From: Prochlorococcus sp. AG-355-A09
GTDB lineage: Bacteria; Cyanobacteriota; Cyanobacteriia; PCC-6307; Cyanobiaceae
NCBI GenBank assembly: GCA_003280995.1
Contig: QCDG01000005.1
Coordinates: 44,956-108,955, forward strand
DNA: 64,000 nucleotides
Reading direction: 5' to 3'
In this document: piece after piece, positions 1 through 64,000 of the stretch
Layout: each line of letters opens with the position of its first letter
How positions within the stretch are numbered: position 1 is the stretch's first letter
Made by a program: the position numbers and the translations under genes
The notes under the pieces: model-generated
What the model was told of the DNA's origin: nothing
The model's database searches: none
Seen by the model: the letters and a program-made list of their open reading frames with translations, nothing else

Positions 1-54
1 AGGAAGTGAAATTAGAAGATATCATTTTAAAAAATAATAAAAATTCAAAAATTT

Positions 55-1308
55 TTAAAAATGATTATTTAAAACCTTTTTATAAATTTCCTCATATTTA
101 TCTGTTATTACTTTTTGATTCCATAAAGTTAATGCTCTTTTTCTAGACTCAATAGAAAGACATTTGTAATTTTCTTTTTTTAATACCCACTCAATTCCAT
201 TACATAAGTCATCAGACTCAAAAGGTTTTGCCAGAAAACCAGTAACAAGATTATCAACCACATCAACCAATCCAGTACATTTAAATGCAACTACTGGTAT
301 TCCGCAACTTTGAGCCTCTTGAGCGGTTTGACAAAGTGTTTCCATCAATGATGGAACAACCATTACACTTGCTGCAGAATATAGCATTGCTAATGATTGA
401 TCATCATTTAATTCCCCAATATACGTAAGTGGCATACCAATATCTGGTTTAATTTTAGGTTCATACTGACCAAAAATAATTGCATGTAAGTTTTTATTTC
501 TTCGTCCAAGCTTTACTAAAGCATTTTTAAGGTATGACCACCCTTTTCGGAAATCATCTGTACCCCCAAGAGCGCCAAAAAGAATTAAGTCTTTATCTAA
601 CGGAAGATTGAATAAATTCCTTGCTATTTCTTTTGGCCAAGGTTTATAAATTTGAGTAGGTATTGGGTTGGGTATTACCGTTACTGGCCATGAACTCATT
701 AATGAAGATTTTTTTACACATTTTGCCAACCAATTACTATTACAAACTATTTGCATAGGTTTTTTAAAGTAATTTCTTTTCAATCTCCAAGATATTAGAT
801 CTAAATCAATACCTTTTTCGTCTTTAAAACGATTTTTCTTATGATATCCCTCAATAAATCTCCTATCGTTAAAATCTCTTGGATAATGTTCGGTTCCCAA
901 GAAGGGCCATAAATCATGAAATGTCCAGACTATGGGCTTCTTGATCAACGATATTGATTTTATTGATATAAACTCTCCCTGAACCCAGTGTAAATTTATA
1001 AGGTCTGCGTCACAATTATTAATTTCTCTATGAATTAAAGATGGCAATAAAGCTGAAGAATGAAAGACTTTATTTTGACTTTTTTGAATTTTCTGTACGA
1101 GACCACCTAAGAATCTTCTACTTTTATGCCAAGTTGCCTTTAAAGTTGAATTTGGTTTGATGACATTATTTATATCTCTCTTGTATTCAGCAACTTGCAT
1201 CTCGGATTTGCAATTAATTCCATAATAATAAATAGAATTATTGAGCCTCGAAGCTGCTCTCGCAGCACCCCCATTATGGTTTGATGTAGAAAGAATCCTA
1301 ACTTTCAT
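55..1308 (-). CDS. Glycosyltransferase family 4 (WcaC-like)
   Basis: N-terminal GGAARAASRL, C-terminal VVPSLMETLCQTAQEAQSCGIPVVAF (GT4 E-x7-E region). Confidence 0.85.
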   Translation of the reverse strand: MKVRILSTSNHNGGAARAASRLNNSIYYYGINCKSEMQVAEYKRDINNVIKPNSTLKATWHKSRRFLGGLVQKIQKSQNKVFHSSALLPSLIHREINNCDADLINLHWVQGEFISIKSISLIKKPIVWTFHDLWPFLGTEHYPRDFNDRRFIEGYHKKNRFKDEKGIDLDLISWRLKRNYFKKPMQIVCNSNWLAKCVKKSSLMSSWPVTVIPNPIPTQIYKPWPKEIARNLFNLPLDKDLILFGALGGTDDFRKGWSYLKNALVKLGRRNKNLHAIIFGQYEPKIKPDIGMPLTYIGELNDDQSLAMLYSAASVMVVPSLMETLCQTAQEAQSCGIPVVAFKCTGLVDVVDNLVTGFLAKPFESDDLCNGIEWVLKKENYKCLSIESRKRALTLWNQKVITDKYEEIYKKVLNNHF

Positions 1309-1437
1309 TAAATGTAAATAATATATAATCAGGATATATTAGATAAATATTAATTAATAAGAAACCCTTTTTTTGAAATATATTTGTTCCTTTCTAAAAA
1401 CTTAGCTTTTTGTTTAATTAAAAAATTAATTAGAATC

Positions 1438-2301
1438 TTAATGGTTTTTTATTCTTGCAAAACACATCCAGGTATAATATTTGCATTCATTTTTATAAAA
1501 ATCACTTGAGTTATTTACTTCTTCTTCAGTTATTTCATCAATTAATGGCTTTGGAGTGGGATAGTTGTCACTGGTCCAAGGGTCATCCCAAAGAGTATTT
1601 GGCGGTTTATAAATGGGTGGAAATTCAAAATAAATTTCTAAATTTTTTTCTAAAAAAAACTTGTCTTGTTTATTAGGCTTCACTGCAATTGTTTGAAATT
1701 GTTCCATTTGTGATGGAGATCTAGTAATTTTTTTATATAAATAATTAAATAGTTTTTTAGAGTAATTTCTTAATTTAGAATCTTTTTGAATCAATTCTGA
1801 ACGAAATCCAGAACAACTAATCACTTTTTTCAAGCTATAACAATCTCCTTTTGAAATAGGATAATTATCCTCAAAAATAATATTTTTAAATCCAAACCAT
1901 TTGCATTGCTATAAACGGGTATAAGCATTCTGATAATCGTCAAAAAAAACTAAAGAATCATTTGTTATTTCTGACCAATCGTATTGTGAAAAATCACAAG
2001 ATTCATATCTAACTCCTTCGCATGTAATTTGTCTATATTTTGCTACTGGATCGAATGAAATTATTTCTGAGTTTGGGCAAGCTTCTTTCAAAAGTCATGC
2101 ACTTTGTCCCTTATAAGTACCACTTTCAACTATCAGTTTTGGTTTAAGTGTCTTAGCTGTTATCCAAACATAAAACATATGAGTAGATAACATGCCACCC
2201 ATATTATTCCTAATGGGACGTTTTAAATATACAGTCTTGAATTCCTCTAAAAGATCCAATAAATTAAGACTTTCAAACCAATCAGGGGGTTTAATTATCA
2301 A
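1438..2301 (-). pseudogene. Class I SAM-methyltransferase-like (Rossmann) gene interrupted by two in-frame stops
   Basis: The three track ORFs (2095-2301, 1909-2091, 1438-1833) share one minus frame. I read through: ...GTYKGQSA-TGA-LLKEACPNSEIISFDP... and ...YQNAYTRL-TAG-QCKWFGFKNIIFEDNYP...; no frameshift. Confidence 0.8.
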
Positions 2302-2305
2302 AGTT

Positions 2306-2450
2306 CTAAAATTTTAACATGATTTTATTCTCCCATGAAAAAATATTTTTGTCAGTCAAATACTTTCCTTTTTTAAAACATTCTGCCACTAATTGCAGCT
2401 GATGATCATGAAGACATAGCTTAAAAAATTGTATCTTTTATATGCATTGT
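2306..2450 (-). pseudogene. Possible C-terminal remnant of a glycosyltransferase
   Basis: Minus-strand open stretch reads KLCLHDHQLQLVAECFKKGKYLTDKNIFSWENKIMLKF*, ending just upstream of the pseudogene; resembles DDHQ-type GT C-termini. Confidence 0.3.
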
Positions 2451-2658
2451 GGAAGCTTAATGATTTTATTAAAATTCTGATTGAAATTTATAGGTAAGTC
2501 TAAGAACTAGAAGCTCTCTATTTAATCAAATCGGAAATTGAATAAACTAGAACAATAGAATTTCTTTTGCTTAAAAACTAAACCCATTATATTTTTGTTA
2601 TTTATCCCAATTAAGTGCCTGTTTTGTTGATATAGTAATACTTAATTTATTAATCATA

Positions 2659-3483
2659 ATGCCGATAATAAGTGACTCTGAATATTGCATTGATCGTAGA
2701 AAATTAGAATTTACTCTAATTAATAAAGATTTATATAAAAAGAAACTTTTTAATTCAAAAGTTTCAAAAACACAAAGATTTTTGAATAAATATTTAAAGA
2801 GTATTCCAGTGCTAAGACGCTTAGTTCAAGTCGAGATGAGAGATACTAGTAATTGGGAAAACTACCCACTTAGCGATAAAAAGTACATATTTATTTGTGT
2901 AGCTAAATCTGCTTCTACAAGTATAAATTTAGCCTTAAATCACTATTTGCATTCTGAGCCTAAATACCATCATATGTCTATAAATGATTTAAAAGAATAC
3001 TATAATAAATTAAATTTTGATGAGTATTATAAATTCGCTTTTGTTAGAAACCCTTGGGATAGATTTGTATCTTTGTATCACGATATGAGTGTCAAGAGAA
3101 ATGGAAATTCAAAAATAATGAATTATTCATTATTAGAAAATAAATACAAGACCATATTTTATAATAAAAAAACCTTTAAGGAATTTGCAAAATCTTTTGA
3201 ACAAACTAGTTGGATTAATGAAGCTCATTTTAGGCCTCAATTTGATTCTTTAACATGTAATGGTGAGTTGGCTATGGATTTTGTTGGAAGATTTGAAAAT
3301 TTGCAAGATGATTGGAATAAGATAAAAAAAAATATCGGATTCAAGAAACTAGGAGATCTTAAACATGAAATGAAATCAAAAGTAAAAATAGACAATTATA
3401 AAAGATTTTATGAAAATGAAACTATAGATATTGTCGCAAGAATTTATAAAAAAGATATTGAATTCTTTGGTTATGATTATTAA
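2659..3483 (+). CDS. Sulfotransferase family 2 (carbohydrate sulfotransferase-like)
   Basis: 5' PAPS loop-like YIFICVAKSASTSI and 3' phosphate-binding-like FAFVRNPWDRFVSLY. Confidence 0.8.
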   Translation: MPIISDSEYCIDRRKLEFTLINKDLYKKKLFNSKVSKTQRFLNKYLKSIPVLRRLVQVEMRDTSNWENYPLSDKKYIFICVAKSASTSINLALNHYLHSEPKYHHMSINDLKEYYNKLNFDEYYKFAFVRNPWDRFVSLYHDMSVKRNGNSKIMNYSLLENKYKTIFYNKKTFKEFAKSFEQTSWINEAHFRPQFDSLTCNGELAMDFVGRFENLQDDWNKIKKNIGFKKLGDLKHEMKSKVKIDNYKRFYENETIDIVARIYKKDIEFFGYDY

Positions 3484-3587
3484 ATAAAAATTTTTCAAAA
3501 ATTTCATTTAATAATAAAAATTTTAATTTTTGCTTAATAATTACTTTTTAAGATAAATTAATAATAATAATAATTTTTAAATCTAAT

Positions 3588-5483
3588 TTGAAACATATAT
3601 TGTTGTGTGGTGGCTCTGGAAAGAGACTTAAAAAGGAACACTTTTTTGATAAGCCTTTAAATTTAATAAAAGGTTTACCGATGTTGCAATATGTATTGGA
3701 GAGTATACCTTCTGATGAAATTTATATTATTGCAGGAAAGCATTTACAAAAATATCAGCTAGATACATTAATACATCATATGACCAAAAAAAAAATTGAT
3801 TTAATCTATATTGATAGGCCTACAAGAGGCCCAGTTGAAACTGCTTTTTTGGGACTTAAAAAAGCCGCTCAAATACCTAATAAAGAACCTATTATTTTTT
3901 ATGACAACGATACGATCTACAAGAATATTAACCTGCCTAATCAATTCGATAATGCAATAGGATATTTGAAATTGGAAAATAATAATCAAAAATATCAATA
4001 TTGCTTTTTGGATTTTGATGGAGAAAATATAAAAGGTATACATGAAAAAAATCAAGTCTCATCATATTATGCGGCTGGTATATATATGTTTGAGTCAAAA
4101 AACTTTTTTTTAAAACATTCATTTCCATTAATTAAGAACGCCAAAAATAATGAAATATTTATGTCTTGCTTCTATCAAGAACTTTTAAATAAAAAAGTGC
4201 AAATTAAGAAATTTAATGTTGAAGAGGGTATTTGTCTCGGAACAGCTGAAGATATTCATCGAAATATCTCTAAAATTCCATTTAAGAAGTTAAGATTTTG
4301 TTTTGATCTTGATAATACACTTTTTAAATATAGGCTCCCTGACGAAAAATATTCAGATATAAAACCAATCAAGGAAGTTCTAGATCTTTTAATTCAGTTG
4401 AAAAGTTTTGGTCATACAATAATCATTTATACAGCCAGAGGAATGGCTACAGCTAAGCAAAATCTTGGCAGCTCATTGAAAAGAGTGGGTAAGGACACTT
4501 TTGATGTGCTAGACAAATACAAAGTTCCATATGATGAAATTTATTTTGGCAAACCTAATGCTGATATATATATTGATGATAAGGCATTTAATACTTTTAA
4601 TCATTTAAATAAATCAATTGGTTTCCCTTTTCTTAGAGAGAAAATATTTAATCCAACTAATAAGTTTAATTCTATTATTGTAGATGAAGACTATATCTAC
4701 AAATCTGGACCTAATGGTTCTATGAAGGGAGAAATATATTTTTATAATCAAATTAAAAATCTTCGAATATCAAATTATTATCCTACATTTTTGGGCGTTA
4801 ATAATGATGATAAAATTTCAACAATTCAATTATCAAGAGTTTCAGGATTTGAAATTTTTAAGTTGGTAAAAGATCAACTTTTAAGTTTTCAACATTTAGA
4901 TAGTTTAATAGATGCTTTTAATGATATACATTCTTTTAAATCAGAAATAAAAATAACTGTCGATGATATATATGAAAATTATATTGGAAAGTTAAATAAA
5001 AGAATACAATCTGAAACAGATTATCCATTTTCAAATAAATATGAATTATTTAACAAAATAGATCCTATTATTAAGGATTATTTATTCTCTGATAGCTTTG
5101 AAATTTGCGGCTTTGTTCATGGAGATCCATGGTTTAGTAATACGATGTTAGATACAAAATCAAATATAAAATTTTTAGATATGAAGGGTGATATTGCTGG
5201 CAAATTAACAACTAATGGAGATAAATTAACTGATCATTGTAAAATCCTACAATCCTTATATGGTTTTGATTATATAGTTAATGATCTTGATATAGATTAT
5301 GATTACCTAAGTTCATTAAGAAAATACTACATAACAAAACTAATTAATTCTGGCTATGAAATTAAGGTAATAAATGCTATTACTGCATGTCTAATTGCTA
5401 AAACAGTTTCATTTTTTGAAACTCACTCAAAATATAAGAAAGATATATGGACATTATCTATTGATCTAATGAATTTGATATAG
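3588..5483 (+). CDS. Trifunctional fusion: NTP-transferase + HAD phosphatase + APH/choline-kinase-like kinase
   Basis: LLCGGSGKRLK (nucleotidyltransferase), FCFDLDNTLF/IIYTARGM/IYIDDKAF (HAD), CGFVHGDPWFSNTMLD + FLDMKGD (APH); TTG start. Confidence 0.8.
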   Translation: MKHILLCGGSGKRLKKEHFFDKPLNLIKGLPMLQYVLESIPSDEIYIIAGKHLQKYQLDTLIHHMTKKKIDLIYIDRPTRGPVETAFLGLKKAAQIPNKEPIIFYDNDTIYKNINLPNQFDNAIGYLKLENNNQKYQYCFLDFDGENIKGIHEKNQVSSYYAAGIYMFESKNFFLKHSFPLIKNAKNNEIFMSCFYQELLNKKVQIKKFNVEEGICLGTAEDIHRNISKIPFKKLRFCFDLDNTLFKYRLPDEKYSDIKPIKEVLDLLIQLKSFGHTIIIYTARGMATAKQNLGSSLKRVGKDTFDVLDKYKVPYDEIYFGKPNADIYIDDKAFNTFNHLNKSIGFPFLREKIFNPTNKFNSIIVDEDYIYKSGPNGSMKGEIYFYNQIKNLRISNYYPTFLGVNNDDKISTIQLSRVSGFEIFKLVKDQLLSFQHLDSLIDAFNDIHSFKSEIKITVDDIYENYIGKLNKRIQSETDYPFSNKYELFNKIDPIIKDYLFSDSFEICGFVHGDPWFSNTMLDTKSNIKFLDMKGDIAGKLTTNGDKLTDHCKILQSLYGFDYIVNDLDIDYDYLSSLRKYYITKLINSGYEIKVINAITACLIAKTVSFFETHSKYKKDIWTLSIDLMNLI

Positions 5484-5505
5484 AAATTATTTAAAGTAAC
5501 TTTAA

Positions 5506-6456
5506 ATGAAAATTATGGATAACGATAAATGTTGTATATTAATTAGTCAAGTTTGGTTAAACGAAGAAAGATATATTTTTAGAGAGATGTTAGAAATAGC
5601 AACTATAATATGTAGAAATTTGAATCCAAATTCATTTATAATTTTATCTGGATCTGGTACAGATATTTCGAATAAGACTCGTGAATTATGTGATAAGGTT
5701 TTGTGGAAATCAGAAAATACAGAATTCCCAGGTAATGGCTTTCCTGAGATGATATCAAGAGGATTATCGTATGCAAAAAGTAAGGGGTATAAATATGTAT
5801 TTAAATTTAGAGGAGATGCAATAATTTATAGGCGGAATATTTGTAGTTATTGTCTAAATATTATAAATAAAGAATCAAAAAGTTTACTAATTAGTCAAGA
5901 AAGTACTTTTAATAATTGGTTAGGCGATATGGTTATTTTTGGAAAAATTGATGTGCTAATCGAATTATTTAACCCTGATTTTTGGCTTAAAGCCCCAAAA
6001 ATTAGTGGAAATTATGCGCTCGCTAAAAGATATAAAGATTTTTTTAAAATAAAATCTTCAAAAAGTTGGATTTCCTCTTTGAGGTTAAATTGTAGTTTTA
6101 GAGATATTCCATCATTCAAGTGGGTTGATTTAAGATTTAATCATAATGATCTTCTTAATGGCAAAAAAGATCTTTATAATCTTAGTAATAAAGATCAAAT
6201 TAATTATTATTGGGGAAAAAAATCGTCAGTTCATATATTTGATGAAAATAATTTTTTAGTTTTTAATAAAATAAACTGGATTCAAAATTGGATATACGAA
6301 TATAATTTTTATAAGAAATCAAACAAATATATTAATATTAATTCTGTCATCAGAAAATATATATTATTGTCTCTAAATTATATAAATAGAAAATTGTATT
6401 TTTACTATATAAAAATTTATTTAAAAAAAATTCTTTTATTATTTGGAATTTTATAG
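5506..6456 (+). CDS. WavE-like LPS biosynthesis / putative glycosyltransferase
   Basis: SRGLSYAKSKGYKYVFKFRGDA resembles the WavE-type R-x-D region. Confidence 0.5.
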   Translation: MKIMDNDKCCILISQVWLNEERYIFREMLEIATIICRNLNPNSFIILSGSGTDISNKTRELCDKVLWKSENTEFPGNGFPEMISRGLSYAKSKGYKYVFKFRGDAIIYRRNICSYCLNIINKESKSLLISQESTFNNWLGDMVIFGKIDVLIELFNPDFWLKAPKISGNYALAKRYKDFFKIKSSKSWISSLRLNCSFRDIPSFKWVDLRFNHNDLLNGKKDLYNLSNKDQINYYWGKKSSVHIFDENNFLVFNKINWIQNWIYEYNFYKKSNKYININSVIRKYILLSLNYINRKLYFYYIKIYLKKILLLFGIL

Positions 6457-6812
6457 ACATTAAGTTTCAATTTGATCTTAAAGTATTATTTCTAAAAAAG
6501 AATTACAGAGCTATTATTTTTATTAAATGCTTTCTAATTATCTATTCAAATTAAATTTCTAGTTATTAACTTCATCTTTAATTATTAAAGATCTTTTTAT
6601 CAAAAAAATAAATTATTTAAAAAGAGATGTTAATAAAATTTGGAAATTAATAAAGAAAAAACCAGACTATCCTTATATATTAATAAGCTAAAAAAATTTT
6701 TCTGATTCATGTTTTAGAAACGGCATGACATTTTTCAATTTGAAAATACGGATAAAGAAAAATTAAATAACTATTTTTTTTTAAAGTTTATATTAGTTAG
6801 TTCTTGATAATA

Positions 6813-7199
6813 TTAAGTCTTCTTTATAAAAACAAAATTTTTCTGAAATATATATGAGATTAATCCCAAAGGAAGAATTATAATTAATGCAGAGATGTTT
6901 CTTGATAATCCAGTTGAGCTTAATTGTTCAATAAAAATCCAGTTTAAATTCCAAACTAAAGTATTCAGAAAAAAATATTTTAATAATTGTTTTCTCTTTA
7001 AAGCATTAACCTTAAATACTTTTTTCCCATAGAAATAAAATCCAAAAAGAAAATTAAATATTTGACTTATTAGTGTCGCATAAAAACTAGAGATTATTAG
7101 CAATAAGCATTGTAAAACTATATTAGTAAATAAAACATTTATCACTCCATAAACAAAAAATAAACTTTTACTTTTTCCTTTAAGCCTCGTTTTTAACAT
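6813..7199 (-). CDS. GtrA family membrane protein
   Basis: 128 aa, four hydrophobic segments, GtrA-like NFLFGFYFYGKKVF. Confidence 0.65.
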   Translation of the reverse strand: MLKTRLKGKSKSLFFVYGVINVLFTNIVLQCLLLIISSFYATLISQIFNFLFGFYFYGKKVFKVNALKRKQLLKYFFLNTLVWNLNWIFIEQLSSTGLSRNISALIIILPLGLISYIFQKNFVFIKKT

Positions 7200-7228
7200 T
7201 AATTTAAAGAAGGATTAAATTCACATTT

Positions 7229-8653
7229 TTAATTATTCTTAGTTTGATTTCCAACTTGCCAAATATCAAACCCTACACCTTTTGCTTTTTTTACATCGAT
7301 TAAAGATCTAGTGTCGAAAATCCAAGCTGGTTTTTTCATTTTTTTTATAGTTTCTTCCCATGCAATATCTTTGAATTGCTTCCATTCTGTTAGTATGATC
7401 ACTGCATGAGCATCTTGCGTGGCACTTTCTATGGAATTAGCGAATAAACAATTCCCCATATCCTTAGTCTCCGATTTGATTTCTAAATCTTTTTTTATCT
7501 GATGTATATCAACTTTTGGATCATAAATTGATAAAATTGCACCCTCTTCCAATAAGTCACGACAAATATCTATAGAAGCAGAATTTCTCGTATCATTAGT
7601 ATTCGCTTTGAATGAGAAACCAAGTATTGCTAACTTCTTACCCGAAACTGTATCAAAAAGACTATTTACAATTAATTTTGCTATCCTATCCTTCTGCCAG
7701 TTATTAATATTAATAACTTCTTCCCAATATCTAGCTACTTCATCAAGATTATAATATTCACATAAATAAACAAGATTCAAGATATCTTTTTGAAAGCAGC
7801 TCCCACCAAATCCAGGCCCTGGGGAAAGAAATTCATTCCCAATTCGCTTATCAAGTCCAATAGCCTTTGAAACTTGAGTTATATCAGCTTCAGTAGCTTC
7901 GCACAAAGCAGAAATTGCATTAATAGAGGATATTCTTTGTGCTAAAAAAGCATTGGCTGTTAATTTAGATAATTCTGAACTCCAAAGATTAGTACAAATA
8001 ATTTTTTCACATGGAACCCAATTTGTATATAAATCTACTAGAGAGTTTATGGCTATTTGATCTTCACCACCTATTAATACTCTATCAGGCTCTTGTAGAT
8101 CTTTGATTGCAGTGCCCTCAGAAAGAAATTCAGGATTTGATAAAACTGAAAAACTTTTCTTTGGTTTTTTTAGATTTATTTCTTGAGAATTTGTGAGTAT
8201 CCTTTGAATCGTCTTTGCAGTCCTTACAGGTAATGTACTCTTTTCTATGACAATTGTGTGACCTTGGGCAAATTTTGCTACTTGCCTCGCAGATGCTTCT
8301 ACCCATCTCAGATCGCTAGCTTTGCCAGCTCCAACACCTTTAGACTTTGTAGGAGTATTTACAGATAGGAAAATCATATCTGCATTTGCAATAGATTCTT
8401 GTATATTATTAGTGAAAAAAAGATTTTTATTTCTGCAATTAGAAATTAATTTGTCTAAACCTGGTTCATATATTGGCAAATTAGAAGTATCTGAATCATT
8501 CCACAATTTAATTCTAGATTCATTTATATCAGCAACAGTTACCTTAACATTAGGACAATGTTGTGCAAAAACCGCCATGGTTGGACCTCCCACATATCCT
8601 GCCCCAATACAACAAATATTTTTTATTTTTAATGAGGCCATAAAATTTAACAA
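7229..8653 (-). CDS. UDP-glucose 6-dehydrogenase, animal/plant-type subfamily
   Basis: ICCIGAGYVGGPTMAVFAQHCP, SVNTPTKSKGVGAGKASDLRWVEA, WSSELSKLTANAFLAQRISSINAISALCEAT, GFGGSCFQKDILNLVYLCE. Confidence 0.95.
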   Translation of the reverse strand: MLNFMASLKIKNICCIGAGYVGGPTMAVFAQHCPNVKVTVADINESRIKLWNDSDTSNLPIYEPGLDKLISNCRNKNLFFTNNIQESIANADMIFLSVNTPTKSKGVGAGKASDLRWVEASARQVAKFAQGHTIVIEKSTLPVRTAKTIQRILTNSQEINLKKPKKSFSVLSNPEFLSEGTAIKDLQEPDRVLIGGEDQIAINSLVDLYTNWVPCEKIICTNLWSSELSKLTANAFLAQRISSINAISALCEATEADITQVSKAIGLDKRIGNEFLSPGPGFGGSCFQKDILNLVYLCEYYNLDEVARYWEEVININNWQKDRIAKLIVNSLFDTVSGKKLAILGFSFKANTNDTRNSASIDICRDLLEEGAILSIYDPKVDIHQIKKDLEIKSETKDMGNCLFANSIESATQDAHAVIILTEWKQFKDIAWEETIKKMKKPAWIFDTRSLIDVKKAKGVGFDIWQVGNQTKNN

Positions 8654-8807
8654 TCAGGTTAGATAAAAAGATTATGAATAAAATTTTGCTTTTTCTATAA
8701 AATTAGTCAATTTAGAAAATCCTATACTAATCCTACATGTAAAAAGACAATTTTAATTTATTAAATGCAAATTTATTAATAACCTATAAGAAAGATTAAT
8801 TGATACC

Positions 8808-9794
8808 CTATTGTTCAGTTTTGGAGATAAGTTTTTTCAATTCTGTATCTGCATTCTCTAAAATAGAAATTACATTTTTTGATAGAAGTAAGTCTGATAG
8901 ATAAAATTCTGAATTAATTATTTCTGATGAAAATTGCCTTAGAAGAAGTTCTAAAGGACTTTGATTTAAGTCTTCATATTTTGCTGAATTTTCATAAATA
9001 ATCTCCATTAATTTATTATCAGTTTCTTTTGTAATTTTTAAATTATTAATTGGATCAAAGATTAAATTTGAAGACTGACTTTTTACTTTGAAATATCTTT
9101 TCTTATTTTTCATTAAATTTCCAAAATTTAAATCTGCAAATTTATCATCTTGAAAGAAAAGTTTGATATTAATATTTGATCTATTATTTGAAGACGAAAT
9201 TTCTCTTTTAATATATTTCGCTTCTATTCTTTCTGGAAAATTATTCATTATTGCTAGACACATTGCAATATCATGTGGCCCCCAATCCCATAATGGAGAA
9301 ACATCATTTCTAAAAGGCCCAAAATTTCCAGATAAGCTATAGATTGATTTAAGATTAAATCCTTTAGAAATATTTCTTTGTAATATCCTAAATTCTGGAT
9401 GATAAAGATATATATGATTTACTTTGACATTTATTTTATTTTTTTCTGCTAATAGAATTAAAGATTCGGCATCTTCAATACAAAGAGTCAAGGGTTTTTC
9501 GATTATGGTGGGCTTCCCATTCTTTATACAACTTGAGGCAATCTCATAATGCATGCCAGGGGGAGAGGCTATAATTATGGCATCAACTTCTTTTGATTGA
9601 ACCACCTCCTCCCAACTATCTGTGAATTTATAACCTTTGAATAAGCCCTTTTTTTTTGAGTGTAAATTTTTACAAGCTATTATTCTTAATTCTATGCCTT
9701 CTATTGATTCTATAGTCTTTATATAGTTAACCCCCCATTTCCCAGCTCCTATAAGACCAAAACGAACGTTAGAGTTCATTTTATTGTTTGCCAA
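8808..9794 (-). CDS. Gfo/Idh/MocA family oxidoreductase
   Basis: GLIGAGKWGVNYIKT Rossmann start; IIEKPLTLCIEDAESLI (EKP motif). Confidence 0.85.
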   Translation of the reverse strand: MANNKMNSNVRFGLIGAGKWGVNYIKTIESIEGIELRIIACKNLHSKKKGLFKGYKFTDSWEEVVQSKEVDAIIIASPPGMHYEIASSCIKNGKPTIIEKPLTLCIEDAESLILLAEKNKINVKVNHIYLYHPEFRILQRNISKGFNLKSIYSLSGNFGPFRNDVSPLWDWGPHDIAMCLAIMNNFPERIEAKYIKREISSSNNRSNINIKLFFQDDKFADLNFGNLMKNKKRYFKVKSQSSNLIFDPINNLKITKETDNKLMEIIYENSAKYEDLNQSPLELLLRQFSSEIINSEFYLSDLLLSKNVISILENADTELKKLISKTEQ

Positions 9795-10842
9795 GATATA
9801 CTTGATCAGACCAATTAATAAACCTTTTTAAACCTTCATTAAGTTCGATTTTTGGATTATATTTTATTTGATTATTTGCTTTAATTATATCTGGACATCT
9901 TCTATTTGGCTCATCAGCTGGATAACTTTCTGGATAACCAACAAGATTATATTCAACTTTTTTATTTAAAATATCTGACATTTTTTCAAGTAACTCAATT
10001 ACTGAGATTTCTGGGTTTGGATTGCCAATGTTATAAGCCTCGCCAGGCACTCCGTTTAAAACAACTCTTATAAAACCCTCCATAGCATCAGTTATGTAGC
10101 AAAATGTTCTTGTTTGGTTGCCCGTTCCATATATTTGAAGTGGAATTTTGCCTTTTATCCTACTTGTGAAGTTCGGCAATACTCTGTAATCTGTTTCTTG
10201 CATGCCGGGGCCAAAAACATTGAATGGTCTAATAGTATTTGTGTGAACTCCGTATAAAGAATGATAAATATTGCATAAGGTCTCTCCAACCCTTTTACTT
10301 TCGTCATAACATGCTCGAGGTCCTTGACAAGAAACATTGCCGCGATAGCTCTCTTTAGTAGGAATATTTTTAGAATCAGGATCACCATAAATTTCTGATG
10401 AAGAAAAGAATATTAAATTCGCAGATTTCTCCCTAGCTAATTTCAACATATTTTGAGTTCCATTTATAGCAACTTCAAGTGTTTCAAGTGGATATGCTCT
10501 GTAATAATAAGGACTGGCAATACCAGCAGCATGAATAATGTAATCTAAAGAACTTTCTGTTTTGAAAGGCTCAATTACATTATGATTTATAAATTCAATA
10601 TTTTTATAATTAGGAATTTCTGAGCCTTCTTTCCCAGAAGTTATTAGATTATCTAAAACAATAACTTTCATCTTTTCATTTAAGACAGTCTCATTGAGAA
10701 GATTAAAAATTTCCATAAAATACCTTCCTAAGAAACCTCTGCCTCCGGTTAAAAGTACTTTCTTACCTGAGAAACTTGCAGAAATATCATTAATATTTAC
10801 TAGTATTTCTTGAATATCTTCTTTTAACAAAAAGTTTTTCAT
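9781..10842 (-). CDS. NAD-dependent epimerase/dehydratase, UDP-glucuronate decarboxylase-like
   Basis: VLLTGGRGFLGRYF; GPRACYDESKRVGETLC; YPADEPNRRCPDI. Confidence 0.85.
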   Translation of the reverse strand: MKNFLLKEDIQEILVNINDISASFSGKKVLLTGGRGFLGRYFMEIFNLLNETVLNEKMKVIVLDNLITSGKEGSEIPNYKNIEFINHNVIEPFKTESSLDYIIHAAGIASPYYYRAYPLETLEVAINGTQNMLKLAREKSANLIFFSSSEIYGDPDSKNIPTKESYRGNVSCQGPRACYDESKRVGETLCNIYHSLYGVHTNTIRPFNVFGPGMQETDYRVLPNFTSRIKGKIPLQIYGTGNQTRTFCYITDAMEGFIRVVLNGVPGEAYNIGNPNPEISVIELLEKMSDILNKKVEYNLVGYPESYPADEPNRRCPDIIKANNQIKYNPKIELNEGLKRFINWSDQVYLGKQ

Positions 10843-10843
10843 T

Positions 10844-12091
10844 CTAAATAACCTCTAAGTTGGGAAGGGGGACGATAAATTTACCGCCATGATCTGCGAA
10901 TTTTTGATTCTTTTTTATAATTGAATCAGCAAAATTCCAAGCAAGTATAAGTAAATAGTCAGGCTTAAAATCAATTATTGAGTCCGAGGAGAGTACTGGT
11001 ATGTGCAAGCCAGGACTAAATAGTCCTTGTTTTAAAGGACTATCGTCAACTATAAAATCTAAAATATCTTTCTTCAGTCCAAATTCATACATTAGAGTTG
11101 TGGCTTTAGCTGGTGCGCCAAATCCAGCTATAGATTTTCCTTGAGATTTTATTAAATCTAAAAAATTATTTAGTTCTTCTTTTCTCTGTTGAATATTTAG
11201 GGCAAAGTCTGAAAAAGTTGATTTTTTGTTTAGACCTATTGACTTTTCAAGTTCAACGCAATTTTTAACAGATTCACTAATATCTTTTTCCTCATTTTTA
11301 TTTTTAACGGCACATCTTATTGATCCACCATGTGTATTGACTCTAGATACATCTATTAAAGTCATTCCATTATTCTTGAAAAATGAAATAAGTGGGATTA
11401 CAGAGTGATATGAGAGATGTTCATGATAAATAGTATCAAAAAGAGTTTTTTGGTACACATCCAACAAATATGATACCTCGAAGATAAATATCCCATCTTT
11501 TGTCAACAAATTTGATATTGCCCTTGTCATTTCTTTTAAATTATCGGAATGAGCAAAAACATTATTTGCAGTAATGATCGAAGATTCCCCATGTTTTTGT
11601 TTGATTTTATTTGATGTTTCTAATGTGAAAAAGTCGTTAATCGTATCTATTCCTTCCTGTTGTGCCTTTTCAGATATTTTTTTGGCAGGATCGACTCCTA
11701 GTACAGAAAATCCCATCTCTTTAAAAAATTTTAAGAAAGTGCCATCATTGGATCCTATGTCTAGGATATAACTTTGATTTGAGGGACTATATTTATCTAC
11801 GATGGATTTTGCGTATTCTGAAAAATGATTAATAAAAACTTTGGAGGTTCCAGAAACGTAAACATAGTTTTCAAAAAGTTCTTTAGGATCAACTACTTCA
11901 ACAAGTTGCACATGACAACAAGATTCACAAAAGAAAACCTCAAGAGGGTATTTCTTCTGTTCTTTATTTAAATCCTCCTTATGGATAAATGCATTAGCTG
12001 GAGGAGTTGATTCTAATTTTAGAACCAATGATAATTCAGATGAATTACAAAGCCTGCAAACAGGTTTTAATTTTATTTCTTTTTTAACCAT
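10844..12091 (-). CDS. Sugar C-methyltransferase (zinc-binding N-term + SAM domain + C-terminal domain, TylCIII/NovU-like)
   Basis: CRLCNSSEL...FFCESCCHVQL zinc site; ILDIGSNDGTFLKFF; YHEHLSYHS; GFGAPAKATTLM. Confidence 0.9.
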   Translation of the reverse strand: MVKKEIKLKPVCRLCNSSELSLVLKLESTPPANAFIHKEDLNKEQKKYPLEVFFCESCCHVQLVEVVDPKELFENYVYVSGTSKVFINHFSEYAKSIVDKYSPSNQSYILDIGSNDGTFLKFFKEMGFSVLGVDPAKKISEKAQQEGIDTINDFFTLETSNKIKQKHGESSIITANNVFAHSDNLKEMTRAISNLLTKDGIFIFEVSYLLDVYQKTLFDTIYHEHLSYHSVIPLISFFKNNGMTLIDVSRVNTHGGSIRCAVKNKNEEKDISESVKNCVELEKSIGLNKKSTFSDFALNIQQRKEELNNFLDLIKSQGKSIAGFGAPAKATTLMYEFGLKKDILDFIVDDSPLKQGLFSPGLHIPVLSSDSIIDFKPDYLLILAWNFADSIIKKNQKFADHGGKFIVPLPNLEVI

Positions 12092-12551
12092 CCCCAGGTT
12101 TCCATGATATTGAGTCGCTTGGGTCGATTAAATTTACCCTAACAACATCTTTTTCATAAGTCTCTTGATCCCTCGGATTTCTTGAAAGAGTTAAAAATAA
12201 TGTATTCACATTAAATTTCATGCAATGTTCTACTAAAGGTGGGGTAAAAACCATATTGCCCTTTTTTACGATAAGTAAATCAGGTTTTTTGTCTGATTTT
12301 AGATCCTTATAGTAATATCTAATTTCGCCTGAGATTACATAACAGTAATGCCAGTCAGTTTTATGATAGTGATTAGCTCTTAGTGAACCTGCTTTAGATT
12401 CAATCATTACTGCACTTCGCATCATTAAATCAACTAAAGGTTGGATCGAACCTCTAGCGTCAACAAAAGGTTTTTCAAGATTAACTAGCGGTGAAGAAGG
12501 CCACTGCTCCATTTCCTTCAAAGTTAACGGATTAATTTTAGAGGAGGACAT
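12084..12551 (-). CDS. Cupin / dTDP-sugar epimerase-like (WxcM/RmlC-like fold)
   Basis: SLRANHYHKTDWHYCYVISGEIRYYYKD cupin motif. Confidence 0.75.
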   Translation of the reverse strand: MSSSKINPLTLKEMEQWPSSPLVNLEKPFVDARGSIQPLVDLMMRSAVMIESKAGSLRANHYHKTDWHYCYVISGEIRYYYKDLKSDKKPDLLIVKKGNMVFTPPLVEHCMKFNVNTLFLTLSRNPRDQETYEKDVVRVNLIDPSDSISWKPGDG

Positions 12552-12564
12552 AAATAAAAATTAG

Positions 12565-13260
12565 CTAGCGCAACAATCTTTTAGATACTATTGTTAATAT
12601 TACAGCAAAAGCATGTCTAGCTCTAATCTTTTTCCCCTCTTCGTAAGTTCTGCCATAATAATTAACAGGAACCTCATAAAAAATATCACTTTTTGAGATA
12701 ATCTGAGATAAAATTTCCGCTTGTTGTTCCCATCCAGTCTTTGATAATTTATCTGGGTTCACTCTATTTCGTTTAAATAACAAATAACAACTATAAATGT
12801 CTGTAAATGTTGTGTTATTAAGAATATTAAAGAGAAGTGTTATAAATTTGTTGCCTAATTTATGCCAGAAATAATAAACCCTCGTTAATTGGGATGCCAC
12901 TAATCTACTACCAATAACCAAGTCAGCATTAAAACGCAAAACTGGTTCAAGTAATTTAGGGTAATCATGTGGATCATATTCAAGATCAGCATCTTGAAAA
13001 AGAATGTATTCTCCAGAAGCTTCTTTCAATCCCTTTTTAACAGCTGCTCCTTTACCGCTATTAAATTCTAATTTGACTAACTTATTATATAAAGAAGGAT
13101 TAGATTCAAGAAGTTTCAATGTGTTGTCACTTGAACAATCATCAATAACAATTATCTCTTTTTCTACACCAGAAATTTCGACTGAATTTACTTTTTTAAG
13201 AATTTCTAAAATTGTCTTTTCTTCGTTAAATGCAGGAACTATTATCGAGAGCCTTAGCAT
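12565..13260 (-). CDS. Glycosyltransferase family 2 (dolichol-P-mannose synthase-like)
   Basis: SIIVPAFNEEKTI...VIDDCSSDNT...LFQDADLEYDPHDYP. Confidence 0.9.
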   Translation of the reverse strand: MLRLSIIVPAFNEEKTILEILKKVNSVEISGVEKEIIVIDDCSSDNTLKLLESNPSLYNKLVKLEFNSGKGAAVKKGLKEASGEYILFQDADLEYDPHDYPKLLEPVLRFNADLVIGSRLVASQLTRVYYFWHKLGNKFITLLFNILNNTTFTDIYSCYLLFKRNRVNPDKLSKTGWEQQAEILSQIISKSDIFYEVPVNYYGRTYEEGKKIRARHAFAVILTIVSKRLLR

Positions 13261-13584
13261 GAAAAATTAATACTATATAATAATAATACTTTAAATTAAG
13301 CTAGAAAAGATATTCAATAAATATTTTTTGTTGCTATTTTTTACAGGTATTTAATTTAATTTCAAATAATTTATTTATAATATTTCCAGTTGAATTATTA
13401 AAAATTTTTTCTTATAAATATTTATACAGTCTTAAAAAACTTTTTCCTAAAATTTTAAAAAATCTAACATTTATTTTAATCGATATAGTTTTTTACTATA
13501 ACTGATTGATTTTATATAGAAGATAGTAAAAAGAACTAATTATTTATTTAAAGAATTCTATTTATGATTAAATTTACTTTTTTC

Positions 13585-15489
13585 TTATTTTAAGAAAGTT
13601 TGTATGGGTGTACATGGAGGTTCAATTCCCCAGCATTGATCACCATTTAATGGTACAGAAATTGTGAGATGTTTTGATGATCCAGGCTTTTCAAAAGAAA
13701 CCCATTTTTTAGTAATTATGTCGAATTTTTCATGATCGGGAATTTTTAAAACCGGTTCTTTAAAAATTGAAGAGGGGATGTTTTTTATAATTAAAGAATT
13801 GGAATAAGAAAAAATAGAATTTAAAATTACAAATAATAAAAGTGATAAAAAAGTCATTTTTAAGAAATTTATTTTTATTTTTTTTATGATAATTATCCTA
13901 TTAATTAGAATAAGCATTAAAAAAACTATATAGTGAGGAGTCCAAGGATAATAGTTAACTAAAGGTATCAGGGTAAAAAAACAAATCAGCATAACAAGTG
14001 TTGATGAAAATAATAGATTATTTATATTGAATTTAAATTGCTGATTTCTATGATATTTTCTAATAAAACTTGCCATTGTTAAAGAGGATATACAAGGTAT
14101 TAACCATAGAAGAATATTTATGAATCCATTTCTAGAACTTAAATAGATAAGAAACCAAGACTTGGAACTTTCAGTGGTATTTTGAAAACGATGCCAATTG
14201 ACAATTCCGGAGCTTAGACGTTTTACAAAATCTGGATCAATAGAATAACTGTGTAAAGGACCTAATACGTCTGATGGGTAAAGTGCATAACCGGTGATAA
14301 CATAATTAGTTAATATGAAAACTAATAAAGTAATAATTATGATAAATATAGATAACTTATAATTAATATATGATTTTATATCGTTTAAGTCATTTGTGAA
14401 TGCTATAAGTTTTTTATTATTTGATTTAAATATATTTTTAAGGCCATATTTTTTATAATCTAGAATTAAAAAACTTAAGTATTTAAAAAATAATAAAAAA
14501 ATAAAAAATAACGTGATTGTAATTCCAGTTAATTTTATTATTGGGCTAAAAAATGCCAACCAGAAAATAGGTACAAAATATTTGTAATTGTAATTTTTAA
14601 AGAAAGATAATAGTGTTAGATGAAAACCTACTGAAGCACATATAAATAATGGTAAATCTAATGAGTATGATGCTAAAGATTTAAAAATTCCACCAGTAAA
14701 TAAAATTATTGATAGACAAAAATAAAGTGCACTAATTGAATTAATATTTTCAATAAATATTATTTTATTATCAATCATCTTGCTAAAAAAACTAATCCTA
14801 AAATCTTTTATATAAGGTATAAAATAAGATATGTATATTGCTAAAAACCCTATATTTAAAGAAGGCGATAAATAATTAGTATTTTTATAAAGCATCTGAA
14901 ATGGGACTTGTCCAAAGAAGGAGATTCCATAATGTCCATATCTAAAGTGTAAGTTTCCCAATCCTGGTTCTATGGCAAATCGACTTATATGATTTATAAA
15001 TGGTAAATGGTAAAGGCCAGTATCATAATGAACACCACTCAGAATTGACTTTGGTGCAAATATTAAATATATTAATGAACTAATAAAAAGACTTATAAAT
15101 AGATTTTGAGTATATTTAAAAATTAATTTATTTTTTTTATTCTTAAATATTTGATTAATTTTTACAAAATCATTTAAACCAATTAAAGAAATAAAAATTA
15201 CAATTATTTTTAATGAATTAGTTGAAAAATTCACATAATGGTTAATGTCACTAATTTTACCGCTAAGCAAAAATATTAAAGATGGGATTAGTAGGATTAA
15301 ATTTGAAAGTATACAAAATAAAAATAATCCCAATAATATAGCTATTGTAAAATTGCTTAAGTCTTCTTTATTTCTACTATTAAAGGGTAATATTTTAAAT
15401 TTTAAAAAACTTAAAATCGATATTTTATTTATGCCAAGTACAAATAAATTGAGTAAAAATAATATCAAAAAGTTATTTGTTATGAACAT
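13585..15489 (-). CDS. Large polytopic membrane protein, possibly LIC_10190-like; putative GT-C/polymerase
   Basis: 634 aa, many TM segments; YDTGLYHLPFINHISRFAIEPGLGNLHFRYGHYGISFF. Confidence 0.5.
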   Translation of the reverse strand: MFITNNFLILFLLNLFVLGINKISILSFLKFKILPFNSRNKEDLSNFTIAILLGLFLFCILSNLILLIPSLIFLLSGKISDINHYVNFSTNSLKIIVIFISLIGLNDFVKINQIFKNKKNKLIFKYTQNLFISLFISSLIYLIFAPKSILSGVHYDTGLYHLPFINHISRFAIEPGLGNLHFRYGHYGISFFGQVPFQMLYKNTNYLSPSLNIGFLAIYISYFIPYIKDFRISFFSKMIDNKIIFIENINSISALYFCLSIILFTGGIFKSLASYSLDLPLFICASVGFHLTLLSFFKNYNYKYFVPIFWLAFFSPIIKLTGITITLFFIFLLFFKYLSFLILDYKKYGLKNIFKSNNKKLIAFTNDLNDIKSYINYKLSIFIIIITLLVFILTNYVITGYALYPSDVLGPLHSYSIDPDFVKRLSSGIVNWHRFQNTTESSKSWFLIYLSSRNGFINILLWLIPCISSLTMASFIRKYHRNQQFKFNINNLLFSSTLVMLICFFTLIPLVNYYPWTPHYIVFLMLILINRIIIIKKIKINFLKMTFLSLLLFVILNSIFSYSNSLIIKNIPSSIFKEPVLKIPDHEKFDIITKKWVSFEKPGSSKHLTISVPLNGDQCWGIEPPCTPIQTFLK

Positions 15490-15625
15490 AGCGAAATTTT
15501 TCTTGTCATAAATTTAGCATATATTTTTCAACAATATTTTTTTGCTCAAAGGGTATATAAATAACCTAAATTAAAGTAAGCTTGCTTTAGATAATCTAAA
15601 TTGTTTTTCTTCTAGAATATTATTT

Positions 15626-16648
15626 TTAATTTAAACCATAAAACTTTTTATACCATTTTACAAACTTACCAATACCTACTTTTATTGACGTGTTAGGTTT
15701 GTAGCCTATATATGAATTCAAAGCTAAACAATTAGATTCTGTAGCAGGTACATCCCCCACGTGCAAAGGTAAGTATTTTTTTATTGCTTTAATTCCAAGC
15801 TCATCTTCTATTGCCGCAACATAATCAAGAAGTTGATTCGGTTCAGAATTTCCAATATTGAATATCTGATAAGGACACCAACTCGTAGATGGATTAGGTA
15901 TTTGTGTATTAAATTTATGATCAGGCATTGGTGTTTTTTCTATAATTTTTATCATAGAAAAAACTATGTCATCAATATAAGTAAAATCCCTTATCATTTC
16001 CCCATTATTGAAAATTTCGATTGGTTTTCCTTCTATAATTGCTTTTGTAAATAAAAACAAAGCCATATCTGGCCGTCCCCATGGACCATAAACTGTAAAA
16101 AATCTCAGGCCAGTAGTTGGTAATCCGTAAATATGACTATAGGTATGTGCAATTAATTCATTAGATTTTTTCGTAGCTGCATATAAACTGATTGGATGAT
16201 CTACCGAATGACTCTCAGAAAAAGGCATATTCGTATTCCCTCCATAAACTGAACTACTACTGGCATATAAAAAATGTTCTACAGAATATTTTCTGCAAAT
16301 ATCTATAACATTAAAAAAACCATTTAAATTTGTTTCGATATATGCATCAGGATTTTTTAGTGAATATCTAACACCTGCTTGTGCAGCAAGATGGATTACT
16401 TTGTTGGGTCTATATTTCTCGAAAATTAGCTCGATTGAATTTTTTATTTTTATATCTTCAAAAATAATATTAAATATTGTTCCTTTATTTTTTGAAATAC
16501 TCTTTAATTCTTCTACTCTTGCTTTTTTTAAAGATGGATCATAATAATCATTCATATTATCTATGCCAATAACATTTATTCCTTTTAATAAAAGTTCCCT
16601 ACAAAAATTAAATCCTATAAATCCAGCTGCTCCTGTAACTAGATACAT
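15626..16648 (-). CDS. NAD-dependent epimerase, UDP-glucuronate 4-epimerase-like
   Basis: YLVTGAAGFIGFNFCREL; AAQAGVRYSLKNPDAYIETNLNGF; YAATKKSNELIAHTYSH; GLRFFTVYGPWGRPDMALFLFT. Confidence 0.9.
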   Translation of the reverse strand: MYLVTGAAGFIGFNFCRELLLKGINVIGIDNMNDYYDPSLKKARVEELKSISKNKGTIFNIIFEDIKIKNSIELIFEKYRPNKVIHLAAQAGVRYSLKNPDAYIETNLNGFFNVIDICRKYSVEHFLYASSSSVYGGNTNMPFSESHSVDHPISLYAATKKSNELIAHTYSHIYGLPTTGLRFFTVYGPWGRPDMALFLFTKAIIEGKPIEIFNNGEMIRDFTYIDDIVFSMIKIIEKTPMPDHKFNTQIPNPSTSWCPYQIFNIGNSEPNQLLDYVAAIEDELGIKAIKKYLPLHVGDVPATESNCLALNSYIGYKPNTSIKVGIGKFVKWYKKFYGLN

Positions 16649-16898
16649 CTTTAATATCTTTAGTTTATTTTCTTAATTATACAAAAGCTAGATATTTTAA
16701 TTCAGAAAAAAAAATATTTTAATATAAATCTTTCTTGAAATTAAATATAAAGGAGATTTGGATAACTTAAGGTAATTCTTGTTTACAATAATTATTTTCA
16801 GAAAAAATATTTATTTTAAAATAGTTATAATTACCTTAGATATAGCTATTTAATAAAATAATTTCAGAAAATCAATTTGGGGCATCCTAATAAAAAAA

Positions 16899-18905
16899 AT
16901 GAATCATTTTTCGACTAGATACAAACCTGAAATTGACGGTCTAAGAGGGTTCGCTGTTATTGCTGTAATAATAAATCATTTTAATAATAATTTACTTTCA
17001 AGTGGTTATTTAGGAGTAGATATCTTTTTTGTGATTTCGGGTTATGTAATTACATCTTCAATCTCTGCCAGAAGCAATAAGAACTTTTTAAACTTTATTT
17101 CAAGTTTTTTCATAAGAAGAATAAAAAGATTACTACCTGCTCTTATTTTTTTTATTTTAATAATGTCTATTTGCATTTGCTTATTTAATCCAGAACCTCG
17201 TTTTTCTCTTAGAACAGGAATTTCTTCTTTATTTGGATTATCAAATTTATATCTAATAAAACAGTCAACAGACTATTTTGGTGAGTTAAGTAAGCTGAAT
17301 ATCTTTACTCATACTTGGTCACTAGGGGTAGAAGAACAATTCTATTTCTTATTTCCTTTTTTAGCATGGCTTTCAGGATTCGCAGAGAAAAAAGAAAAAG
17401 GTTTAAAAAATCTTTTATTTATTACTTTATTTTTAACTATAACTTCATTGATTTTGTATTTTTATTATTCAGTTTCTAATCAATCTATTGCTTATTTCTC
17501 AATGCCTACAAGATTTTGGGAAATATCAATTGGAGTCATACTATATTTATTAATTGAAAAAAATAATTTCTTAATAAAAAAACTAGAAAGTATTTCGCCT
17601 TTTTTTATCTTTGTTGCAATTATATTAATCATGTTTTTACCAAGTAATTATTCTTCATTCTCAACTATTTCAATTGTTACTTTAGTTTCGATATTAATTA
17701 TTTGCTTAAAAAAAGGAACAATTCTATATGAATTATTAACAAAAAAAAATCTTGTATTTGTGGGTTTAATCTCTTACTCTCTTTATCTATGGCATTGGGG
17801 GATTTTAGTTTTAAGCAGATGGACAATAGGAATTCATTGGTGGTCAATTCCTTTTCAAATTACTTTAATTTTTATCTTAGCCTATTTATCTTTTAAATAT
17901 ATTGAAAATCCATTAAGAAAAATCAATTTTTCTAATTCTAATTTTACAAGTATAGTTATTGTTTTTTCTGCTTTATCATCCTCATCATTTTCAATAATAG
18001 GATTAGAGAAATTTTTTAGTACTAAATTTTATCTTGGAGATAAGCAAGTTTTAGAAGCAGTAAAGAAAGGTAATAGTTTATCAGCAGCTTCTAATATTTA
18101 TGAAAATAAAACTTTTGGTGGAGGAAAATGTTATCTTATGCGAAATAAAGATGTTGGCAAATTGATTGATTTTGATCAATGTATATTGGGGGATTTTGAA
18201 AAAGCAGATAGTCGATTATTAATAATTGGAAATTCTTTTTCTTCATCTTTCATTAATTCCTTTAAAGAAGTATTAAAAGATAATAATTCCGTTTTATTAA
18301 CATCTTCTTGGGGGTCATCGCCAGTTCCTAATATTCCTAATAATTCAGATTGGGATCTTGCTAATAAATATTATTGGAATAAATTAATCCCTGAACTTTT
18401 AAAAAAGTTAAAAAAAGGTGATGTAGTGTTCATAATGAGCGCACTTACAGAATTTATTTCAGGAGAAAAAGATTTAGTCTTATTAGAGGAAGGTATAAGA
18501 GATTTCTCTAATAAACTTTCGCAAAATTCTATAAAGCTATTATTTCTTGAAAGCATACCTTTTAATTTTAGGGATAAAAAAGATAATAAATGTGATCCAA
18601 TTAATTCAACAAAAACTTGGTATAATTTTTTGAATGCTTGTGATCCCATATACCAAAGTAAAAAAGATTTTTTAAAGGAAAGGTATGATTTGCATAATAT
18701 GTTAAATAAATTAGAGAATGAGAATCTTTTAGTTACTGTTGATTTATTAGATATCTTTTGTCCAGAAAAAATTTGTACTTTTAGAAATAAAGATGGAACT
18801 TTTTTATATAGAGATATAATTCATCCTTCTTCGAAAGCTGCAGAATTATCTTCAAAAAAAATTAAGCAAAGCTTTGATAAATTAATTAAATCCAGTATAG
18901 ACTAA
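16899..18905 (+). CDS. Acyltransferase 3 with C-terminal SGNH domain
   Basis: YKPEIDGLRGFAVIAVIINHF; FTHTWSLGVEEQFYLLFPFL-type; LIIGNSFSSSF; DIIHPSSKAAEL. Confidence 0.9.
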   Translation: MNHFSTRYKPEIDGLRGFAVIAVIINHFNNNLLSSGYLGVDIFFVISGYVITSSISARSNKNFLNFISSFFIRRIKRLLPALIFFILIMSICICLFNPEPRFSLRTGISSLFGLSNLYLIKQSTDYFGELSKLNIFTHTWSLGVEEQFYFLFPFLAWLSGFAEKKEKGLKNLLFITLFLTITSLILYFYYSVSNQSIAYFSMPTRFWEISIGVILYLLIEKNNFLIKKLESISPFFIFVAIILIMFLPSNYSSFSTISIVTLVSILIICLKKGTILYELLTKKNLVFVGLISYSLYLWHWGILVLSRWTIGIHWWSIPFQITLIFILAYLSFKYIENPLRKINFSNSNFTSIVIVFSALSSSSFSIIGLEKFFSTKFYLGDKQVLEAVKKGNSLSAASNIYENKTFGGGKCYLMRNKDVGKLIDFDQCILGDFEKADSRLLIIGNSFSSSFINSFKEVLKDNNSVLLTSSWGSSPVPNIPNNSDWDLANKYYWNKLIPELLKKLKKGDVVFIMSALTEFISGEKDLVLLEEGIRDFSNKLSQNSIKLLFLESIPFNFRDKKDNKCDPINSTKTWYNFLNACDPIYQSKKDFLKERYDLHNMLNKLENENLLVTVDLLDIFCPEKICTFRNKDGTFLYRDIIHPSSKAAELSSKKIKQSFDKLIKSSID

Positions 18906-19126
18906 GTTATTCAAATAAAAATAAAAGACAAATCTTTAAAATATATAATTTTTTATGCTCAAAAATTTTAAAAATTCTTATTAACATCTTTAATGCAATA
19001 ATTTGAAAAAAATGAAAAGAATTCAAAAAGTTATTTTCTATATTTAAGTTTAATAGATTTTTGGATTTATGAAAATTTTTAAACTATCATAAATTTATAT
19101 TATAAATATTCAAAGAAAAAATATAA

Positions 19127-20176
19127 ATGCTAAACAAAAACAAAAAGAAACGTATTGCACATTTGATCCCATCTGAAACAATTGGTGGTGTTGAATCGGC
19201 AGCGAAAACAACAATTGGAATAAAAAATAATAGGTTTACTTTCTTTCTGAAAATATTATCAAAACAAAAAAACACAAAAAGTTATTACTCAAAAATAAAA
19301 TCATTTATTGAAATATTTTTTTCGACTTATCAAGTCTTAAATTTTAAACCTGATTTTTTAATTGTCTCTCTTTGGAAAAGTTGCATATCAGCAATTTTAA
19401 TTAAAATCTTTAGGCCATCTACTGAAATAATTCTTTTTTTGCATTTACCAAAAAGTGTTCATTTTATAGATTTTATTATGAACTTAATTACAGCAAGAAT
19501 CTCTTATCAAATATGGGGCGATTCAATTACAACTTTAAAAGAAAGAGGAAAAGAATTGAGATTAGATCCAAAAATTAAAAAAAGATCCATTAGTTTTTTG
19601 GCCTATAAATTGAGACCTAAAAGAAGTAAAAAAAATTCTTCTAATTTTATATTCTGGGGTAGACTTTCTGAAGAAAAAAGAGTTAACTTATCTATTGAAT
19701 TATTTGCCAGAATTTGTAGAGAAGTAGAAGAATCAAAATTTATAATAATAGGACCTGACTGCGGAGAGTTATATAAATTAAAAAAACAACGAGATAAATT
19801 AAATCTAAATGATAAAATCCAGTTTATCTCTCCGCTTGATATAAATTCAATAAAAGATATTGCGAAGGATTGTTTATTCTTCTTGCAATTAAGTAGAGAG
19901 GAGGGTTTAGGAATGTCTGTTTTAGAGTCTATGCAATTAGGTTTAATTCCTGTAGTAACAAGTGTGGGGGAAATTAAAAATTACTGTATTCATAATGAAA
20001 ACTCTATTATTTTTAAAGATCTTGAATCTACAAAACACGTTATTATTAAACTTTTAAGAAATAATTCTGAGATTCAAAGATTAAAAGAAAAAGCTATAAA
20101 AAGATGGTCAGAGGAAATTACTTATAGAGAAGATTTTATTAATGCTATAGAATCTTTATTGGAAGAAAATATTTAA
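19127..20176 (+). CDS. Glycosyltransferase family 4
   Basis: HLIPSETIGGVESAAKT; FFLQLSREEGLGMSVLESMQLGLIPVVTSVGEI. Confidence 0.85.
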   Translation: MLNKNKKKRIAHLIPSETIGGVESAAKTTIGIKNNRFTFFLKILSKQKNTKSYYSKIKSFIEIFFSTYQVLNFKPDFLIVSLWKSCISAILIKIFRPSTEIILFLHLPKSVHFIDFIMNLITARISYQIWGDSITTLKERGKELRLDPKIKKRSISFLAYKLRPKRSKKNSSNFIFWGRLSEEKRVNLSIELFARICREVEESKFIIIGPDCGELYKLKKQRDKLNLNDKIQFISPLDINSIKDIAKDCLFFLQLSREEGLGMSVLESMQLGLIPVVTSVGEIKNYCIHNENSIIFKDLESTKHVIIKLLRNNSEIQRLKEKAIKRWSEEITYREDFINAIESLLEENI

Positions 20177-20228
20177 TGAATTTTCAAAATTAATTAGTAA
20201 TTGATAATCAATAATAAAAAGTTTTTCA

Positions 20229-22226
20229 TTATTTTATTGTAAATAAAGATGGATTATCTTCAGCAAATTTATAAAATATTTTTTTTGCATATTGAGCTGT
20301 AAAGTGACTCTTATCATTATATTTTGATGCTAAGCAAATATCATCTTTACAATCTTCTGCATATAAATATGCATTAAAAACAAACTTATTTATATTATTA
20401 CTCCAATCTGCTCTCCAACCAAAATATTCATCAAATTTATAAATATGATTAGAAAGTGAATTCTTGCACTTATCAGGGATATTATTTTTAGACCTAAACC
20501 ATTCAGGCCCACATAAATGACCTGGAATATTTAAATCAGGGAAAAATAAAGAATCTATATAAAAAACTACTTTACCTCCTTGTTTATTAACTTTTGATGA
20601 AAAATCTAAGAACCTTTGTTTATAAATTTCTAATTCTTTTCTTTTATTTAGCCTTTCACTTTGAATTTCAGAGTACTCCTTAGAGCTTTCTTTTGTATAA
20701 ATTAAATTGTTCAAAGCATTTCCAACAATTACTATATCACCAGGTTTTATAGATGATATTATTATGCTTTGTAATTTTGTTTGATTTTTATAACAGGATG
20801 ATTTATTTGAAGTTAATATTGAACTTGGGAACAAGCAACCTGCCTGCCAAGCGATAGCATAATTATAGTTTTTTTCATATGCAAATTCAGCAATTGCATT
20901 ATCAAACTGGTCAATATGACTATCACCAATTCCAAAAATAGTTGGTAAATTTTTTGCATCCAAACTACCACATTCAGATGGTAACTTTTTTGGCCTTTTG
21001 TTTTTATCAAAAATGGTAGGTAAATGACAGGTTTTATATTGTCTTAAAGTATATAAAGGTTCTTTACCAACATATAAATATCCTTTGAAAGGCTTACCTA
21101 AAAGAAAAATAATTCCTGAGATAGAAAAAAGTGTTGCTCCGCTAATTATCCAATTTTTAAGTCTCAAATTGTCCCAATTAGATTTACGAAAAGGGGTTTC
21201 TATAAATTTATATGAAAATAGAGAAATTATTAATATTAATAAAACTTGAAATGGAATAGTCCACCAATATATTCCTATTGTCCATCTACTAATAACCAAA
21301 ACACCCCAATGCCATAAATAAAGTGAATAAGATAATTTACCTAAATAAATTAATATAGGATTAGTAAGAATTTTGTAAGTGGTAGTTTCTTTTTTTAATG
21401 AAACAATTAGTATAGAGGAAATTATTACTATTGCAATTGTAGAAAATCCAGAACTAGATACTGGTAAAAAAACAGTAGCAATAACGAGAGATGATGTTAA
21501 TAAAGAAGGAATTTTTTTGAGGAATTCAATTAACCTTATATTTTTTTGCATTCCTAAAAAAATCAAACATCCTGAAGATATTTCCCAAAATCTTGCAGGC
21601 ATAAGGAAATAAGAAAATGATTGATTTATAGGATAAAAATGTATAAATAAAATTAAAGAAGAAATTGTTAAGACAATAATAGAGATAAATAAATTACGAA
21701 AACTATTTTTGGCTTGACTTCCAAAGCCTGAAAACCAAATTAAAAAAGGGAACAAAAGGTAAAATTGTTCCTCAACTGCAAGAGACCAGGTATGAGTAAA
21801 AGAATTGAATTCAGGATATAAAGTAAAGTAACCTACATCTAAATTGTATAGATATAAATTTGATAATCCAAATAATGAGCTTAATCCAGTTTTTAAAGAA
21901 TTACCAGGGGATTGACTAAATACAGAAATCAAAATACTAGTAAATAGTACAAAAAATAATAATGCTGGTAATATTCTTTTTATTCTTCTTTCATAAAAAG
22001 ATATTATAAAATTTTTAAAATTATTAGTAGGTCTCTTGAATAAGGATGATGTAATTACATATCCCGAAATAACAAAAAATATATCTACTCCAAGATAACC
22101 ACTTGGAATTATTTCTTTATTAAAATGATTCGTGATTACAAATATAACTGCTAGAGCTCTTAAACCGTCTAACTCTGGCCTATATTTAAAAAATATGTTT
22201 TTTTCTTCACTAATTTTCATAAGCAA
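20229..22226 (-). CDS. Acyltransferase 3 with C-terminal SGNH domain
   Basis: YRPELDGLRALAVIFVITNHF; FTHTWSLAVEEQFYLLFPFL; IFGIGDSHIDQ; DKSHFTAQYAKK. Confidence 0.92.
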   Translation of the reverse strand: MLMKISEEKNIFFKYRPELDGLRALAVIFVITNHFNKEIIPSGYLGVDIFFVISGYVITSSLFKRPTNNFKNFIISFYERRIKRILPALLFFVLFTSILISVFSQSPGNSLKTGLSSLFGLSNLYLYNLDVGYFTLYPEFNSFTHTWSLAVEEQFYLLFPFLIWFSGFGSQAKNSFRNLFISIIVLTISSLILFIHFYPINQSFSYFLMPARFWEISSGCLIFLGMQKNIRLIEFLKKIPSLLTSSLVIATVFLPVSSSGFSTIAIVIISSILIVSLKKETTTYKILTNPILIYLGKLSYSLYLWHWGVLVISRWTIGIYWWTIPFQVLLILIISLFSYKFIETPFRKSNWDNLRLKNWIISGATLFSISGIIFLLGKPFKGYLYVGKEPLYTLRQYKTCHLPTIFDKNKRPKKLPSECGSLDAKNLPTIFGIGDSHIDQFDNAIAEFAYEKNYNYAIAWQAGCLFPSSILTSNKSSCYKNQTKLQSIIISSIKPGDIVIVGNALNNLIYTKESSKEYSEIQSERLNKRKELEIYKQRFLDFSSKVNKQGGKVVFYIDSLFFPDLNIPGHLCGPEWFRSKNNIPDKCKNSLSNHIYKFDEYFGWRADWSNNINKFVFNAYLYAEDCKDDICLASKYNDKSHFTAQYAKKIFYKFAEDNPSLFTIK

Positions 22227-22462
22227 ATTATAATATTTTCTAAGTCAAATAAACTTTTATTATTAAAATAATTAATTTAGTATAGAATCTTAAAAAGTTT
22301 AATAAGTTTAAAAATAAATATAAATAATAAAAGTTATAAATAAATTATTTGAATAAATCATAAATATAATTTCTGAATTTAATGGAATCATTCATCTTTG
22401 AAATTCGAAATAAATAATTAAAAAACTCTATTTTTTTAATTTATTCTATCTATTTTATAACT

Positions 22463-23677
22463 CTAGAACATTTGATATATTCTTAAGGTTTTTTCGACAT
22501 TAATGGATTCTGTATATTCTTTTTTAACTAAATCTTTACCAATTTTTGAGAATTCTTTTAAATTTTGATTTTTTTTCATTACTAATATTTTTTCAATTTC
22601 TTCTAAATAAGAATTTAAATTATTTTCTGTTGCAATAAAAAGATAGTTTTTATTAAATAAACCTACACAAGCTTTCTTTGATGCGACTATTGGTATTTCG
22701 AGACTTAGAGCTTCTAAAATCGCCCTGGGTAATCCTTCTCCATAATTTGAAGGTATTACTAAGATACTATTATCATTATTGTGTTTTAATAGCGGATCTT
22801 TTACATAATCCATAAACAATAGATTTTTGTTTTTTCTTTTGTAATATGAAATTTCTTCTTTTTTTAAATAATCATCTGTAAATCCCTCTAAGTCTCCATA
22901 AATAAAAAATTTTGAATCAGGATAATATTTTGATAGATTTATAAAAGTTTTTATCCCTTTAGAATTCTCTAAACGTGCACAGTAAATAAAATCAATTTGA
23001 TTACTTTTTTCTAAAGAAGAGATTTTTTCTACTTTTAAATATCTTTCTGGTACTCCTGAGCCTGGAATTAAGTTAAAAAGATCCTTTATATAAGAATTTC
23101 CAATACAACTTACAAAGAATTTTAAATCAAGAGGGTTTTGAAAAATAAATTTAACACGAAGATAATTTCTTTTAATATAAAAATTATCCAGTTGATAAAT
23201 TGATAAAAAATAAATTGTTTTTAAAATAAATCTAAACAAAAATTTTTTAAAACCTCTTGAATTTGATAATCTACCCATTCCAGCAAAAGAAATAATTGTA
23301 TTTATTCCAAAAAAGAAATTAATTATTGATACTAATAAATTAGATTTTAAAGTATGCGAATGAACAATATTAGGTCTAATTTTTTTGATATATATAAGTA
23401 ATTGAATAATTGATTCAATTAAATTTATAAGAGAATAATTTTGTGATTTCGAAAGATTCCAATCTTGAAATATTCCATAATCTTTAAGAATTGAAGAGGT
23501 TTTATCAGATGGGGCCAATATATAAATCTCTTTAAAGTAAGTTCTTAATTTACTTAAAAGAAATAATCTATATTGAAATATATATCTTGAGGTATTCGAT
23601 AATATTAAAATTCTTTTATTTATATTTTTGTCTAAATAATCATTTGAAAAATTATTATTAGATTTTTCTTTTGTCAT
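22463..23677 (-). CDS. Glycosyltransferase family 4
   Basis: RPNIVHSHTLKSNLL; VIPSNYGEGLPRAILEALSLEIPIVASKK. Confidence 0.88.
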   Translation of the reverse strand: MTKEKSNNNFSNDYLDKNINKRILILSNTSRYIFQYRLFLLSKLRTYFKEIYILAPSDKTSSILKDYGIFQDWNLSKSQNYSLINLIESIIQLLIYIKKIRPNIVHSHTLKSNLLVSIINFFFGINTIISFAGMGRLSNSRGFKKFLFRFILKTIYFLSIYQLDNFYIKRNYLRVKFIFQNPLDLKFFVSCIGNSYIKDLFNLIPGSGVPERYLKVEKISSLEKSNQIDFIYCARLENSKGIKTFINLSKYYPDSKFFIYGDLEGFTDDYLKKEEISYYKRKNKNLLFMDYVKDPLLKHNNDNSILVIPSNYGEGLPRAILEALSLEIPIVASKKACVGLFNKNYLFIATENNLNSYLEEIEKILVMKKNQNLKEFSKIGKDLVKKEYTESINVEKTLRIYQMF

Positions 23678-23692
23678 AATTATTTTAATAAT

Positions 23693-25603
23693 TCAGAAGT
23701 TTTCATCAAACCATAATTGAAAAATCAGTAAGTTCCATATTTGATTATGAAATTTATCTCCTCCAGAGTAATGATTATTTAATAAATATTGAATATATGA
23801 ATTATTAAATATCCCTTGATCTTTTATTTTTTTACTTGAAAGTTTTTCATAAACAAGATCTTTAAGTTCATGCGAGATTATTTTTTCTAGTGGAATTCCA
23901 AACCCTTTTTTAGGCTTTTCAAAAATATTTTTAGGAATCTTTAAACTTAATAATTTTCTTAAGGGCCATTTACCTTTCCCGTCATATCTTTTAAATGCAA
24001 TTGGTAAGTTCCTTGCCCAGCTAGCTAATTCATGATCAAGTAGAGGGACTCTTACCTCTAATCCATTAAACATTGAAGATCTATCAACCTTAGTTAAAAT
24101 ATCATTTGGAAGATAATCAATAATATCTTTTTCAATCATGTATTCCCTATAGTTCTTAAAACTATTTGAGGATATAGAATTTTTTATTTCTCCTATATTA
24201 TCAGAAAGTAGGATTGGATTATTCTTATTGAAAATAGTATTAATTACATCGTAGAAATCTTCTGATAAATCTCTATTTAATAAACTTTCAAATTTTAAGG
24301 ATCTGTCAACTATAGAGTTTGGTCTAATGCTACTGGGCAAAAGTCTTAAATATGATAAGGATTTTTTTGACCTTATTAATTTAAAAATTTCTTTGTAAAA
24401 ATGCTTTAAAAATTTTGGAGAATATTTTAGAAAGTTATATGCATCATAACCTTGATTATATCTTGTATATCCGCAAAATAATTCATCTCCTCCATCTCCA
24501 GAGAATGCTACTTTTACATGCCGAGTTGCGTTCTCTGAAAGGAGTAAAGTAGGTAATTGTGATGGATCTGCAAAGGGTTCATCCCAAATTTGTGGTAATT
24601 TCGAAATTAAACTTAAAATATTATCTTTTGTAAAAATTACTTCATTATGATTCGTTCCTAAAAATTTTGATATTTTTTTTGCACTTTCTGATTCATCATA
24701 ATTAAGATCTTCAAATCCAATTGTGAAGGTATCAATTGGATCAGAAAATTGATTTTGTAGATAGTAGGTTATTAAAGATGAGTCAATCCCCCCTGAAAGA
24801 AAAGAACCTATCTTTCTATCTGAAATGGTTCTTAATTTTACTGCATCGTTAATTTTCTCATCTAGTTGATTGATTAATTTATTTGTATCTAAATAATCGT
24901 TTTCTTTTTTTGCATGTTTCCAGTAAGTTTTATAATTCAATAAATTTATATTTTCTAAGTCAATAGATATATAGTTCGCAGGCATTAATTTATAAATTCC
25001 TTTAAAAATTGATAACCTTTTGCCAATAAAACCTCGTACTAAATATTCATTTAAAGCTTCACTTGATATTTGAGGTTTCCACTTGGGATGAGCCTTAAAT
25101 GACTTTGGCTGTGATCCAAAAAATAATACACCATTATTGATTCCATAATACAAAGGCTTTTCACCATATCTATCTCTACAAAGATAAAGTTTTTTATCAA
25201 AAGTATCTAAAATTGCAAAAGCAAACATCCCATTTATTAATTCTAAAGTTTTATAAATTCCATAGTATTCAATGCAAAATAAAAGAGTTTCAGTATCCGA
25301 AGTGCTTTTCCAATTTTTATAGCTTATTTCTTTGTTTATTTTATTTCTCAAATCAAAGTGGTTATAAATTTCTCCATTAAAAACAATAATAAATCTTTTA
25401 TTTTGACTTCTCATAGGTTGGGAAGCATTATTAGATAAATCTTGTATAGAGAGTCTTCTATGTCCTAGTGAAATGCCTATTTCTTGATTTATATAAATCC
25501 CATATGAATCCGGACCTCTATTTATAAGAGTATCTGTCATTCTTTTTATTATGGCTTCATTATGATTAAAGTTAAACTCAAAATAACCGGTGAAACCGCA
25601 CAT
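23693..25603 (-). CDS. asnB: Asparagine synthase (glutamine-hydrolysing)-like amidotransferase
   Basis: MCGFTGYFEF (N-terminal Cys nucleophile); SGGIDSSLITYYL PP-loop; VAFSGDGGDELFCGYTRY. Confidence 0.95.
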   Translation of the reverse strand: MCGFTGYFEFNFNHNEAIIKRMTDTLINRGPDSYGIYINQEIGISLGHRRLSIQDLSNNASQPMRSQNKRFIIVFNGEIYNHFDLRNKINKEISYKNWKSTSDTETLLFCIEYYGIYKTLELINGMFAFAILDTFDKKLYLCRDRYGEKPLYYGINNGVLFFGSQPKSFKAHPKWKPQISSEALNEYLVRGFIGKRLSIFKGIYKLMPANYISIDLENINLLNYKTYWKHAKKENDYLDTNKLINQLDEKINDAVKLRTISDRKIGSFLSGGIDSSLITYYLQNQFSDPIDTFTIGFEDLNYDESESAKKISKFLGTNHNEVIFTKDNILSLISKLPQIWDEPFADPSQLPTLLLSENATRHVKVAFSGDGGDELFCGYTRYNQGYDAYNFLKYSPKFLKHFYKEIFKLIRSKKSLSYLRLLPSSIRPNSIVDRSLKFESLLNRDLSEDFYDVINTIFNKNNPILLSDNIGEIKNSISSNSFKNYREYMIEKDIIDYLPNDILTKVDRSSMFNGLEVRVPLLDHELASWARNLPIAFKRYDGKGKWPLRKLLSLKIPKNIFEKPKKGFGIPLEKIISHELKDLVYEKLSSKKIKDQGIFNNSYIQYLLNNHYSGGDKFHNQIWNLLIFQLWFDENF

Positions 25604-25852
25604 AATAAGATTAAGATAAATCCTATTATAACAGTTTTTAAATTATCAAAAAATTCTTGTCATTTAAAAGTTTATCGAGAATAGAGAATTTAAATTTAAT
25701 TCTAAAAAATTAAATATATATATTAATAGATTTTTAAAATCTATTTTTGAAAAAGTTATTAAATAGTTTGCATTTTAATTCTGTTCATAAATTCTTCTTT
25801 TCACTCAATATCTTATAAATATTTATTTTCAGATTAAATTTTATTCTTGTTT

Positions 25853-25876
25853 AATTAAATTAAATTAAATTAAATT
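25853..25876. repeat. Pentanucleotide tandem repeat (TAAAT)4 plus flanks
   Basis: attaaattaaattaaattaaat read directly; perfect units at 25856-25875; overlaps GT11 stop codon. Confidence 0.85.
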
Positions 25877-26805
25877 TCTATAAATCCCTTTGAATTTAGC
25901 CAACCTTTTTCAAAAGCAGATATATTTTTTTTAATCCATTGGGGAATGATGCACCTTAGTTTACTATCTACATTTTCATTATTTAAAAGAGCCGCACTAT
26001 AGGAAAAACTACTATTTGCGCATATATTTATTGAAGAATGTCTCAATATTGACCAGTCTTCTAGACTATTTTGGGTTTCTAAAGGAAAAAATTTATATCC
26101 TAATTTTCCTGAGAGAAGAAAAACTAAATCATTTGCCCATTTTTTATCATCTGAGATTAAATATATTGGCTTTGATTTATTTTCTTCAGGTAATAAGTGA
26201 AGAGAAAGTAGAATAAATTCAATGGGTGAATAATTCGTATTATAATTTTCAAAATTTTCTTTTAATAAATAGTCACCTCTCCTAACATGAATTGTTATGT
26301 AAGTATTGGGGGAAATTTTAGAAGGAATAAACCTTTTTGTATCAACTATAAGATTATTGTAGAAGTCTAAATTATCTAAATAACTGTATGGATTTTGCCA
26401 ATATCCTTTTATTTTCAATTTACTAAAACCTTTCTTTAGAAAATTTAAATCTTTTTTTAGGGTGCTTAAAGAATCTTCAGATTTTCTACTTTTCTCATAA
26501 TATAAACAATTCAATAGATCTAGACTTGATTTAAAGCGGCATTTAATATTTTTACTTAAAAGTGGCATATTATTGATAACTTTTGAGTAAATTCTTTCAC
26601 CTTTTTGATCATATTCTTTACTAATAATTATTGGTTCTTTTATTAATTCGTTTATGTCTAAATTTCTATATCCACTTTTAATTGACTCTGAAGACGCATA
26701 TTTAATTTTTAAATTACTAAAATTTTGTGAAATATATTTTGATGCAAAATATTGAAATATTTGATTACCAAGTCCACCATCAAAAATGAATTGAATTTCT
26801 TTCAT
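25870..26805 (-). CDS. GT11 family alpha-1,2-fucosyltransferase-like
   Basis: FIFDGGLGNQIFQYFASKYI; YITIHVRRGDYLL; ICANSSFSYSAALLN. Confidence 0.9.
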   Translation of the reverse strand: MKEIQFIFDGGLGNQIFQYFASKYISQNFSNLKIKYASSESIKSGYRNLDINELIKEPIIISKEYDQKGERIYSKVINNMPLLSKNIKCRFKSSLDLLNCLYYEKSRKSEDSLSTLKKDLNFLKKGFSKLKIKGYWQNPYSYLDNLDFYNNLIVDTKRFIPSKISPNTYITIHVRRGDYLLKENFENYNTNYSPIEFILLSLHLLPEENKSKPIYLISDDKKWANDLVFLLSGKLGYKFFPLETQNSLEDWSILRHSSINICANSSFSYSAALLNNENVDSKLRCIIPQWIKKNISAFEKGWLNSKGFIEI

Positions 26806-26957
26806 ATTATATTAAAAAGAAATTAAAGCTTAAAAAGATCATTTTGGATTCTAATAATTTTTATTTTGTATTTTTCAATAAAAAACTCAAATGTAATTTC
26901 TATCCTCAAAGATTTTTTATTAAAAGTTTATTCAATATATTTATTATAATATAAAAT

Positions 26958-28724
26958 CTATAGAATCTCATTTGGTTTAATGTCTGAAAATATCGCACCA
27001 TTTTTAATTTCGATAATTCTATCACAGTCTTTTAATGAAGTTTTTCTATGAGCAATTGAAATTATTGTAAATTGATTACTGATTTCATTAATACTTCTCA
27101 TTAATTCAATTTCAGTCTTGTTATCTAAAGCACTAGTAGCCTCATCTAATATCAAAATTTCTGACTCTTTATACAATGCTCTTGCGATACCCAACCTTTG
27201 TCTCTGGCCACCACTTATCCTAATTCCTCTTTCTCCAACATGTGTTGAATATCCATTCTCAGTTGATTCTATAAATTCATGAATTTGAGCTTTTTTGGCT
27301 GCTTCTATAATTTTACTCATTGAAAAGTATTTCTTATTAATCCCAAATGCAATATTTTCTGCGATTGTCCCATCAACTAAAAAAATATCCTGGGGAACAT
27401 GCGATATTGCACGCTTCCACTCATTAAGTTTATTTGGATTCTTTTTATCATGTATATCTTCTTCATCTATATATATTTTCCCATTTGTAGGTTTTAGAAG
27501 GCCTAGTATTAAATCAATTAGAGTGCTTTTTCCACTTCCTGTTTTCCCTATAATTCCAATCTTTTGACCTTTTAAAATTTCTAAATTTAAATTTGAAATT
27601 ATATCTGTATTTTTGCTATAAGAAAAACAAATTGAATCTAGTCTGATAGATTTTTGAAATTTCAAAGGAATTATTTTTGTTCTAACTCTTTCAGGAGTTT
27701 TCATTTCAAGAATTTTAGACACATTTTTTGAATCTGCGGATACGGCCTTTATGTTTATCCAAGTGTTATAAACTTTTTGTATTACTGGTAAAAGTCTTTG
27801 CACTGCAAGAGTAAATGTACCTAGTAAGGAAATAAATGCTGTACTATCATTTACTCCCTTTAATTTAAATATGAATAAAGTTGTTAGCGTTATGAGTACC
27901 AAAGCTATGCACTCTATTAGATATCTTGGGAATTCAGCTATAAAACTATTTTGAGCATAAAATTTTCTTGATATATTATCTAGCTTTGCAATTTCTTTAA
28001 TAAAATCATCTTGATTAGATTCTATTAAAACTGTTCTTATTGAGCCAATTACCTCTTGAATAGATTTCACTTTGTATTTGTTAGAAGACGCAATCTTTTG
28101 ACTATTTATTTTTACTCTTTTGTTTAATTTCCTATCAATTAAAAAATATATAGCAAGAATTAATATGAATGAATAAAATGCAAATTTTGTATTTACAAGA
28201 AAGATAGCAAGAATAATTAATATACAAATTATTAAATTGGAAATAAATAAGAGGGAATTAACTATTCCAGATGATGTCTTGTCAATATAAATAGTATTAC
28301 TCGTAATAACTTTGCTGGAATTATTCTTAATGTGAAAAGAATATGGCTGAAAAATTGTATTTGAAAAAGACCTTTTATTTAAATCACATCCAATAGAAGC
28401 TGAGATTCTGTAAGTAACCCAAATAGTTAATAACCTTAGAGAAGTCGATACAATGATGCTAAAAGCAAAAAATAATATTATCGGGCTTATATTTTCTTGG
28501 TTTAGTGGTATATTAAAAAGCCTTGATATTATTTTTGAAACTTGATATTCAGATATATTATTTGAACCAGTTATTGTTGCAATAAAAGGAAGAGATGAAG
28601 TTATAGTAATCAGCTCAGAAACTCCACTTAAAATAGATATTATTAAGGCATAGAGAACTTGTCTTTTTCTTTTAGAAGAAAGATATTTCCAAAAATTAAA
28701 TATTAATATATTTGAAGCTAACAT
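26958..28724 (-). CDS. ABC transporter, fused TM + ATPase domains (PglK/MsbA-type flippase)
   Basis: GIIGKTGSGKSTLIDLILG (Walker A); ISGGQRQRLGIARALYKESEILILDEATSALD. Confidence 0.93.
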   Translation of the reverse strand: MLASNILIFNFWKYLSSKRKRQVLYALIISILSGVSELITITSSLPFIATITGSNNISEYQVSKIISRLFNIPLNQENISPIILFFAFSIIVSTSLRLLTIWVTYRISASIGCDLNKRSFSNTIFQPYSFHIKNNSSKVITSNTIYIDKTSSGIVNSLLFISNLIICILIILAIFLVNTKFAFYSFILILAIYFLIDRKLNKRVKINSQKIASSNKYKVKSIQEVIGSIRTVLIESNQDDFIKEIAKLDNISRKFYAQNSFIAEFPRYLIECIALVLITLTTLFIFKLKGVNDSTAFISLLGTFTLAVQRLLPVIQKVYNTWINIKAVSADSKNVSKILEMKTPERVRTKIIPLKFQKSIRLDSICFSYSKNTDIISNLNLEILKGQKIGIIGKTGSGKSTLIDLILGLLKPTNGKIYIDEEDIHDKKNPNKLNEWKRAISHVPQDIFLVDGTIAENIAFGINKKYFSMSKIIEAAKKAQIHEFIESTENGYSTHVGERGIRISGGQRQRLGIARALYKESEILILDEATSALDNKTEIELMRSINEISNQFTIISIAHRKTSLKDCDRIIEIKNGAIFSDIKPNEIL

Positions 28725-28745
28725 TTTATATCTATTGGATTTAAT

Positions 28746-30104
28746 TTAGATTTTTTTCTCCAATTCAAAAATTTGAGTTATCTTTGAAAAGATTCTTTTG
28801 GTATCAATTACTTCATCATTATCAAATATATTATCACTTTTCTCACCTAAGGTTAATAATATTCCATTAGGTGAGTGATACCCAGTTCCTTTTTGAAATA
28901 TTCCATCTTCAAATCCCAGATCATAAAAACTGACTTTTTTATCTTTATAAATTAAATGTTTTTGTTTTAGGTCATTTGTTCCATAAATAAAATTTACTTT
29001 ATTTAAATCGTTTCTATATCGCACGGAAAATAAACTCTTGTTGTTTAAATCTTTTATTTCCAAAAACTTTATTATTAAGTTATCTATGTTTTTTTTTGAA
29101 TGACTTTCTATATTTATGTCTGGATACATAGAAGGTAAGACTGTGTATAAATTATCATCTAATCCCAGGAAATTAAAAATTTTTTTGAAGTCTTTTATAA
29201 ATATTCTTTCAAAGTCTTTTCTCTCTATTGCCTCCTGACCCATGCTGCTCGCAATCCACAATTGATAAGAATTCTCTTTTGCAAATTTCATCAAAGTCCC
29301 TATTTGTTCATCAGCTATGTCTAATGCTTTTATAATTGAATTTTTGTTAAAAGGGTTTGGTTTTCTGTAAGGATTATTAAAATCCATTGGAAATATGTCT
29401 AGCCAATAATAGTGCATCATTCCAGCAAGATGGTTTGTGAAAAAGGTTACAAATTCAGGACTTTGTTTTTTAAGACTTTTAAAAAAAAGATCAAATGATA
29501 ATTCTGGTTGAAGAAGAGATCTTCTTTGTTTGAATTTTTTTTTAATTTTCTCTAATACGAGCTGTCTTAAAACTTTTACAAAGGAATTTTTACTAATAGA
29601 GGAATTTAATATACATTCTAGGAAATATAAAATTTCGATAAATTTTATCGATCTTATTTTGCCTGAATTTTTAGAAACTAGCCTTAAATTAAATTTCTGA
29701 AATTTTTCAAAAGTTTTTGGGTAAGCTTTATAGTCTGGTGAGAAAGTATCTGGCAAATAAAATTTAACTTTTTCACCTGATAATGGGGGATAACTTTGAA
29801 GACTTCCAAAGATTCCTATGCTTATATTATTTTTAATTAAAAATTTCCATATAGGTGGGTATTCTTTTTCACATTCTATATTTTGGTTTAGAGATGTAAT
29901 GCCATGTAATGTGTTATCAACCCCTCTATAAAATGTTGGCCAAGTTGTCCATGGATGGAGTTCTCCTTTATCAGTAGTAAAGGTATTTAAGTCCTTTCCA
30001 TGTTTTTTAAACTTTGATAAGTTTGAATTTGGTTTTAAAGTTATATAGTAATCTAATAATTTCCTTGGAAGTTCATTTAACTCATATATTATTAACTTAT
30101 TCAC
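28746..30104 (-). CDS. Alkaline-phosphatase-superfamily (type I phosphodiesterase-like) protein, divergent metal site
   Basis: YELNELPRKLL, HPWTTWPTFYRGVDNTLHG, TNHLAGMMHYYW, ASSMGQEAIER, GTGYHSPNGILL. Confidence 0.7.
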   Translation of the reverse strand: MNKLIIYELNELPRKLLDYYITLKPNSNLSKFKKHGKDLNTFTTDKGELHPWTTWPTFYRGVDNTLHGITSLNQNIECEKEYPPIWKFLIKNNISIGIFGSLQSYPPLSGEKVKFYLPDTFSPDYKAYPKTFEKFQKFNLRLVSKNSGKIRSIKFIEILYFLECILNSSISKNSFVKVLRQLVLEKIKKKFKQRRSLLQPELSFDLFFKSLKKQSPEFVTFFTNHLAGMMHYYWLDIFPMDFNNPYRKPNPFNKNSIIKALDIADEQIGTLMKFAKENSYQLWIASSMGQEAIERKDFERIFIKDFKKIFNFLGLDDNLYTVLPSMYPDINIESHSKKNIDNLIIKFLEIKDLNNKSLFSVRYRNDLNKVNFIYGTNDLKQKHLIYKDKKVSFYDLGFEDGIFQKGTGYHSPNGILLTLGEKSDNIFDNDEVIDTKRIFSKITQIFELEKKI

Positions 30105-30176
30105 AATACGAATTGAAAAAAAAAATTATATAAATAAAATAAATTTATTATTATTAATTATATCCCAAAAGCATTA

Positions 30177-31262
30177 TTATATTAAGATCATATTAATAAT
30201 TATTTTTGCGTAATTACTGTATCGATATTTATTAGCTTCATCGGAATTTAGGAACTTATATATATTTTTTCTATATTCTTTTTTTTGTTGTTCAGTAAGA
30301 CTTTGAAGTTTTTCTACAATTTCTTTACCAGATGTTTTCTCGTAGATTTTTATATAAGCATTACTTGGAATATTTTTAGATAAGTCTTGTCCGTAATAAA
30401 CAGGAATCGAACCCGAAATCATAGGATCAAATATTTTTTCACAAATAGAATTGAACTTGCTTACTGTTGGTTCAATTGCAAGTGCAAAATCATAATTTTC
30501 TAATGTTTTTTCTTTTGATTTAGCTACTGGAAATTTTCCTAAAGGCTTATAATTTATTTTCATAATATTTTTTACTAATTTTTTTAAAAAAGAGTTCCTT
30601 AATATAATCGCGATTCCAATAATATCGAAAGGTAAAGGTACTTTATCCCATCCATAACCATAAAGTTTAAAAAAATTCTTGTATTTTAATAGATCTTTTA
30701 CCAATTTATATCTGAATTTATAGGAACCATGATTGCTTAAGGCAATTTTGAAAGAACTAATGAATACTAATTTGTTTTTTCGTTTTGAATTTAAAATTAT
30801 TGATTTCTGGGATTTAATTTTCTCTTTGGAAGGGACTGATGGATATGAAAAATTTTTAGTTTTATAACTCATAAATTTATTGATATTTTCTTCGCAATTT
30901 ATCAAAATTTCATTAAATAAAAACGGTATCCTAAGCATATATCTTGCTCTGCCAAGAAATGTCTCATTTACAATAAGAATAGTAGATATTCTTTTTTTGT
31001 ATATATTTGCATAAAGTACTTTTATTAAATCATTTAATCGAGGTATTTCAACAAAGATAATTTTGTCATATTTTGCATGCTGTTTTGAATTATATTGCCT
31101 TAAATTTATTTTATTTTTTTTACTTTGCCTAAAAACTTCTTTCCATGCTTTATTCCAATTTTGATATATTTTTAATTTATTATCTGGTTTTATATATTGA
31201 TCAAAATTATAATATGATATTATACCCACTTCTATTTTTCTTGTAGTTTTATTTTCGAACAT
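30177..31262 (-). CDS. GT10 family fucosyltransferase-like
   Basis: YDFALAIEPTVSKFNSICEKIFDPMISGSIPVYYGQDLSKNIPSNAYIKI matches the GT10 core pattern. Confidence 0.82.
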   Translation of the reverse strand: MFENKTTRKIEVGIISYYNFDQYIKPDNKLKIYQNWNKAWKEVFRQSKKNKINLRQYNSKQHAKYDKIIFVEIPRLNDLIKVLYANIYKKRISTILIVNETFLGRARYMLRIPFLFNEILINCEENINKFMSYKTKNFSYPSVPSKEKIKSQKSIILNSKRKNKLVFISSFKIALSNHGSYKFRYKLVKDLLKYKNFFKLYGYGWDKVPLPFDIIGIAIILRNSFLKKLVKNIMKINYKPLGKFPVAKSKEKTLENYDFALAIEPTVSKFNSICEKIFDPMISGSIPVYYGQDLSKNIPSNAYIKIYEKTSGKEIVEKLQSLTEQQKKEYRKNIYKFLNSDEANKYRYSNYAKIIINMILI

Positions 31263-31273
31263 TTTTCTTAAAA

Positions 31274-31753
31274 TTAATCAGAATTTTTTAAATAATTTTT
31301 TATAAAAAATAATTGGTTATTTCTAGGATTTGTATATTTATGCACTTTTTTTACATAATCTAAAGCATCTTCTATTTCTAAATTATATTTTTCCATAACA
31401 AACATTATACAAAGTAAAGGAGATCTTTCTATTGATGCAAAACAGTGCACAAAAGTCGTACTTTTATTTACAAAATCTTTTAGAGTTAAATAAGCAATAG
31501 CTATTTGATTTTTAGAAGGTAATATTTTTTGGTTAGAGTCAGGTAATATAAATCTATTACAACAGAAACAATCTTTTAAGTCTTTATGCCATTTTGACTC
31601 TTCTTCACTACATAAGCCTAATATATTTTTTACTTTATTTTTCTTAAGAAAATTAATATCTTCTTTTTGAGTTGGAGTTGTTCCGATTGCTAATTTATTT
31701 TTTAAAACCCAATTAAAAATAAAAATTTCTTTTAAGTTTTTATTCTCATTCAT
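31274..31753 (-). CDS. Dual-specificity / tyrosine phosphatase-like protein
   Basis: FVHCFASIERSPLLCIMFVME = HCx5R signature. Confidence 0.8.
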   Translation of the reverse strand: MNENKNLKEIFIFNWVLKNKLAIGTTPTQKEDINFLKKNKVKNILGLCSEEESKWHKDLKDCFCCNRFILPDSNQKILPSKNQIAIAYLTLKDFVNKSTTFVHCFASIERSPLLCIMFVMEKYNLEIEDALDYVKKVHKYTNPRNNQLFFIKNYLKNSD

Positions 31754-34085
31754 CTAGCCAGTTTTTGAATTTGTTTAGGATAAATTTTGTTTTTTCTAGG
31801 AGTGTTTTATTTTTAATAAACTTCTCAAAAATATTATTTTCTGAATCTATTTTATTGTCTGTATCTAAATATCTATTTTGTGTTTCTTCAGGCATATATT
31901 TATAGGAGTAATAGTTATATTGGCTTCCGTAGGAATAATATTTATTTGAAAATGGGTTTTTAGAATTTATATCTTTGGAAACTGAATTAATAATTGCACC
32001 AATAATTGGCTTTTTAATTAATGAATATTTTCGCAAGCATTCCACTGCAAGTTGCTTATTAACTTTATTTAAACTTATTGTTAATATTGAGGCATCAACA
32101 TAATTTGAAATTATTAGAGCATCTGATAAACCAAGTATTGGAGGACAGTCTAGAATTATAAAATCATATTCTTCTGAATTTCTTAATTCTTCTATAAAAG
32201 ATTGCATTTTATCTGATTCTAATAATGTAATTGAGTTGGGGGGGATTTTGCCAGCAGTCATATAATATAAATTCTCACAAGAATTATGCTTGATGATATA
32301 TTTACGCCAATTTGAATCACTACTGACTAGATAGTTTGATATTCCCATGACATTATCTACTTCCATTCTCTTATGAAGTGAAGGTTTTCTTAAATCAGTA
32401 TCTATGATTAAAACTTTTTTTGAAATTTGAGAAATATTCATACCTAAAAATAAAGAGCAAAGTGATTTACCTTCTTCAGGAACAGAACTAGATATATTAA
32501 TGATTTTGATATCTTTGCCTGATTTTGAAAATTTAATTGAAGTATAAATATTTCTAAAAGTTTCTTCAAAAATGAATTTTAAATTTTTAAAACTTTGGTT
32601 TTTTTCATTTTCTAGAAAATCACTTATTTTCAGAGTAACTTTTTCATCTTCATCATAATTATCGCTAGCACTTAAGCTGAAAAATGGAACAAAACCTAAT
32701 ATTGGCAATTCAATAAATTTCTCAACTTCTTTCGGATTATGAAAAACATCATCAAGTTTTTCTATTAGATAAGTTACTAATGAAGCAAAACTAAGAGTAA
32801 GTAAAATTATATAAATAAGATTCTTTCTTATTTCTGGTTTTATAGGATATGGGTTTACAAAGGGATCTACAATTATTTTCCAAGGTAAATTGCCTTGAGA
32901 TAGATTAAGCTCTAATTCATCTTTAGTTTCATTTAAAGATTGCAAATTTTTCTCTAATGCATTTAACTCTTGGCGGATTTCTTGGAATTCGGTAACTTTT
33001 GAGGGAATTGGAATGAATTTTTTCTTAAGTTCAATCAACTGATTTTTTGAAGATTCAATTTGACTATTATTGACAATAACTGCGGCATCAACAGCTAACT
33101 TTTGATTTTTAAGCAAAATAGGCTCAAGTTGAGTTAGTTTTTCCTCTAGATTTCTTATAAAAGTTGATGATTTTTTATATTTAGATTGGGCATTAGCAAG
33201 TTGGGATTTTACTTTAAGTATTTCCTGTAATAATAATTGGTCAGAACCAATTATTCCTAGATCTGATGAGTTTTGATTGCCTCCGGGGGAGGCAATACCT
33301 TGTGTATATAAAATTCCATTAACTAGATTTCTTTTTATAAATAATAATCTTTTGTTTTCAGAATTCAGAGATAAGATTTTATCCTCATGAAATTTAATTG
33401 AACTTGTTATTTTTTGGCCTTCATTAATTGGATTAAGAATGTTATTTTCCGACCTAAAAATTTCTAATTTATTTTGAGCAGTTTTAACTTTCGATATAAG
33501 CTTTGGTCTTTCTTTTTCTAGAAACTTAATACCTTCTGATAACTTTTCATTTCTCGATTCGGAGGCATTAATAACATATTGTTTACTGAGATCTTCAAGG
33601 ATATTTTGCATTCTAAATCTATCTTTCCCATCAAAAGTAACTAAAAGAGTTTTACTTAGATAAGCACCCAGAGTCCCCCTGTCTCTTGGAATTGTAATAT
33701 TTATTCTATTCCTCAAAGATGACGGAGAAATATTATTTTTATTTGCAATATCAGCAACTACTCCAGGACTTTTTAAATATTGAACTAGTGTAGGGATATC
33801 TAAAACTTCTCTATTTAGAGCTAAGTCTTCAATTCCTTTATTTTGTGTTCTATTGTTTAGAAAGGGATCACTTATCATTAACGTGAAAGATCCTCTGTAA
33901 ATAGGATCTTTTATTCTTCTATAAATTAAATTTGAAAAGGAAATAAAGAAAAATGTAAAAGTTAAAAGCAAAAATATTTTTTTGCGCCTTAACAAGATTT
34001 CCAAAATAGATGGAAAATTAAATTGTTCACCTTGGTTAATGGGTTCTTCTTCTATAAATTTTTCCTTATCAATATATTCTGCCAA
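31746..34085 (-). CDS. wzc: Wzc-like polysaccharide co-polymerase / BY-kinase
   Basis: Wzz-like N-term; ISSSVPEEGKSL (Walker A); VLIIDTDLRKPSLHKR (Walker A'); FIILDCPPILGLSDA (Walker B); tyrosine-rich tail NKYYSYGSQYNYYSYKYMPEETQNRYLD. Confidence 0.92.
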   Translation of the reverse strand: MAEYIDKEKFIEEEPINQGEQFNFPSILEILLRRKKIFLLLTFTFFFISFSNLIYRRIKDPIYRGSFTLMISDPFLNNRTQNKGIEDLALNREVLDIPTLVQYLKSPGVVADIANKNNISPSSLRNRINITIPRDRGTLGAYLSKTLLVTFDGKDRFRMQNILEDLSKQYVINASESRNEKLSEGIKFLEKERPKLISKVKTAQNKLEIFRSENNILNPINEGQKITSSIKFHEDKILSLNSENKRLLFIKRNLVNGILYTQGIASPGGNQNSSDLGIIGSDQLLLQEILKVKSQLANAQSKYKKSSTFIRNLEEKLTQLEPILLKNQKLAVDAAVIVNNSQIESSKNQLIELKKKFIPIPSKVTEFQEIRQELNALEKNLQSLNETKDELELNLSQGNLPWKIIVDPFVNPYPIKPEIRKNLIYIILLTLSFASLVTYLIEKLDDVFHNPKEVEKFIELPILGFVPFFSLSASDNYDEDEKVTLKISDFLENEKNQSFKNLKFIFEETFRNIYTSIKFSKSGKDIKIINISSSVPEEGKSLCSLFLGMNISQISKKVLIIDTDLRKPSLHKRMEVDNVMGISNYLVSSDSNWRKYIIKHNSCENLYYMTAGKIPPNSITLLESDKMQSFIEELRNSEEYDFIILDCPPILGLSDALIISNYVDASILTISLNKVNKQLAVECLRKYSLIKKPIIGAIINSVSKDINSKNPFSNKYYSYGSQYNYYSYKYMPEETQNRYLDTDNKIDSENNIFEKFIKNKTLLEKTKFILNKFKNWLDE

Positions 34086-34162
34086 AATGTAACTACAACT
34101 CTAATAATCTCTATGATACAGTAATGTTGGTTGAATATTAATACATAATTAAATGAAAACTT
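34086..34162. promoter_or_regulatory. Divergent wzc/wza intergenic region, presumed bidirectional promoter
   Basis: 77-bp gap between divergent start codons; TATGAT near 34112 is a -10-like hexamer, no clear -35. Confidence 0.4.
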
Positions 34163-35263
34163 ATGAAATATAGAGTAAAAAAGTTTTTAACATTTGTTTT
34201 ACCCTTTTTTATAGGCACCAATTTAATTTCTTCAATTGTTATAGCTTCAAACAATTTAATTGAAAAAGAAAATAAAGATATACGAGAAATTAATAGTCTT
34301 ATTCTAGATAAAGATCTTTATATTTTAGGTCCTGGAGATGTTTTGAAAATTAAATTTGTTGGAATTGACGAGCTCTCAGGAACTTTTTTTATAATGAGAG
34401 ATGGAAATATCCAACTTCCATTGCTAGGGACAAAAAATATTAATGGCCTAACACTTGATGGTGCAAAAAAAAGATTAATAGAATTGTACAGTGATGATCT
34501 TATTAGGCCAGAAATTGATTTAACTTTGCTCGAAGCACGTCCTATTAGAATTTCTTTGATAGGAGAAGTTCAAAGACCAGGTTCATATACTTTTAATAAA
34601 ACTGAAAATAGCAGAGTTTTAGGATCTGAAGCCTCTGGGACTTCAATAAGCGGATATAAAACAGTTGTAGATGCGATACAAAAAGCAGGTGGACTTACTT
34701 TTGATGCGGACATTACTAAAGTGGTGCTTTATAGAAAGTTGCCTGGAGAGAAGGTCGAATATAAAAAAACAAATCTTGATTTACTTGAAATGATAAGAAC
34801 AGGTGATCAAGTTAATAATCCTATTTTATTTGATGGTGATTCAATAAAAGTCGATAAATATGTAACTCAAGTAAATAAATTAGAAAAAATACCAAATAAT
34901 CTGACTCCTGAGACAATCAAAATACATGTGATAGGGGAAGTTGAATCTCCAGGGATGTATCAAATTGATGCTAGAAGTCAAATAAGTCAGGCAATCTTGA
35001 TTGCTGGCGGACCTAAGGATTGGAGATATAAAGATAAAATACAATTATTAAGGGTGAATAGAAATGGTTCGGTAAAAGTAAAAAAAATTTCATTTAATAA
35101 ACAAGGTTTATCAAGGAAAAGTGATGGTATCTCACTAAGAAATGGAGATATTATTAGGGTCAAAAAGAACTTTTTTGGTAAATCAACGGATGCTTTAGGG
35201 ACATTTTTACCACCCATAAGGGATATTTATTCTTTATATGGGGTATACAAACTTATTGAGTAG
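34163..35263 (+). CDS. wza: Wza-like polysaccharide export protein (Poly_export + SLBB)
   Basis: YILGPGDVLKIKFVG; RDGNIQLPLLGTKNINGLTLDGA; two SLBB-like segments (ISLIGEVQRPGSYTF, IHVIGEVESPGMYQI). Confidence 0.92.
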   Translation: MKYRVKKFLTFVLPFFIGTNLISSIVIASNNLIEKENKDIREINSLILDKDLYILGPGDVLKIKFVGIDELSGTFFIMRDGNIQLPLLGTKNINGLTLDGAKKRLIELYSDDLIRPEIDLTLLEARPIRISLIGEVQRPGSYTFNKTENSRVLGSEASGTSISGYKTVVDAIQKAGGLTFDADITKVVLYRKLPGEKVEYKKTNLDLLEMIRTGDQVNNPILFDGDSIKVDKYVTQVNKLEKIPNNLTPETIKIHVIGEVESPGMYQIDARSQISQAILIAGGPKDWRYKDKIQLLRVNRNGSVKVKKISFNKQGLSRKSDGISLRNGDIIRVKKNFFGKSTDALGTFLPPIRDIYSLYGVYKLIE

Positions 35264-35315
35264 TTAATTAAAGAAAAGTGTGTTATCATAAATAAAATTT
35301 GAGAAATTAAATTTT

Positions 35316-35915
35316 TTGATAAAGTTTGCTGCCAAATTTTTAATAATTCCGTTTTTATTTCTAAATGCGACAGCTGCTGATGCAGCACTTTACAAATACG
35401 TTTTTGCTTCCTCAAACTATGTTGATCAAGAAGACCCTGACGTACCAGGAACATTAACTGGTTTCATAGTGATTGACACAAACTTGGCTGCTGCTGACAA
35501 TACTAGATATCAAAATGGTCAAAATGGTGAATTTGATATACCAAATTGGATAACTGAAGCATCACTCACATTTACTCCAGATGGAGGAAGCTCTGTACCT
35601 GCAGAAACAAGAACTCTAACATCTGCTGAGCCTCTCGATGAATTACGTTGGAAACCAACCAGTGGATTTGATCCTACACAAGAGTTCGTAGGTCAAATGA
35701 CAAGATTTAGTTTGTCTAATGGTAATACATTTACTTCAAGTAGTTCAATGATCCAACAGTTTGGATTTCAAGGAGAAAGTCAATTTGAAGAAGGTGAGTT
35801 TTTACTGTCCTCTCCTGCTAATTCAGTTCCAGTTCCGGGTCCTTTACCACTTCTTGGTCTAGCACCTTTTGCCTTTTATTTTCATAAGCTTAAAAAAAAG
35901 TTTAAGAAAAATTAG
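35316..35915 (+). CDS. Secreted PEP-CTERM-type protein, putative exosortase substrate
   Basis: N-terminal signal peptide ending ATAADA/ALYKY; C-terminal VPVPGPLPLLGLAPFAFYFHKLKKKFKKN (motif, TM, basic tail); TTG start. Confidence 0.85.
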   Translation: MIKFAAKFLIIPFLFLNATAADAALYKYVFASSNYVDQEDPDVPGTLTGFIVIDTNLAAADNTRYQNGQNGEFDIPNWITEASLTFTPDGGSSVPAETRTLTSAEPLDELRWKPTSGFDPTQEFVGQMTRFSLSNGNTFTSSSSMIQQFGFQGESQFEEGEFLLSSPANSVPVPGPLPLLGLAPFAFYFHKLKKKFKKN

Positions 35916-35940
35916 TTAGTAAATATTAAATAGCTCTTTC

Positions 35941-36600
35941 ATGTTTGAATCAAAATTTATTTTTGTAGGAAAAATTTTCTTACTTGCTTTTTTGGTTATT
36001 AATTTCCCCCCTTTTTTTCCAATAAGATTATTTGAAGTTTCTTACTTTTTTGTTATTACTACAACTATATTTGATACAGCAAGTTTATTAGTATTGTCTC
36101 TTGCAATATCTAAATATATTCATGCAAAAAATTTGAAATTAGTAGAGAATTTTAATACTCAAAATGATATAAATTGTAGGTCTTTGGATAATATTAATCT
36201 TCATGAAAATCATATTAAAAATGATAATAAAATATCATTAATATTTGCGATAATGTTTGCTTTTCTTACTTTATTGCAACCTTTATTACTTACTTTTTCA
36301 GTTAATAAAAGTGATATATACGCTTCTAATATATTGAACTCAATAAATGAAGAATTTAAAAATCAAAAGAAGGGAATTGAGGAATTAGTGATTAAAGGAA
36401 ATTCAAATGAAATAAAAAAAATTGAAAAAGATAAAGTAGATGATAGAATTTCACAATTAACAAGAATAAAGGATAGAAATATTCAAAACTTTTTAAATAA
36501 AAATAATAGAAATAAGTTTGAAAATGTAAAAATTATTGTTAGAAATATAATGCTAGGTATCCTTTGGACACTTTGTTTTATTAAGATCTATAAAATTTAA
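35941..36600 (+). CDS. HpsJ-like, exosortase-associated membrane protein
   Basis: 2+2 TM layout with basic/coiled loop (EEFKNQKKGIEELVIKG...DDRISQLTRIKDRN); placed between PEP-CTERM gene and exosortase. Confidence 0.6.
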   Translation: MFESKFIFVGKIFLLAFLVINFPPFFPIRLFEVSYFFVITTTIFDTASLLVLSLAISKYIHAKNLKLVENFNTQNDINCRSLDNINLHENHIKNDNKISLIFAIMFAFLTLLQPLLLTFSVNKSDIYASNILNSINEEFKNQKKGIEELVIKGNSNEIKKIEKDKVDDRISQLTRIKDRNIQNFLNKNNRNKFENVKIIVRNIMLGILWTLCFIKIYKI

Positions 36601-36626
36601 ATACTTCAATTTTTAATATAAAAAGT

Positions 36627-37436
36627 ATGAATTATCCGAAATTTATATTAGTTACATTTATATTCTTAAATATTTATCTTTTATATATATTTAGAACTCC
36701 TATTTTTGATCAGATAATAAATTTAATGATTACCTATGGTGTCTTTAATTTTTATAATGAAAACAATTTTAATGAAGATGATAATATAAGTAGGCTTCAA
36801 ATTTTTATTAGTATTTTTTTACTAATTTGTATATTTTATAGATCATTATGGTTGCATAGTGGAGATAATTTTATTTATTTATTATTTACATTGCTTCTGA
36901 TAATACTTTTAATGCTCACTAAGAATATTAAAAATATACTTAGTAATATAGAATCCATTAAAATTGCTTTAATTTTTCCTTTAACCAAAATTTTATTTAT
37001 ACCTTTAGCAGTAATTATTAACCCTTTTTCGACTTTATTTACATGGCTTTCATTAAATGCCTTTGGTTTTAATTCTATAATTAATGGTCAAGAAATTTTC
37101 TATAACAACTCAGGTATAAATGTAACTTTTAGTTGTAGTGGCGCTGGACAAATAATATTTTGCTTTAGCGGAATGATTATATTAAATTTTTACTTACCTT
37201 TGAAAAATAGAAGATTACTTCTTATTCAGTTATGTCGTGCTTTTTTATTCACCTTTTTTGCAAATATACTCAGACTTTTCCTTTTAACAATATATGTTCA
37301 TACAGCTAATTCTGATGGATTTTCTATATTTGACTATTTGCACGGGGGCAATGGAGGTTTATTTTTCAGTTTTTTCTCAATGTTAATAAGTTGTGAATCG
37401 TATAAAAGATTATATATAAGGGGTTTAAGGATATGA
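36627..37436 (+). CDS. Exosortase/archaeosortase family protein (cyanoexosortase-like)
   Basis: Polytopic; Cys motif VTFSCSGAGQI, Arg motif FFANILRLFLL, His motif FDYLHGGNGGLFFS in canonical order. Confidence 0.85.
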   Translation: MNYPKFILVTFIFLNIYLLYIFRTPIFDQIINLMITYGVFNFYNENNFNEDDNISRLQIFISIFLLICIFYRSLWLHSGDNFIYLLFTLLLIILLMLTKNIKNILSNIESIKIALIFPLTKILFIPLAVIINPFSTLFTWLSLNAFGFNSIINGQEIFYNNSGINVTFSCSGAGQIIFCFSGMIILNFYLPLKNRRLLLIQLCRAFLFTFFANILRLFLLTIYVHTANSDGFSIFDYLHGGNGGLFFSFFSMLISCESYKRLYIRGLRI

Positions 37437-38041
37437 TTCAAATTTATAAAAAAAGATACTTTACATATATGTTATTAATAACTATTTTTTGGTTCATAAA
37501 TTTTTTTTATAAACCACAGCCTAAATTAAGCAAAATAATCTTGAAAAATCAATATACTGACTTATTAGATAAAAATAATTCAGAAATTGAATTAGTCTCT
37601 AATGATAATAGAGTAAATATAGGAAAACCTTATTATTTGATAAATAAAACTGATTGGTATCAAATAAATTTATTGTCATTTTGGAGAAAAGAATATTTAG
37701 ATTTAGCATTATTAGATAAAAGATTAAAGTTTGAAGATATAAAAATTGAAATTCGAGATAAAAATAATTATGCTCAAGGATTTTACAACAATAGGAAAAT
37801 TGTATATGCCTGTGTAAATAATCCTAAGGATTTTTTCTATAAGTTTGACCACAACAATGTTCGGTCAACATCAAATTTTAATTATTGGAAGAAAGTATTT
37901 ATAAATAATGTAAAATTTACTTTCAATTTTTTTAAACCAATTAATTATCAATGTTTACTTGTTATTACATCTGACATCGATTTGTTTGAAAAGGGTGAGA
38001 AAGAAATAAATGAAAAGATTTTTGGAAAATTTATTTTTTAG
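37433..38041 (+). CDS. Exosortase-associated accessory protein
   Basis: Starts 4 nt before the exosortase stop; one N-terminal TM; KIVYACVNNPKD and INYQCLLVITS resemble cyanoexosortase-A-associated proteins. Confidence 0.65.
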   Translation: MIQIYKKRYFTYMLLITIFWFINFFYKPQPKLSKIILKNQYTDLLDKNNSEIELVSNDNRVNIGKPYYLINKTDWYQINLLSFWRKEYLDLALLDKRLKFEDIKIEIRDKNNYAQGFYNNRKIVYACVNNPKDFFYKFDHNNVRSTSNFNYWKKVFINNVKFTFNFFKPINYQCLLVITSDIDLFEKGEKEINEKIFGKFIF

Positions 38042-39134
38042 TTAGAGAAATATATTTCTTTCTGTCCCTTAATTTTTTTTCCATTATCAATGGAAAAATT
38101 AATCCTAGTGGAATATAGTTGACTCTTAACCTTTGAGAAGATCCTAAATTTACACTGCCAATTACCCCATAAATTGAAAAATAAATCAATGTTATGAATG
38201 TAAATAAAACTAGGATTACTTTTTTGAAATATTTATACGAATTTACTAAGTTAAATAAATTTGACCAAGATTTTATAAAAACATAAATAAGTAACAAAGA
38301 ATCCAAAATGATAACTGCTTTATAAGGAGCAAAAACTAACTCCTGCACTGAGGGAAATAACGAAAGATATTGAGTACTCAATACATTTAATGGCTGATTG
38401 AAAGCATCAAAATTATTAGGTCTATAAAGATTATTTGATACTAAAAATGAAGCATTTAAATAAGTAGATAATTTTTTAATATATTCAGGAAAAAGCAAAG
38501 ATAAAGAAAGATTTGTAAGTATTGAAAGAAAAAAAGTATTTATAATACAAGTTGATAATCTTATCTTAGTTAACATCCCTCCTATATTTATATTTCTTAG
38601 AATTAGTGAAATTAAAGATAATAAGAAATATGGTAAAGATTGATCTCCTCTTACAGAAAATAATAATATTAGTAAGCTAAATCTTATGACAAAATTAAAT
38701 AATGATTTTGAATTATTTCCAATTAAATAATTGCATTCAAGAATTATAAATAGAATTGCTGGATAAAGAAATAATGATTCTTTCGTTGGTGCATTAGTAT
38801 AGATTAATAATCCTGGAGCTAAAAGCAATAATTTCCATAAGTTTTGATTTTCTTTATCGATCAGATTTTTTATAATTAAGTAAAGAGTTAATGTAAAGAT
38901 TACCCCTAATAATGCAATTATTAAATATCTATTACCAAAATTTTTAAATAATGAAAATGTAGATAATGCAACTTTAGTTGTTGTTCCACCAGCTGTATAT
39001 TCTACCCAACCTAACAAAATATCCATATCTGCGATTCTTCCAGTTACGTACATTGTTAAAAAGCAAAATAATATTAAAATTAGGTATCTATAAAAGAAGA
39101 AATTTTTAATATTGTTGACTTTTTTTATTTTCAT
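38031..39134 (-). CDS. Polytopic membrane protein, candidate Wzy-like polymerase
   Basis: 367 aa, ~9-10 hydrophobic segments, located between export and initiating-transferase genes. Confidence 0.45.
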   Translation of the reverse strand: MKIKKVNNIKNFFFYRYLILILFCFLTMYVTGRIADMDILLGWVEYTAGGTTTKVALSTFSLFKNFGNRYLIIALLGVIFTLTLYLIIKNLIDKENQNLWKLLLLAPGLLIYTNAPTKESLFLYPAILFIILECNYLIGNNSKSLFNFVIRFSLLILLFSVRGDQSLPYFLLSLISLILRNINIGGMLTKIRLSTCIINTFFLSILTNLSLSLLFPEYIKKLSTYLNASFLVSNNLYRPNNFDAFNQPLNVLSTQYLSLFPSVQELVFAPYKAVIILDSLLLIYVFIKSWSNLFNLVNSYKYFKKVILVLFTFITLIYFSIYGVIGSVNLGSSQRLRVNYIPLGLIFPLIMEKKLRDRKKYISLTKK

Positions 39135-39167
39135 AAATTAAGATTAGATGATTATTTTAATTATTAG

Positions 39168-40160
39168 ATGAGTGCAGGCTTAGATATTGCCATTTTAAAT
39201 ATAATATTTTGCTTAATATTTTCATATTCTATTGGTCCATATATAAATTCAATTGGTTATAAATTTAATATAATTGATATCCCGGATTTAAGAAAGGTCC
39301 ATAAAAAACCAATCGTCAGAATAGGAGGATTATCTATATTTATAACTTTCTTTTTATATTTGTTTTTTGCTAATTTATTTATAAATTTTGATAGTTTTGA
39401 TGGTGATATTTTAAATAAGTTTTATATATTTCTAATAGGTGCTTTTTTATTTTTTTTAATAGGTATTCATGATGATATTTATAAATCTTCTCCTTTAATA
39501 AGATTATTTTTTCAATTTTTAGTTGCTTTTTTTGTATCTTTTAATGGTATTAACTTTAGCTCTATTTATCTCCCAATTCCTTTTTTTGGGCAAATTAATT
39601 TTGAATCATATCCTTTTTTAAACTATTTCTTTTCTGCATTTTGGATTGTGGGAATGACTAATGCAATAAATTGGATAGATGGTATTGATGCTTTGGCTGG
39701 AGGTTTTTGTTCAATACTTTCTTTTGGATTATTTTTATTAATGTTATTAAATGGTAATTCAATTGGTATAATTTTTTATTCAATTCTTCTTGGATCTATT
39801 ATTGGTTTTTTAATTAGAAACTTTAAACCTGCTTTTTATATAATGGGTGATTGTGGTTCTAATTTTTTAGGTTACTCCCTTTCTTCAAGCGTATTATTAT
39901 TTTTGTTAGATCCAGATTATAGATTTGCAAATATTTTTTATATATTTTTGATTTTTTCTTTACCAATGTGCGATATGGTTTTTGTTATTTTAGAGAGATT
40001 ATTTAATAAGCAAAATATTTTTCTTCCCGATAAAAATCACATTCATCACAAACTTATGAATCTAAATTTTAAATATAAATATATAATATTATTGTTATTT
40101 TCTTTTTCTTCATTTACTACTATTCTTGGGATATTTTATTTTCAGAAAAATAACTTTTGA
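39168..40160 (+). CDS. WecA/MraY-like polyprenyl-phosphate sugar-phosphate transferase
   Basis: DLRKVHKKPIVRIGGLSIFI; GMTNAINWIDGIDALAGG; MGDCGSNFLGYSL; KNHIHHKLM. Confidence 0.92.
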   Translation: MSAGLDIAILNIIFCLIFSYSIGPYINSIGYKFNIIDIPDLRKVHKKPIVRIGGLSIFITFFLYLFFANLFINFDSFDGDILNKFYIFLIGAFLFFLIGIHDDIYKSSPLIRLFFQFLVAFFVSFNGINFSSIYLPIPFFGQINFESYPFLNYFFSAFWIVGMTNAINWIDGIDALAGGFCSILSFGLFLLMLLNGNSIGIIFYSILLGSIIGFLIRNFKPAFYIMGDCGSNFLGYSLSSSVLLFLLDPDYRFANIFYIFLIFSLPMCDMVFVILERLFNKQNIFLPDKNHIHHKLMNLNFKYKYIILLLFSFSSFTTILGIFYFQKNNF

Positions 40161-40190
40161 TTAAAAATTACTATTAATTTGTATTGATTT

Positions 40191-41192
40191 TCAAATAAAG
40201 CTTTCATTTTTTAAATTTTTGAAAGTTTCTCTGATACCTTTATCTAAAGAAATTTCAGGTTTCCAACCAAGATTGAGTATTCTATTTATATTTAATATCT
40301 TCCTTGGAGTACCATCAGGTTTTGATTTATCCCAAATTATTTCCCCTTTGAAGTTAGAAATTTCAGCAATTTTTTTTGCTAAGTTTATGATCGAAATTTC
40401 CCTCCCAGTACCTACATTTAAAAATAAAAGAGGATTCCCATTATTATCAACTGGACTATTTGTACTTGAGGGTTTCCAATTCTCTAAGGCAAAAACAACA
40501 GCATTTCCTAAGTCATCTACATGTAAAAATTCTCTTAAAGGTTTTCCTGTCCCCCAACAAATAACCTCAGACATTTTCTTCTCTGAGGCATAAAAGAATT
40601 TCTTAATCAAAGCTGCCATAACATGGCTACTATTACTATCATAATTATCACCTGGACCATATAGGTTAGTTGGCATTAAGGTTATGGCATCAAATGAATA
40701 TTGTTTACTAAGAGCTTCGCATAATTTTAAACCAGCTATTTTTGCTATTGCATACCATTCGTTTGTTGGTTCAAGATTACCCGATAAAAGTGACTCTTCT
40801 TCAATTGGTTGAGAAGCATACTTTGGGTATATGCAACTACTACCCAAAAATAGTAATCTTCTAACTCCAGACTTCCAGGAAGTTTCAATTATGTTTGTCT
40901 GAATCTTTAAATTCTCAAGTAAGAATTCTGTAGGATTTCTAGAATTTGCCAATATCCCCCCAACTTTAGCAGCCGCAATAATTACTACATTTGGACTATT
41001 CAATTTAAACCATTCTTCTACTTGATTTAAATTTAACAAATCAAGTTCACTCCTTTTGGGAATTAAGATCGATCCCCCATTTTTAGGATTACCATATCCT
41101 TTTGATTTTAATTTTCTGTAAATTGCCCCTCCTGCCATGCCAGAACCTCCAGCAACAAAAAATTTATCATTTAAAAATATCTCTTTAACCAT
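40191..41192 (-). CDS. fcl: GDP-L-fucose synthase
   Basis: FFVAGGSGMAGGAIYRKL; FLGSSCIYPKYASQPIEEESLL; YAIAKIAGLKLCEAL; LMPTNLYGPGDNY. Confidence 0.95.
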   Translation of the reverse strand: MVKEIFLNDKFFVAGGSGMAGGAIYRKLKSKGYGNPKNGGSILIPKRSELDLLNLNQVEEWFKLNSPNVVIIAAAKVGGILANSRNPTEFLLENLKIQTNIIETSWKSGVRRLLFLGSSCIYPKYASQPIEEESLLSGNLEPTNEWYAIAKIAGLKLCEALSKQYSFDAITLMPTNLYGPGDNYDSNSSHVMAALIKKFFYASEKKMSEVICWGTGKPLREFLHVDDLGNAVVFALENWKPSSTNSPVDNNGNPLLFLNVGTGREISIINLAKKIAEISNFKGEIIWDKSKPDGTPRKILNINRILNLGWKPEISLDKGIRETFKNLKNESFI

Positions 41193-41404
41193 TTTGTATT
41201 ACGCAAAAATTAATGATTTTTATATCGACTATATTAATCTATAAATATTTAAATTTTTAGAAACACCCTTTTTTATTAAGAAGATTAAGTTGTCTTTGAT
41301 CTTAATAATTAAAAATTTAATTTCAAATTTTTACCAAGATAACGGCATTTTCTTTTGTCATTCAAAAATGGAATAAAGAAGGTTGTGATTATTTTTTAAA
41401 AAAA

Positions 41405-42526
41405 CTATTCTTTTGAACTGTAAATATTAAAACCTTTTTTTCTTAAAATTGATTCTTTTCTAGATTGTTCAGAATCTTCTTTAATCATTTCAGAGATTAG
41501 TTCTTCTATTGATATCTTTGGTTGCCAATTTAGTTTCTTTCTGGCTTTGGATGAATCTCCCAGAAGTTCATCAACTTCAGTGGGCCTAAAATATCTACTA
41601 TCAATTCTTATAACAATCTCTCCAGTGTCACTCCTTTTGCCAACTTCATTTATACCTTCACCTTCCCAAAATATACCTTTACTTCCTTTTTTATCACTCC
41701 ATCCTAATTTATTCGCACATAACTCTATGAATTCTCTAACACTATGCATCTTGCCTGTGGAAATTACAAAGTCCTCAGGTTTTTCTTGCTGAAGCATTAA
41801 CCATTGCATGTAAACATAATCTTTAGCATGCCCCCAATCACGTTTGGAATTAAGATTTCCCAAATATATACATTTTTCTAAACCATAATGAATTCGGCAA
41901 AGACCTCTTGTAATTTTTCTCGTGACAAATGTTTCACCTCTTCTTGGACTCTCATGATTAAAAAGAATTCCATTACAGGCGTACATATCATATGCTTCTC
42001 GATAGTTGACGATGATCCAATATGCATATAGTTTTGCTACTGCATAGGGACTTCTAGGATAAAAAGGTGTTGTTTCTTTTTGAGGAGATTCTTGTATAAG
42101 GCCATATAGCTCACTAGTGCTGGCTTGATATATTTTGGTTTTCTTTGTAAGATTTAAAATTTTTACTGCCTCTAAGATTCTTAAAACACCAATTGCATCG
42201 CAATTAGCAGTGTACTCTGGCGTCTCAAAACTAACTGCTACATGACTTTGAGCTCCAAGATTATAAATTTCATCTGGTTTTATTTTTTCAATGATTTTTA
42301 AGATATTTGTACTGTCAATTAAATCTCCATAATGAAGAAAAAATTTATTTTTATCCTCATGAGGGTCCTGATAAAGTTTATCTATACGAGATGTATTGAA
42401 GGAACTTGATCTTCTTTTGATTCCATGAACTTCATAACCTTTATCTAAAAGTAGTTCTGCCAAATAACTACCATCTTGTCCAGTAATGCCAGTAATTAGT
42501 GCTTTTTTGTTAATTATTTTAGTCAT
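41405..42526 (-). CDS. gmd: GDP-mannose 4,6-dehydratase
   Basis: [79 protein letters not shown]. Confidence 0.97.
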
Positions 42527-43213
42527 TATTCCTATGCTAGATAAAAGTTTCTAATTTAAATGATTGATTTTAAGTTTGAAATAATAATCTTATACTGAAC
42601 ATATTTATTTTACCAAATTGTTAATAATTAAAATATTGAGAATATTTATAGCTGAAATAAATCTTTTAAAAATATTTATAATTAAATTTAAATAATCCAA
42701 AATATATTATCTGATCATTTAAAAACTATATAAAATTTAATAATAATTTTTATGAGTAAAAAATTCAATTAAATCTATATGCAATTATTGGCTTAATAAA
42801 GTTTTTCTGTTTTTAAGATGTATTTATGCAGAATATTAGTGACGTTAATTTCAAAAAATAAATAAAGGATATAAATCAATACTCAAAAATTATATTAATT
42901 TGATTTGCAAAAAAAATCATAGAAATTTATTTTAAATCTTTGAAAACATTCTTTAAATAATTCAGAAATATAATCTATTTTTTGTACTCTAATTTTAAAA
43001 AATTTATTCTTTCAAATTTATTATTATTTTTAATGCAAAAGGTAAAAGTATTTTTAAAAGATATTTATTTATTTAAACTAGGTAAGTTGAGTTGTTATTT
43101 TAATCGAATTATCTTTAATCTTTTTTAGATTATTATTTACTATAATTTAGTCTTATATTAAATATTATGGATAATTTAACAGAATTTATAATCAAATAAT
43201 CTAATATCTTTTT

Positions 43214-44257
43214 ATGAAAACATTATTAATTACAGGTGGTGCTGGATATATTGGGAGTCATACTTGTTTAAATCTCTTAAGCAATGGTAATGAAATTTAT
43301 ATTTTAGACTCTTTCGTAAATAGTTCTCCTGAAGTATTTGAAAAAATAAAATTAATCTTAAAAGAGAATAATAAATTTGAAAATGTAAAACTCAAAATTT
43401 ATAAAGGCAGTCTTAAGGATGAAGACCTTTTAAATGAAATTTTTTCTAATGCATCTGCTTCAGGAAGACCAATTGAAGGAGTTATTCATTTTGCTTCATT
43501 GAAATCAGTATCTGAATCTTTATTAGATCCTATTAAGTACTGGGATGAAAACCTCGTAGGTACAATTAATCTTTTAAAAGCAATGAATAAAAATAATTGT
43601 AAAAACATTGTTTTTAGTAGCAGTGCTACTGTTTATGGAATAAAGCCTGATGGATCTGCTTTAAGAGAATCTGATCAAATTAAACCTACTAACCCTTATG
43701 GATTTACAAAATCGACAATTGAAATTATACTTCTTAATCTTTTTAGTTCTTGCAAAGAATGGAAAATAATAAATTTGAGGTATTTCAATCCTATTGGTGC
43801 TCATTCTTCAGGTTTGATAGGTGAAAACCCTCTCAATAATCCTGCAAATATTTTCCCCAATATTTGTCAGGTTGCTGCTGGAATTAAACCTAAATTATAT
43901 ATTTATGGCAAAGATTGGTTAACAAAGGATGGCACTTGCGAAAGAGATTTCGTTCATGTATTGGATGTTGCCGAGGCTCATATATTATCAATTAATTATT
44001 TATATAAATCGTCAAGTCAGTTTTTAAATATTAATATTGGAACTGGTAACCCTACAAGCATATTAGAACTGGTAAAAACTTTCGAAAAGGTCAATAATTT
44101 GAAAATTAGTTATGAATTTGTCGATAGAAGACCAGGGGATATTTATAGATCATTCGCAGATGTTGGCTTTGCTTATGAAATATTAAATTGGAAATCTAGT
44201 AGGAATCTCAAAGAAATGTGTGTTGATGGATGGAAATGGCAAAAAAATCAAATGTAA
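43214..44257 (+). CDS. galE: UDP-glucose 4-epimerase
   Basis: TLLITGGAGYIGSHTCLNLL; FASLKSVSESLLDP; NPYGFTKSTIE; YFNPIGAHSSGLIGE. Confidence 0.95.
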   Translation: MKTLLITGGAGYIGSHTCLNLLSNGNEIYILDSFVNSSPEVFEKIKLILKENNKFENVKLKIYKGSLKDEDLLNEIFSNASASGRPIEGVIHFASLKSVSESLLDPIKYWDENLVGTINLLKAMNKNNCKNIVFSSSATVYGIKPDGSALRESDQIKPTNPYGFTKSTIEIILLNLFSSCKEWKIINLRYFNPIGAHSSGLIGENPLNNPANIFPNICQVAAGIKPKLYIYGKDWLTKDGTCERDFVHVLDVAEAHILSINYLYKSSSQFLNINIGTGNPTSILELVKTFEKVNNLKISYEFVDRRPGDIYRSFADVGFAYEILNWKSSRNLKEMCVDGWKWQKNQM

Positions 44258-44588
44258 ATTATTCAAGCAAATTTAATCGAGACAATTAAAAAAGATTATC
44301 AGGCAGTAAAAAATAAATTTATTTATAATCATTGTTTTATTAAGGGCATTAATATCTTTAATTAATCTTGTTCTTAAAATTTAAAAGTTTGTTCACATAA
44401 ATAACTAATTTATTATAGGCAGATTACCTTAGCAAAAAAGTATCTTTATAGAAGAAAAATAAAAATATTTATGTGTCTATTTAGAGAAAAAAATTGTTTC
44501 TAAAGGAGTGATTTTAAGTATTGAGAACAAATACCTTTATTCAAAAAATTAGAATGATGTTCAGTTCAGAATGTGAATTAAATATTTT

Positions 44589-46046
44589 TCAACTTTTATT
44601 AGTTCGGCCATAATTATCTTTAAATCTTTCAATGTCATCCTCCCCTAAATAATTGCCGCATTGAACTTCTATTATCGATAGAGATGATTTCATTAGATTA
44701 GAAAGTCTATGTTTTGATTCTTTAGGAATATAACAACTTTGATTTTCATATAATAAAAATTCTTTTTCATCAATTTCTACAACAGCTTCACCTTTTACCA
44801 CAACCCAGTGTTCGGATCTATGTTGATGTTTTTGTAGAGAAAGTTTTTCTCCTGCCTTAACTGATATCAGCTTAACTTTCCAGTTTTTATCCTCCACTAT
44901 CGTTTCATAATGTCCCCAGGGCCTATAGATTCTTTGATGATTTAGACCTTCGAAAATATCTTTTCTTTTAAGTATATTTACGATATCTTTAACTTTTTGA
45001 TTCTCAGCCATATTAGAAATCAAAATTGCATCACTAGTTTCAATAATTGCTAAATCTCTAATGCCGATAGTTGCAAGAAGTCTCTTTTCACTTCTTAGGT
45101 AACAATTTTTTGAATTTTTTGTGATTATTTTTCCTTTAATAAAATTCCCATTAGAGTCTTTTGGCGCAATTTTCCATATTGCGTCCCAACTTCCTATATC
45201 GTTCCATCCACAATCCAGAGGTAAAACAAAAGCTTTACTAGTTTTCTCGAAGACCGCTATATCAATAGAAGTATTTGAACATTTTTCAAAAGTATTTTTT
45301 TCTAATCTTAAAAAATCTAAATCTGTAGAGCTTTTACTAAGACATTCTTGACAATTAATTTTAATTTTTGGAGAGAATTTTTTTATTTCTTCTAATATTA
45401 TTGACGCTTTAAAAACAAATATGCCACTATTCCATAAATATTTTTTATTTTTGAAAAGTAATTTTGCTTTTTCTTGATCTGGTTTTTCTAGGAATTTTTC
45501 TACTTGTATGGGAATTAATTCATTTTTCCTGAATTCACTTTTGGATTTAATGTAACCATAACCAGTTGCAGGATGAGTTGGCTTGACACCAAAAATTACT
45601 AAATTCCCCTTTTCTGCTTCTGGAATACTTGCCCTTATAGTTTCTAGGAATTCCTCTTTTCTCTCAACTTGATGATCTGAAGAAAGTATAATAAGAGTTG
45701 GATCCATACCTTTTTTTTTAAAATATTCACTTGCTTTTAAAGCGGCAATAGTTATTGCTGGGGCAGTATTTCTTCCTGATGGTTCTAATATTATTTCTAA
45801 TGGATCAATATTTATCTTTTTCATTTGATCCCCTACAACAAATCTATGTTCTTCGTTGCATATTATTATTGGCTTAGTAATAGATTCTAAATTTGCTATT
45901 CTCCTATATGTTTGTTGAAGCAAAGTGTATTCGTCCCTATCAAGCAAATTGAGATATTGTTTTGGGAAACTTTCTCTAGATAAAGGCCATAATCTCGAAC
46001 CGGTTCCTCCAGCTAAGATAATTGGAATGATAGGACTCATTTTCAT
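44589..46046 (-). CDS. manC: Bifunctional mannose-1-phosphate guanylyltransferase / mannose-6-phosphate isomerase
   Basis: PIILAGGTGSRLWPLSRESFPKQYL; YRPWGHYETIVEDKNWKVKLISVKAGEKLSLQKHQHRSEHWVVVKG. Confidence 0.96.
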   Translation of the reverse strand: MKMSPIIPIILAGGTGSRLWPLSRESFPKQYLNLLDRDEYTLLQQTYRRIANLESITKPIIICNEEHRFVVGDQMKKINIDPLEIILEPSGRNTAPAITIAALKASEYFKKKGMDPTLIILSSDHQVERKEEFLETIRASIPEAEKGNLVIFGVKPTHPATGYGYIKSKSEFRKNELIPIQVEKFLEKPDQEKAKLLFKNKKYLWNSGIFVFKASIILEEIKKFSPKIKINCQECLSKSSTDLDFLRLEKNTFEKCSNTSIDIAVFEKTSKAFVLPLDCGWNDIGSWDAIWKIAPKDSNGNFIKGKIITKNSKNCYLRSEKRLLATIGIRDLAIIETSDAILISNMAENQKVKDIVNILKRKDIFEGLNHQRIYRPWGHYETIVEDKNWKVKLISVKAGEKLSLQKHQHRSEHWVVVKGEAVVEIDEKEFLLYENQSCYIPKESKHRLSNLMKSSLSIIEVQCGNYLGEDDIERFKDNYGRTNKS

Positions 46047-46479
46047 ATTGAATTATTATCTTTGGTTTAGAAATAAATAACATCTATTTTAAGAAAAGTA
46101 TTCTTTTTCTTATGTGGAATCTTTTTAAATAATCTAAGAAATTGAAGAACATAAATTACTTTAGTTAAAAATTACTTAAGTTTCTTACTTTTCTTTAATC
46201 CCATAATAATTCTTCAAGTCAAACTATGTTTAATATATAAATTTTTTTTTAATTAAGTCACCTTAGTTATATTTATGATTTGTGATCTGACTTTTGTTGA
46301 ATTAATAATAAATGCCTTTACAAAAAATCTATTAGTTTTCAAAGTTAAATTTTAGTAATAAGAAAATTAATTTCCTTGGGATTTATTTTTTATATTAAAA
46401 TTGCTTACTAACTTTATTGGGTAATACATATATATTTTTAAAGTATAATTAGAAATACTTAAATTTCTTTACAATACTA

Positions 46480-47535
46480 ATGTTATTTAAAATACCCGAT
46501 CTTTGTAAAAAGATCATTGTTACAGGAGGAGCTGGCTTTATTGGGGGACACTTAGTTAGGAAATTATTAAGTCATTCTAAATGCCAAATATTTAATATTG
46601 ATAAAATGGGATATGCAAGTGATTTGACTGGTATCAATAATAAAATCAAACAGCATGGTGGCTTGTTGGGTAGTAGGCATAATATTATTAAAATTGATAT
46701 TTCAAATAAAGATGTTCTTTCAAAGACTTTTAAAAAAATTGATCCAGACTTTGTCTTTCACCTCGCCGCTGAAAGTCATGTTGATAAATCAATAGAAGGT
46801 CCAGAAATATTTGTAAAAAGTAATGTACTAGGTACTTTTAATTTACTAGAAGTTTCAAGGGAACATTATGATCATCTTTCGAGTGAAAGGAAGAAAGTAT
46901 TTAGATTACATCATGTAAGTACTGATGAAGTATTTGGATCTTTAAATGATAAAAGTAAGTTTTCTGAAAAAAGCTCTTATAGACCAAATAGTCCTTATTC
47001 AGCAAGTAAAGCTGCTAGCGATCATTTTGTTAGAGCTTGGAGTTCAACATATGGATTACCTATCTCAATATCTAATTGCAGTAATAATTTTGGACCATGG
47101 CAATTACCTGATAAGTTAATTCCTCTTGTGATTTGTAAGGCTATTAATGATGAATTAATTCCAATTTATGGCAATGGAAAAAATATAAGAGATTGGTTAT
47201 TCGTAGAAGATCATGTTGAAGCAATTTTAAATGTAGCATTTAAAGGATTAAAAGGATCTACATACTGCATTGGTGGATGTAATGAATATTCAAATCTTCA
47301 GGTTGTTAATTTAATTTGTGATTATTTGAATGAAGAAGTTCCTAAAAAAAATGATTATAAAGAGCAAATATCTTTTGTTGAAGATAGACCAGGTCACGAT
47401 TTTAGATATGCGATTGATAATGCACTTATATGTCATGATTTAGGATGGCAACCAAGATATTCTTTTGAGGAAGGATTAAGAACCACTATTAGTTGGTATT
47501 TAGAAAATATTAATTGGTGCAAAAAGTTTATTTAA
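46480..47535 (+). CDS. rfbB: dTDP-glucose 4,6-dehydratase
   Basis: IIVTGGAGFIGGHLVRKLL; HLAAESHVDKSIEGP; HHVSTDEVFGSL; YSASKAASDHFVRAW. Confidence 0.95.
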   Translation: MLFKIPDLCKKIIVTGGAGFIGGHLVRKLLSHSKCQIFNIDKMGYASDLTGINNKIKQHGGLLGSRHNIIKIDISNKDVLSKTFKKIDPDFVFHLAAESHVDKSIEGPEIFVKSNVLGTFNLLEVSREHYDHLSSERKKVFRLHHVSTDEVFGSLNDKSKFSEKSSYRPNSPYSASKAASDHFVRAWSSTYGLPISISNCSNNFGPWQLPDKLIPLVICKAINDELIPIYGNGKNIRDWLFVEDHVEAILNVAFKGLKGSTYCIGGCNEYSNLQVVNLICDYLNEEVPKKNDYKEQISFVEDRPGHDFRYAIDNALICHDLGWQPRYSFEEGLRTTISWYLENINWCKKFI

Positions 47536-47677
47536 TTGCTTATTGTAATACTTGTTTTAATATAGAGATTACTTTTTAGAAATTTAATTTATTTCAGTTT
47601 TTTCGTTTATATATCCATAATTAAAAAATAAAAAATCAATTATGAATTAAAATAGAAAAAAGTTATTTAATTAATCT

Positions 47678-49768
47678 TTGAAAAAAATATTACTTTGGTC
47701 AAGTTCCCTTGTTTTATTTGGGTTTATAAATCCTATTTCATCAAGTTCTTTTTTAGAAATTAAAAATCAATTTGAAGATTCAGAAATTAGATTTAACAAA
47801 ATAAAATATGGAAACTATCCAAACTTAGTCTTTTTAGAAAAAAAAGAAGTTAAGAATATTAAAAATAATTTCAAACTACCTTTAGAGTTAAAGATATTTT
47901 TAAATGTTATACCAGAAAACTTAGCACTTGAATCTAATCCAAAAGATAAAATTTTTAGTGTTGATATTGATTCAAATACTCAATCGAGAATAGGGTCTAA
48001 GTTTATTGCTGAAGGTGATGTTTTAATTAAATCATCTAATGGAATAATGCGAGCTTCGAAATTTTCCTATGATAAAGAATTAGAAAAAATTATTATTGAA
48101 GGAAATATAGACTTTAAAACTGAAACGCAATTCTTAAAGGCAGAAACTATTGAATATGACTTTATTAAAAAAAGAGGATTTATTTTGAAAGCATTTGGTT
48201 CAATTGATTTTCAATCTCTTAATGATATTTTTGATTCTGAAAAGAGTAGTAATTTGAGTGAAAATTTTGAAAAAGATTTTCAAATAAAAAATGTTATTTT
48301 AGATAGCTCTTCTAATATTAAATTTAAAAAAAATGAGGCAGAAGTAAATGCTAAATTAAATCCAACAAAAAGAACTAGATTTAAGTCTGATAAGATAGAT
48401 ATCAATAACGATGTTTGGAGTGCATCAGAACTAAAATTAACAAATGATCCTTTTAACAAACCTCAATTAATAATTAATAATAAAGACTTTAGATTAATAA
48501 GAAAAAATAACGATACTAAAATAAAAACAAAATGGTCTAGTTTAACTTTTGAAGATAAGTTAACGATTCCAATTGGACCAAGAAATATTAATCTTGATAG
48601 TGAAAGTTATTTTAGATGGGGATTAGCATACGATAAGCAAAAATATGACGGATTATCTATTTACAGAAATTTTGACCCTTTATTCTTTGGCGATCAAGAG
48701 AGAACTAAATTTGATTTTCTTGGTAAATTTAATATACAAAGGTTTTTAAGTGGTAAAACCCAAAGTTTTTCTCTTGAAAATGAAAATATTTTAGGGGATA
48801 AAATAGAACAAGATGCAAATATCCTAGATTTCTTTGGTTTAGATGCTGGGATAAATAGTTCAATTGAAAATTGGAATTTTAATTTAAAAGCTGAAACAAA
48901 TTCTCTTGATTATGAAAAATTAGATAAAGTTCTCGAGGGTAAAAGCTATCTAGCTAAAAACATTTATTCAAGAAATGATAATAAAAATTTTTCGAGTGGA
49001 GATATTGTCTTTTTTGGTACATTTCGAGAGAAAACTAATAATGGTTCTCTTGGGGAAATCTTAGTTAACAATTCATATGGTGTATTTTATGATTTTGAAT
49101 CTTATAAGAATGAAAAAAATTCTAATGTAACGAGAAATCTCTCTTTAGGTTATGGAAAATACGAAGCACCTTCAAGAATTAATTCTAAAAATCTTATTTC
49201 AAAACAGAGGTCAAATTTATCTATAAAACAAAAAAATGAATATGTTTTATGGCAACCTAAAATCCAAGAATTTTTAACTGAGGACTATAAATATAGTCCT
49301 TCAATAATAAATCAAGGCTTGTTTTGGCTCCTTGAAGGTAATGCCGATTTCTTCAGATATGATGATGGAAATAAACAGGATGTCATTTTAATAAAAACTG
49401 GCCCCAAATTAGTTTTGGGATATTTCAAGAAAAATTATTTTGACTATACTGAATTGCAACTTTATCCAAGATTTAAATTCAATAGGGGTAATAGTCCTTT
49501 CAGTTTTGATCAGGTTGTAGATAGTAGTGTTGTTGAATTCAATATTAAACAAAGATTATATAAAGCTTTAGCAGTAAAGTTTTCTGGTGATTTTAATTTA
49601 GAAAAAAATAATTCCAACGATCATTTTATTAATCCTACAATTGAAATATCATGGAACAGAAGAGCTTATAATATAAGCCTATTTTATAATTTAGATAGTG
49701 AGGAAGGGGGTATAAATTTTGATATATATTCCTTTAACTTTAGAGGCCTTGGTAGGAAATTTAAGTAA
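47678..49768 (+). CDS. DUF3769/LptD-like outer-membrane LPS assembly protein
   Basis: OstA-like repeats SKFIAEGDVLIKSSNGIMRASKFSYD...ILEGNIDF-type; beta-strand-rich C-terminus; TTG start. Confidence 0.75.
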   Translation: MKKILLWSSSLVLFGFINPISSSSFLEIKNQFEDSEIRFNKIKYGNYPNLVFLEKKEVKNIKNNFKLPLELKIFLNVIPENLALESNPKDKIFSVDIDSNTQSRIGSKFIAEGDVLIKSSNGIMRASKFSYDKELEKIIIEGNIDFKTETQFLKAETIEYDFIKKRGFILKAFGSIDFQSLNDIFDSEKSSNLSENFEKDFQIKNVILDSSSNIKFKKNEAEVNAKLNPTKRTRFKSDKIDINNDVWSASELKLTNDPFNKPQLIINNKDFRLIRKNNDTKIKTKWSSLTFEDKLTIPIGPRNINLDSESYFRWGLAYDKQKYDGLSIYRNFDPLFFGDQERTKFDFLGKFNIQRFLSGKTQSFSLENENILGDKIEQDANILDFFGLDAGINSSIENWNFNLKAETNSLDYEKLDKVLEGKSYLAKNIYSRNDNKNFSSGDIVFFGTFREKTNNGSLGEILVNNSYGVFYDFESYKNEKNSNVTRNLSLGYGKYEAPSRINSKNLISKQRSNLSIKQKNEYVLWQPKIQEFLTEDYKYSPSIINQGLFWLLEGNADFFRYDDGNKQDVILIKTGPKLVLGYFKKNYFDYTELQLYPRFKFNRGNSPFSFDQVVDSSVVEFNIKQRLYKALAVKFSGDFNLEKNNSNDHFINPTIEISWNRRAYNISLFYNLDSEEGGINFDIYSFNFRGLGRKFK

Positions 49769-49997
49769 TTTAATTAACATTATTAAAAATATTTATAGCT
49801 TGTGTATAAAAAAAGACTCTGGATTATCTTAACTTCTTAAAAGTTCCCTAACATATTTTATGATATCTAAATTAGTTTATATATATTTTTCAGACCTTTA
49901 TTTGAGAATTTTTTTTAATCTTAATAAGATGTTTAGTAATTACTAGAAATTTAAAGATTTTTTATTTATAGTGATGTAAATATTATTTTGATAGTTT

Positions 49998-50393
49998 TTG
50001 AATTTAAAATTAAAAATTTTTGCATTGTATAAATCTTCCCAAATTAGATATCTTATTTCGGGTTCTATCTTTACTGTAATTGGACCATCTCTATTTATAT
50101 TAATTTCTTCTATATTGAATCCTAGATATGCGATTCTTTTTTCAGAAATAATTACTCATTTTTTAAGATTCAATATTATGACTTTATGGGTTTTTCAAAC
50201 AAAAATAAATAATAGTTCACTTAAGGCTTATATTAAAGCTACAATCCCTCTTTTCATAGTAAATTTTTTTATTGTAAATATATTTATAAGCTTCTTGGGT
50301 ACAATAAGTACAGCACTAATTTCTGGAGTTTTTTCCGCAACTATTGGATACTTATGGAATAAATATTGCTACAGTAGAACAACAAAAAATTAA
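49998..50393 (+). CDS. GtrA family flippase-like membrane protein
   Basis: 131 aa, RYLISGSIFTVIGPSLFILIS; VFSATIGYLWNKYCY tail; TTG start. Confidence 0.7.
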   Translation: MNLKLKIFALYKSSQIRYLISGSIFTVIGPSLFILISSILNPRYAILFSEIITHFLRFNIMTLWVFQTKINNSSLKAYIKATIPLFIVNFFIVNIFISFLGTISTALISGVFSATIGYLWNKYCYSRTTKN

Positions 50394-50936
50394 AAAGTAA
50401 AAAATTAATGGAATGATCAGTAATAATTTAGGTGATAAAAGAATATTTTTAATTTTATTTTGTTTTAAGAGAAATACTTTGGGGGTGAAATTTGATTAAT
50501 TTCATAGCTATAAATTTAATGGTTTAAAAATTATTTTTATGAAACTTTGAATGAGATCTCTACACCTTTTTAATTTATATTTACTCTATTATTTGAAACT
50601 TTTTATTAAATTTTTTTTTAAGCAATCTATAAAAATATATTCAAAATAATTAAGTTTTGGGCTTAGTTAATTGATAATTTAGTGAGTAATGAAATTAATA
50701 TTTTGCAAAAATTCTAAAAGTATATTATCAGTATCATTTACCTTAAAAGGTGTATTATTTATTGCATAAATTTACATAAGATTTTTAAAAATTTTAAGGA
50801 TTTGGATCAAAAATAAATGCAATATTAATATTTAGTAGTAAATCATTTTTATTTAGCTTTGATAGATATGTAAAATTTTGGAATTTATTCTTTAATTTTG
50901 AACTGAAAGAAATTAAATATGCTTTTATAATCGCAT

Positions 50937-51006
50937 AAAATATTTTCATAAATATTTTAAAATAAATTCAAATGCTAAAATAAATTCAAACAAAAATATT
51001 TTCATG
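50937..51006. repeat. Short nested direct repeats upstream of GT-C gene
   Basis: TAAAATAAATTCAAA twice about 18 nt apart; AAAATATTTTCAT at both ends, the second abutting the ATG. Confidence 0.7.
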
Positions 51007-53376
51007 AGAATTATTAATAGTGATGAAAAAAATATAAATCATCTGATAAATATTTTATCTTGTGTCTCATTCTTATCATTCTTATTTATAATTTTTCATC
51101 ACACTTTTTTGATTTTTAGCTTTACTGAAGGTTGGTATTCAAGTTGGGCTTCTACAAATACTTTTTCTGAACTTTATTCTTCAGGTTTCCCGTTCCCCCC
51201 TATTTACATAACTTTTTACAAATTAGTTTTAAATTTAATAGATTTTTTTTCAATAGATCGTTACTTTGGACTTCGCATTGTTGGGGGATTCATATCTTTA
51301 ATAAATCTCTGGATTATATTTAGAATTGCAAAAAATTTAGGAAGTAAAACAAACTTTTCTTTATTAATTTCAAGTTGCTCTCTGATTATATTCAGTTCAA
51401 TGGAAGCGTTTGTTATTTATGACTATACCCCTTTCTTAGGAATCATAATAAGTTCATTGGCATTGATAATTACTGAAAAAGAAAGGAAAATTTACTTTCT
51501 AAGAATTAATTTATTTCCTTATTTAAGAAATATTTTTACTTCATTATTATTAATAGCTTTAATAGGATCAAAACAAAGCGCAATTCCTATAGCTATATTA
51601 TTTATTTTGGTTTATGGTTTAACAAGAAGAAAGAAATTAGAAAGGATAAATTTTTTATCTACGATATTACTCTTTTTAGTCCTTTATATACTTTATTTTG
51701 TAAATAACATTGGTTATGAACAATTTTTAGATATTTATACAAATGCAGAATACAAAGGCGGAGCAGACAAAATAATTAAAAGGCTACCAAAAATACTTGT
51801 TTCATCTTCTTTAAAACTTAATCCAGGATTGCTTTTTAGAATTGTAAGAGAATCAATTATTTTCTTAATAGTTTTTTTGCCCGTGGGAATTACCTCTTTA
51901 AATATTTTTAAAATATTTAAAAGCAAGAGATATTTGTTAATTATTTTGATAAGTTCCTTTCTTACAGTATTTGGATTATTTCTAATCCCACAAGCCACTA
52001 ATGATATGACTGCTATAGTTAGAACTATTAGGGAATCGGGTGTTGGATTTTTAATATTTTCAATTCTACTGGGATTATCAACTTTCATATTTTATCCAAG
52101 TTTAGAAAACTATAAAAAGAAACTTATCCTTTTGCTTCTAACTTTTCTTTCTAGCATTATCTTAACTAATGTCATGTCAGGCGGTACAGGAGCTTTTGAT
52201 AGCTTTTTGATAATTCCAGTTTTTGCTATTCTGATTTATAAATTAATAGATGAATTGAAAATATATGAAAACTCTGATCAATTAATAAAAACAAAAAAAA
52301 TAATTTTCTCAATATTTGGTAGAGTTTTTAATTTTCATGATTATAAGAATTTTGAATACCTTTTCAAGAAAGCATATTTTATAATCATAAAAATTTTAAA
52401 ACTGTTATTTTCTGGAATAATTGCTTGCATTTCTTTTGCAGGTATGGCGGATATCTATGCTAAAGGATATACATGGTGGGGAATGGTTGAGAAAAGCGAT
52501 AATGCATTCCTTTTTGACAAATTAATATTTTTCAAGAAACCAACCAGAAATAAAATTCCAGGATCATTTTTTATGTCATATGATCAAAGAATGTATACTG
52601 ATAGAAGCCTTCAAATAATAAATAATTATTCAAACAGTAATAATATTTTAGCTTTTCCAAATATACCTTACTTTTATGAAGCTTCTTCTAAAGATTCATT
52701 TGCAGGAACACCTCTAAATTGGATAGATGTTACAAGTTCAAAATCTTCTGAAATGCAAAAAAATGAATGGAATCAAAATAAACCAGAGATAATTATTTTT
52801 AACTTTATGCATTCGGATGTTTATAATATTCAGGCCAGGGCATTTAGTAATGAAAAACTAGGTGAACATTCTTTTAAATACATAAATTCTAATATTTTAG
52901 ATGAAATAATAAACGGTAAATATATTATTTTAGATTCCTATCTTGCTTCAGATACTGGATATGGATTATTTACTCTTGTAAGAAAAGATATTTTTGAAAA
53001 AAATAATTCTAAATCAAATATTGATTATTCAAAAAAACAATTTGATATTATAAAAACTAAATTAGAAATTAATGCAGATATTTTAAAAAAGGGTTTTCCT
53101 TATTCAACAATTGTATGCATGGATAAAAATGAAAATTATGCAAAAGAATTACATCTAGATTTATTTAAAAAAAATAATATAGATTGTAAAAACTCTAGTC
53201 GAGTTAATCTTTCAGATAAAAAACTTTTTAAAGATGAATATTCTTTCAATATGATTGAAAAGAAAACTATTGAAATATCTGAAAGAAATAATTTATATAT
53301 AGAAAGCTTAAAAGATAATGAATTCGCCAACAATGTAGTTGTTTTCACATATTTATTCTCTTTGTTCAATTATTAA
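51004..53376 (+). CDS. GT-C type membrane glycosyltransferase-like protein
   Basis: N-terminal polytopic domain with TEGWYSSW and SGFPFPPIYITFYK; ~300 aa C-terminal soluble part. Confidence 0.65.
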   Translation: MRIINSDEKNINHLINILSCVSFLSFLFIIFHHTFLIFSFTEGWYSSWASTNTFSELYSSGFPFPPIYITFYKLVLNLIDFFSIDRYFGLRIVGGFISLINLWIIFRIAKNLGSKTNFSLLISSCSLIIFSSMEAFVIYDYTPFLGIIISSLALIITEKERKIYFLRINLFPYLRNIFTSLLLIALIGSKQSAIPIAILFILVYGLTRRKKLERINFLSTILLFLVLYILYFVNNIGYEQFLDIYTNAEYKGGADKIIKRLPKILVSSSLKLNPGLLFRIVRESIIFLIVFLPVGITSLNIFKIFKSKRYLLIILISSFLTVFGLFLIPQATNDMTAIVRTIRESGVGFLIFSILLGLSTFIFYPSLENYKKKLILLLLTFLSSIILTNVMSGGTGAFDSFLIIPVFAILIYKLIDELKIYENSDQLIKTKKIIFSIFGRVFNFHDYKNFEYLFKKAYFIIIKILKLLFSGIIACISFAGMADIYAKGYTWWGMVEKSDNAFLFDKLIFFKKPTRNKIPGSFFMSYDQRMYTDRSLQIINNYSNSNNILAFPNIPYFYEASSKDSFAGTPLNWIDVTSSKSSEMQKNEWNQNKPEIIIFNFMHSDVYNIQARAFSNEKLGEHSFKYINSNILDEIINGKYIILDSYLASDTGYGLFTLVRKDIFEKNNSKSNIDYSKKQFDIIKTKLEINADILKKGFPYSTIVCMDKNENYAKELHLDLFKKNNIDCKNSSRVNLSDKKLFKDEYSFNMIEKKTIEISERNNLYIESLKDNEFANNVVVFTYLFSLFNY

Positions 53377-53427
53377 AAAAATTATTGCATTTATATGTAA
53401 TTCAAATTAAGTCTTCAAATAGAATAT

Positions 53428-54369
53428 TTATTTATATATTGCTTTTTGCTTTACTTTCTTTTTAATGGGTTTTAATCTTGACAATATTTGTCCTTGCCTA
53501 TCAAGAACTATGGCTATTAAAATGCAAAATCCAGAATTAAATATCAGCATCAATATTAATATAGTAGCTATTCCAGGTCCTAAGCTATTCCAAAAAAATA
53601 TTTTTCTGAAGATTGTTAATACTATTAATAGAAAACTAATACTTGTTAATATGAATGAGTAAAAACCTGCAAACCGTGGAATTCTGGTTGTATTTCTTAT
53701 TACTGTTTTCAAAGCCTCTTTTGTATAATCTATAAGGCTATAGGATGAGTTACCATCATTCCTCTCAGCGTGAAAATATTTAAATGACTTAATTTTGTTA
53801 GTTTGGGTTGGGAGAAGTATTCTTAAAGTTGGTTCTTCAAAATTGTTATCATTAAATCTATTTATTAAACTTCTTGAATATAATCCAAAGCCACTATACC
53901 TTGAGTTGAATTTTATGAGACCAAAGACCTTCAAAATTTTATAATAAATACCTCTTAGATACCACATTAAAATATTTTCTTTTTGGTGAGACTTTATTCC
54001 AATTGCTGCTTCATAACCATCTTCAAATGCTTCTGCAAATTTAAGTATTAAACTAGGAGGTTCCTGTAAATCTGCTGCAATTAAGCAAACAACATCCCCA
54101 GAACTTTTAAAGAGACCCTCAAGCGGGGATAAAATAGGCCCATAATTTTTATCATTAACATAGAGTTTTACATTATTATCTTTTTCTCTAATTGAAAGAA
54201 CTTTTTCTACTGTGCTGTCATCGCTGCAATTATCAATTATTAAGTATTCATAATCATCATATTTTGGGAACTTTTTTTTTAATTTATAAAATGATTTTAT
54301 ACTTTCTTGATAATGTTTTTCTATATTTAATTCCTCTCTAAAAGTTGGAACTACGAAACTAATCTTCAT
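53428..54369 (-). CDS. Glycosyltransferase family 2, GtrB/DPM-like with two C-terminal TM segments
   Basis: SFVVPTFREELNIE; LIIDNCSDDSTVE; LIAADLQEPPSLI; two terminal hydrophobic helices. Confidence 0.9.
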   Translation of the reverse strand: MKISFVVPTFREELNIEKHYQESIKSFYKLKKKFPKYDDYEYLIIDNCSDDSTVEKVLSIREKDNNVKLYVNDKNYGPILSPLEGLFKSSGDVVCLIAADLQEPPSLILKFAEAFEDGYEAAIGIKSHQKENILMWYLRGIYYKILKVFGLIKFNSRYSGFGLYSRSLINRFNDNNFEEPTLRILLPTQTNKIKSFKYFHAERNDGNSSYSLIDYTKEALKTVIRNTTRIPRFAGFYSFILTSISFLLIVLTIFRKIFFWNSLGPGIATILILMLIFNSGFCILIAIVLDRQGQILSRLKPIKKKVKQKAIYK

Positions 54370-54509
54370 ACCAATAGAAATAATTAATAAATAGATAATC
54401 TTCCATAAATAATAACATCTTAATTAAATTTAAAAAGTTAATATTGATTATTTTCTCGTATTAAATTATAGATTTTTAAAAAAATTAAAGATTATTTTTA
54501 AAGAAATTT

Positions 54510-55448
54510 TTAAGAAATATCTTTCATTGTTTCCTTTATTTGCGAGGTCAGTGTATTCGGTTCAATATTATAATTTTTTAATAAATTTATGAAATCTTTT
54601 GTATCACAAGAATAATTATTTTCCTCTAGCTTAAAATCAATATTTTCCTGAAATTTTGGTAAAGAATACATTTTAGTAATGTATGTTGCAAGTTCAATTA
54701 AATTTAGAGTTATGGATGCTGAATTAATTATGTTGCCAGATAGTTTTGTTTTATTTTCATCATTAAGCCAATTTATTCCTAACTTAGCTATGTCTGATGC
54801 AAATCCATAACTTCTAATTACATTATTTTTTGATTTAATTATTATTGATTTATTGCATTTTGCATTTAATAAAAAATTACCAAAAGCAAATAAGTTTGGA
54901 TCTTTTATGAATCTTCCAGAAAGAGCAAATATCCTCATTACTATTGAGTTTGATGTTGAAGATAATATTTTTTCTTCGCTATATTTTAAATATTCATATG
55001 GGCTATTAAGCAAATCATTTTTATTAGGAATTTTATTGTCAAAAATCCTAGCTGCGCCGGAAGATATTACTACTATTTCGGAATTTTTTGAACATTCTAA
55101 TAATTCAGCAACAGAAGAAGTAATACTTTTATTTATATCTATATAATTTTCAATTCCATACTCACTAATCTTTTCTCTTGTAAGAAATGCAGTATGTATT
55201 ATTTTCAGGTTATTTTTATTATCTATATATTCATTGATTGATTTAAGAGGAAAAATAGGAATGCTGATTTGATTCCCTGAATAGGCAGTGCTTTTTATTA
55301 CTGTTTTCTTGCTTCCAAATGCTAGAACACTTTTATTAAATAATTCGGCAGGATAGATTTTTTGCAGTTCATGAAGAAAATTCCTACCTACCCAACCTGT
55401 TGCGCCAGTAACTATAAAAAGACCTTTTTTAAAAAATTTATAATTCAT
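54510..55448 (-). CDS. NAD-dependent epimerase/dehydratase
   Basis: FIVTGATGWVGRNFLHEL; VVISSGAARIF; YEYLKYSEEKIL. Confidence 0.8.
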   Translation of the reverse strand: MNYKFFKKGLFIVTGATGWVGRNFLHELQKIYPAELFNKSVLAFGSKKTVIKSTAYSGNQISIPIFPLKSINEYIDNKNNLKIIHTAFLTREKISEYGIENYIDINKSITSSVAELLECSKNSEIVVISSGAARIFDNKIPNKNDLLNSPYEYLKYSEEKILSSTSNSIVMRIFALSGRFIKDPNLFAFGNFLLNAKCNKSIIIKSKNNVIRSYGFASDIAKLGINWLNDENKTKLSGNIINSASITLNLIELATYITKMYSLPKFQENIDFKLEENNYSCDTKDFINLLKNYNIEPNTLTSQIKETMKDIS

Positions 55449-56104
55449 TCTTTAAGGAATCTATCTAAATCAAGTGGTTTATTTATTCTGTGCATATCTT
55501 TAAAATTTATATTATTACCATAACCATAAGAAGCATATATAAATTCAAAACAGCTTTCTTTGGTAGCAAGATAATCTGATATTGTATCACCAACAAAATA
55601 TCTACTTATTTTTTTTTGTGTTTTTAGATCAATGTATCTAAGATAATTATTTTTAGACTTTACCACTCCCTCAGACCATTCTTTTATACATTCACTAGAT
55701 TTATCTGGACAAAAATATTTTTCAAAAAATTTATTTAGATTAAAAAATTCCAATGATCTACAAGTAATATTAAAAGGTTTATTAGTTAGGATGAATAAGT
55801 TGTTATCCTTTTTAAGAAGGCTAAGAACCTCTATCATTTTTGGATATACCTTATAATATTTATAACCTTCATTGTCATGATGAAGTCTAAATTCCTTAAT
55901 TATTTCTGAAATGATTTGATCATTAATATTTGAGTTTATTACTGATTTAAGATAACTTTTTAAAGGTGGGCCTATATAATTTTTAAATTCTTTCTTAGGT
56001 ATTAATTTTAGATTATATTTTTCACAAGCATAATTAAGCGAATAATAAATACCATCTAGACTATTAAATATAGTCCCATCAAGATCAAAACAAAAAATTG
56101 ACAT
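55445..56104 (-). CDS. HAD hydrolase (phosphoglycolate phosphatase-like)
   Basis: FCFDLDGTIFNSLDGI; LFILTNKP; YFVGDTISDYLAT. Confidence 0.9.
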   Translation of the reverse strand: MSIFCFDLDGTIFNSLDGIYYSLNYACEKYNLKLIPKKEFKNYIGPPLKSYLKSVINSNINDQIISEIIKEFRLHHDNEGYKYYKVYPKMIEVLSLLKKDNNLFILTNKPFNITCRSLEFFNLNKFFEKYFCPDKSSECIKEWSEGVVKSKNNYLRYIDLKTQKKISRYFVGDTISDYLATKESCFEFIYASYGYGNNINFKDMHRINKPLDLDRFLKE

Positions 56105-56116
56105 TTTTGTTTTGAT

Positions 56117-57220
56117 CTATTTACCTCTGTCGAGAATAAAGTTTCTCAAAGATTGGTTCTCTTGATACGGGCCATCAACGTCATCAATTGTTAACTTTTG
56201 GTCTATATCGATGTCCTTTATTAACTTTTCTCCATTAATTATTTCTCTACAAGATAGCTGACCTTTATGTAGTGGAATCGCCAAATAAAAATCTTCGTCG
56301 AAAGATTCTGAAGAAAAAACGTAACCTTTTTGTAAAGCTTTTTTTGAATAAACTCCTCTAACTAATTCATCAAGATATTTTCTTTCTTTGGATGAAACAT
56401 TACGTCTAGATGACGTTGAACCTCCAGACATCTCTCTTGCCTTATGAAAAGCCCTAAACCATGTATCAACTTGGTGAGGTAAAGAGCAATATTTTGAAAC
56501 AGGTACTTCCTCGTAATCAATATCTATATGCCTTTCCCATGTTCTTGCACCTTTCCCATAACTCAGAAGCATAGAATTCTCCCAATCAGTCATTTCATGT
56601 GTGGAAAACCCAATCACATGATTAGGATATCTATTTTTCAAGTAGTCTATTTGATTTAATTCTAGCTCTGAATCTTCAGATGGATAGAGTGATACACAGT
56701 GGTTTATAGCAAGAGGAATATTTCTATGTTCAAAAAACTTAACGCAATCATCAATATTTTTTTCAGTTGCCCCCCCAGTCGATATAATTACTGGCTTTTT
56801 TAAAGAAGCAATCTTTTCTAGCAATGGCCAAGTGGCTATATCGGAACTGGCTACTTTGATAATAGGCAAATCAAACGTACCACATAGTTGAACTGATGCC
56901 TCATCAAAAGGAGTTGCCATTGGTATACATCCGCAATTCACTACTTCATCAATTAAATCTTTAAATTCATCTATGGATAATTTAGTGGCTTCAGTTTTCT
57001 TAATATATCTTGATTCTGTAAAACCCTTAAATGAAGGATGTATAAATGAATCAACATCCCTAAATTGGAGTTTTATTGCAACCTTTACAGAGTTAACTCT
57101 TGCTACTGTTGCAAAATCTCTTACTATCTTCAGACCTCTCTCTAAATTGCCCCAATGATTATTGGCTAATTCAAGCACAAAAAGATTTTCGAAGATTACT
57201 CTATCATTTTGAGAAATCAT
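56117..57220 (-). CDS. NeuB/SpsE family nonulosonate-type synthase
   Basis: LELANNHWGNLERGL; AIKLQFRD; CIPMATPFDEASV; IKVASSDIATWPLLEKIASLKKPVIISTGGA; NHCVSLYPS. Confidence 0.88.
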   Translation of the reverse strand: MISQNDRVIFENLFVLELANNHWGNLERGLKIVRDFATVARVNSVKVAIKLQFRDVDSFIHPSFKGFTESRYIKKTEATKLSIDEFKDLIDEVVNCGCIPMATPFDEASVQLCGTFDLPIIKVASSDIATWPLLEKIASLKKPVIISTGGATEKNIDDCVKFFEHRNIPLAINHCVSLYPSEDSELELNQIDYLKNRYPNHVIGFSTHEMTDWENSMLLSYGKGARTWERHIDIDYEEVPVSKYCSLPHQVDTWFRAFHKAREMSGGSTSSRRNVSSKERKYLDELVRGVYSKKALQKGYVFSSESFDEDFYLAIPLHKGQLSCREIINGEKLIKDIDIDQKLTIDDVDGPYQENQSLRNFILDRGK

Positions 57221-57350
57221 AATTTTGAGTCTTTACTTAATCTCATAACATAATATCTTAACATATTTGTAAATTTACAAGTTCAAAAATACTATATAAA
57301 TTTTTGAGAATTTAGAAGATAGTTTGTTAAATATCTTTGAAATTTAAATT

Positions 57351-58625
57351 TTAATTTTTATCTTCTAAACATTTAATTATTGAATTTGGAACTTTCTCTT
57401 TGCTTAAAATAAACGAATAACGATAAGAGTAATTTTCTTTTAAAAATTCTATTGCTTTGATCGATATACCTCCCAGATCTCCACAAATTGTGACTCTCAT
57501 TTTTGAATTTTTAATGTGATTATTATCAATGAAATTTATGATTTTTATATATTGATTTAACCATAAGCAAATTAGTTTAATTGGAGAATAAGAACAAACT
57601 TTATTAATAGAAGTATAGACATTGTTTAAATATTTAAATTGTTGGGCATCAAAACCTGGGAAATATAAAAGAGAGGCATCATCAGATATAGATTTTTTGA
57701 AAATATCAATATTTAAAGAATAAAATGCTTCAATTAGATCCTTAAATGTATATTTTGTATTTTTGCAATAATCAGAAAAAATTCTTCCACATGGAATATG
57801 AGATATTACTGAAACTTTACCAACATTAGGATAATTTCGATAAAAAGCACTTTTTGATTTAAGTGATCCTTTAAATATTATTTGAGACCCTGTGCCCCAA
57901 TTTATTACTATATCTGAAATTGTTAATGAGGAATAGGTAGTTGCTTGTAAATCTCCAATCTCTGGGAATATCTTTATAGTATTCTTGATATTTATTAAAT
58001 TACTATTTTTAATTTCTAAAAAGGTATCTGAAAATTTATTTTTTTTATTTATTTTTTTAGTAATCATTTTTTTAGGCAAGCAAGTAGACTCCCAAAATTG
58101 AATTGATGCAGGAGTTTCGAAGTTAAAAAAATAATTAAAAATTAGTTGAAATGGTGTCAAAAAATTTTGTACTTTTATTTTATCTTTCATAAATATTTCT
58201 CTTATATTTTTTGTACTTAAATAATATTCCTTATCTTCAATTAAAATCTTATTAATAGGCATTGACAATAAAGTTGGCTGACCATTTTTAATATATATTT
58301 TGCTATTTTTGTTTTTATTTGGCATATCATTCCATGTTGATAAAAATGGCTCACCATTTTCAAGAATTCCTGCTAGACAATGCATTTGACAGCTACTTAA
58401 AACAAATACTTCTTCACTAGATTGACTAATTTCTTTTATAAAAAAATTTATTTCCTTTGCAATTTTTTTTAAACTTTTTTGTAAATAAAATTCAGGATTT
58501 GGATTTAAATCTTTTATGAAAAAATACTTTTCATTTGTTATTTTTTTATCTTGATTAAGACTCCATAATTTTAATCTAGTAAATCCCCAATCAATAATAA
58601 AATATCTTTTTCTTATTTCGTCCAT
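57351..58625 (-). CDS. FGGY carbohydrate kinase-like, sedoheptulokinase-like
   Basis: FIIDWGFTRLKLWSL; SSCQMHCLAGILENGEPFLSTWNDMPN; FPEIGDLQATTYSSLTISDIVINWGTGSQIIF. Confidence 0.65.
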   Translation of the reverse strand: MDEIRKRYFIIDWGFTRLKLWSLNQDKKITNEKYFFIKDLNPNPEFYLQKSLKKIAKEINFFIKEISQSSEEVFVLSSCQMHCLAGILENGEPFLSTWNDMPNKNKNSKIYIKNGQPTLLSMPINKILIEDKEYYLSTKNIREIFMKDKIKVQNFLTPFQLIFNYFFNFETPASIQFWESTCLPKKMITKKINKKNKFSDTFLEIKNSNLINIKNTIKIFPEIGDLQATTYSSLTISDIVINWGTGSQIIFKGSLKSKSAFYRNYPNVGKVSVISHIPCGRIFSDYCKNTKYTFKDLIEAFYSLNIDIFKKSISDDASLLYFPGFDAQQFKYLNNVYTSINKVCSYSPIKLICLWLNQYIKIINFIDNNHIKNSKMRVTICGDLGGISIKAIEFLKENYSYRYSFILSKEKVPNSIIKCLEDKN

Positions 58626-59791
58626 TCAATAAATTTTCCAATTGAATCTCTAATAGATTCGACAATCTCATTACTATTGGATGAGAAATAATGTTTATAA
58701 AAAATCATATCTCCTGGTTTATTTATAATAATAAGTGGCACACTTTCTCCATCTCCTTTTTTATCAAATTTAAACTGATCAACAATATCAGAGGGATTAA
58801 TATGATTTAGAAAACGAAAATCACCATTACATTCTTTTAAAGTAGATTTAATAGCTATTGAAATTTTTTGAAATATCTCTTCATTCATAAATTTCTTACT
58901 ACATGAAAACTTATTGGCAATTTGAATGCCTAACAAAACCGCTAAGCCATGAGGGATTTTGAAATTTGATAATTTTTCAATTGAATGGCCAAATGTATGC
59001 CCATAATTCATTGATCTTCTGACATCAATTTCATATTCATCAAAATCAACAACCGATTTTTTTATAGATAAAGATAATTTCAAAGCTTTTTCATAATCAT
59101 CTAAATTACAATTATTAGGTTCAATAATATATGGCAAGAGGTTTAAATATTCTTCAATAGCTGAGGACGAAGCAGTAATACAGAGTCTTAACATTTCGGA
59201 GAGACCAGCTCTATGTTCAAGGATTGGCATTGTATTTATTGTAAACATAGGGATAATTACTTCTTTAGGTGCTGAAAATAAGCCAAGGATATTCTTTGCA
59301 TTAGACGTATTCACAGCACACTTAGCCCCAACACATGAATCTAATTGCCCTAATGTGGTTGTTGGAAGATAAGAAAAGGGTTGACCTCTTCTAAATAATG
59401 CACATGCACATGCTGTAATATCTTGAATTATTCCACCTCCAATGGCTATAACCTTATTCCCTTTAGAAATATTTTCTCCAATAAATTCATTAATAAGTTC
59501 CAAAACAGTATCTAAGTTTTTATTTTCTTCTTTTGCTTCTACTGTAAAAATTATTGATTTTAAATCACTTGGGATTGGATACAGTTCTTTTACTTTTTTA
59601 TCTATGATAATAAAATCAGCAGTTCTTAAAAGAGAAATATATTGATCAATATTTTTTATGCAGGAAACATTATATTTTTTCGGAAACGAATTAATTTTAA
59701 AAGGAAAATCCTCAACTTCATAATTTAAAGAGCTGCCGTTTATTGAGTAATTCTCTATTTTTTTTTTGTTAATAGATGTTGATTTAGTCAT
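58613..59791 (-). CDS. Sugar-phosphate cyclase (3-dehydroquinate-synthase-like superfamily)
   Basis: AIGGGIIQDITACACALFRRGQPFSYLPTTTLGQLDSCVGAKCAVNTSNAKNILGLFSAP; MNYGHTFGHSIEKL; variant GLSEMLRLCI. Confidence 0.85.
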   Translation of the reverse strand: MTKSTSINKKKIENYSINGSSLNYEVEDFPFKINSFPKKYNVSCIKNIDQYISLLRTADFIIIDKKVKELYPIPSDLKSIIFTVEAKEENKNLDTVLELINEFIGENISKGNKVIAIGGGIIQDITACACALFRRGQPFSYLPTTTLGQLDSCVGAKCAVNTSNAKNILGLFSAPKEVIIPMFTINTMPILEHRAGLSEMLRLCITASSSAIEEYLNLLPYIIEPNNCNLDDYEKALKLSLSIKKSVVDFDEYEIDVRRSMNYGHTFGHSIEKLSNFKIPHGLAVLLGIQIANKFSCSKKFMNEEIFQKISIAIKSTLKECNGDFRFLNHINPSDIVDQFKFDKKGDGESVPLIIINKPGDMIFYKHYFSSNSNEIVESIRDSIGKFIEWTK

Positions 59792-60474
59792 GAGTCAAAA
59801 ATTCCACCACTTATCATACCACCATCAACTGTAATAAAAGTGCCAGTCTGATAAGGGTTTGTAGCTCTTATGTTATTTAACAAAACTTTGGACATTTCTA
59901 AAGGTGTTCCAAACCTTTTCTTGCCAATCCTTTTGCTTAACTCATCTTGCATTTCTTTAGTAAGGTTAGCAGAAGTTAATTTTGTTTTAAAAAATCCAGG
60001 CCTATATCCCATGAATTGGGTTTCTGGATACTCCAGCGCAAGACATTTGATTGATGCCTCTAAAGCATGTTTAGAAACTGAGTAAGGTAATCTATTTTTT
60101 CTTCCGTATAATCCATATAAAGAAGAAATAGCATGAACAGCATCTAATTTATTAGCGAGATTATTTTGAAGCAAATGTACGATAGAAATAAGTGAAACAC
60201 AATTTATGGAAAAATGATTATTGACTAGACAAATTAAATCTTCATTTTTAATATCATTTAATTCGATTTTTTTGTTTACTCCAGCAGCAAATAATAATTG
60301 ATTTGGTGCAAAAGAAATTATTTCGGAAATTAATTTTTGGCTTGGTGTTGTCTCTGACAAGTCCCATTGAGATCTTGTTATTTTTTGAATATTAATTCCT
60401 TCATATTTGTTATTTATAAGAGGTTCTATCAGGTCGCTACCTGCCCCAATAATTGTTAATTTAACCTGTTTCAT
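59788..60474 (-). CDS. Short-chain dehydrogenase/reductase
   Basis: ISSLYGLYGRKNRLPYSVSKHALEASIKCLALEY (YxxxK); TVDGGMISGG. Confidence 0.88.
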   Translation of the reverse strand: MKQVKLTIIGAGSDLIEPLINNKYEGINIQKITRSQWDLSETTPSQKLISEIISFAPNQLLFAAGVNKKIELNDIKNEDLICLVNNHFSINCVSLISIVHLLQNNLANKLDAVHAISSLYGLYGRKNRLPYSVSKHALEASIKCLALEYPETQFMGYRPGFFKTKLTSANLTKEMQDELSKRIGKKRFGTPLEMSKVLLNNIRATNPYQTGTFITVDGGMISGGIFDS

Positions 60475-60539
60475 AATGGATATTTAAATTTATTATTCAT
60501 TATTTTGTTTTCATAAGAATTATTGGAAGGTTTTTAAAA

Positions 60540-62381
60540 TTATATCTCAAATGCTTTTTTCTTTATCTTACTCATTATTTCATCTGAAAGAAAAGGAGCC
60601 ATGTCTTCTAATTCGGAAGTTAACATCGTTCCATCTTCTAGTTTTTTACTTGATAACTTTGGCTCGAAAACTTGTTCTAAATTAAGTTTTATTTCATGCA
60701 TTACTGGACCTTTTTCATTTAATGTCTTCTCTAATTGATTATTGAGGGTTAGCTCGTTATCACTATAAAAGTATTTAATATTAAATCCTTTTGATAATTC
60801 TTTAAAATTAGGGAAAGGTAATCCAGACTCTACTCCACATCCTACTGGAGTATTTGGAAAGTAATTCTTTTGGGTTTGTCTTATTGAGTGATATCCGTCG
60901 TTATTTAGAAGAAATATTTTTATTGGCAAATTCTTAGAGCCAATAATTGATAGCTCTTGTAAATTCATCATTAATGATCCATCTCCAGCAATACATATTA
61001 CTTCTTGCTTACTTGCATTAAAAGCACCTATTGCAGCTGGTATCTCATAACCCATAGATGCACAACCTGAATTATGGTAAATCCTTTGTCCTTTTTTAAT
61101 TTTAGCTGCTTGAAAGGTGACAACACAAGCAGTCCCATCAGCGCATACTACTATATCCTTAGGCTTTAGTTTTTCAAACAAAGAGTCAATTAGGAAGTAT
61201 GGGTTCACCAAATTTTTGTAGATTTGTTTGCAAGGTAAAGTGGCTGGGTATTCTTCTAAGTTTTTTTTATTAAAAACTCTCCATTTTTCCCAATGAATCA
61301 TATGAAATTTATTGCTTAATTCATTCTCATAATCAATTAATCTTTTATCTAACTTTTCAAAAAATCCTTTAATATTAGATCTGATTTTTAGGTTTGTATT
61401 TAAAGTAGGTTTTTCTAATTCATCCTGATCAATATCTACATGACACCTCCAAGCATTTTTAGCAAAAGATTTCCAATTAAAACTTACTTGCCTTATATTT
61501 AATCGACACCCAACAGTTATCAAGCAATCTGAAAATTGTACTGCAAAATTTCCAGCTCGATTTCCAACTGATCCTGGTCTACCTGAGTAACAATAGTGAT
61601 CATCCCATAATAGATCATTACTATTCCATCCAGTTACTGTAGAAATTGGCCACTTATCAATAAATCTCAAAAATTCATCATATGCATCGCTCAATCTAAT
61701 ACCGTTTCCTACATATAACGTTGGCCTATGTGACTGAAGAATTTTTTTTGCTAACACATTAATTTCATCATCATTAACAAATGGTTCACTAAAGCCATTT
61801 TTCTTAGATATAACTTCAATTGGTTTCTCTAAAAGGTTTTTATATTTTTGGTCTAATAATGTAGATTGGACATCAATAGGAATGTCTATCCAAACTGGAC
61901 CTTTCCTTCCACTTATTGCTCTTAAAAAAGCAAAATCAATTACCTGTGAAACCAAATTTGGATCTTCGAGAATTATGGATTCTTTTGTTACTTTTTGAAC
62001 CATATGAATAATATCAACTTCTTGATCACCTAATTGTCTTAGATGGGGTCTGCCCGAATTCTTAACTAATGTTTCTCTTTTTGCTTGACCTGAAATAACT
62101 ATCATTGGAATAGAGTCTACATAAGCACCAAAAACACCATTAATAGCATTTATGCCGCCTGGCCCAGCAGTTACATTTACTATTGCAGGGAAAGATTTTA
62201 TTCTGGAATAACTTTCAGCAGCAATAGTACAGGCTTGTTCATGATGCAGACAGTGAACTTTTTTTTTAAACTCTATGCCGAAACTATCGTTAAGATGCAT
62301 GGATGCACCCCCAGTAACCATATAAACGTCTTCACAACCAAGAAACTTTAATCGTTTAGCAATGAAATCTGATACTCTCAT
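60540..62381 (-). CDS. Thiamine-pyrophosphate-dependent enzyme (acetolactate-synthase-like)
   Basis: VYMVTGGASMHLND; HHEQACTIAAESYSR; TAGPGGINAINGVFGAY; VICIAGDGSLMMNLQEL. Confidence 0.93.
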   Translation of the reverse strand: MRVSDFIAKRLKFLGCEDVYMVTGGASMHLNDSFGIEFKKKVHCLHHEQACTIAAESYSRIKSFPAIVNVTAGPGGINAINGVFGAYVDSIPMIVISGQAKRETLVKNSGRPHLRQLGDQEVDIIHMVQKVTKESIILEDPNLVSQVIDFAFLRAISGRKGPVWIDIPIDVQSTLLDQKYKNLLEKPIEVISKKNGFSEPFVNDDEINVLAKKILQSHRPTLYVGNGIRLSDAYDEFLRFIDKWPISTVTGWNSNDLLWDDHYCYSGRPGSVGNRAGNFAVQFSDCLITVGCRLNIRQVSFNWKSFAKNAWRCHVDIDQDELEKPTLNTNLKIRSNIKGFFEKLDKRLIDYENELSNKFHMIHWEKWRVFNKKNLEEYPATLPCKQIYKNLVNPYFLIDSLFEKLKPKDIVVCADGTACVVTFQAAKIKKGQRIYHNSGCASMGYEIPAAIGAFNASKQEVICIAGDGSLMMNLQELSIIGSKNLPIKIFLLNNDGYHSIRQTQKNYFPNTPVGCGVESGLPFPNFKELSKGFNIKYFYSDNELTLNNQLEKTLNEKGPVMHEIKLNLEQVFEPKLSSKKLEDGTMLTSELEDMAPFLSDEIMSKIKKKAFEI

Positions 62382-62503
62382 TTTATAATTGTTTGATTTT
62401 GGGAGAATCTATAAATAGATCTTGGATTGATTTCGGTATTTACGAATAAATAAATTTCTTTTTCTTTGAGAATCAAAGTAAAAAATATTTGGTATTAAAA
62501 AAT

Positions 62504-63994
62504 TCAGTTGAATTTTTTAATAAAATCATTGATTACTTTTATCTCAAAGTCAAGCATAGGCTTTGTTAAACCTGGATAAGTTCCAAGGAAAAGTGTATCA
62601 TTCATAATTTTATCAGATCCAGTAGTATCAGTTGCGACTCTAAATGCATTTGGATTATTTTTTTTAAATTCTAAAAATGCTGGTTGCCTAATTAAATTAC
62701 CTCCAAATAGCATCCTATTTCCTATTTTATTTTCATCTAAAACCTTAGCTAATTCTGTTCTTGTAAATGGGGCATCTGGCTTCACTGATAACTTGAACCC
62801 AAACCATGAGCAATCAGATTTGCAAGATGTATTATCCCAATAAAATCCATTTGTAATATCCCAACTTGTTGCATGAGTTGGCAGTGCAAAATCAATAAAA
62901 TCTTCTGAGGCAATTAATCCAGCTCTTAGATAATCCCAATTGACTTTTCTTTGTTGAATAAACTGAGGAAGTTTTTTAAGTTGAACTCTTCCAATTGCTG
63001 CTTGAATATCAAGAGGCTTTAAATTAAAACCTAAATGACTATAAGTATATTTATGATCATATCCTTTAGGAAGTTCTCCTAACTTCCAATCAAATCTCTT
63101 ATTACATGTATTATCAACACCACTTGGACACCAACAATCTCTGCCCCAATCCCGAAAACTTTCTGCAATAACTGCTAATTTCTGACTATTAACTATATTT
63201 ACTGCACCACCCTCACCCATGGTTAAGTGATGAGGGGGGTAAAAACTTTGAGTACTTATATCACCCCAAGTACCTGTCCACCTAATAACTTGATTTGGTC
63301 CGTCATTTAATCCAGGACTATTTTCATAAAAACCTAATTTATTTGCTTCCTCTTTAGGTATTGAATAACTACATCCAAGTGCATCACAATTATCTTCTAT
63401 AAGCCATAAATCATATTTTTTACAAAATTGTAAGACCATTGAAAGATCAAAAGGATTGCCTAATGCATGCGCCATCATTACTGCTTTAGTTTTACCAGGC
63501 TTGTAAGCATCTTCTAATTGTTCGCATTTAGCATTTCCTGTGACTGGATTAGCATCAATAAAAACAGGGACTGCGCCCACTTGTATTATCGGTGCAACAG
63601 TAGTAGGAAATCCTGCTGCTACTGTGATTACTTCATCTCCTTGACCTATTCTCTTGTCATTTAATTTGTGAGATGTTAGAGCCGAAATAGCAATCAAATT
63701 GGCACTAGAACCAGAATTAACGAGTAAGCATTTTTTTATGCCTAAGAATTCTGATAACTCCTTTTCCATTTGCATCCCTTCACTGCCAAGAGTCAACCAA
63801 AAGTCAAGTGTTGTAGAAACTGCCGCTATCACCTCTTCTTCAGTAAATACTCTTCCTGCATATGGGATGATACTACCTTCTTCCCATTCTTTTCTTAAAG
63901 TATCACCTTCTGGTCTAAAGGCTGAATGAACTTGCTTAGAATATGCTCTTGTTAAATCGAGGATTTCTTTTTTTAGACCTTTGGAGCTTTCCAC
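62504..63994 (-). CDS. rfbH: DegT/DnrJ/EryC1 family, RfbH/E1-type 3-dehydrase-like (PMP / iron-sulfur)
   Basis: SFYPPHHLTMGEGGAV (His replacing PLP Lys); RDWGRDCWCPSGVDNTCNKRF Cys cluster. Confidence 0.9.
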   Translation of the reverse strand: MESSKGLKKEILDLTRAYSKQVHSAFRPEGDTLRKEWEEGSIIPYAGRVFTEEEVIAAVSTTLDFWLTLGSEGMQMEKELSEFLGIKKCLLVNSGSSANLIAISALTSHKLNDKRIGQGDEVITVAAGFPTTVAPIIQVGAVPVFIDANPVTGNAKCEQLEDAYKPGKTKAVMMAHALGNPFDLSMVLQFCKKYDLWLIEDNCDALGCSYSIPKEEANKLGFYENSPGLNDGPNQVIRWTGTWGDISTQSFYPPHHLTMGEGGAVNIVNSQKLAVIAESFRDWGRDCWCPSGVDNTCNKRFDWKLGELPKGYDHKYTYSHLGFNLKPLDIQAAIGRVQLKKLPQFIQQRKVNWDYLRAGLIASEDFIDFALPTHATSWDITNGFYWDNTSCKSDCSWFGFKLSVKPDAPFTRTELAKVLDENKIGNRMLFGGNLIRQPAFLEFKKNNPNAFRVATDTTGSDKIMNDTLFLGTYPGLTKPMLDFEIKVINDFIKKFN

Positions 63995-64000
63995 GTGAAA

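Follow-up and report, generated by a model that had tools for sequence, protein, structure and literature searches.

The closest described counterparts of the locus analysed here are the Cyanobiaceae loci L015, L046 and L047, which encode cyanoexosortase A (CrtA, TIGR03763) with an HpsJ-like A protein (NF050013), arranged as an HpsJ-like gene, an exosortase gene and an associated ORF. In Nostoc punctiforme, a polysaccharide-export locus encodes cyanoexosortase B, an associated protein and a Wza-type protein; deletion of crtB in Nostoc led to loss of cell-associated polysaccharide, adhesion, biofilm formation and motility, and the authors of that study proposed that PEP-CTERM proteins serve as the link between the polysaccharide and the surface of the cell (PMC12188702). 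At the level of the enzyme, EpsH carries the ordered motifs Cys-x-Gly, Asn-x-x-Arg and His-x-x-x-Gly (PMC1569441), and for archaeosortase it has been proposed that a thioester at the active-site cysteine is resolved by a lipid amine (PMC7157517). Dedicated sorting systems, in which one enzyme serves one target and the two are typically encoded close together, were set out in the rhombosortase paper of 2011, where the worked examples are rhombosortase pairs (PMC3237569). Work in cyanobacteria on the exosortase acceptor and on how the targets cross the outer membrane is made difficult by the number of targets, of which each enzyme has dozens.

Here we analyse a 64,000-nt stretch of Prochlorococcus sp. 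AG-355-A09 (assembly GCA_003280995.1, contig QCDG01000005.1, positions 44,956-108,955 of the forward strand), hereafter the window, from a draft genome of 1.5 Mb in 28 contigs that is 91.6% complete. Positions 34163-38041 of the window hold a wza-like gene followed by genes for a protein with a sorting tail, an HpsJ-like membrane protein, an exosortase and an accessory protein (Table 1), so that the five co-directional genes reported in a first-pass annotation of the letters alone are all borne out in position and strand. That annotation had also placed them within a Wza/Wzc capsule-export region; the location holds, with the correction that wzc lies on the reverse strand and is transcribed divergently from wza, so that of these two divergent genes it is wza that the module adjoins. 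The wza-like product additionally matched TIGR03028 (EpsE; 3.6e-26) and TIGR03027 (1.9e-20), both under their cutoffs. A scan for promoters and terminators gave signal no better than shuffled sequences. A mobile or viral origin of the module was considered and set aside, with no exosortase relative found in viral contigs and no tRNA in the window.

The locus shares with the CrtA loci its gene order and its abutting or 4-nt overlapping genes, and CrtA is its best-matching named class. Unlike them, it scores under the class cutoffs, lies in a reduced genome, has its one substrate encoded directly upstream and lacks any match to the cyanoexosortase A system-associated protein TIGR04153, either in the window genome (at E <= 10) or in ten other genomes tested. 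Like the Nostoc cyanoexosortase B locus, it combines an exosortase and an associated protein with polysaccharide export, but with one target per enzyme rather than 35 PEP-CTERM proteins (PMC12188702). The parallel with dedicated sorting systems lies in an enzyme that has a single target in its genome and is encoded near it, except that the enzyme here is an exosortase and an HpsJ-like gene stands between it and the target (PMC3237569). Exosortase systems as such are already known; what is new is an unusually compact one in Prochlorococcus, for which we found no description of an exosortase or a PEP-CTERM protein in open-access papers, the few that combine both terms appearing, from their titles and the counts of the terms, to mention them incidentally. 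We consider it likely that the module is a dedicated system whose exosortase belongs to the cyanoexosortase-A-like branch and whose single Sec-exported substrate is processed and helps to hold Wza-exported polysaccharide to the cell. The computed basis for this reading consists of the enzyme family, conservation of its motifs, one target per genome, co-distribution of the genes and location in a capsule locus. With four genes and one target, such a module would make the questions of acceptor and export route testable with a single tagged protein, and it represents a protein-sorting system that survives, rarely, within the surface-shaping polysaccharide locus of a highly reduced free-living phototroph.

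Table 1. Positions of the module, its motifs and two flanking genes in the window
Feature	Position	Strand	Support
Wzc-like chain-length protein / tyrosine autokinase (context)	31746-34085	-	TIGR01007 9.3e-40, over cutoff
Wza-like outer-membrane polysaccharide export protein, first gene of the run	34163-35263	+	PF02563 Poly_export 1.4e-14; PF10531 SLBB 1.4e-20
Putative exosortase substrate: signal peptide, ectodomain of ~150 residues, C-terminal sorting tail	35316-35915	+	Same family in the same 5/267 genomes as the enzyme
Predicted tripartite sorting tail PGPLPLLGLAPFAFYFHKLKKKFKKN (motif, then hydrophobic segment and basic C-terminus)	35835-35912	+	Sole such tail in the genome
HpsJ-like membrane protein	35941-36600	+	Same 5/267 genomes; homology via relatives
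Exosortase, divergent, CrtA-like; sole one in the genome	36627-37436	+	PF09721; TIGR04178
Cys170 codon, putative nucleophile, of C-x-G	37134-37136	+	Invariant in relatives; motif from PMC1569441
N-I-L-R codons 213-216 (Asn213 and Arg216 of N-x-x-R)	37263-37274	+	Invariant in relatives
H-G-G-N-G codons 239-243 (His239 and Gly243 of H-x-x-x-G)	37341-37355	+	Invariant in relatives
Putative exosortase-associated accessory protein, conserved C127 and C174	37433-38041	+	hhalign and position
WecA-like glycosyltransferase family 4 (context); adjoins the module in genome G518 too	39168-40160	+	PF00953 9.4e-28

The exosortase and its partner proteins

Profile and motif evidence firmly identifies the fourth gene as encoding a real but divergent exosortase. 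Its product scored over the cutoff of Pfam PF09721 (E 4.2e-13; 49.7 bits against 25.7) and of the NCBI exosortase/archaeosortase signature TIGR04178 (28.9 against 23), which answers the HMM search suggested with the first-pass annotation, and under that of the narrower subfamily TIGR02602 (30.3 against 105.55). CrtA was the closest named class, but the score of 47.8 bits falls far below its cutoff of 150, and by this test the protein does not belong to it. The CSG, NILR and HGGNG motifs picked out in the earlier reading begin at residues 170, 213 and 239, in the order known from EpsH, and C170, G172, N213, R216, H239 and G243 are unchanged in the window and in four Prochlorococcus relatives, whose exosortases share only 24-37% identity with that of the window. 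Given the PF09721 E value and the invariance of these residues in such divergent relatives, the motif match is not due to chance. The protein has several hydrophobic helices and a moderate AlphaFold model (pLDDT 62, pTM 0.56); a fold search of the PDB with this weak model returned no meaningful match among solved structures, and no solved structure was found for any sequence relative. Both the quality of the model with its lack of a solved match and the wide shortfall against all named exosortase class models count against a dedicated system of the CrtA-like branch.

A tree of 41 exosortases recovered the five Prochlorococcus enzymes as one clade (97/96), grouped with the CrtA-like enzymes of L015, L046 and L047 (96/100), whose genes likewise adjoin HpsJ-like and accessory genes. 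This apparent placement is provisional because of long branches and differing composition. It is conceivable, if doubtful, that the five enzymes instead make up a distinct Prochlorococcus subclass outside the named classes, with its own P-G/A-P/G-L-P motif, a single target that co-evolves with it and an HpsJ-like partner that is conserved, and that this subclass covalently fixes the target to capsule polysaccharide or outer-membrane lipid; were this so, no smaller natural exosortase system would be known in cyanobacteria.

The HpsJ-like assignment made in the first pass is supported through relatives. The window copy gave no direct match to the HpsJ_fam or HpsJ_like_A models, which were matched by three (best, 8.7e-6) and two (best, 2.6e-6) of the five Prochlorococcus family members, respectively, and none of the five reached the cutoff of the HpsJ family NF038305 (best E, 8.7e-6). 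A profile built from the five sequences matched the HpsJ proteins of L046 and L047 at 1e-13, and these proteins in turn match HpsJ_like_A and HpsJ_fam, under cutoff.

The accessory gene overlaps the exosortase gene by 4 nt and is found in only two of the five Prochlorococcus loci, those of the window and AG-321-E21; its absence from the other three counts against the dedicated-system reading. In 18 Cyanobiaceae loci, the end of the exosortase gene coincides with, or lies right next to, the start of an ORF of 218-258 aa, and 12 of these loci repeat the 4-nt overlap seen in the window. Comparison by hhalign of the window and AG-321-E21 proteins with these downstream ORFs gave P = 7e-4 over 204 columns (three control profiles, 0.83-0.99); the program's own probability is low (10.7%), so that the case for a relationship depends in large part on position, overlap and cysteines. 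Both cysteines (codons 37811-37813 and 37952-37954) are kept in all 20 aligned sequences, which suggests that they form a disulfide in the periplasm or share an active role. Together, these observations link the accessory gene to the ORF found 3' of exosortases in other Cyanobiaceae.

The patchy presence of the accessory gene, the TTG start of the substrate gene and an exosortase that is very divergent and on long branches would all fit a module that is decaying or inactive in reduced genomes. We regard decay as extremely unlikely, since all module ORFs are open in the five genomes and the residues of the catalytic motifs have stayed fixed in an otherwise largely altered sequence, a pattern that points to purifying selection on function.

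The sorting tail and its number per genome

The substrate gene product has a tripartite C-terminal tail and a predicted N-terminal signal peptide (hydrophobic residues 8-26), both recognized by inspection of the sequence and alignment. Among the substrates, the tail motif reads PGP, PAP or PGG rather than PEP. The tail matched no curated PEP-CTERM model in NCBIfam and did not match PF07589, which is blind to it; the PGP motif and the absence of a curated match count against a dedicated exosortase system. The substrates of the five loci form one homologous family with 21-36% identity and conserved tails, and the AlphaFold model of the window protein is poor (pLDDT 46). The substrate gene has 37% G+C, compared to 21-23% in the HpsJ-like, exosortase and accessory genes.

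A strict VPVPGP tail pattern had a single match in the window genome and none in a reversed control. A profile built from six tails identified exactly one tail in each of the five module-bearing genomes, two of which are 99-100% complete, with E values of 1e-13 to 2e-21 and the next match at 0.17; the window tail scored 1e-16, or 1.6e-9 with its own tail left out. A degenerate DNA pattern recovered in each genome the module tail and a few other matches, none of which is the C-terminal tail of a secreted protein: one lies within a conserved protein (PAAIPVIG), one within a long AG-321-E21 protein, and the remainder in short frames with no secreted protein. The pairing of one enzyme with one visible substrate, first read from the window alone, is thus reproduced by patterns and profile in the window genome and in four relatives, each with one exosortase and one tail. 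By its predicted genes, the module falls within the published definition of a dedicated sorting system (PMC3237569).

The single count could nevertheless reflect a limit of detection, with further substrates whose tails are too unlike the profile. The curated PEP-CTERM models fail on the known tail itself, and the window genome is incomplete, which leaves some room for such proteins. Hidden substrates are still improbable in our judgement: one tail was found in all five genomes, including one that is 100% complete, the leave-one-out profile recovers every held-out tail (weakest, 0.0014), and the genes of enzyme and target lie almost side by side, the usual arrangement in single-target systems (PMC3237569).

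Distribution in Prochlorococcus and proposed role

Overall, the exosortase was detected in only 5 of 267 Prochlorococcus genomes, including 3 of the 87 near-complete ones, and in 70 of 400 genomes of the wider family. The substrate and HpsJ-like profiles gave strong matches in these five genomes (E at most 5e-67 and at most 1.4e-80, respectively) and nothing above noise elsewhere, so that the three genes occur in an identical set of genomes and never separately. The PEP-CTERM-like ORF, whose conservation alongside the enzyme had been named as a test, is therefore conserved exactly where the enzyme is; because the genes are adjacent, this co-distribution is not independent evidence. The order of tail protein, HpsJ-like protein and exosortase is common to all five loci. 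The module-bearing relatives include AG-321-E21 and AG-355-J23, names of a type used for single-cell genomes. Neighbouring sugar-nucleotide genes are 50-80% identical among relatives, which implies unusually fast divergence of the module or its movement as alleles of the capsule locus.

Wza was found in 146 of the 267 genomes, and capsule loci mostly lack the module, making it a rare add-on that is dispensable for capsule export itself. The commonness of module-free capsule loci counts against tethering by a dedicated system. It favours instead the view that a single protein is processed for release or periplasmic use, the capsule site being merely where modules persist in a variable island; 146 genomes with Wza stand against 5 with an exosortase. 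We hold this view to be rather unlikely, given that all five modules are near wza and that cell-associated polysaccharide is lost from the Nostoc crtB mutant (PMC12188702).

Under the preferred reading of a dedicated system that tethers capsule polysaccharide, the substrate would, by homology, be exported by Sec, after which its C-terminal helix and basic end would keep it in the inner membrane. Cleavage by the exosortase would take place at or near the PGP motif with the Cys/Arg/His set of the enzyme, probably via a thioester, and the new C-terminus would be transferred to an acceptor by transpeptidation, or the protein released. Partners of the exosortase would be the HpsJ-like protein and, in loci that encode it, the accessory protein of the downstream gene. 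The processed substrate would finally reach the outer surface and help to hold Wza-exported polysaccharide to the cell. We infer cleavage, the acceptor, location or anchoring at the surface and capsule tethering, the capsule-linking role in particular by analogy with Nostoc CrtB, which may carry over to the Prochlorococcus module. Either anchoring or glycosylation of a surface protein, the two outcomes suggested in the first pass, could be the result.

Neighbouring genes in the capsule region

A dual-specificity-phosphatase-like protein is encoded on the reverse strand at 31274-31753, overlapping wzc. Its relatives in other Prochlorococcus are found close to wza/wzc, and those in other Cyanobiaceae close to exosortases. 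An exosortase-specific role was rejected for this gene, which is present in 36 of 267 genomes, mostly without an exosortase; its distribution indicates that it probably pairs with the Wzc kinase instead. In AG-321-E21, an acyltransferase-like membrane gene (L040:11150-12088) lies between wza and the substrate gene.

The same polysaccharide region of the window encodes a sulfotransferase family protein (PF03567; 2659-3483), which suggests a sulfated polymer, and two acyltransferase-SGNH fusion proteins on opposite strands (16899-18905 and 20229-22226), likely involved in O-acylation of the polysaccharide. Fucosyltransferase-like genes (GT10, GT11) and a sugar-nucleotide dehydratase-like gene, the latter about 80% identical in relatives, are located at 30177-31262, 25870-26805 and 41405-42526, hinting at fucose in the polymer. 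Three large ORFs (51004-53376, 13585-15489 and 28746-30104; 790, 634 and 452 aa) had no Pfam match, and the last of these has a homolog with 41% identity in the capsule locus of AG-321-E21.

Follow-up and report, generated by a model that had tools for sequence, protein, structure and literature searches.

The locus described here raises the question of what a set of overlapping genes for a kinase-like protein, a DHQS-like cyclase and an SDR contributes to a Prochlorococcus cell. The genes lie in a window of 64,000 nucleotides, the whole stretch of DNA that was analysed. A sequence-only reading had taken them for a C7-cyclitol module, in which the kinase makes sedoheptulose-7-P (S7P), the cyclase converts it to a valiolone- or gadusol-like ketone and the SDR reduces the ketone to a residue for a surface glycan. 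The three reading frames overlap as it had stated, by 13 nt between cyclase and kinase (58613-58625) and by 4 nt between SDR and cyclase (59788-59791), and overlaps at both junctions are also present in relatives (-16/-4 in Prochlorococcus AG-402-K16 and -19/-4 in a freshwater cyanobacterium). The cyclase motifs GGGIIQD, SCVGAK, GHTFGH and GLSEMLRLC were all found, the last with a Lys-to-Arg change at the residue that corresponds to position 197 of the A. nidulans DHQS, and the kinase carries the motif GDLQATTYSS...NWGTGSQ. Since the trio is kept across three lineages with 31-68% identity and in the same order, chance is ruled out.

The trio is real, but a module of three genes was drawn too narrowly. 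A longer conserved unit, RfbF-RfbG-RfbH-ThDP-SDR-cyclase-kinase-NeuB'-HAD-epimerase, has the trio in its middle; in the window this unit covers at least 54510-63994 and runs past the contig end. The partners that best define the function and travel with the trio as one cassette had been overlooked, namely RfbH, a YerE/JanthE-like ThDP enzyme, a NeuB-type synthase, a HAD phosphatase and an epimerase-fold reductase. The genes of the window are, from the contig end inwards:

62504-63994, minus strand: RfbH, CDP-4-keto-6-deoxyglucose 3-dehydratase (NCBIfam PRK15407, 635.7 bits; cut-off 423)
60540-62381, minus strand: ThDP-dependent YerE/JanthE-like carboligase of 613 aa with all three TPP_enzyme domains (Pfam)
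59788-60474, minus strand: SDR-type reductase of 228 aa, paired with the cyclase (Pfam adh_short_C2, 50.8 bits)
58613-59791, minus strand: DHQS-superfamily cyclase/phospholyase (CYC) of 392 aa (Pfam DHQ_synthase, 97.6 bits; DHQS_C, 81 bits)
57351-58625, minus strand: kinase-like protein of 424 aa, actin/hexokinase/FGGY superfamily by a low-confidence fold match
56117-57220, minus strand: NeuB/SpsE-like 2-keto-3-deoxy acid synthase (NeuB'; Pfam NeuB, 130 bits)
55445-56104, minus strand: HAD phosphatase (Pfam HAD_2, 83.7 bits)
54510-55448, minus strand: NAD-dependent epimerase/dehydratase-fold protein (EPI; Pfam Epimerase, 40.8 bits), a candidate final reductase
53428-54369, minus strand: family 2 glycosyltransferase adjoining the unit (Pfam Glycos_transf_2, 72.8 bits)

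The product of RfbH would be the 3-deoxy 4-keto acceptor sugar. The contig ends directly upstream of rfbH, and no RfbF or RfbG above cut-off was found elsewhere in the window's own assembly. In relatives both adjoin; RfbF and RfbG score above cut-off in locus L035, and RfbG and RfbH in locus L148. The best PDB match of the ThDP enzyme was 8rph (294 bits), which is JanthE (PMC12188165), followed at 196 bits by 5ahk, deposited as acetolactate synthase II large subunit. The catalytic HHEQ and GDG motifs were found. By these matches the enzyme is nearer to YerE/JanthE than it is to acetolactate synthases, and this candidate carboligase adjoins genes for a CDP-3,6-dideoxy-4-keto sugar. The SDR retains the catalytic YxxxK motif, and its N-terminal nucleotide-binding motif is changed (IGAGSD) in the window copy and two close relatives. 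Within the unit, NeuB' shows the strongest conservation (76-89%; 54-59% to the copies in ThDP-linked phage loci). Among models for sialic and pseudaminic acid synthases, it missed the cut-offs of both TIGR03569 (117.5 versus 399.65 bits) and TIGR03586 (113 versus 340.25 bits). Membership of the glycosyltransferase in the unit is uncertain, and its position differs in relatives.

The kinase had been assigned as a sedoheptulokinase from its short motif. The protein had no Pfam or NCBIfam match at E<=1e-3 and no PDB match at E<=1, and a query with 39 residues around the motif retrieved nothing from the PDB. No relatives were found in 389 other cyanobacterial genomes or in IMG/VR. A weak AlphaFold model (pLDDT 57.9) matched hexokinase/FGGY-type (ASKHA) folds, and FGGY_N was hit at E=0.0026 by one homologue only, the window protein itself being without a Pfam match. 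The model suggests an ASKHA/FGGY-type fold. Pfam, PDB and fold searches all gave the sedoheptulokinase assignment no backing.

That the cyclase serves aromatic biosynthesis as a redundant 3-dehydroquinate synthase is hardly credible. It does retain 10 of the 11 DAHP-pocket residues listed in PMC6262012, and the one exception, Lys197 to Arg, is shared by a Streptomyces DHQS-family gene near a type II dehydroquinase gene. However, a separate AroB is encoded in the genome (G000 C9:41261-42301), all nine cyclase-bearing genomes tested have a second AroB-like match, and the cassette contains no shikimate genes. In the tree, the window cyclase fell outside the AroB clade (UFBoot 91) and outside the S7P cyclase clades; a clade of AroB, DOIS (whose substrate is glucose-6-P) and others reached UFBoot 99. 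With 218.4 bits on TIGR01357 (aroB, cut-off 305) and this position, the cyclase was rejected as AroB, in agreement with the sequence-only reading. The top NCBIfam model was TIGR04425, an AroB-related putative sugar phosphate phospholyase (cyclizing). The 265.2 bits lie below its curated cut-off of 400, which is reached in none of the 266 genomes of the genus, and the cyclase was not accepted as a member. Because housekeeping AroBs in the genus come close to it (257-263 bits), this score by itself was discarded as evidence. When plasmid and phage records were searched with the cyclase and the ThDP enzyme, most matches were AroB, annotated S7P cyclases or acetolactate synthases.

The route from S7P to a cyclitol also builds on a DHQS-superfamily cyclase distinct from AroB, and a SIS_2-type protein adjoins the cyclase in 37 of the 48 loci that lack a ThDP enzyme. 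GmhA, which is of the SIS_2 type, acts on sedoheptulose-7-P. Since many non-ThDP relatives have such a neighbour, a heptose phosphate is a possible substrate for the wider cyclase family. For the window this route is very unlikely: SIS genes are found in none of the 15 ThDP-linked loci, the kinase is not recognisable as a sedoheptulokinase, and the linkage of RfbH, ThDP enzyme and NeuB' is left unexplained. The cyclase did not group with the EEVS/DDGS-type enzymes and forms a separate clade. It keeps K250, R264, N268 and H275. None of these four residues survives in a close A. variabilis DDGS homologue, in an EEVS-like paralogue or in any of three annotated S7P cyclases; Arg264 and Asn268 are lost in the sampled EEVS-, DDGS-, EboD- and DOIS-type sequences. 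By tree placement and DHQS-type pocket, the cyclase was rejected as an S7P cyclase. As a point against the reading favoured below, the retained Arg264 and Lys250 could be a trace of AroB-like ancestry: both are also present in the cyclases of the non-ThDP loci, which have SIS and cytidylyltransferase genes.

The same order of ten genes, RfbF-G-H-ThDP-SDR-CYC-KIN-NeuB'-HAD-EPI, was found in a freshwater cyanobacterium (L114), and Prochlorococcus AG-402-K16 has the same set with RfbFGH on the opposite strand. A second architecture, in two other cyanobacteria, combines RfbFGH with SDR-CYC-ThDP-HpcH-EPI, where structure modelling places HpcH among the class II pyruvate aldolases. Exactly one of NeuB' (6) or the HpcH/HpaI aldolase (9) is present in each of the 15 ThDP-linked cyclase loci, and HpcH is absent from all 48 other cyclase loci (Fisher 2e-7, loci counted regardless of kinship). 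The main-lineage ThDP-linked cyclases form one clade with UFBoot 100. Since the cyclases of L038 and L057/L072 lie outside it, either the ThDP linkage has more than one origin or this part of the tree has poor resolution.

Two Prochlorococcus genomes, G034 and G038, exchanged precisely this cassette. On the RfbFGH flank their identity is 91.7% across 12.6 kb, over EPI it is 83%, and no DNA similarity was found in the intervening 7.0 kb versus 4.65 kb. The ThDP gene was swapped along with the cyclase and the SDR, and RfbFGH and EPI remained outside the swap. The cassette is exchangeable, and related modules are present on phage contigs, where the ThDP-linked loci have cyclase, SDR and ThDP enzyme together. 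Both the joint swap and the phage loci argue against two separate sugars in the same glycan, one a yersiniose-like branched sugar made from pyruvate by RfbFGH-ThDP-EPI, the other an unrelated cyclitol or ulosonic acid made by kinase-cyclase-SDR-NeuB'-HAD. YerE itself takes pyruvate (PMC12247030), and numerous loci that lack the ThDP enzyme also have the SDR-cyclase pair. On balance, we regard two sugars as rather unlikely.

We favour, with slightly more confidence than doubt, an exchangeable donor-and-ligation cassette for a branched higher sugar of the erwiniose/caryophyllose class in a surface glycan, with the cyclase acting on a DAHP-like phosphate. The surface-glycan role proposed earlier fits the locus. 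The cassette consists of HAD, NeuB', kinase, cyclase, SDR and ThDP enzyme, between the RfbF/G/H genes and EPI. Gene content, conserved order, cassette exchange, enzyme families and pocket residues are observed, and from here on every substrate and the order of the steps are inferred. RfbF/G/H would supply the acceptor CDP-4-keto-3,6-dideoxyglucose, and kinase, NeuB', cyclase, SDR and HAD would build the acyl donor, a 2-keto-3-deoxy sugar acid; in the sister cassettes, the HpcH/HpaI aldolase would form the carbon-carbon bond in place of kinase, NeuB' and HAD. The cyclase would apply DHQS chemistry (NAD oxidation and phosphate elimination) to a phosphorylated, carboxylated DAHP-like intermediate rather than to sedoheptulose-7-P, and the SDR would reduce the ketone left behind. 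HAD and cyclase may be in competition for the same phosphate. The ThDP enzyme would then decarboxylate the donor and join it to C4 of the CDP-4-keto sugar, and EPI would perform a final reductase-like step. The carbocyclic sugars caryose and bradyrhizose were rejected as products, their rings having no CH2 of the kind left by DHQS chemistry. Known YerE-type enzymes use CDP-3,6-dideoxy-4-keto-glucose, and ErwE and MMAR_2332 favour hydroxylated 2-keto acids (PMC12247030).

DHQS-type ring closure is reported to take place with hardly any enzymatic assistance (PMC7144000), and a closed ring would use up the 2-keto group needed by the ThDP step; this speaks against the favoured reading and makes the place of the cyclase in it tentative. 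In one version of the favoured reading, which we consider unlikely, the cyclase is a non-cyclizing phospholyase that oxidises, eliminates the phosphate and re-reduces. Protonation of the enol would give an omega-deoxy diketo acid, which the SDR would convert to a 3,omega-dideoxy-2-ulosonic acid for coupling to the CDP-4-keto sugar by the ThDP enzyme. All genes would have a use, the nearest curated model bears the name 'sugar phosphate phospholyase', and a DAHP-like C7 substrate would give exactly the side chain of caryophyllose. As caryophyllose is 3,6-dideoxy-4-C-[D-altro-1,3,4,5-tetrahydroxyhexyl]-hexopyranose (PMC5706390), the donor would be 3,7-dideoxy-2-heptulosonate. Against this version, closure of the DHQS enolpyranose is reported to be spontaneous (PMC7144000). 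Tentatively, and with more doubt than confidence, we propose that the sugar-phosphate-cyclase superfamily includes an activity not described before. A DHQS-like enzyme would process the phosphate of a 2-keto-3-deoxy acid, either closing a ring or, without cyclization, giving an omega-deoxy 2-keto acid, and would supply the donor for YerE-type branching; its cassette would be one that Prochlorococcus strains swap whole and that phage contigs carry as well.

If true, this would reveal which genes provide the unusual 2-keto acid donors that higher branched sugars require, and the DHQS superfamily would gain a clade with a probably new substrate. A surface-sugar cassette is cleanly replaced between closely related Prochlorococcus genomes, and related modules lie on viral contigs. 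Since cell-surface glycans are the usual phage receptors, it is plausible that the cassette diversifies the surface under phage pressure. For most YerE-like enzymes, the structure of the sugar is unknown (PMC12247030).

Compared with known systems, the cyclase has TIGR04425 as its top model and stays under the curated cut-off. It shares with EEVS and DDGS (ValA, 4p53; A. variabilis DDGS, 5tpr) the fold superfamily and the superfamily-wide NAD- and phosphate-elimination residues, but belongs to another clade and keeps the four residues lost there. With AroB it has most of the DAHP pocket in common, and differs by Lys197Arg, its own clade and operon, and a true AroB elsewhere. Sialic-acid-type sets also have kinase, NeuB and phosphatase (HAD) classes side by side, but NeuB' here is SpsE-like, with 209 bits to its best PDB match 3g8r and only 79 bits to sialic acid synthases. 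The YerE-type pathways for yersiniose A, erwiniose and caryophyllose (YerE, ErwE, MMAR_2332, JanthE; PMC12247030) likewise have RfbFGH-type genes for a 4-keto-3,6-dideoxy acceptor and a YerE/JanthE-like ThDP carboligase, and the window is predicted to encode an enzyme able to make a hydroxylated 2-keto acid. The papers found on YerE-type and caryophyllose pathways do not mention a DHQS-type cyclase. In contrast to these pathways, the window cassette adds a DHQS-superfamily cyclase and an SDR and, in type A, a kinase, NeuB' and HAD.

The ORF calls reproduced the three genes that the sequence-only reading had joined in a C7-cyclitol route, with their 13-nt and 4-nt overlaps and their motifs:
57351-58625, minus strand, kinase
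58613-59791, minus strand, cyclase of the DHQS superfamily
59788-60474, minus strand, SDR
Overlaps of these types were seen again in relatives. The genome is 1.52 Mb in size and shares its genus with G034, apparently Prochlorococcus sp. AG-402-K16. The kinase-like family matches nothing confidently in Pfam, NCBIfam or the PDB and was found in three copies only, each in an operon with a NeuB/SpsE-like synthase (NeuB'), where it is the most divergent protein except for HAD. The predicted structure of the window kinase was a poor model. The SDRs of the window, of AG-402-K16 (L035:12492-13181) and of a freshwater cyanobacterial MAG (L114:9282-9968) keep YxxxK, but have IGAGSD, IGSKSD or IGSGSD in place of the N-terminal nucleotide-binding motif TGxxxGxG; only the NeuB'-type cyanobacterial copies have this change.

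A separate aroB, the check proposed for the cyclitol route, was found at C9:41261-42301, a second DHQ_synthase gene, which both the tree and its residues identify as the housekeeping AroB. A second, AroB-like match was present in 9 of 9 other cyclase-bearing genomes tested. The cyclase itself was rejected as AroB, with 218 bits against a cut-off of 305 and the separate AroB in the genome. Its top-scoring model was TIGR04425 (265 bits, cut-off 400), but this name is no proof since the cut-off is not reached and the housekeeping AroBs of the genus score 257-263 bits. Two Prochlorococcus genomes carry another DHQS-like gene (L039:6170-8769, L040:9362-12014), with Val at Lys161, which adjoins an SDR and a KdsB-like cytidylyltransferase and branches with the AroB group, apart from the window cyclase.

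The DAHP-pocket residues described for S. aureus DHQS (PMC6262012) were mapped onto 63 cyclase homologues and references (A. nidulans numbering). The window cyclase retains 10 of the 11 residues and differs only by Lys197Arg, which alone tells little because a Streptomyces sp. NBC_00987 plasmid carries a DHQS-family gene with this change too (L145:3004-4580); it lies near the gene for a type II dehydroquinase and is perhaps part of a secondary dehydroquinate route. Lys250, Arg264 and Asn268 are present in all 63 homologues and His275 in 62. None of the four is kept in three annotated S7P cyclases, in an EEVS-like paralogue or in a protein closely homologous to the DDGS of A. variabilis (664 bits against 5tpr); EboD and DOIS have lost Arg264 and Asn268. 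The sequence thus speaks against the proposed S7P cyclase. Lys250 and Arg264 are presumably carboxylate ligands, as in DHQS structures, which suggests a substrate with a DAHP-like carboxylate, although the retention could be ancestral.

In the MAG, the genes RfbF-RfbG-RfbH-ThDP-SDR-cyclase-kinase-NeuB'-HAD-EPI lie on one strand, where ThDP is a YerE/JanthE-like carboligase and EPI an epimerase/dehydratase-fold protein. In AG-402-K16, RfbFGH is divergent and the remaining order is the same. Protein identities among the NeuB'-type units range from 31% (kinase) to 89% (NeuB'). RfbF and RfbG were not found in the window's own assembly, where the contig stops at RfbH. The operon (54510-63994) has 29.3% G+C against 25.9% in the first 53 kb of the window, which fits recent transfer. 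The window also holds a large surface-polysaccharide island (7229-49768) adjoining a DUF3769 protein (47678-49768), with nucleotide-sugar dehydrogenase, Gmd, Fcl-like, GalE, RmlB-like and GMP/PMI genes, Wza-like export, Wzc-like AAA_31 proteins and two AT3-SGNH acyltransferases.

A second architecture, SDR-cyclase-ThDP-HpcH-EPI adjoining RfbFGH, was found in another Prochlorococcus (G038, L038) and a distant cyanobacterium (G464, L148). AG-402-K16 and G038 are 91.7% identical in DNA across 12.6 kb including RfbFGH, and 83% across EPI. Between these flanks, 7.0 kb of HAD-NeuB'-kinase-cyclase-SDR-ThDP in the former and 4.65 kb of SDR-cyclase-ThDP-HpcH in the latter had no DNA similarity. The proteins RfbF, RfbG and RfbH are 97, 93 and 92% identical and EPI 78%, whereas cyclase, SDR and ThDP reach 28-35%. 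Cyclase, SDR and ThDP thus move as a unit with either HpcH or kinase-NeuB'-HAD, and by sequence the acceptor-making genes and EPI stay in place while the cassette is exchanged.

The comparison covered 63 cyclase loci. The ThDP enzyme is encoded in 15 of them, each of which has exactly one of HpcH or NeuB'. HpcH is absent from the 48 others (Fisher 2e-7) and SIS plus cytidylyltransferase families occur in 0/15 versus 37/48 (6e-8), although the relatedness of loci makes these p-values look stronger than they are. The main ThDP-linked cyclases form a single clade (support 100), divided into HpcH-linked (100) and NeuB'-linked (86) groups; those of L038 and L057/L072 sit outside. In IMG/VR phage contigs, SDR-cyclase and ThDP were found with HpcH (L057, L064, L071, L072, L075, L079, L091, L093) or NeuB' (L045, L050, L088), and RfbH exceeded its cut-off in several. 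Other IMG/VR loci (L042-L054, L059-L063, L073, L076, L083-L085) combine SDR-cyclase with a CTP_transf_3 cytidylyltransferase and a SIS-domain protein, often a cupin and a class III aminotransferase, but lack ThDP. Their cyclases usually have His at Lys197, and these loci are a separate putative surface-sugar pathway.

NeuB' is an SpsE/NeuB-type synthase by PDB match and HpcH a class II pyruvate aldolase by a confident predicted structure (pLDDT 89.9). Both enzyme classes yield 2-keto-3-deoxy acids, which accounts for their mutual exclusion. The sequences establish the enzyme classes, linkage and exchange of the cassette. The acceptor is likely a 4-keto-3,6-dideoxy CDP-sugar, branched in YerE fashion by the ThDP enzyme; RfbH, present in the window, makes an acceptor of the CDP-3,6-dideoxy-4-keto-glucose kind by family match. 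With moderate confidence, the donor would be a 2-keto-3-deoxy acid from NeuB' or HpcH. More tentatively, the cyclase may act on the phosphorylated acid and the SDR may reduce its product. Ring closure by DHQS is reported to be largely spontaneous (PMC7144000), which favours a carbocycle. However, once the ring has closed, the ThDP enzyme has no 2-keto acid to use, an argument for a non-cyclizing lyase.

The closest solved relative of the window ThDP enzyme is the YerE-like JanthE (8rph, 294 bits; runner-up 196). Enzymes like YerE remove CO2 from a 2-keto acid and attach the acyl remainder at the ketone on C4 of CDP-3,6-dideoxy-4-keto-glucose; for ErwE and for MMAR_2332, the caryophyllose enzyme, hydroxylated 2-keto acids are the preferred donors (PMC12247030). 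Compared with the caryophyllose structure (PMC5706390), a cyclase working as a non-cyclizing lyase would give the exact caryophyllose side chain.
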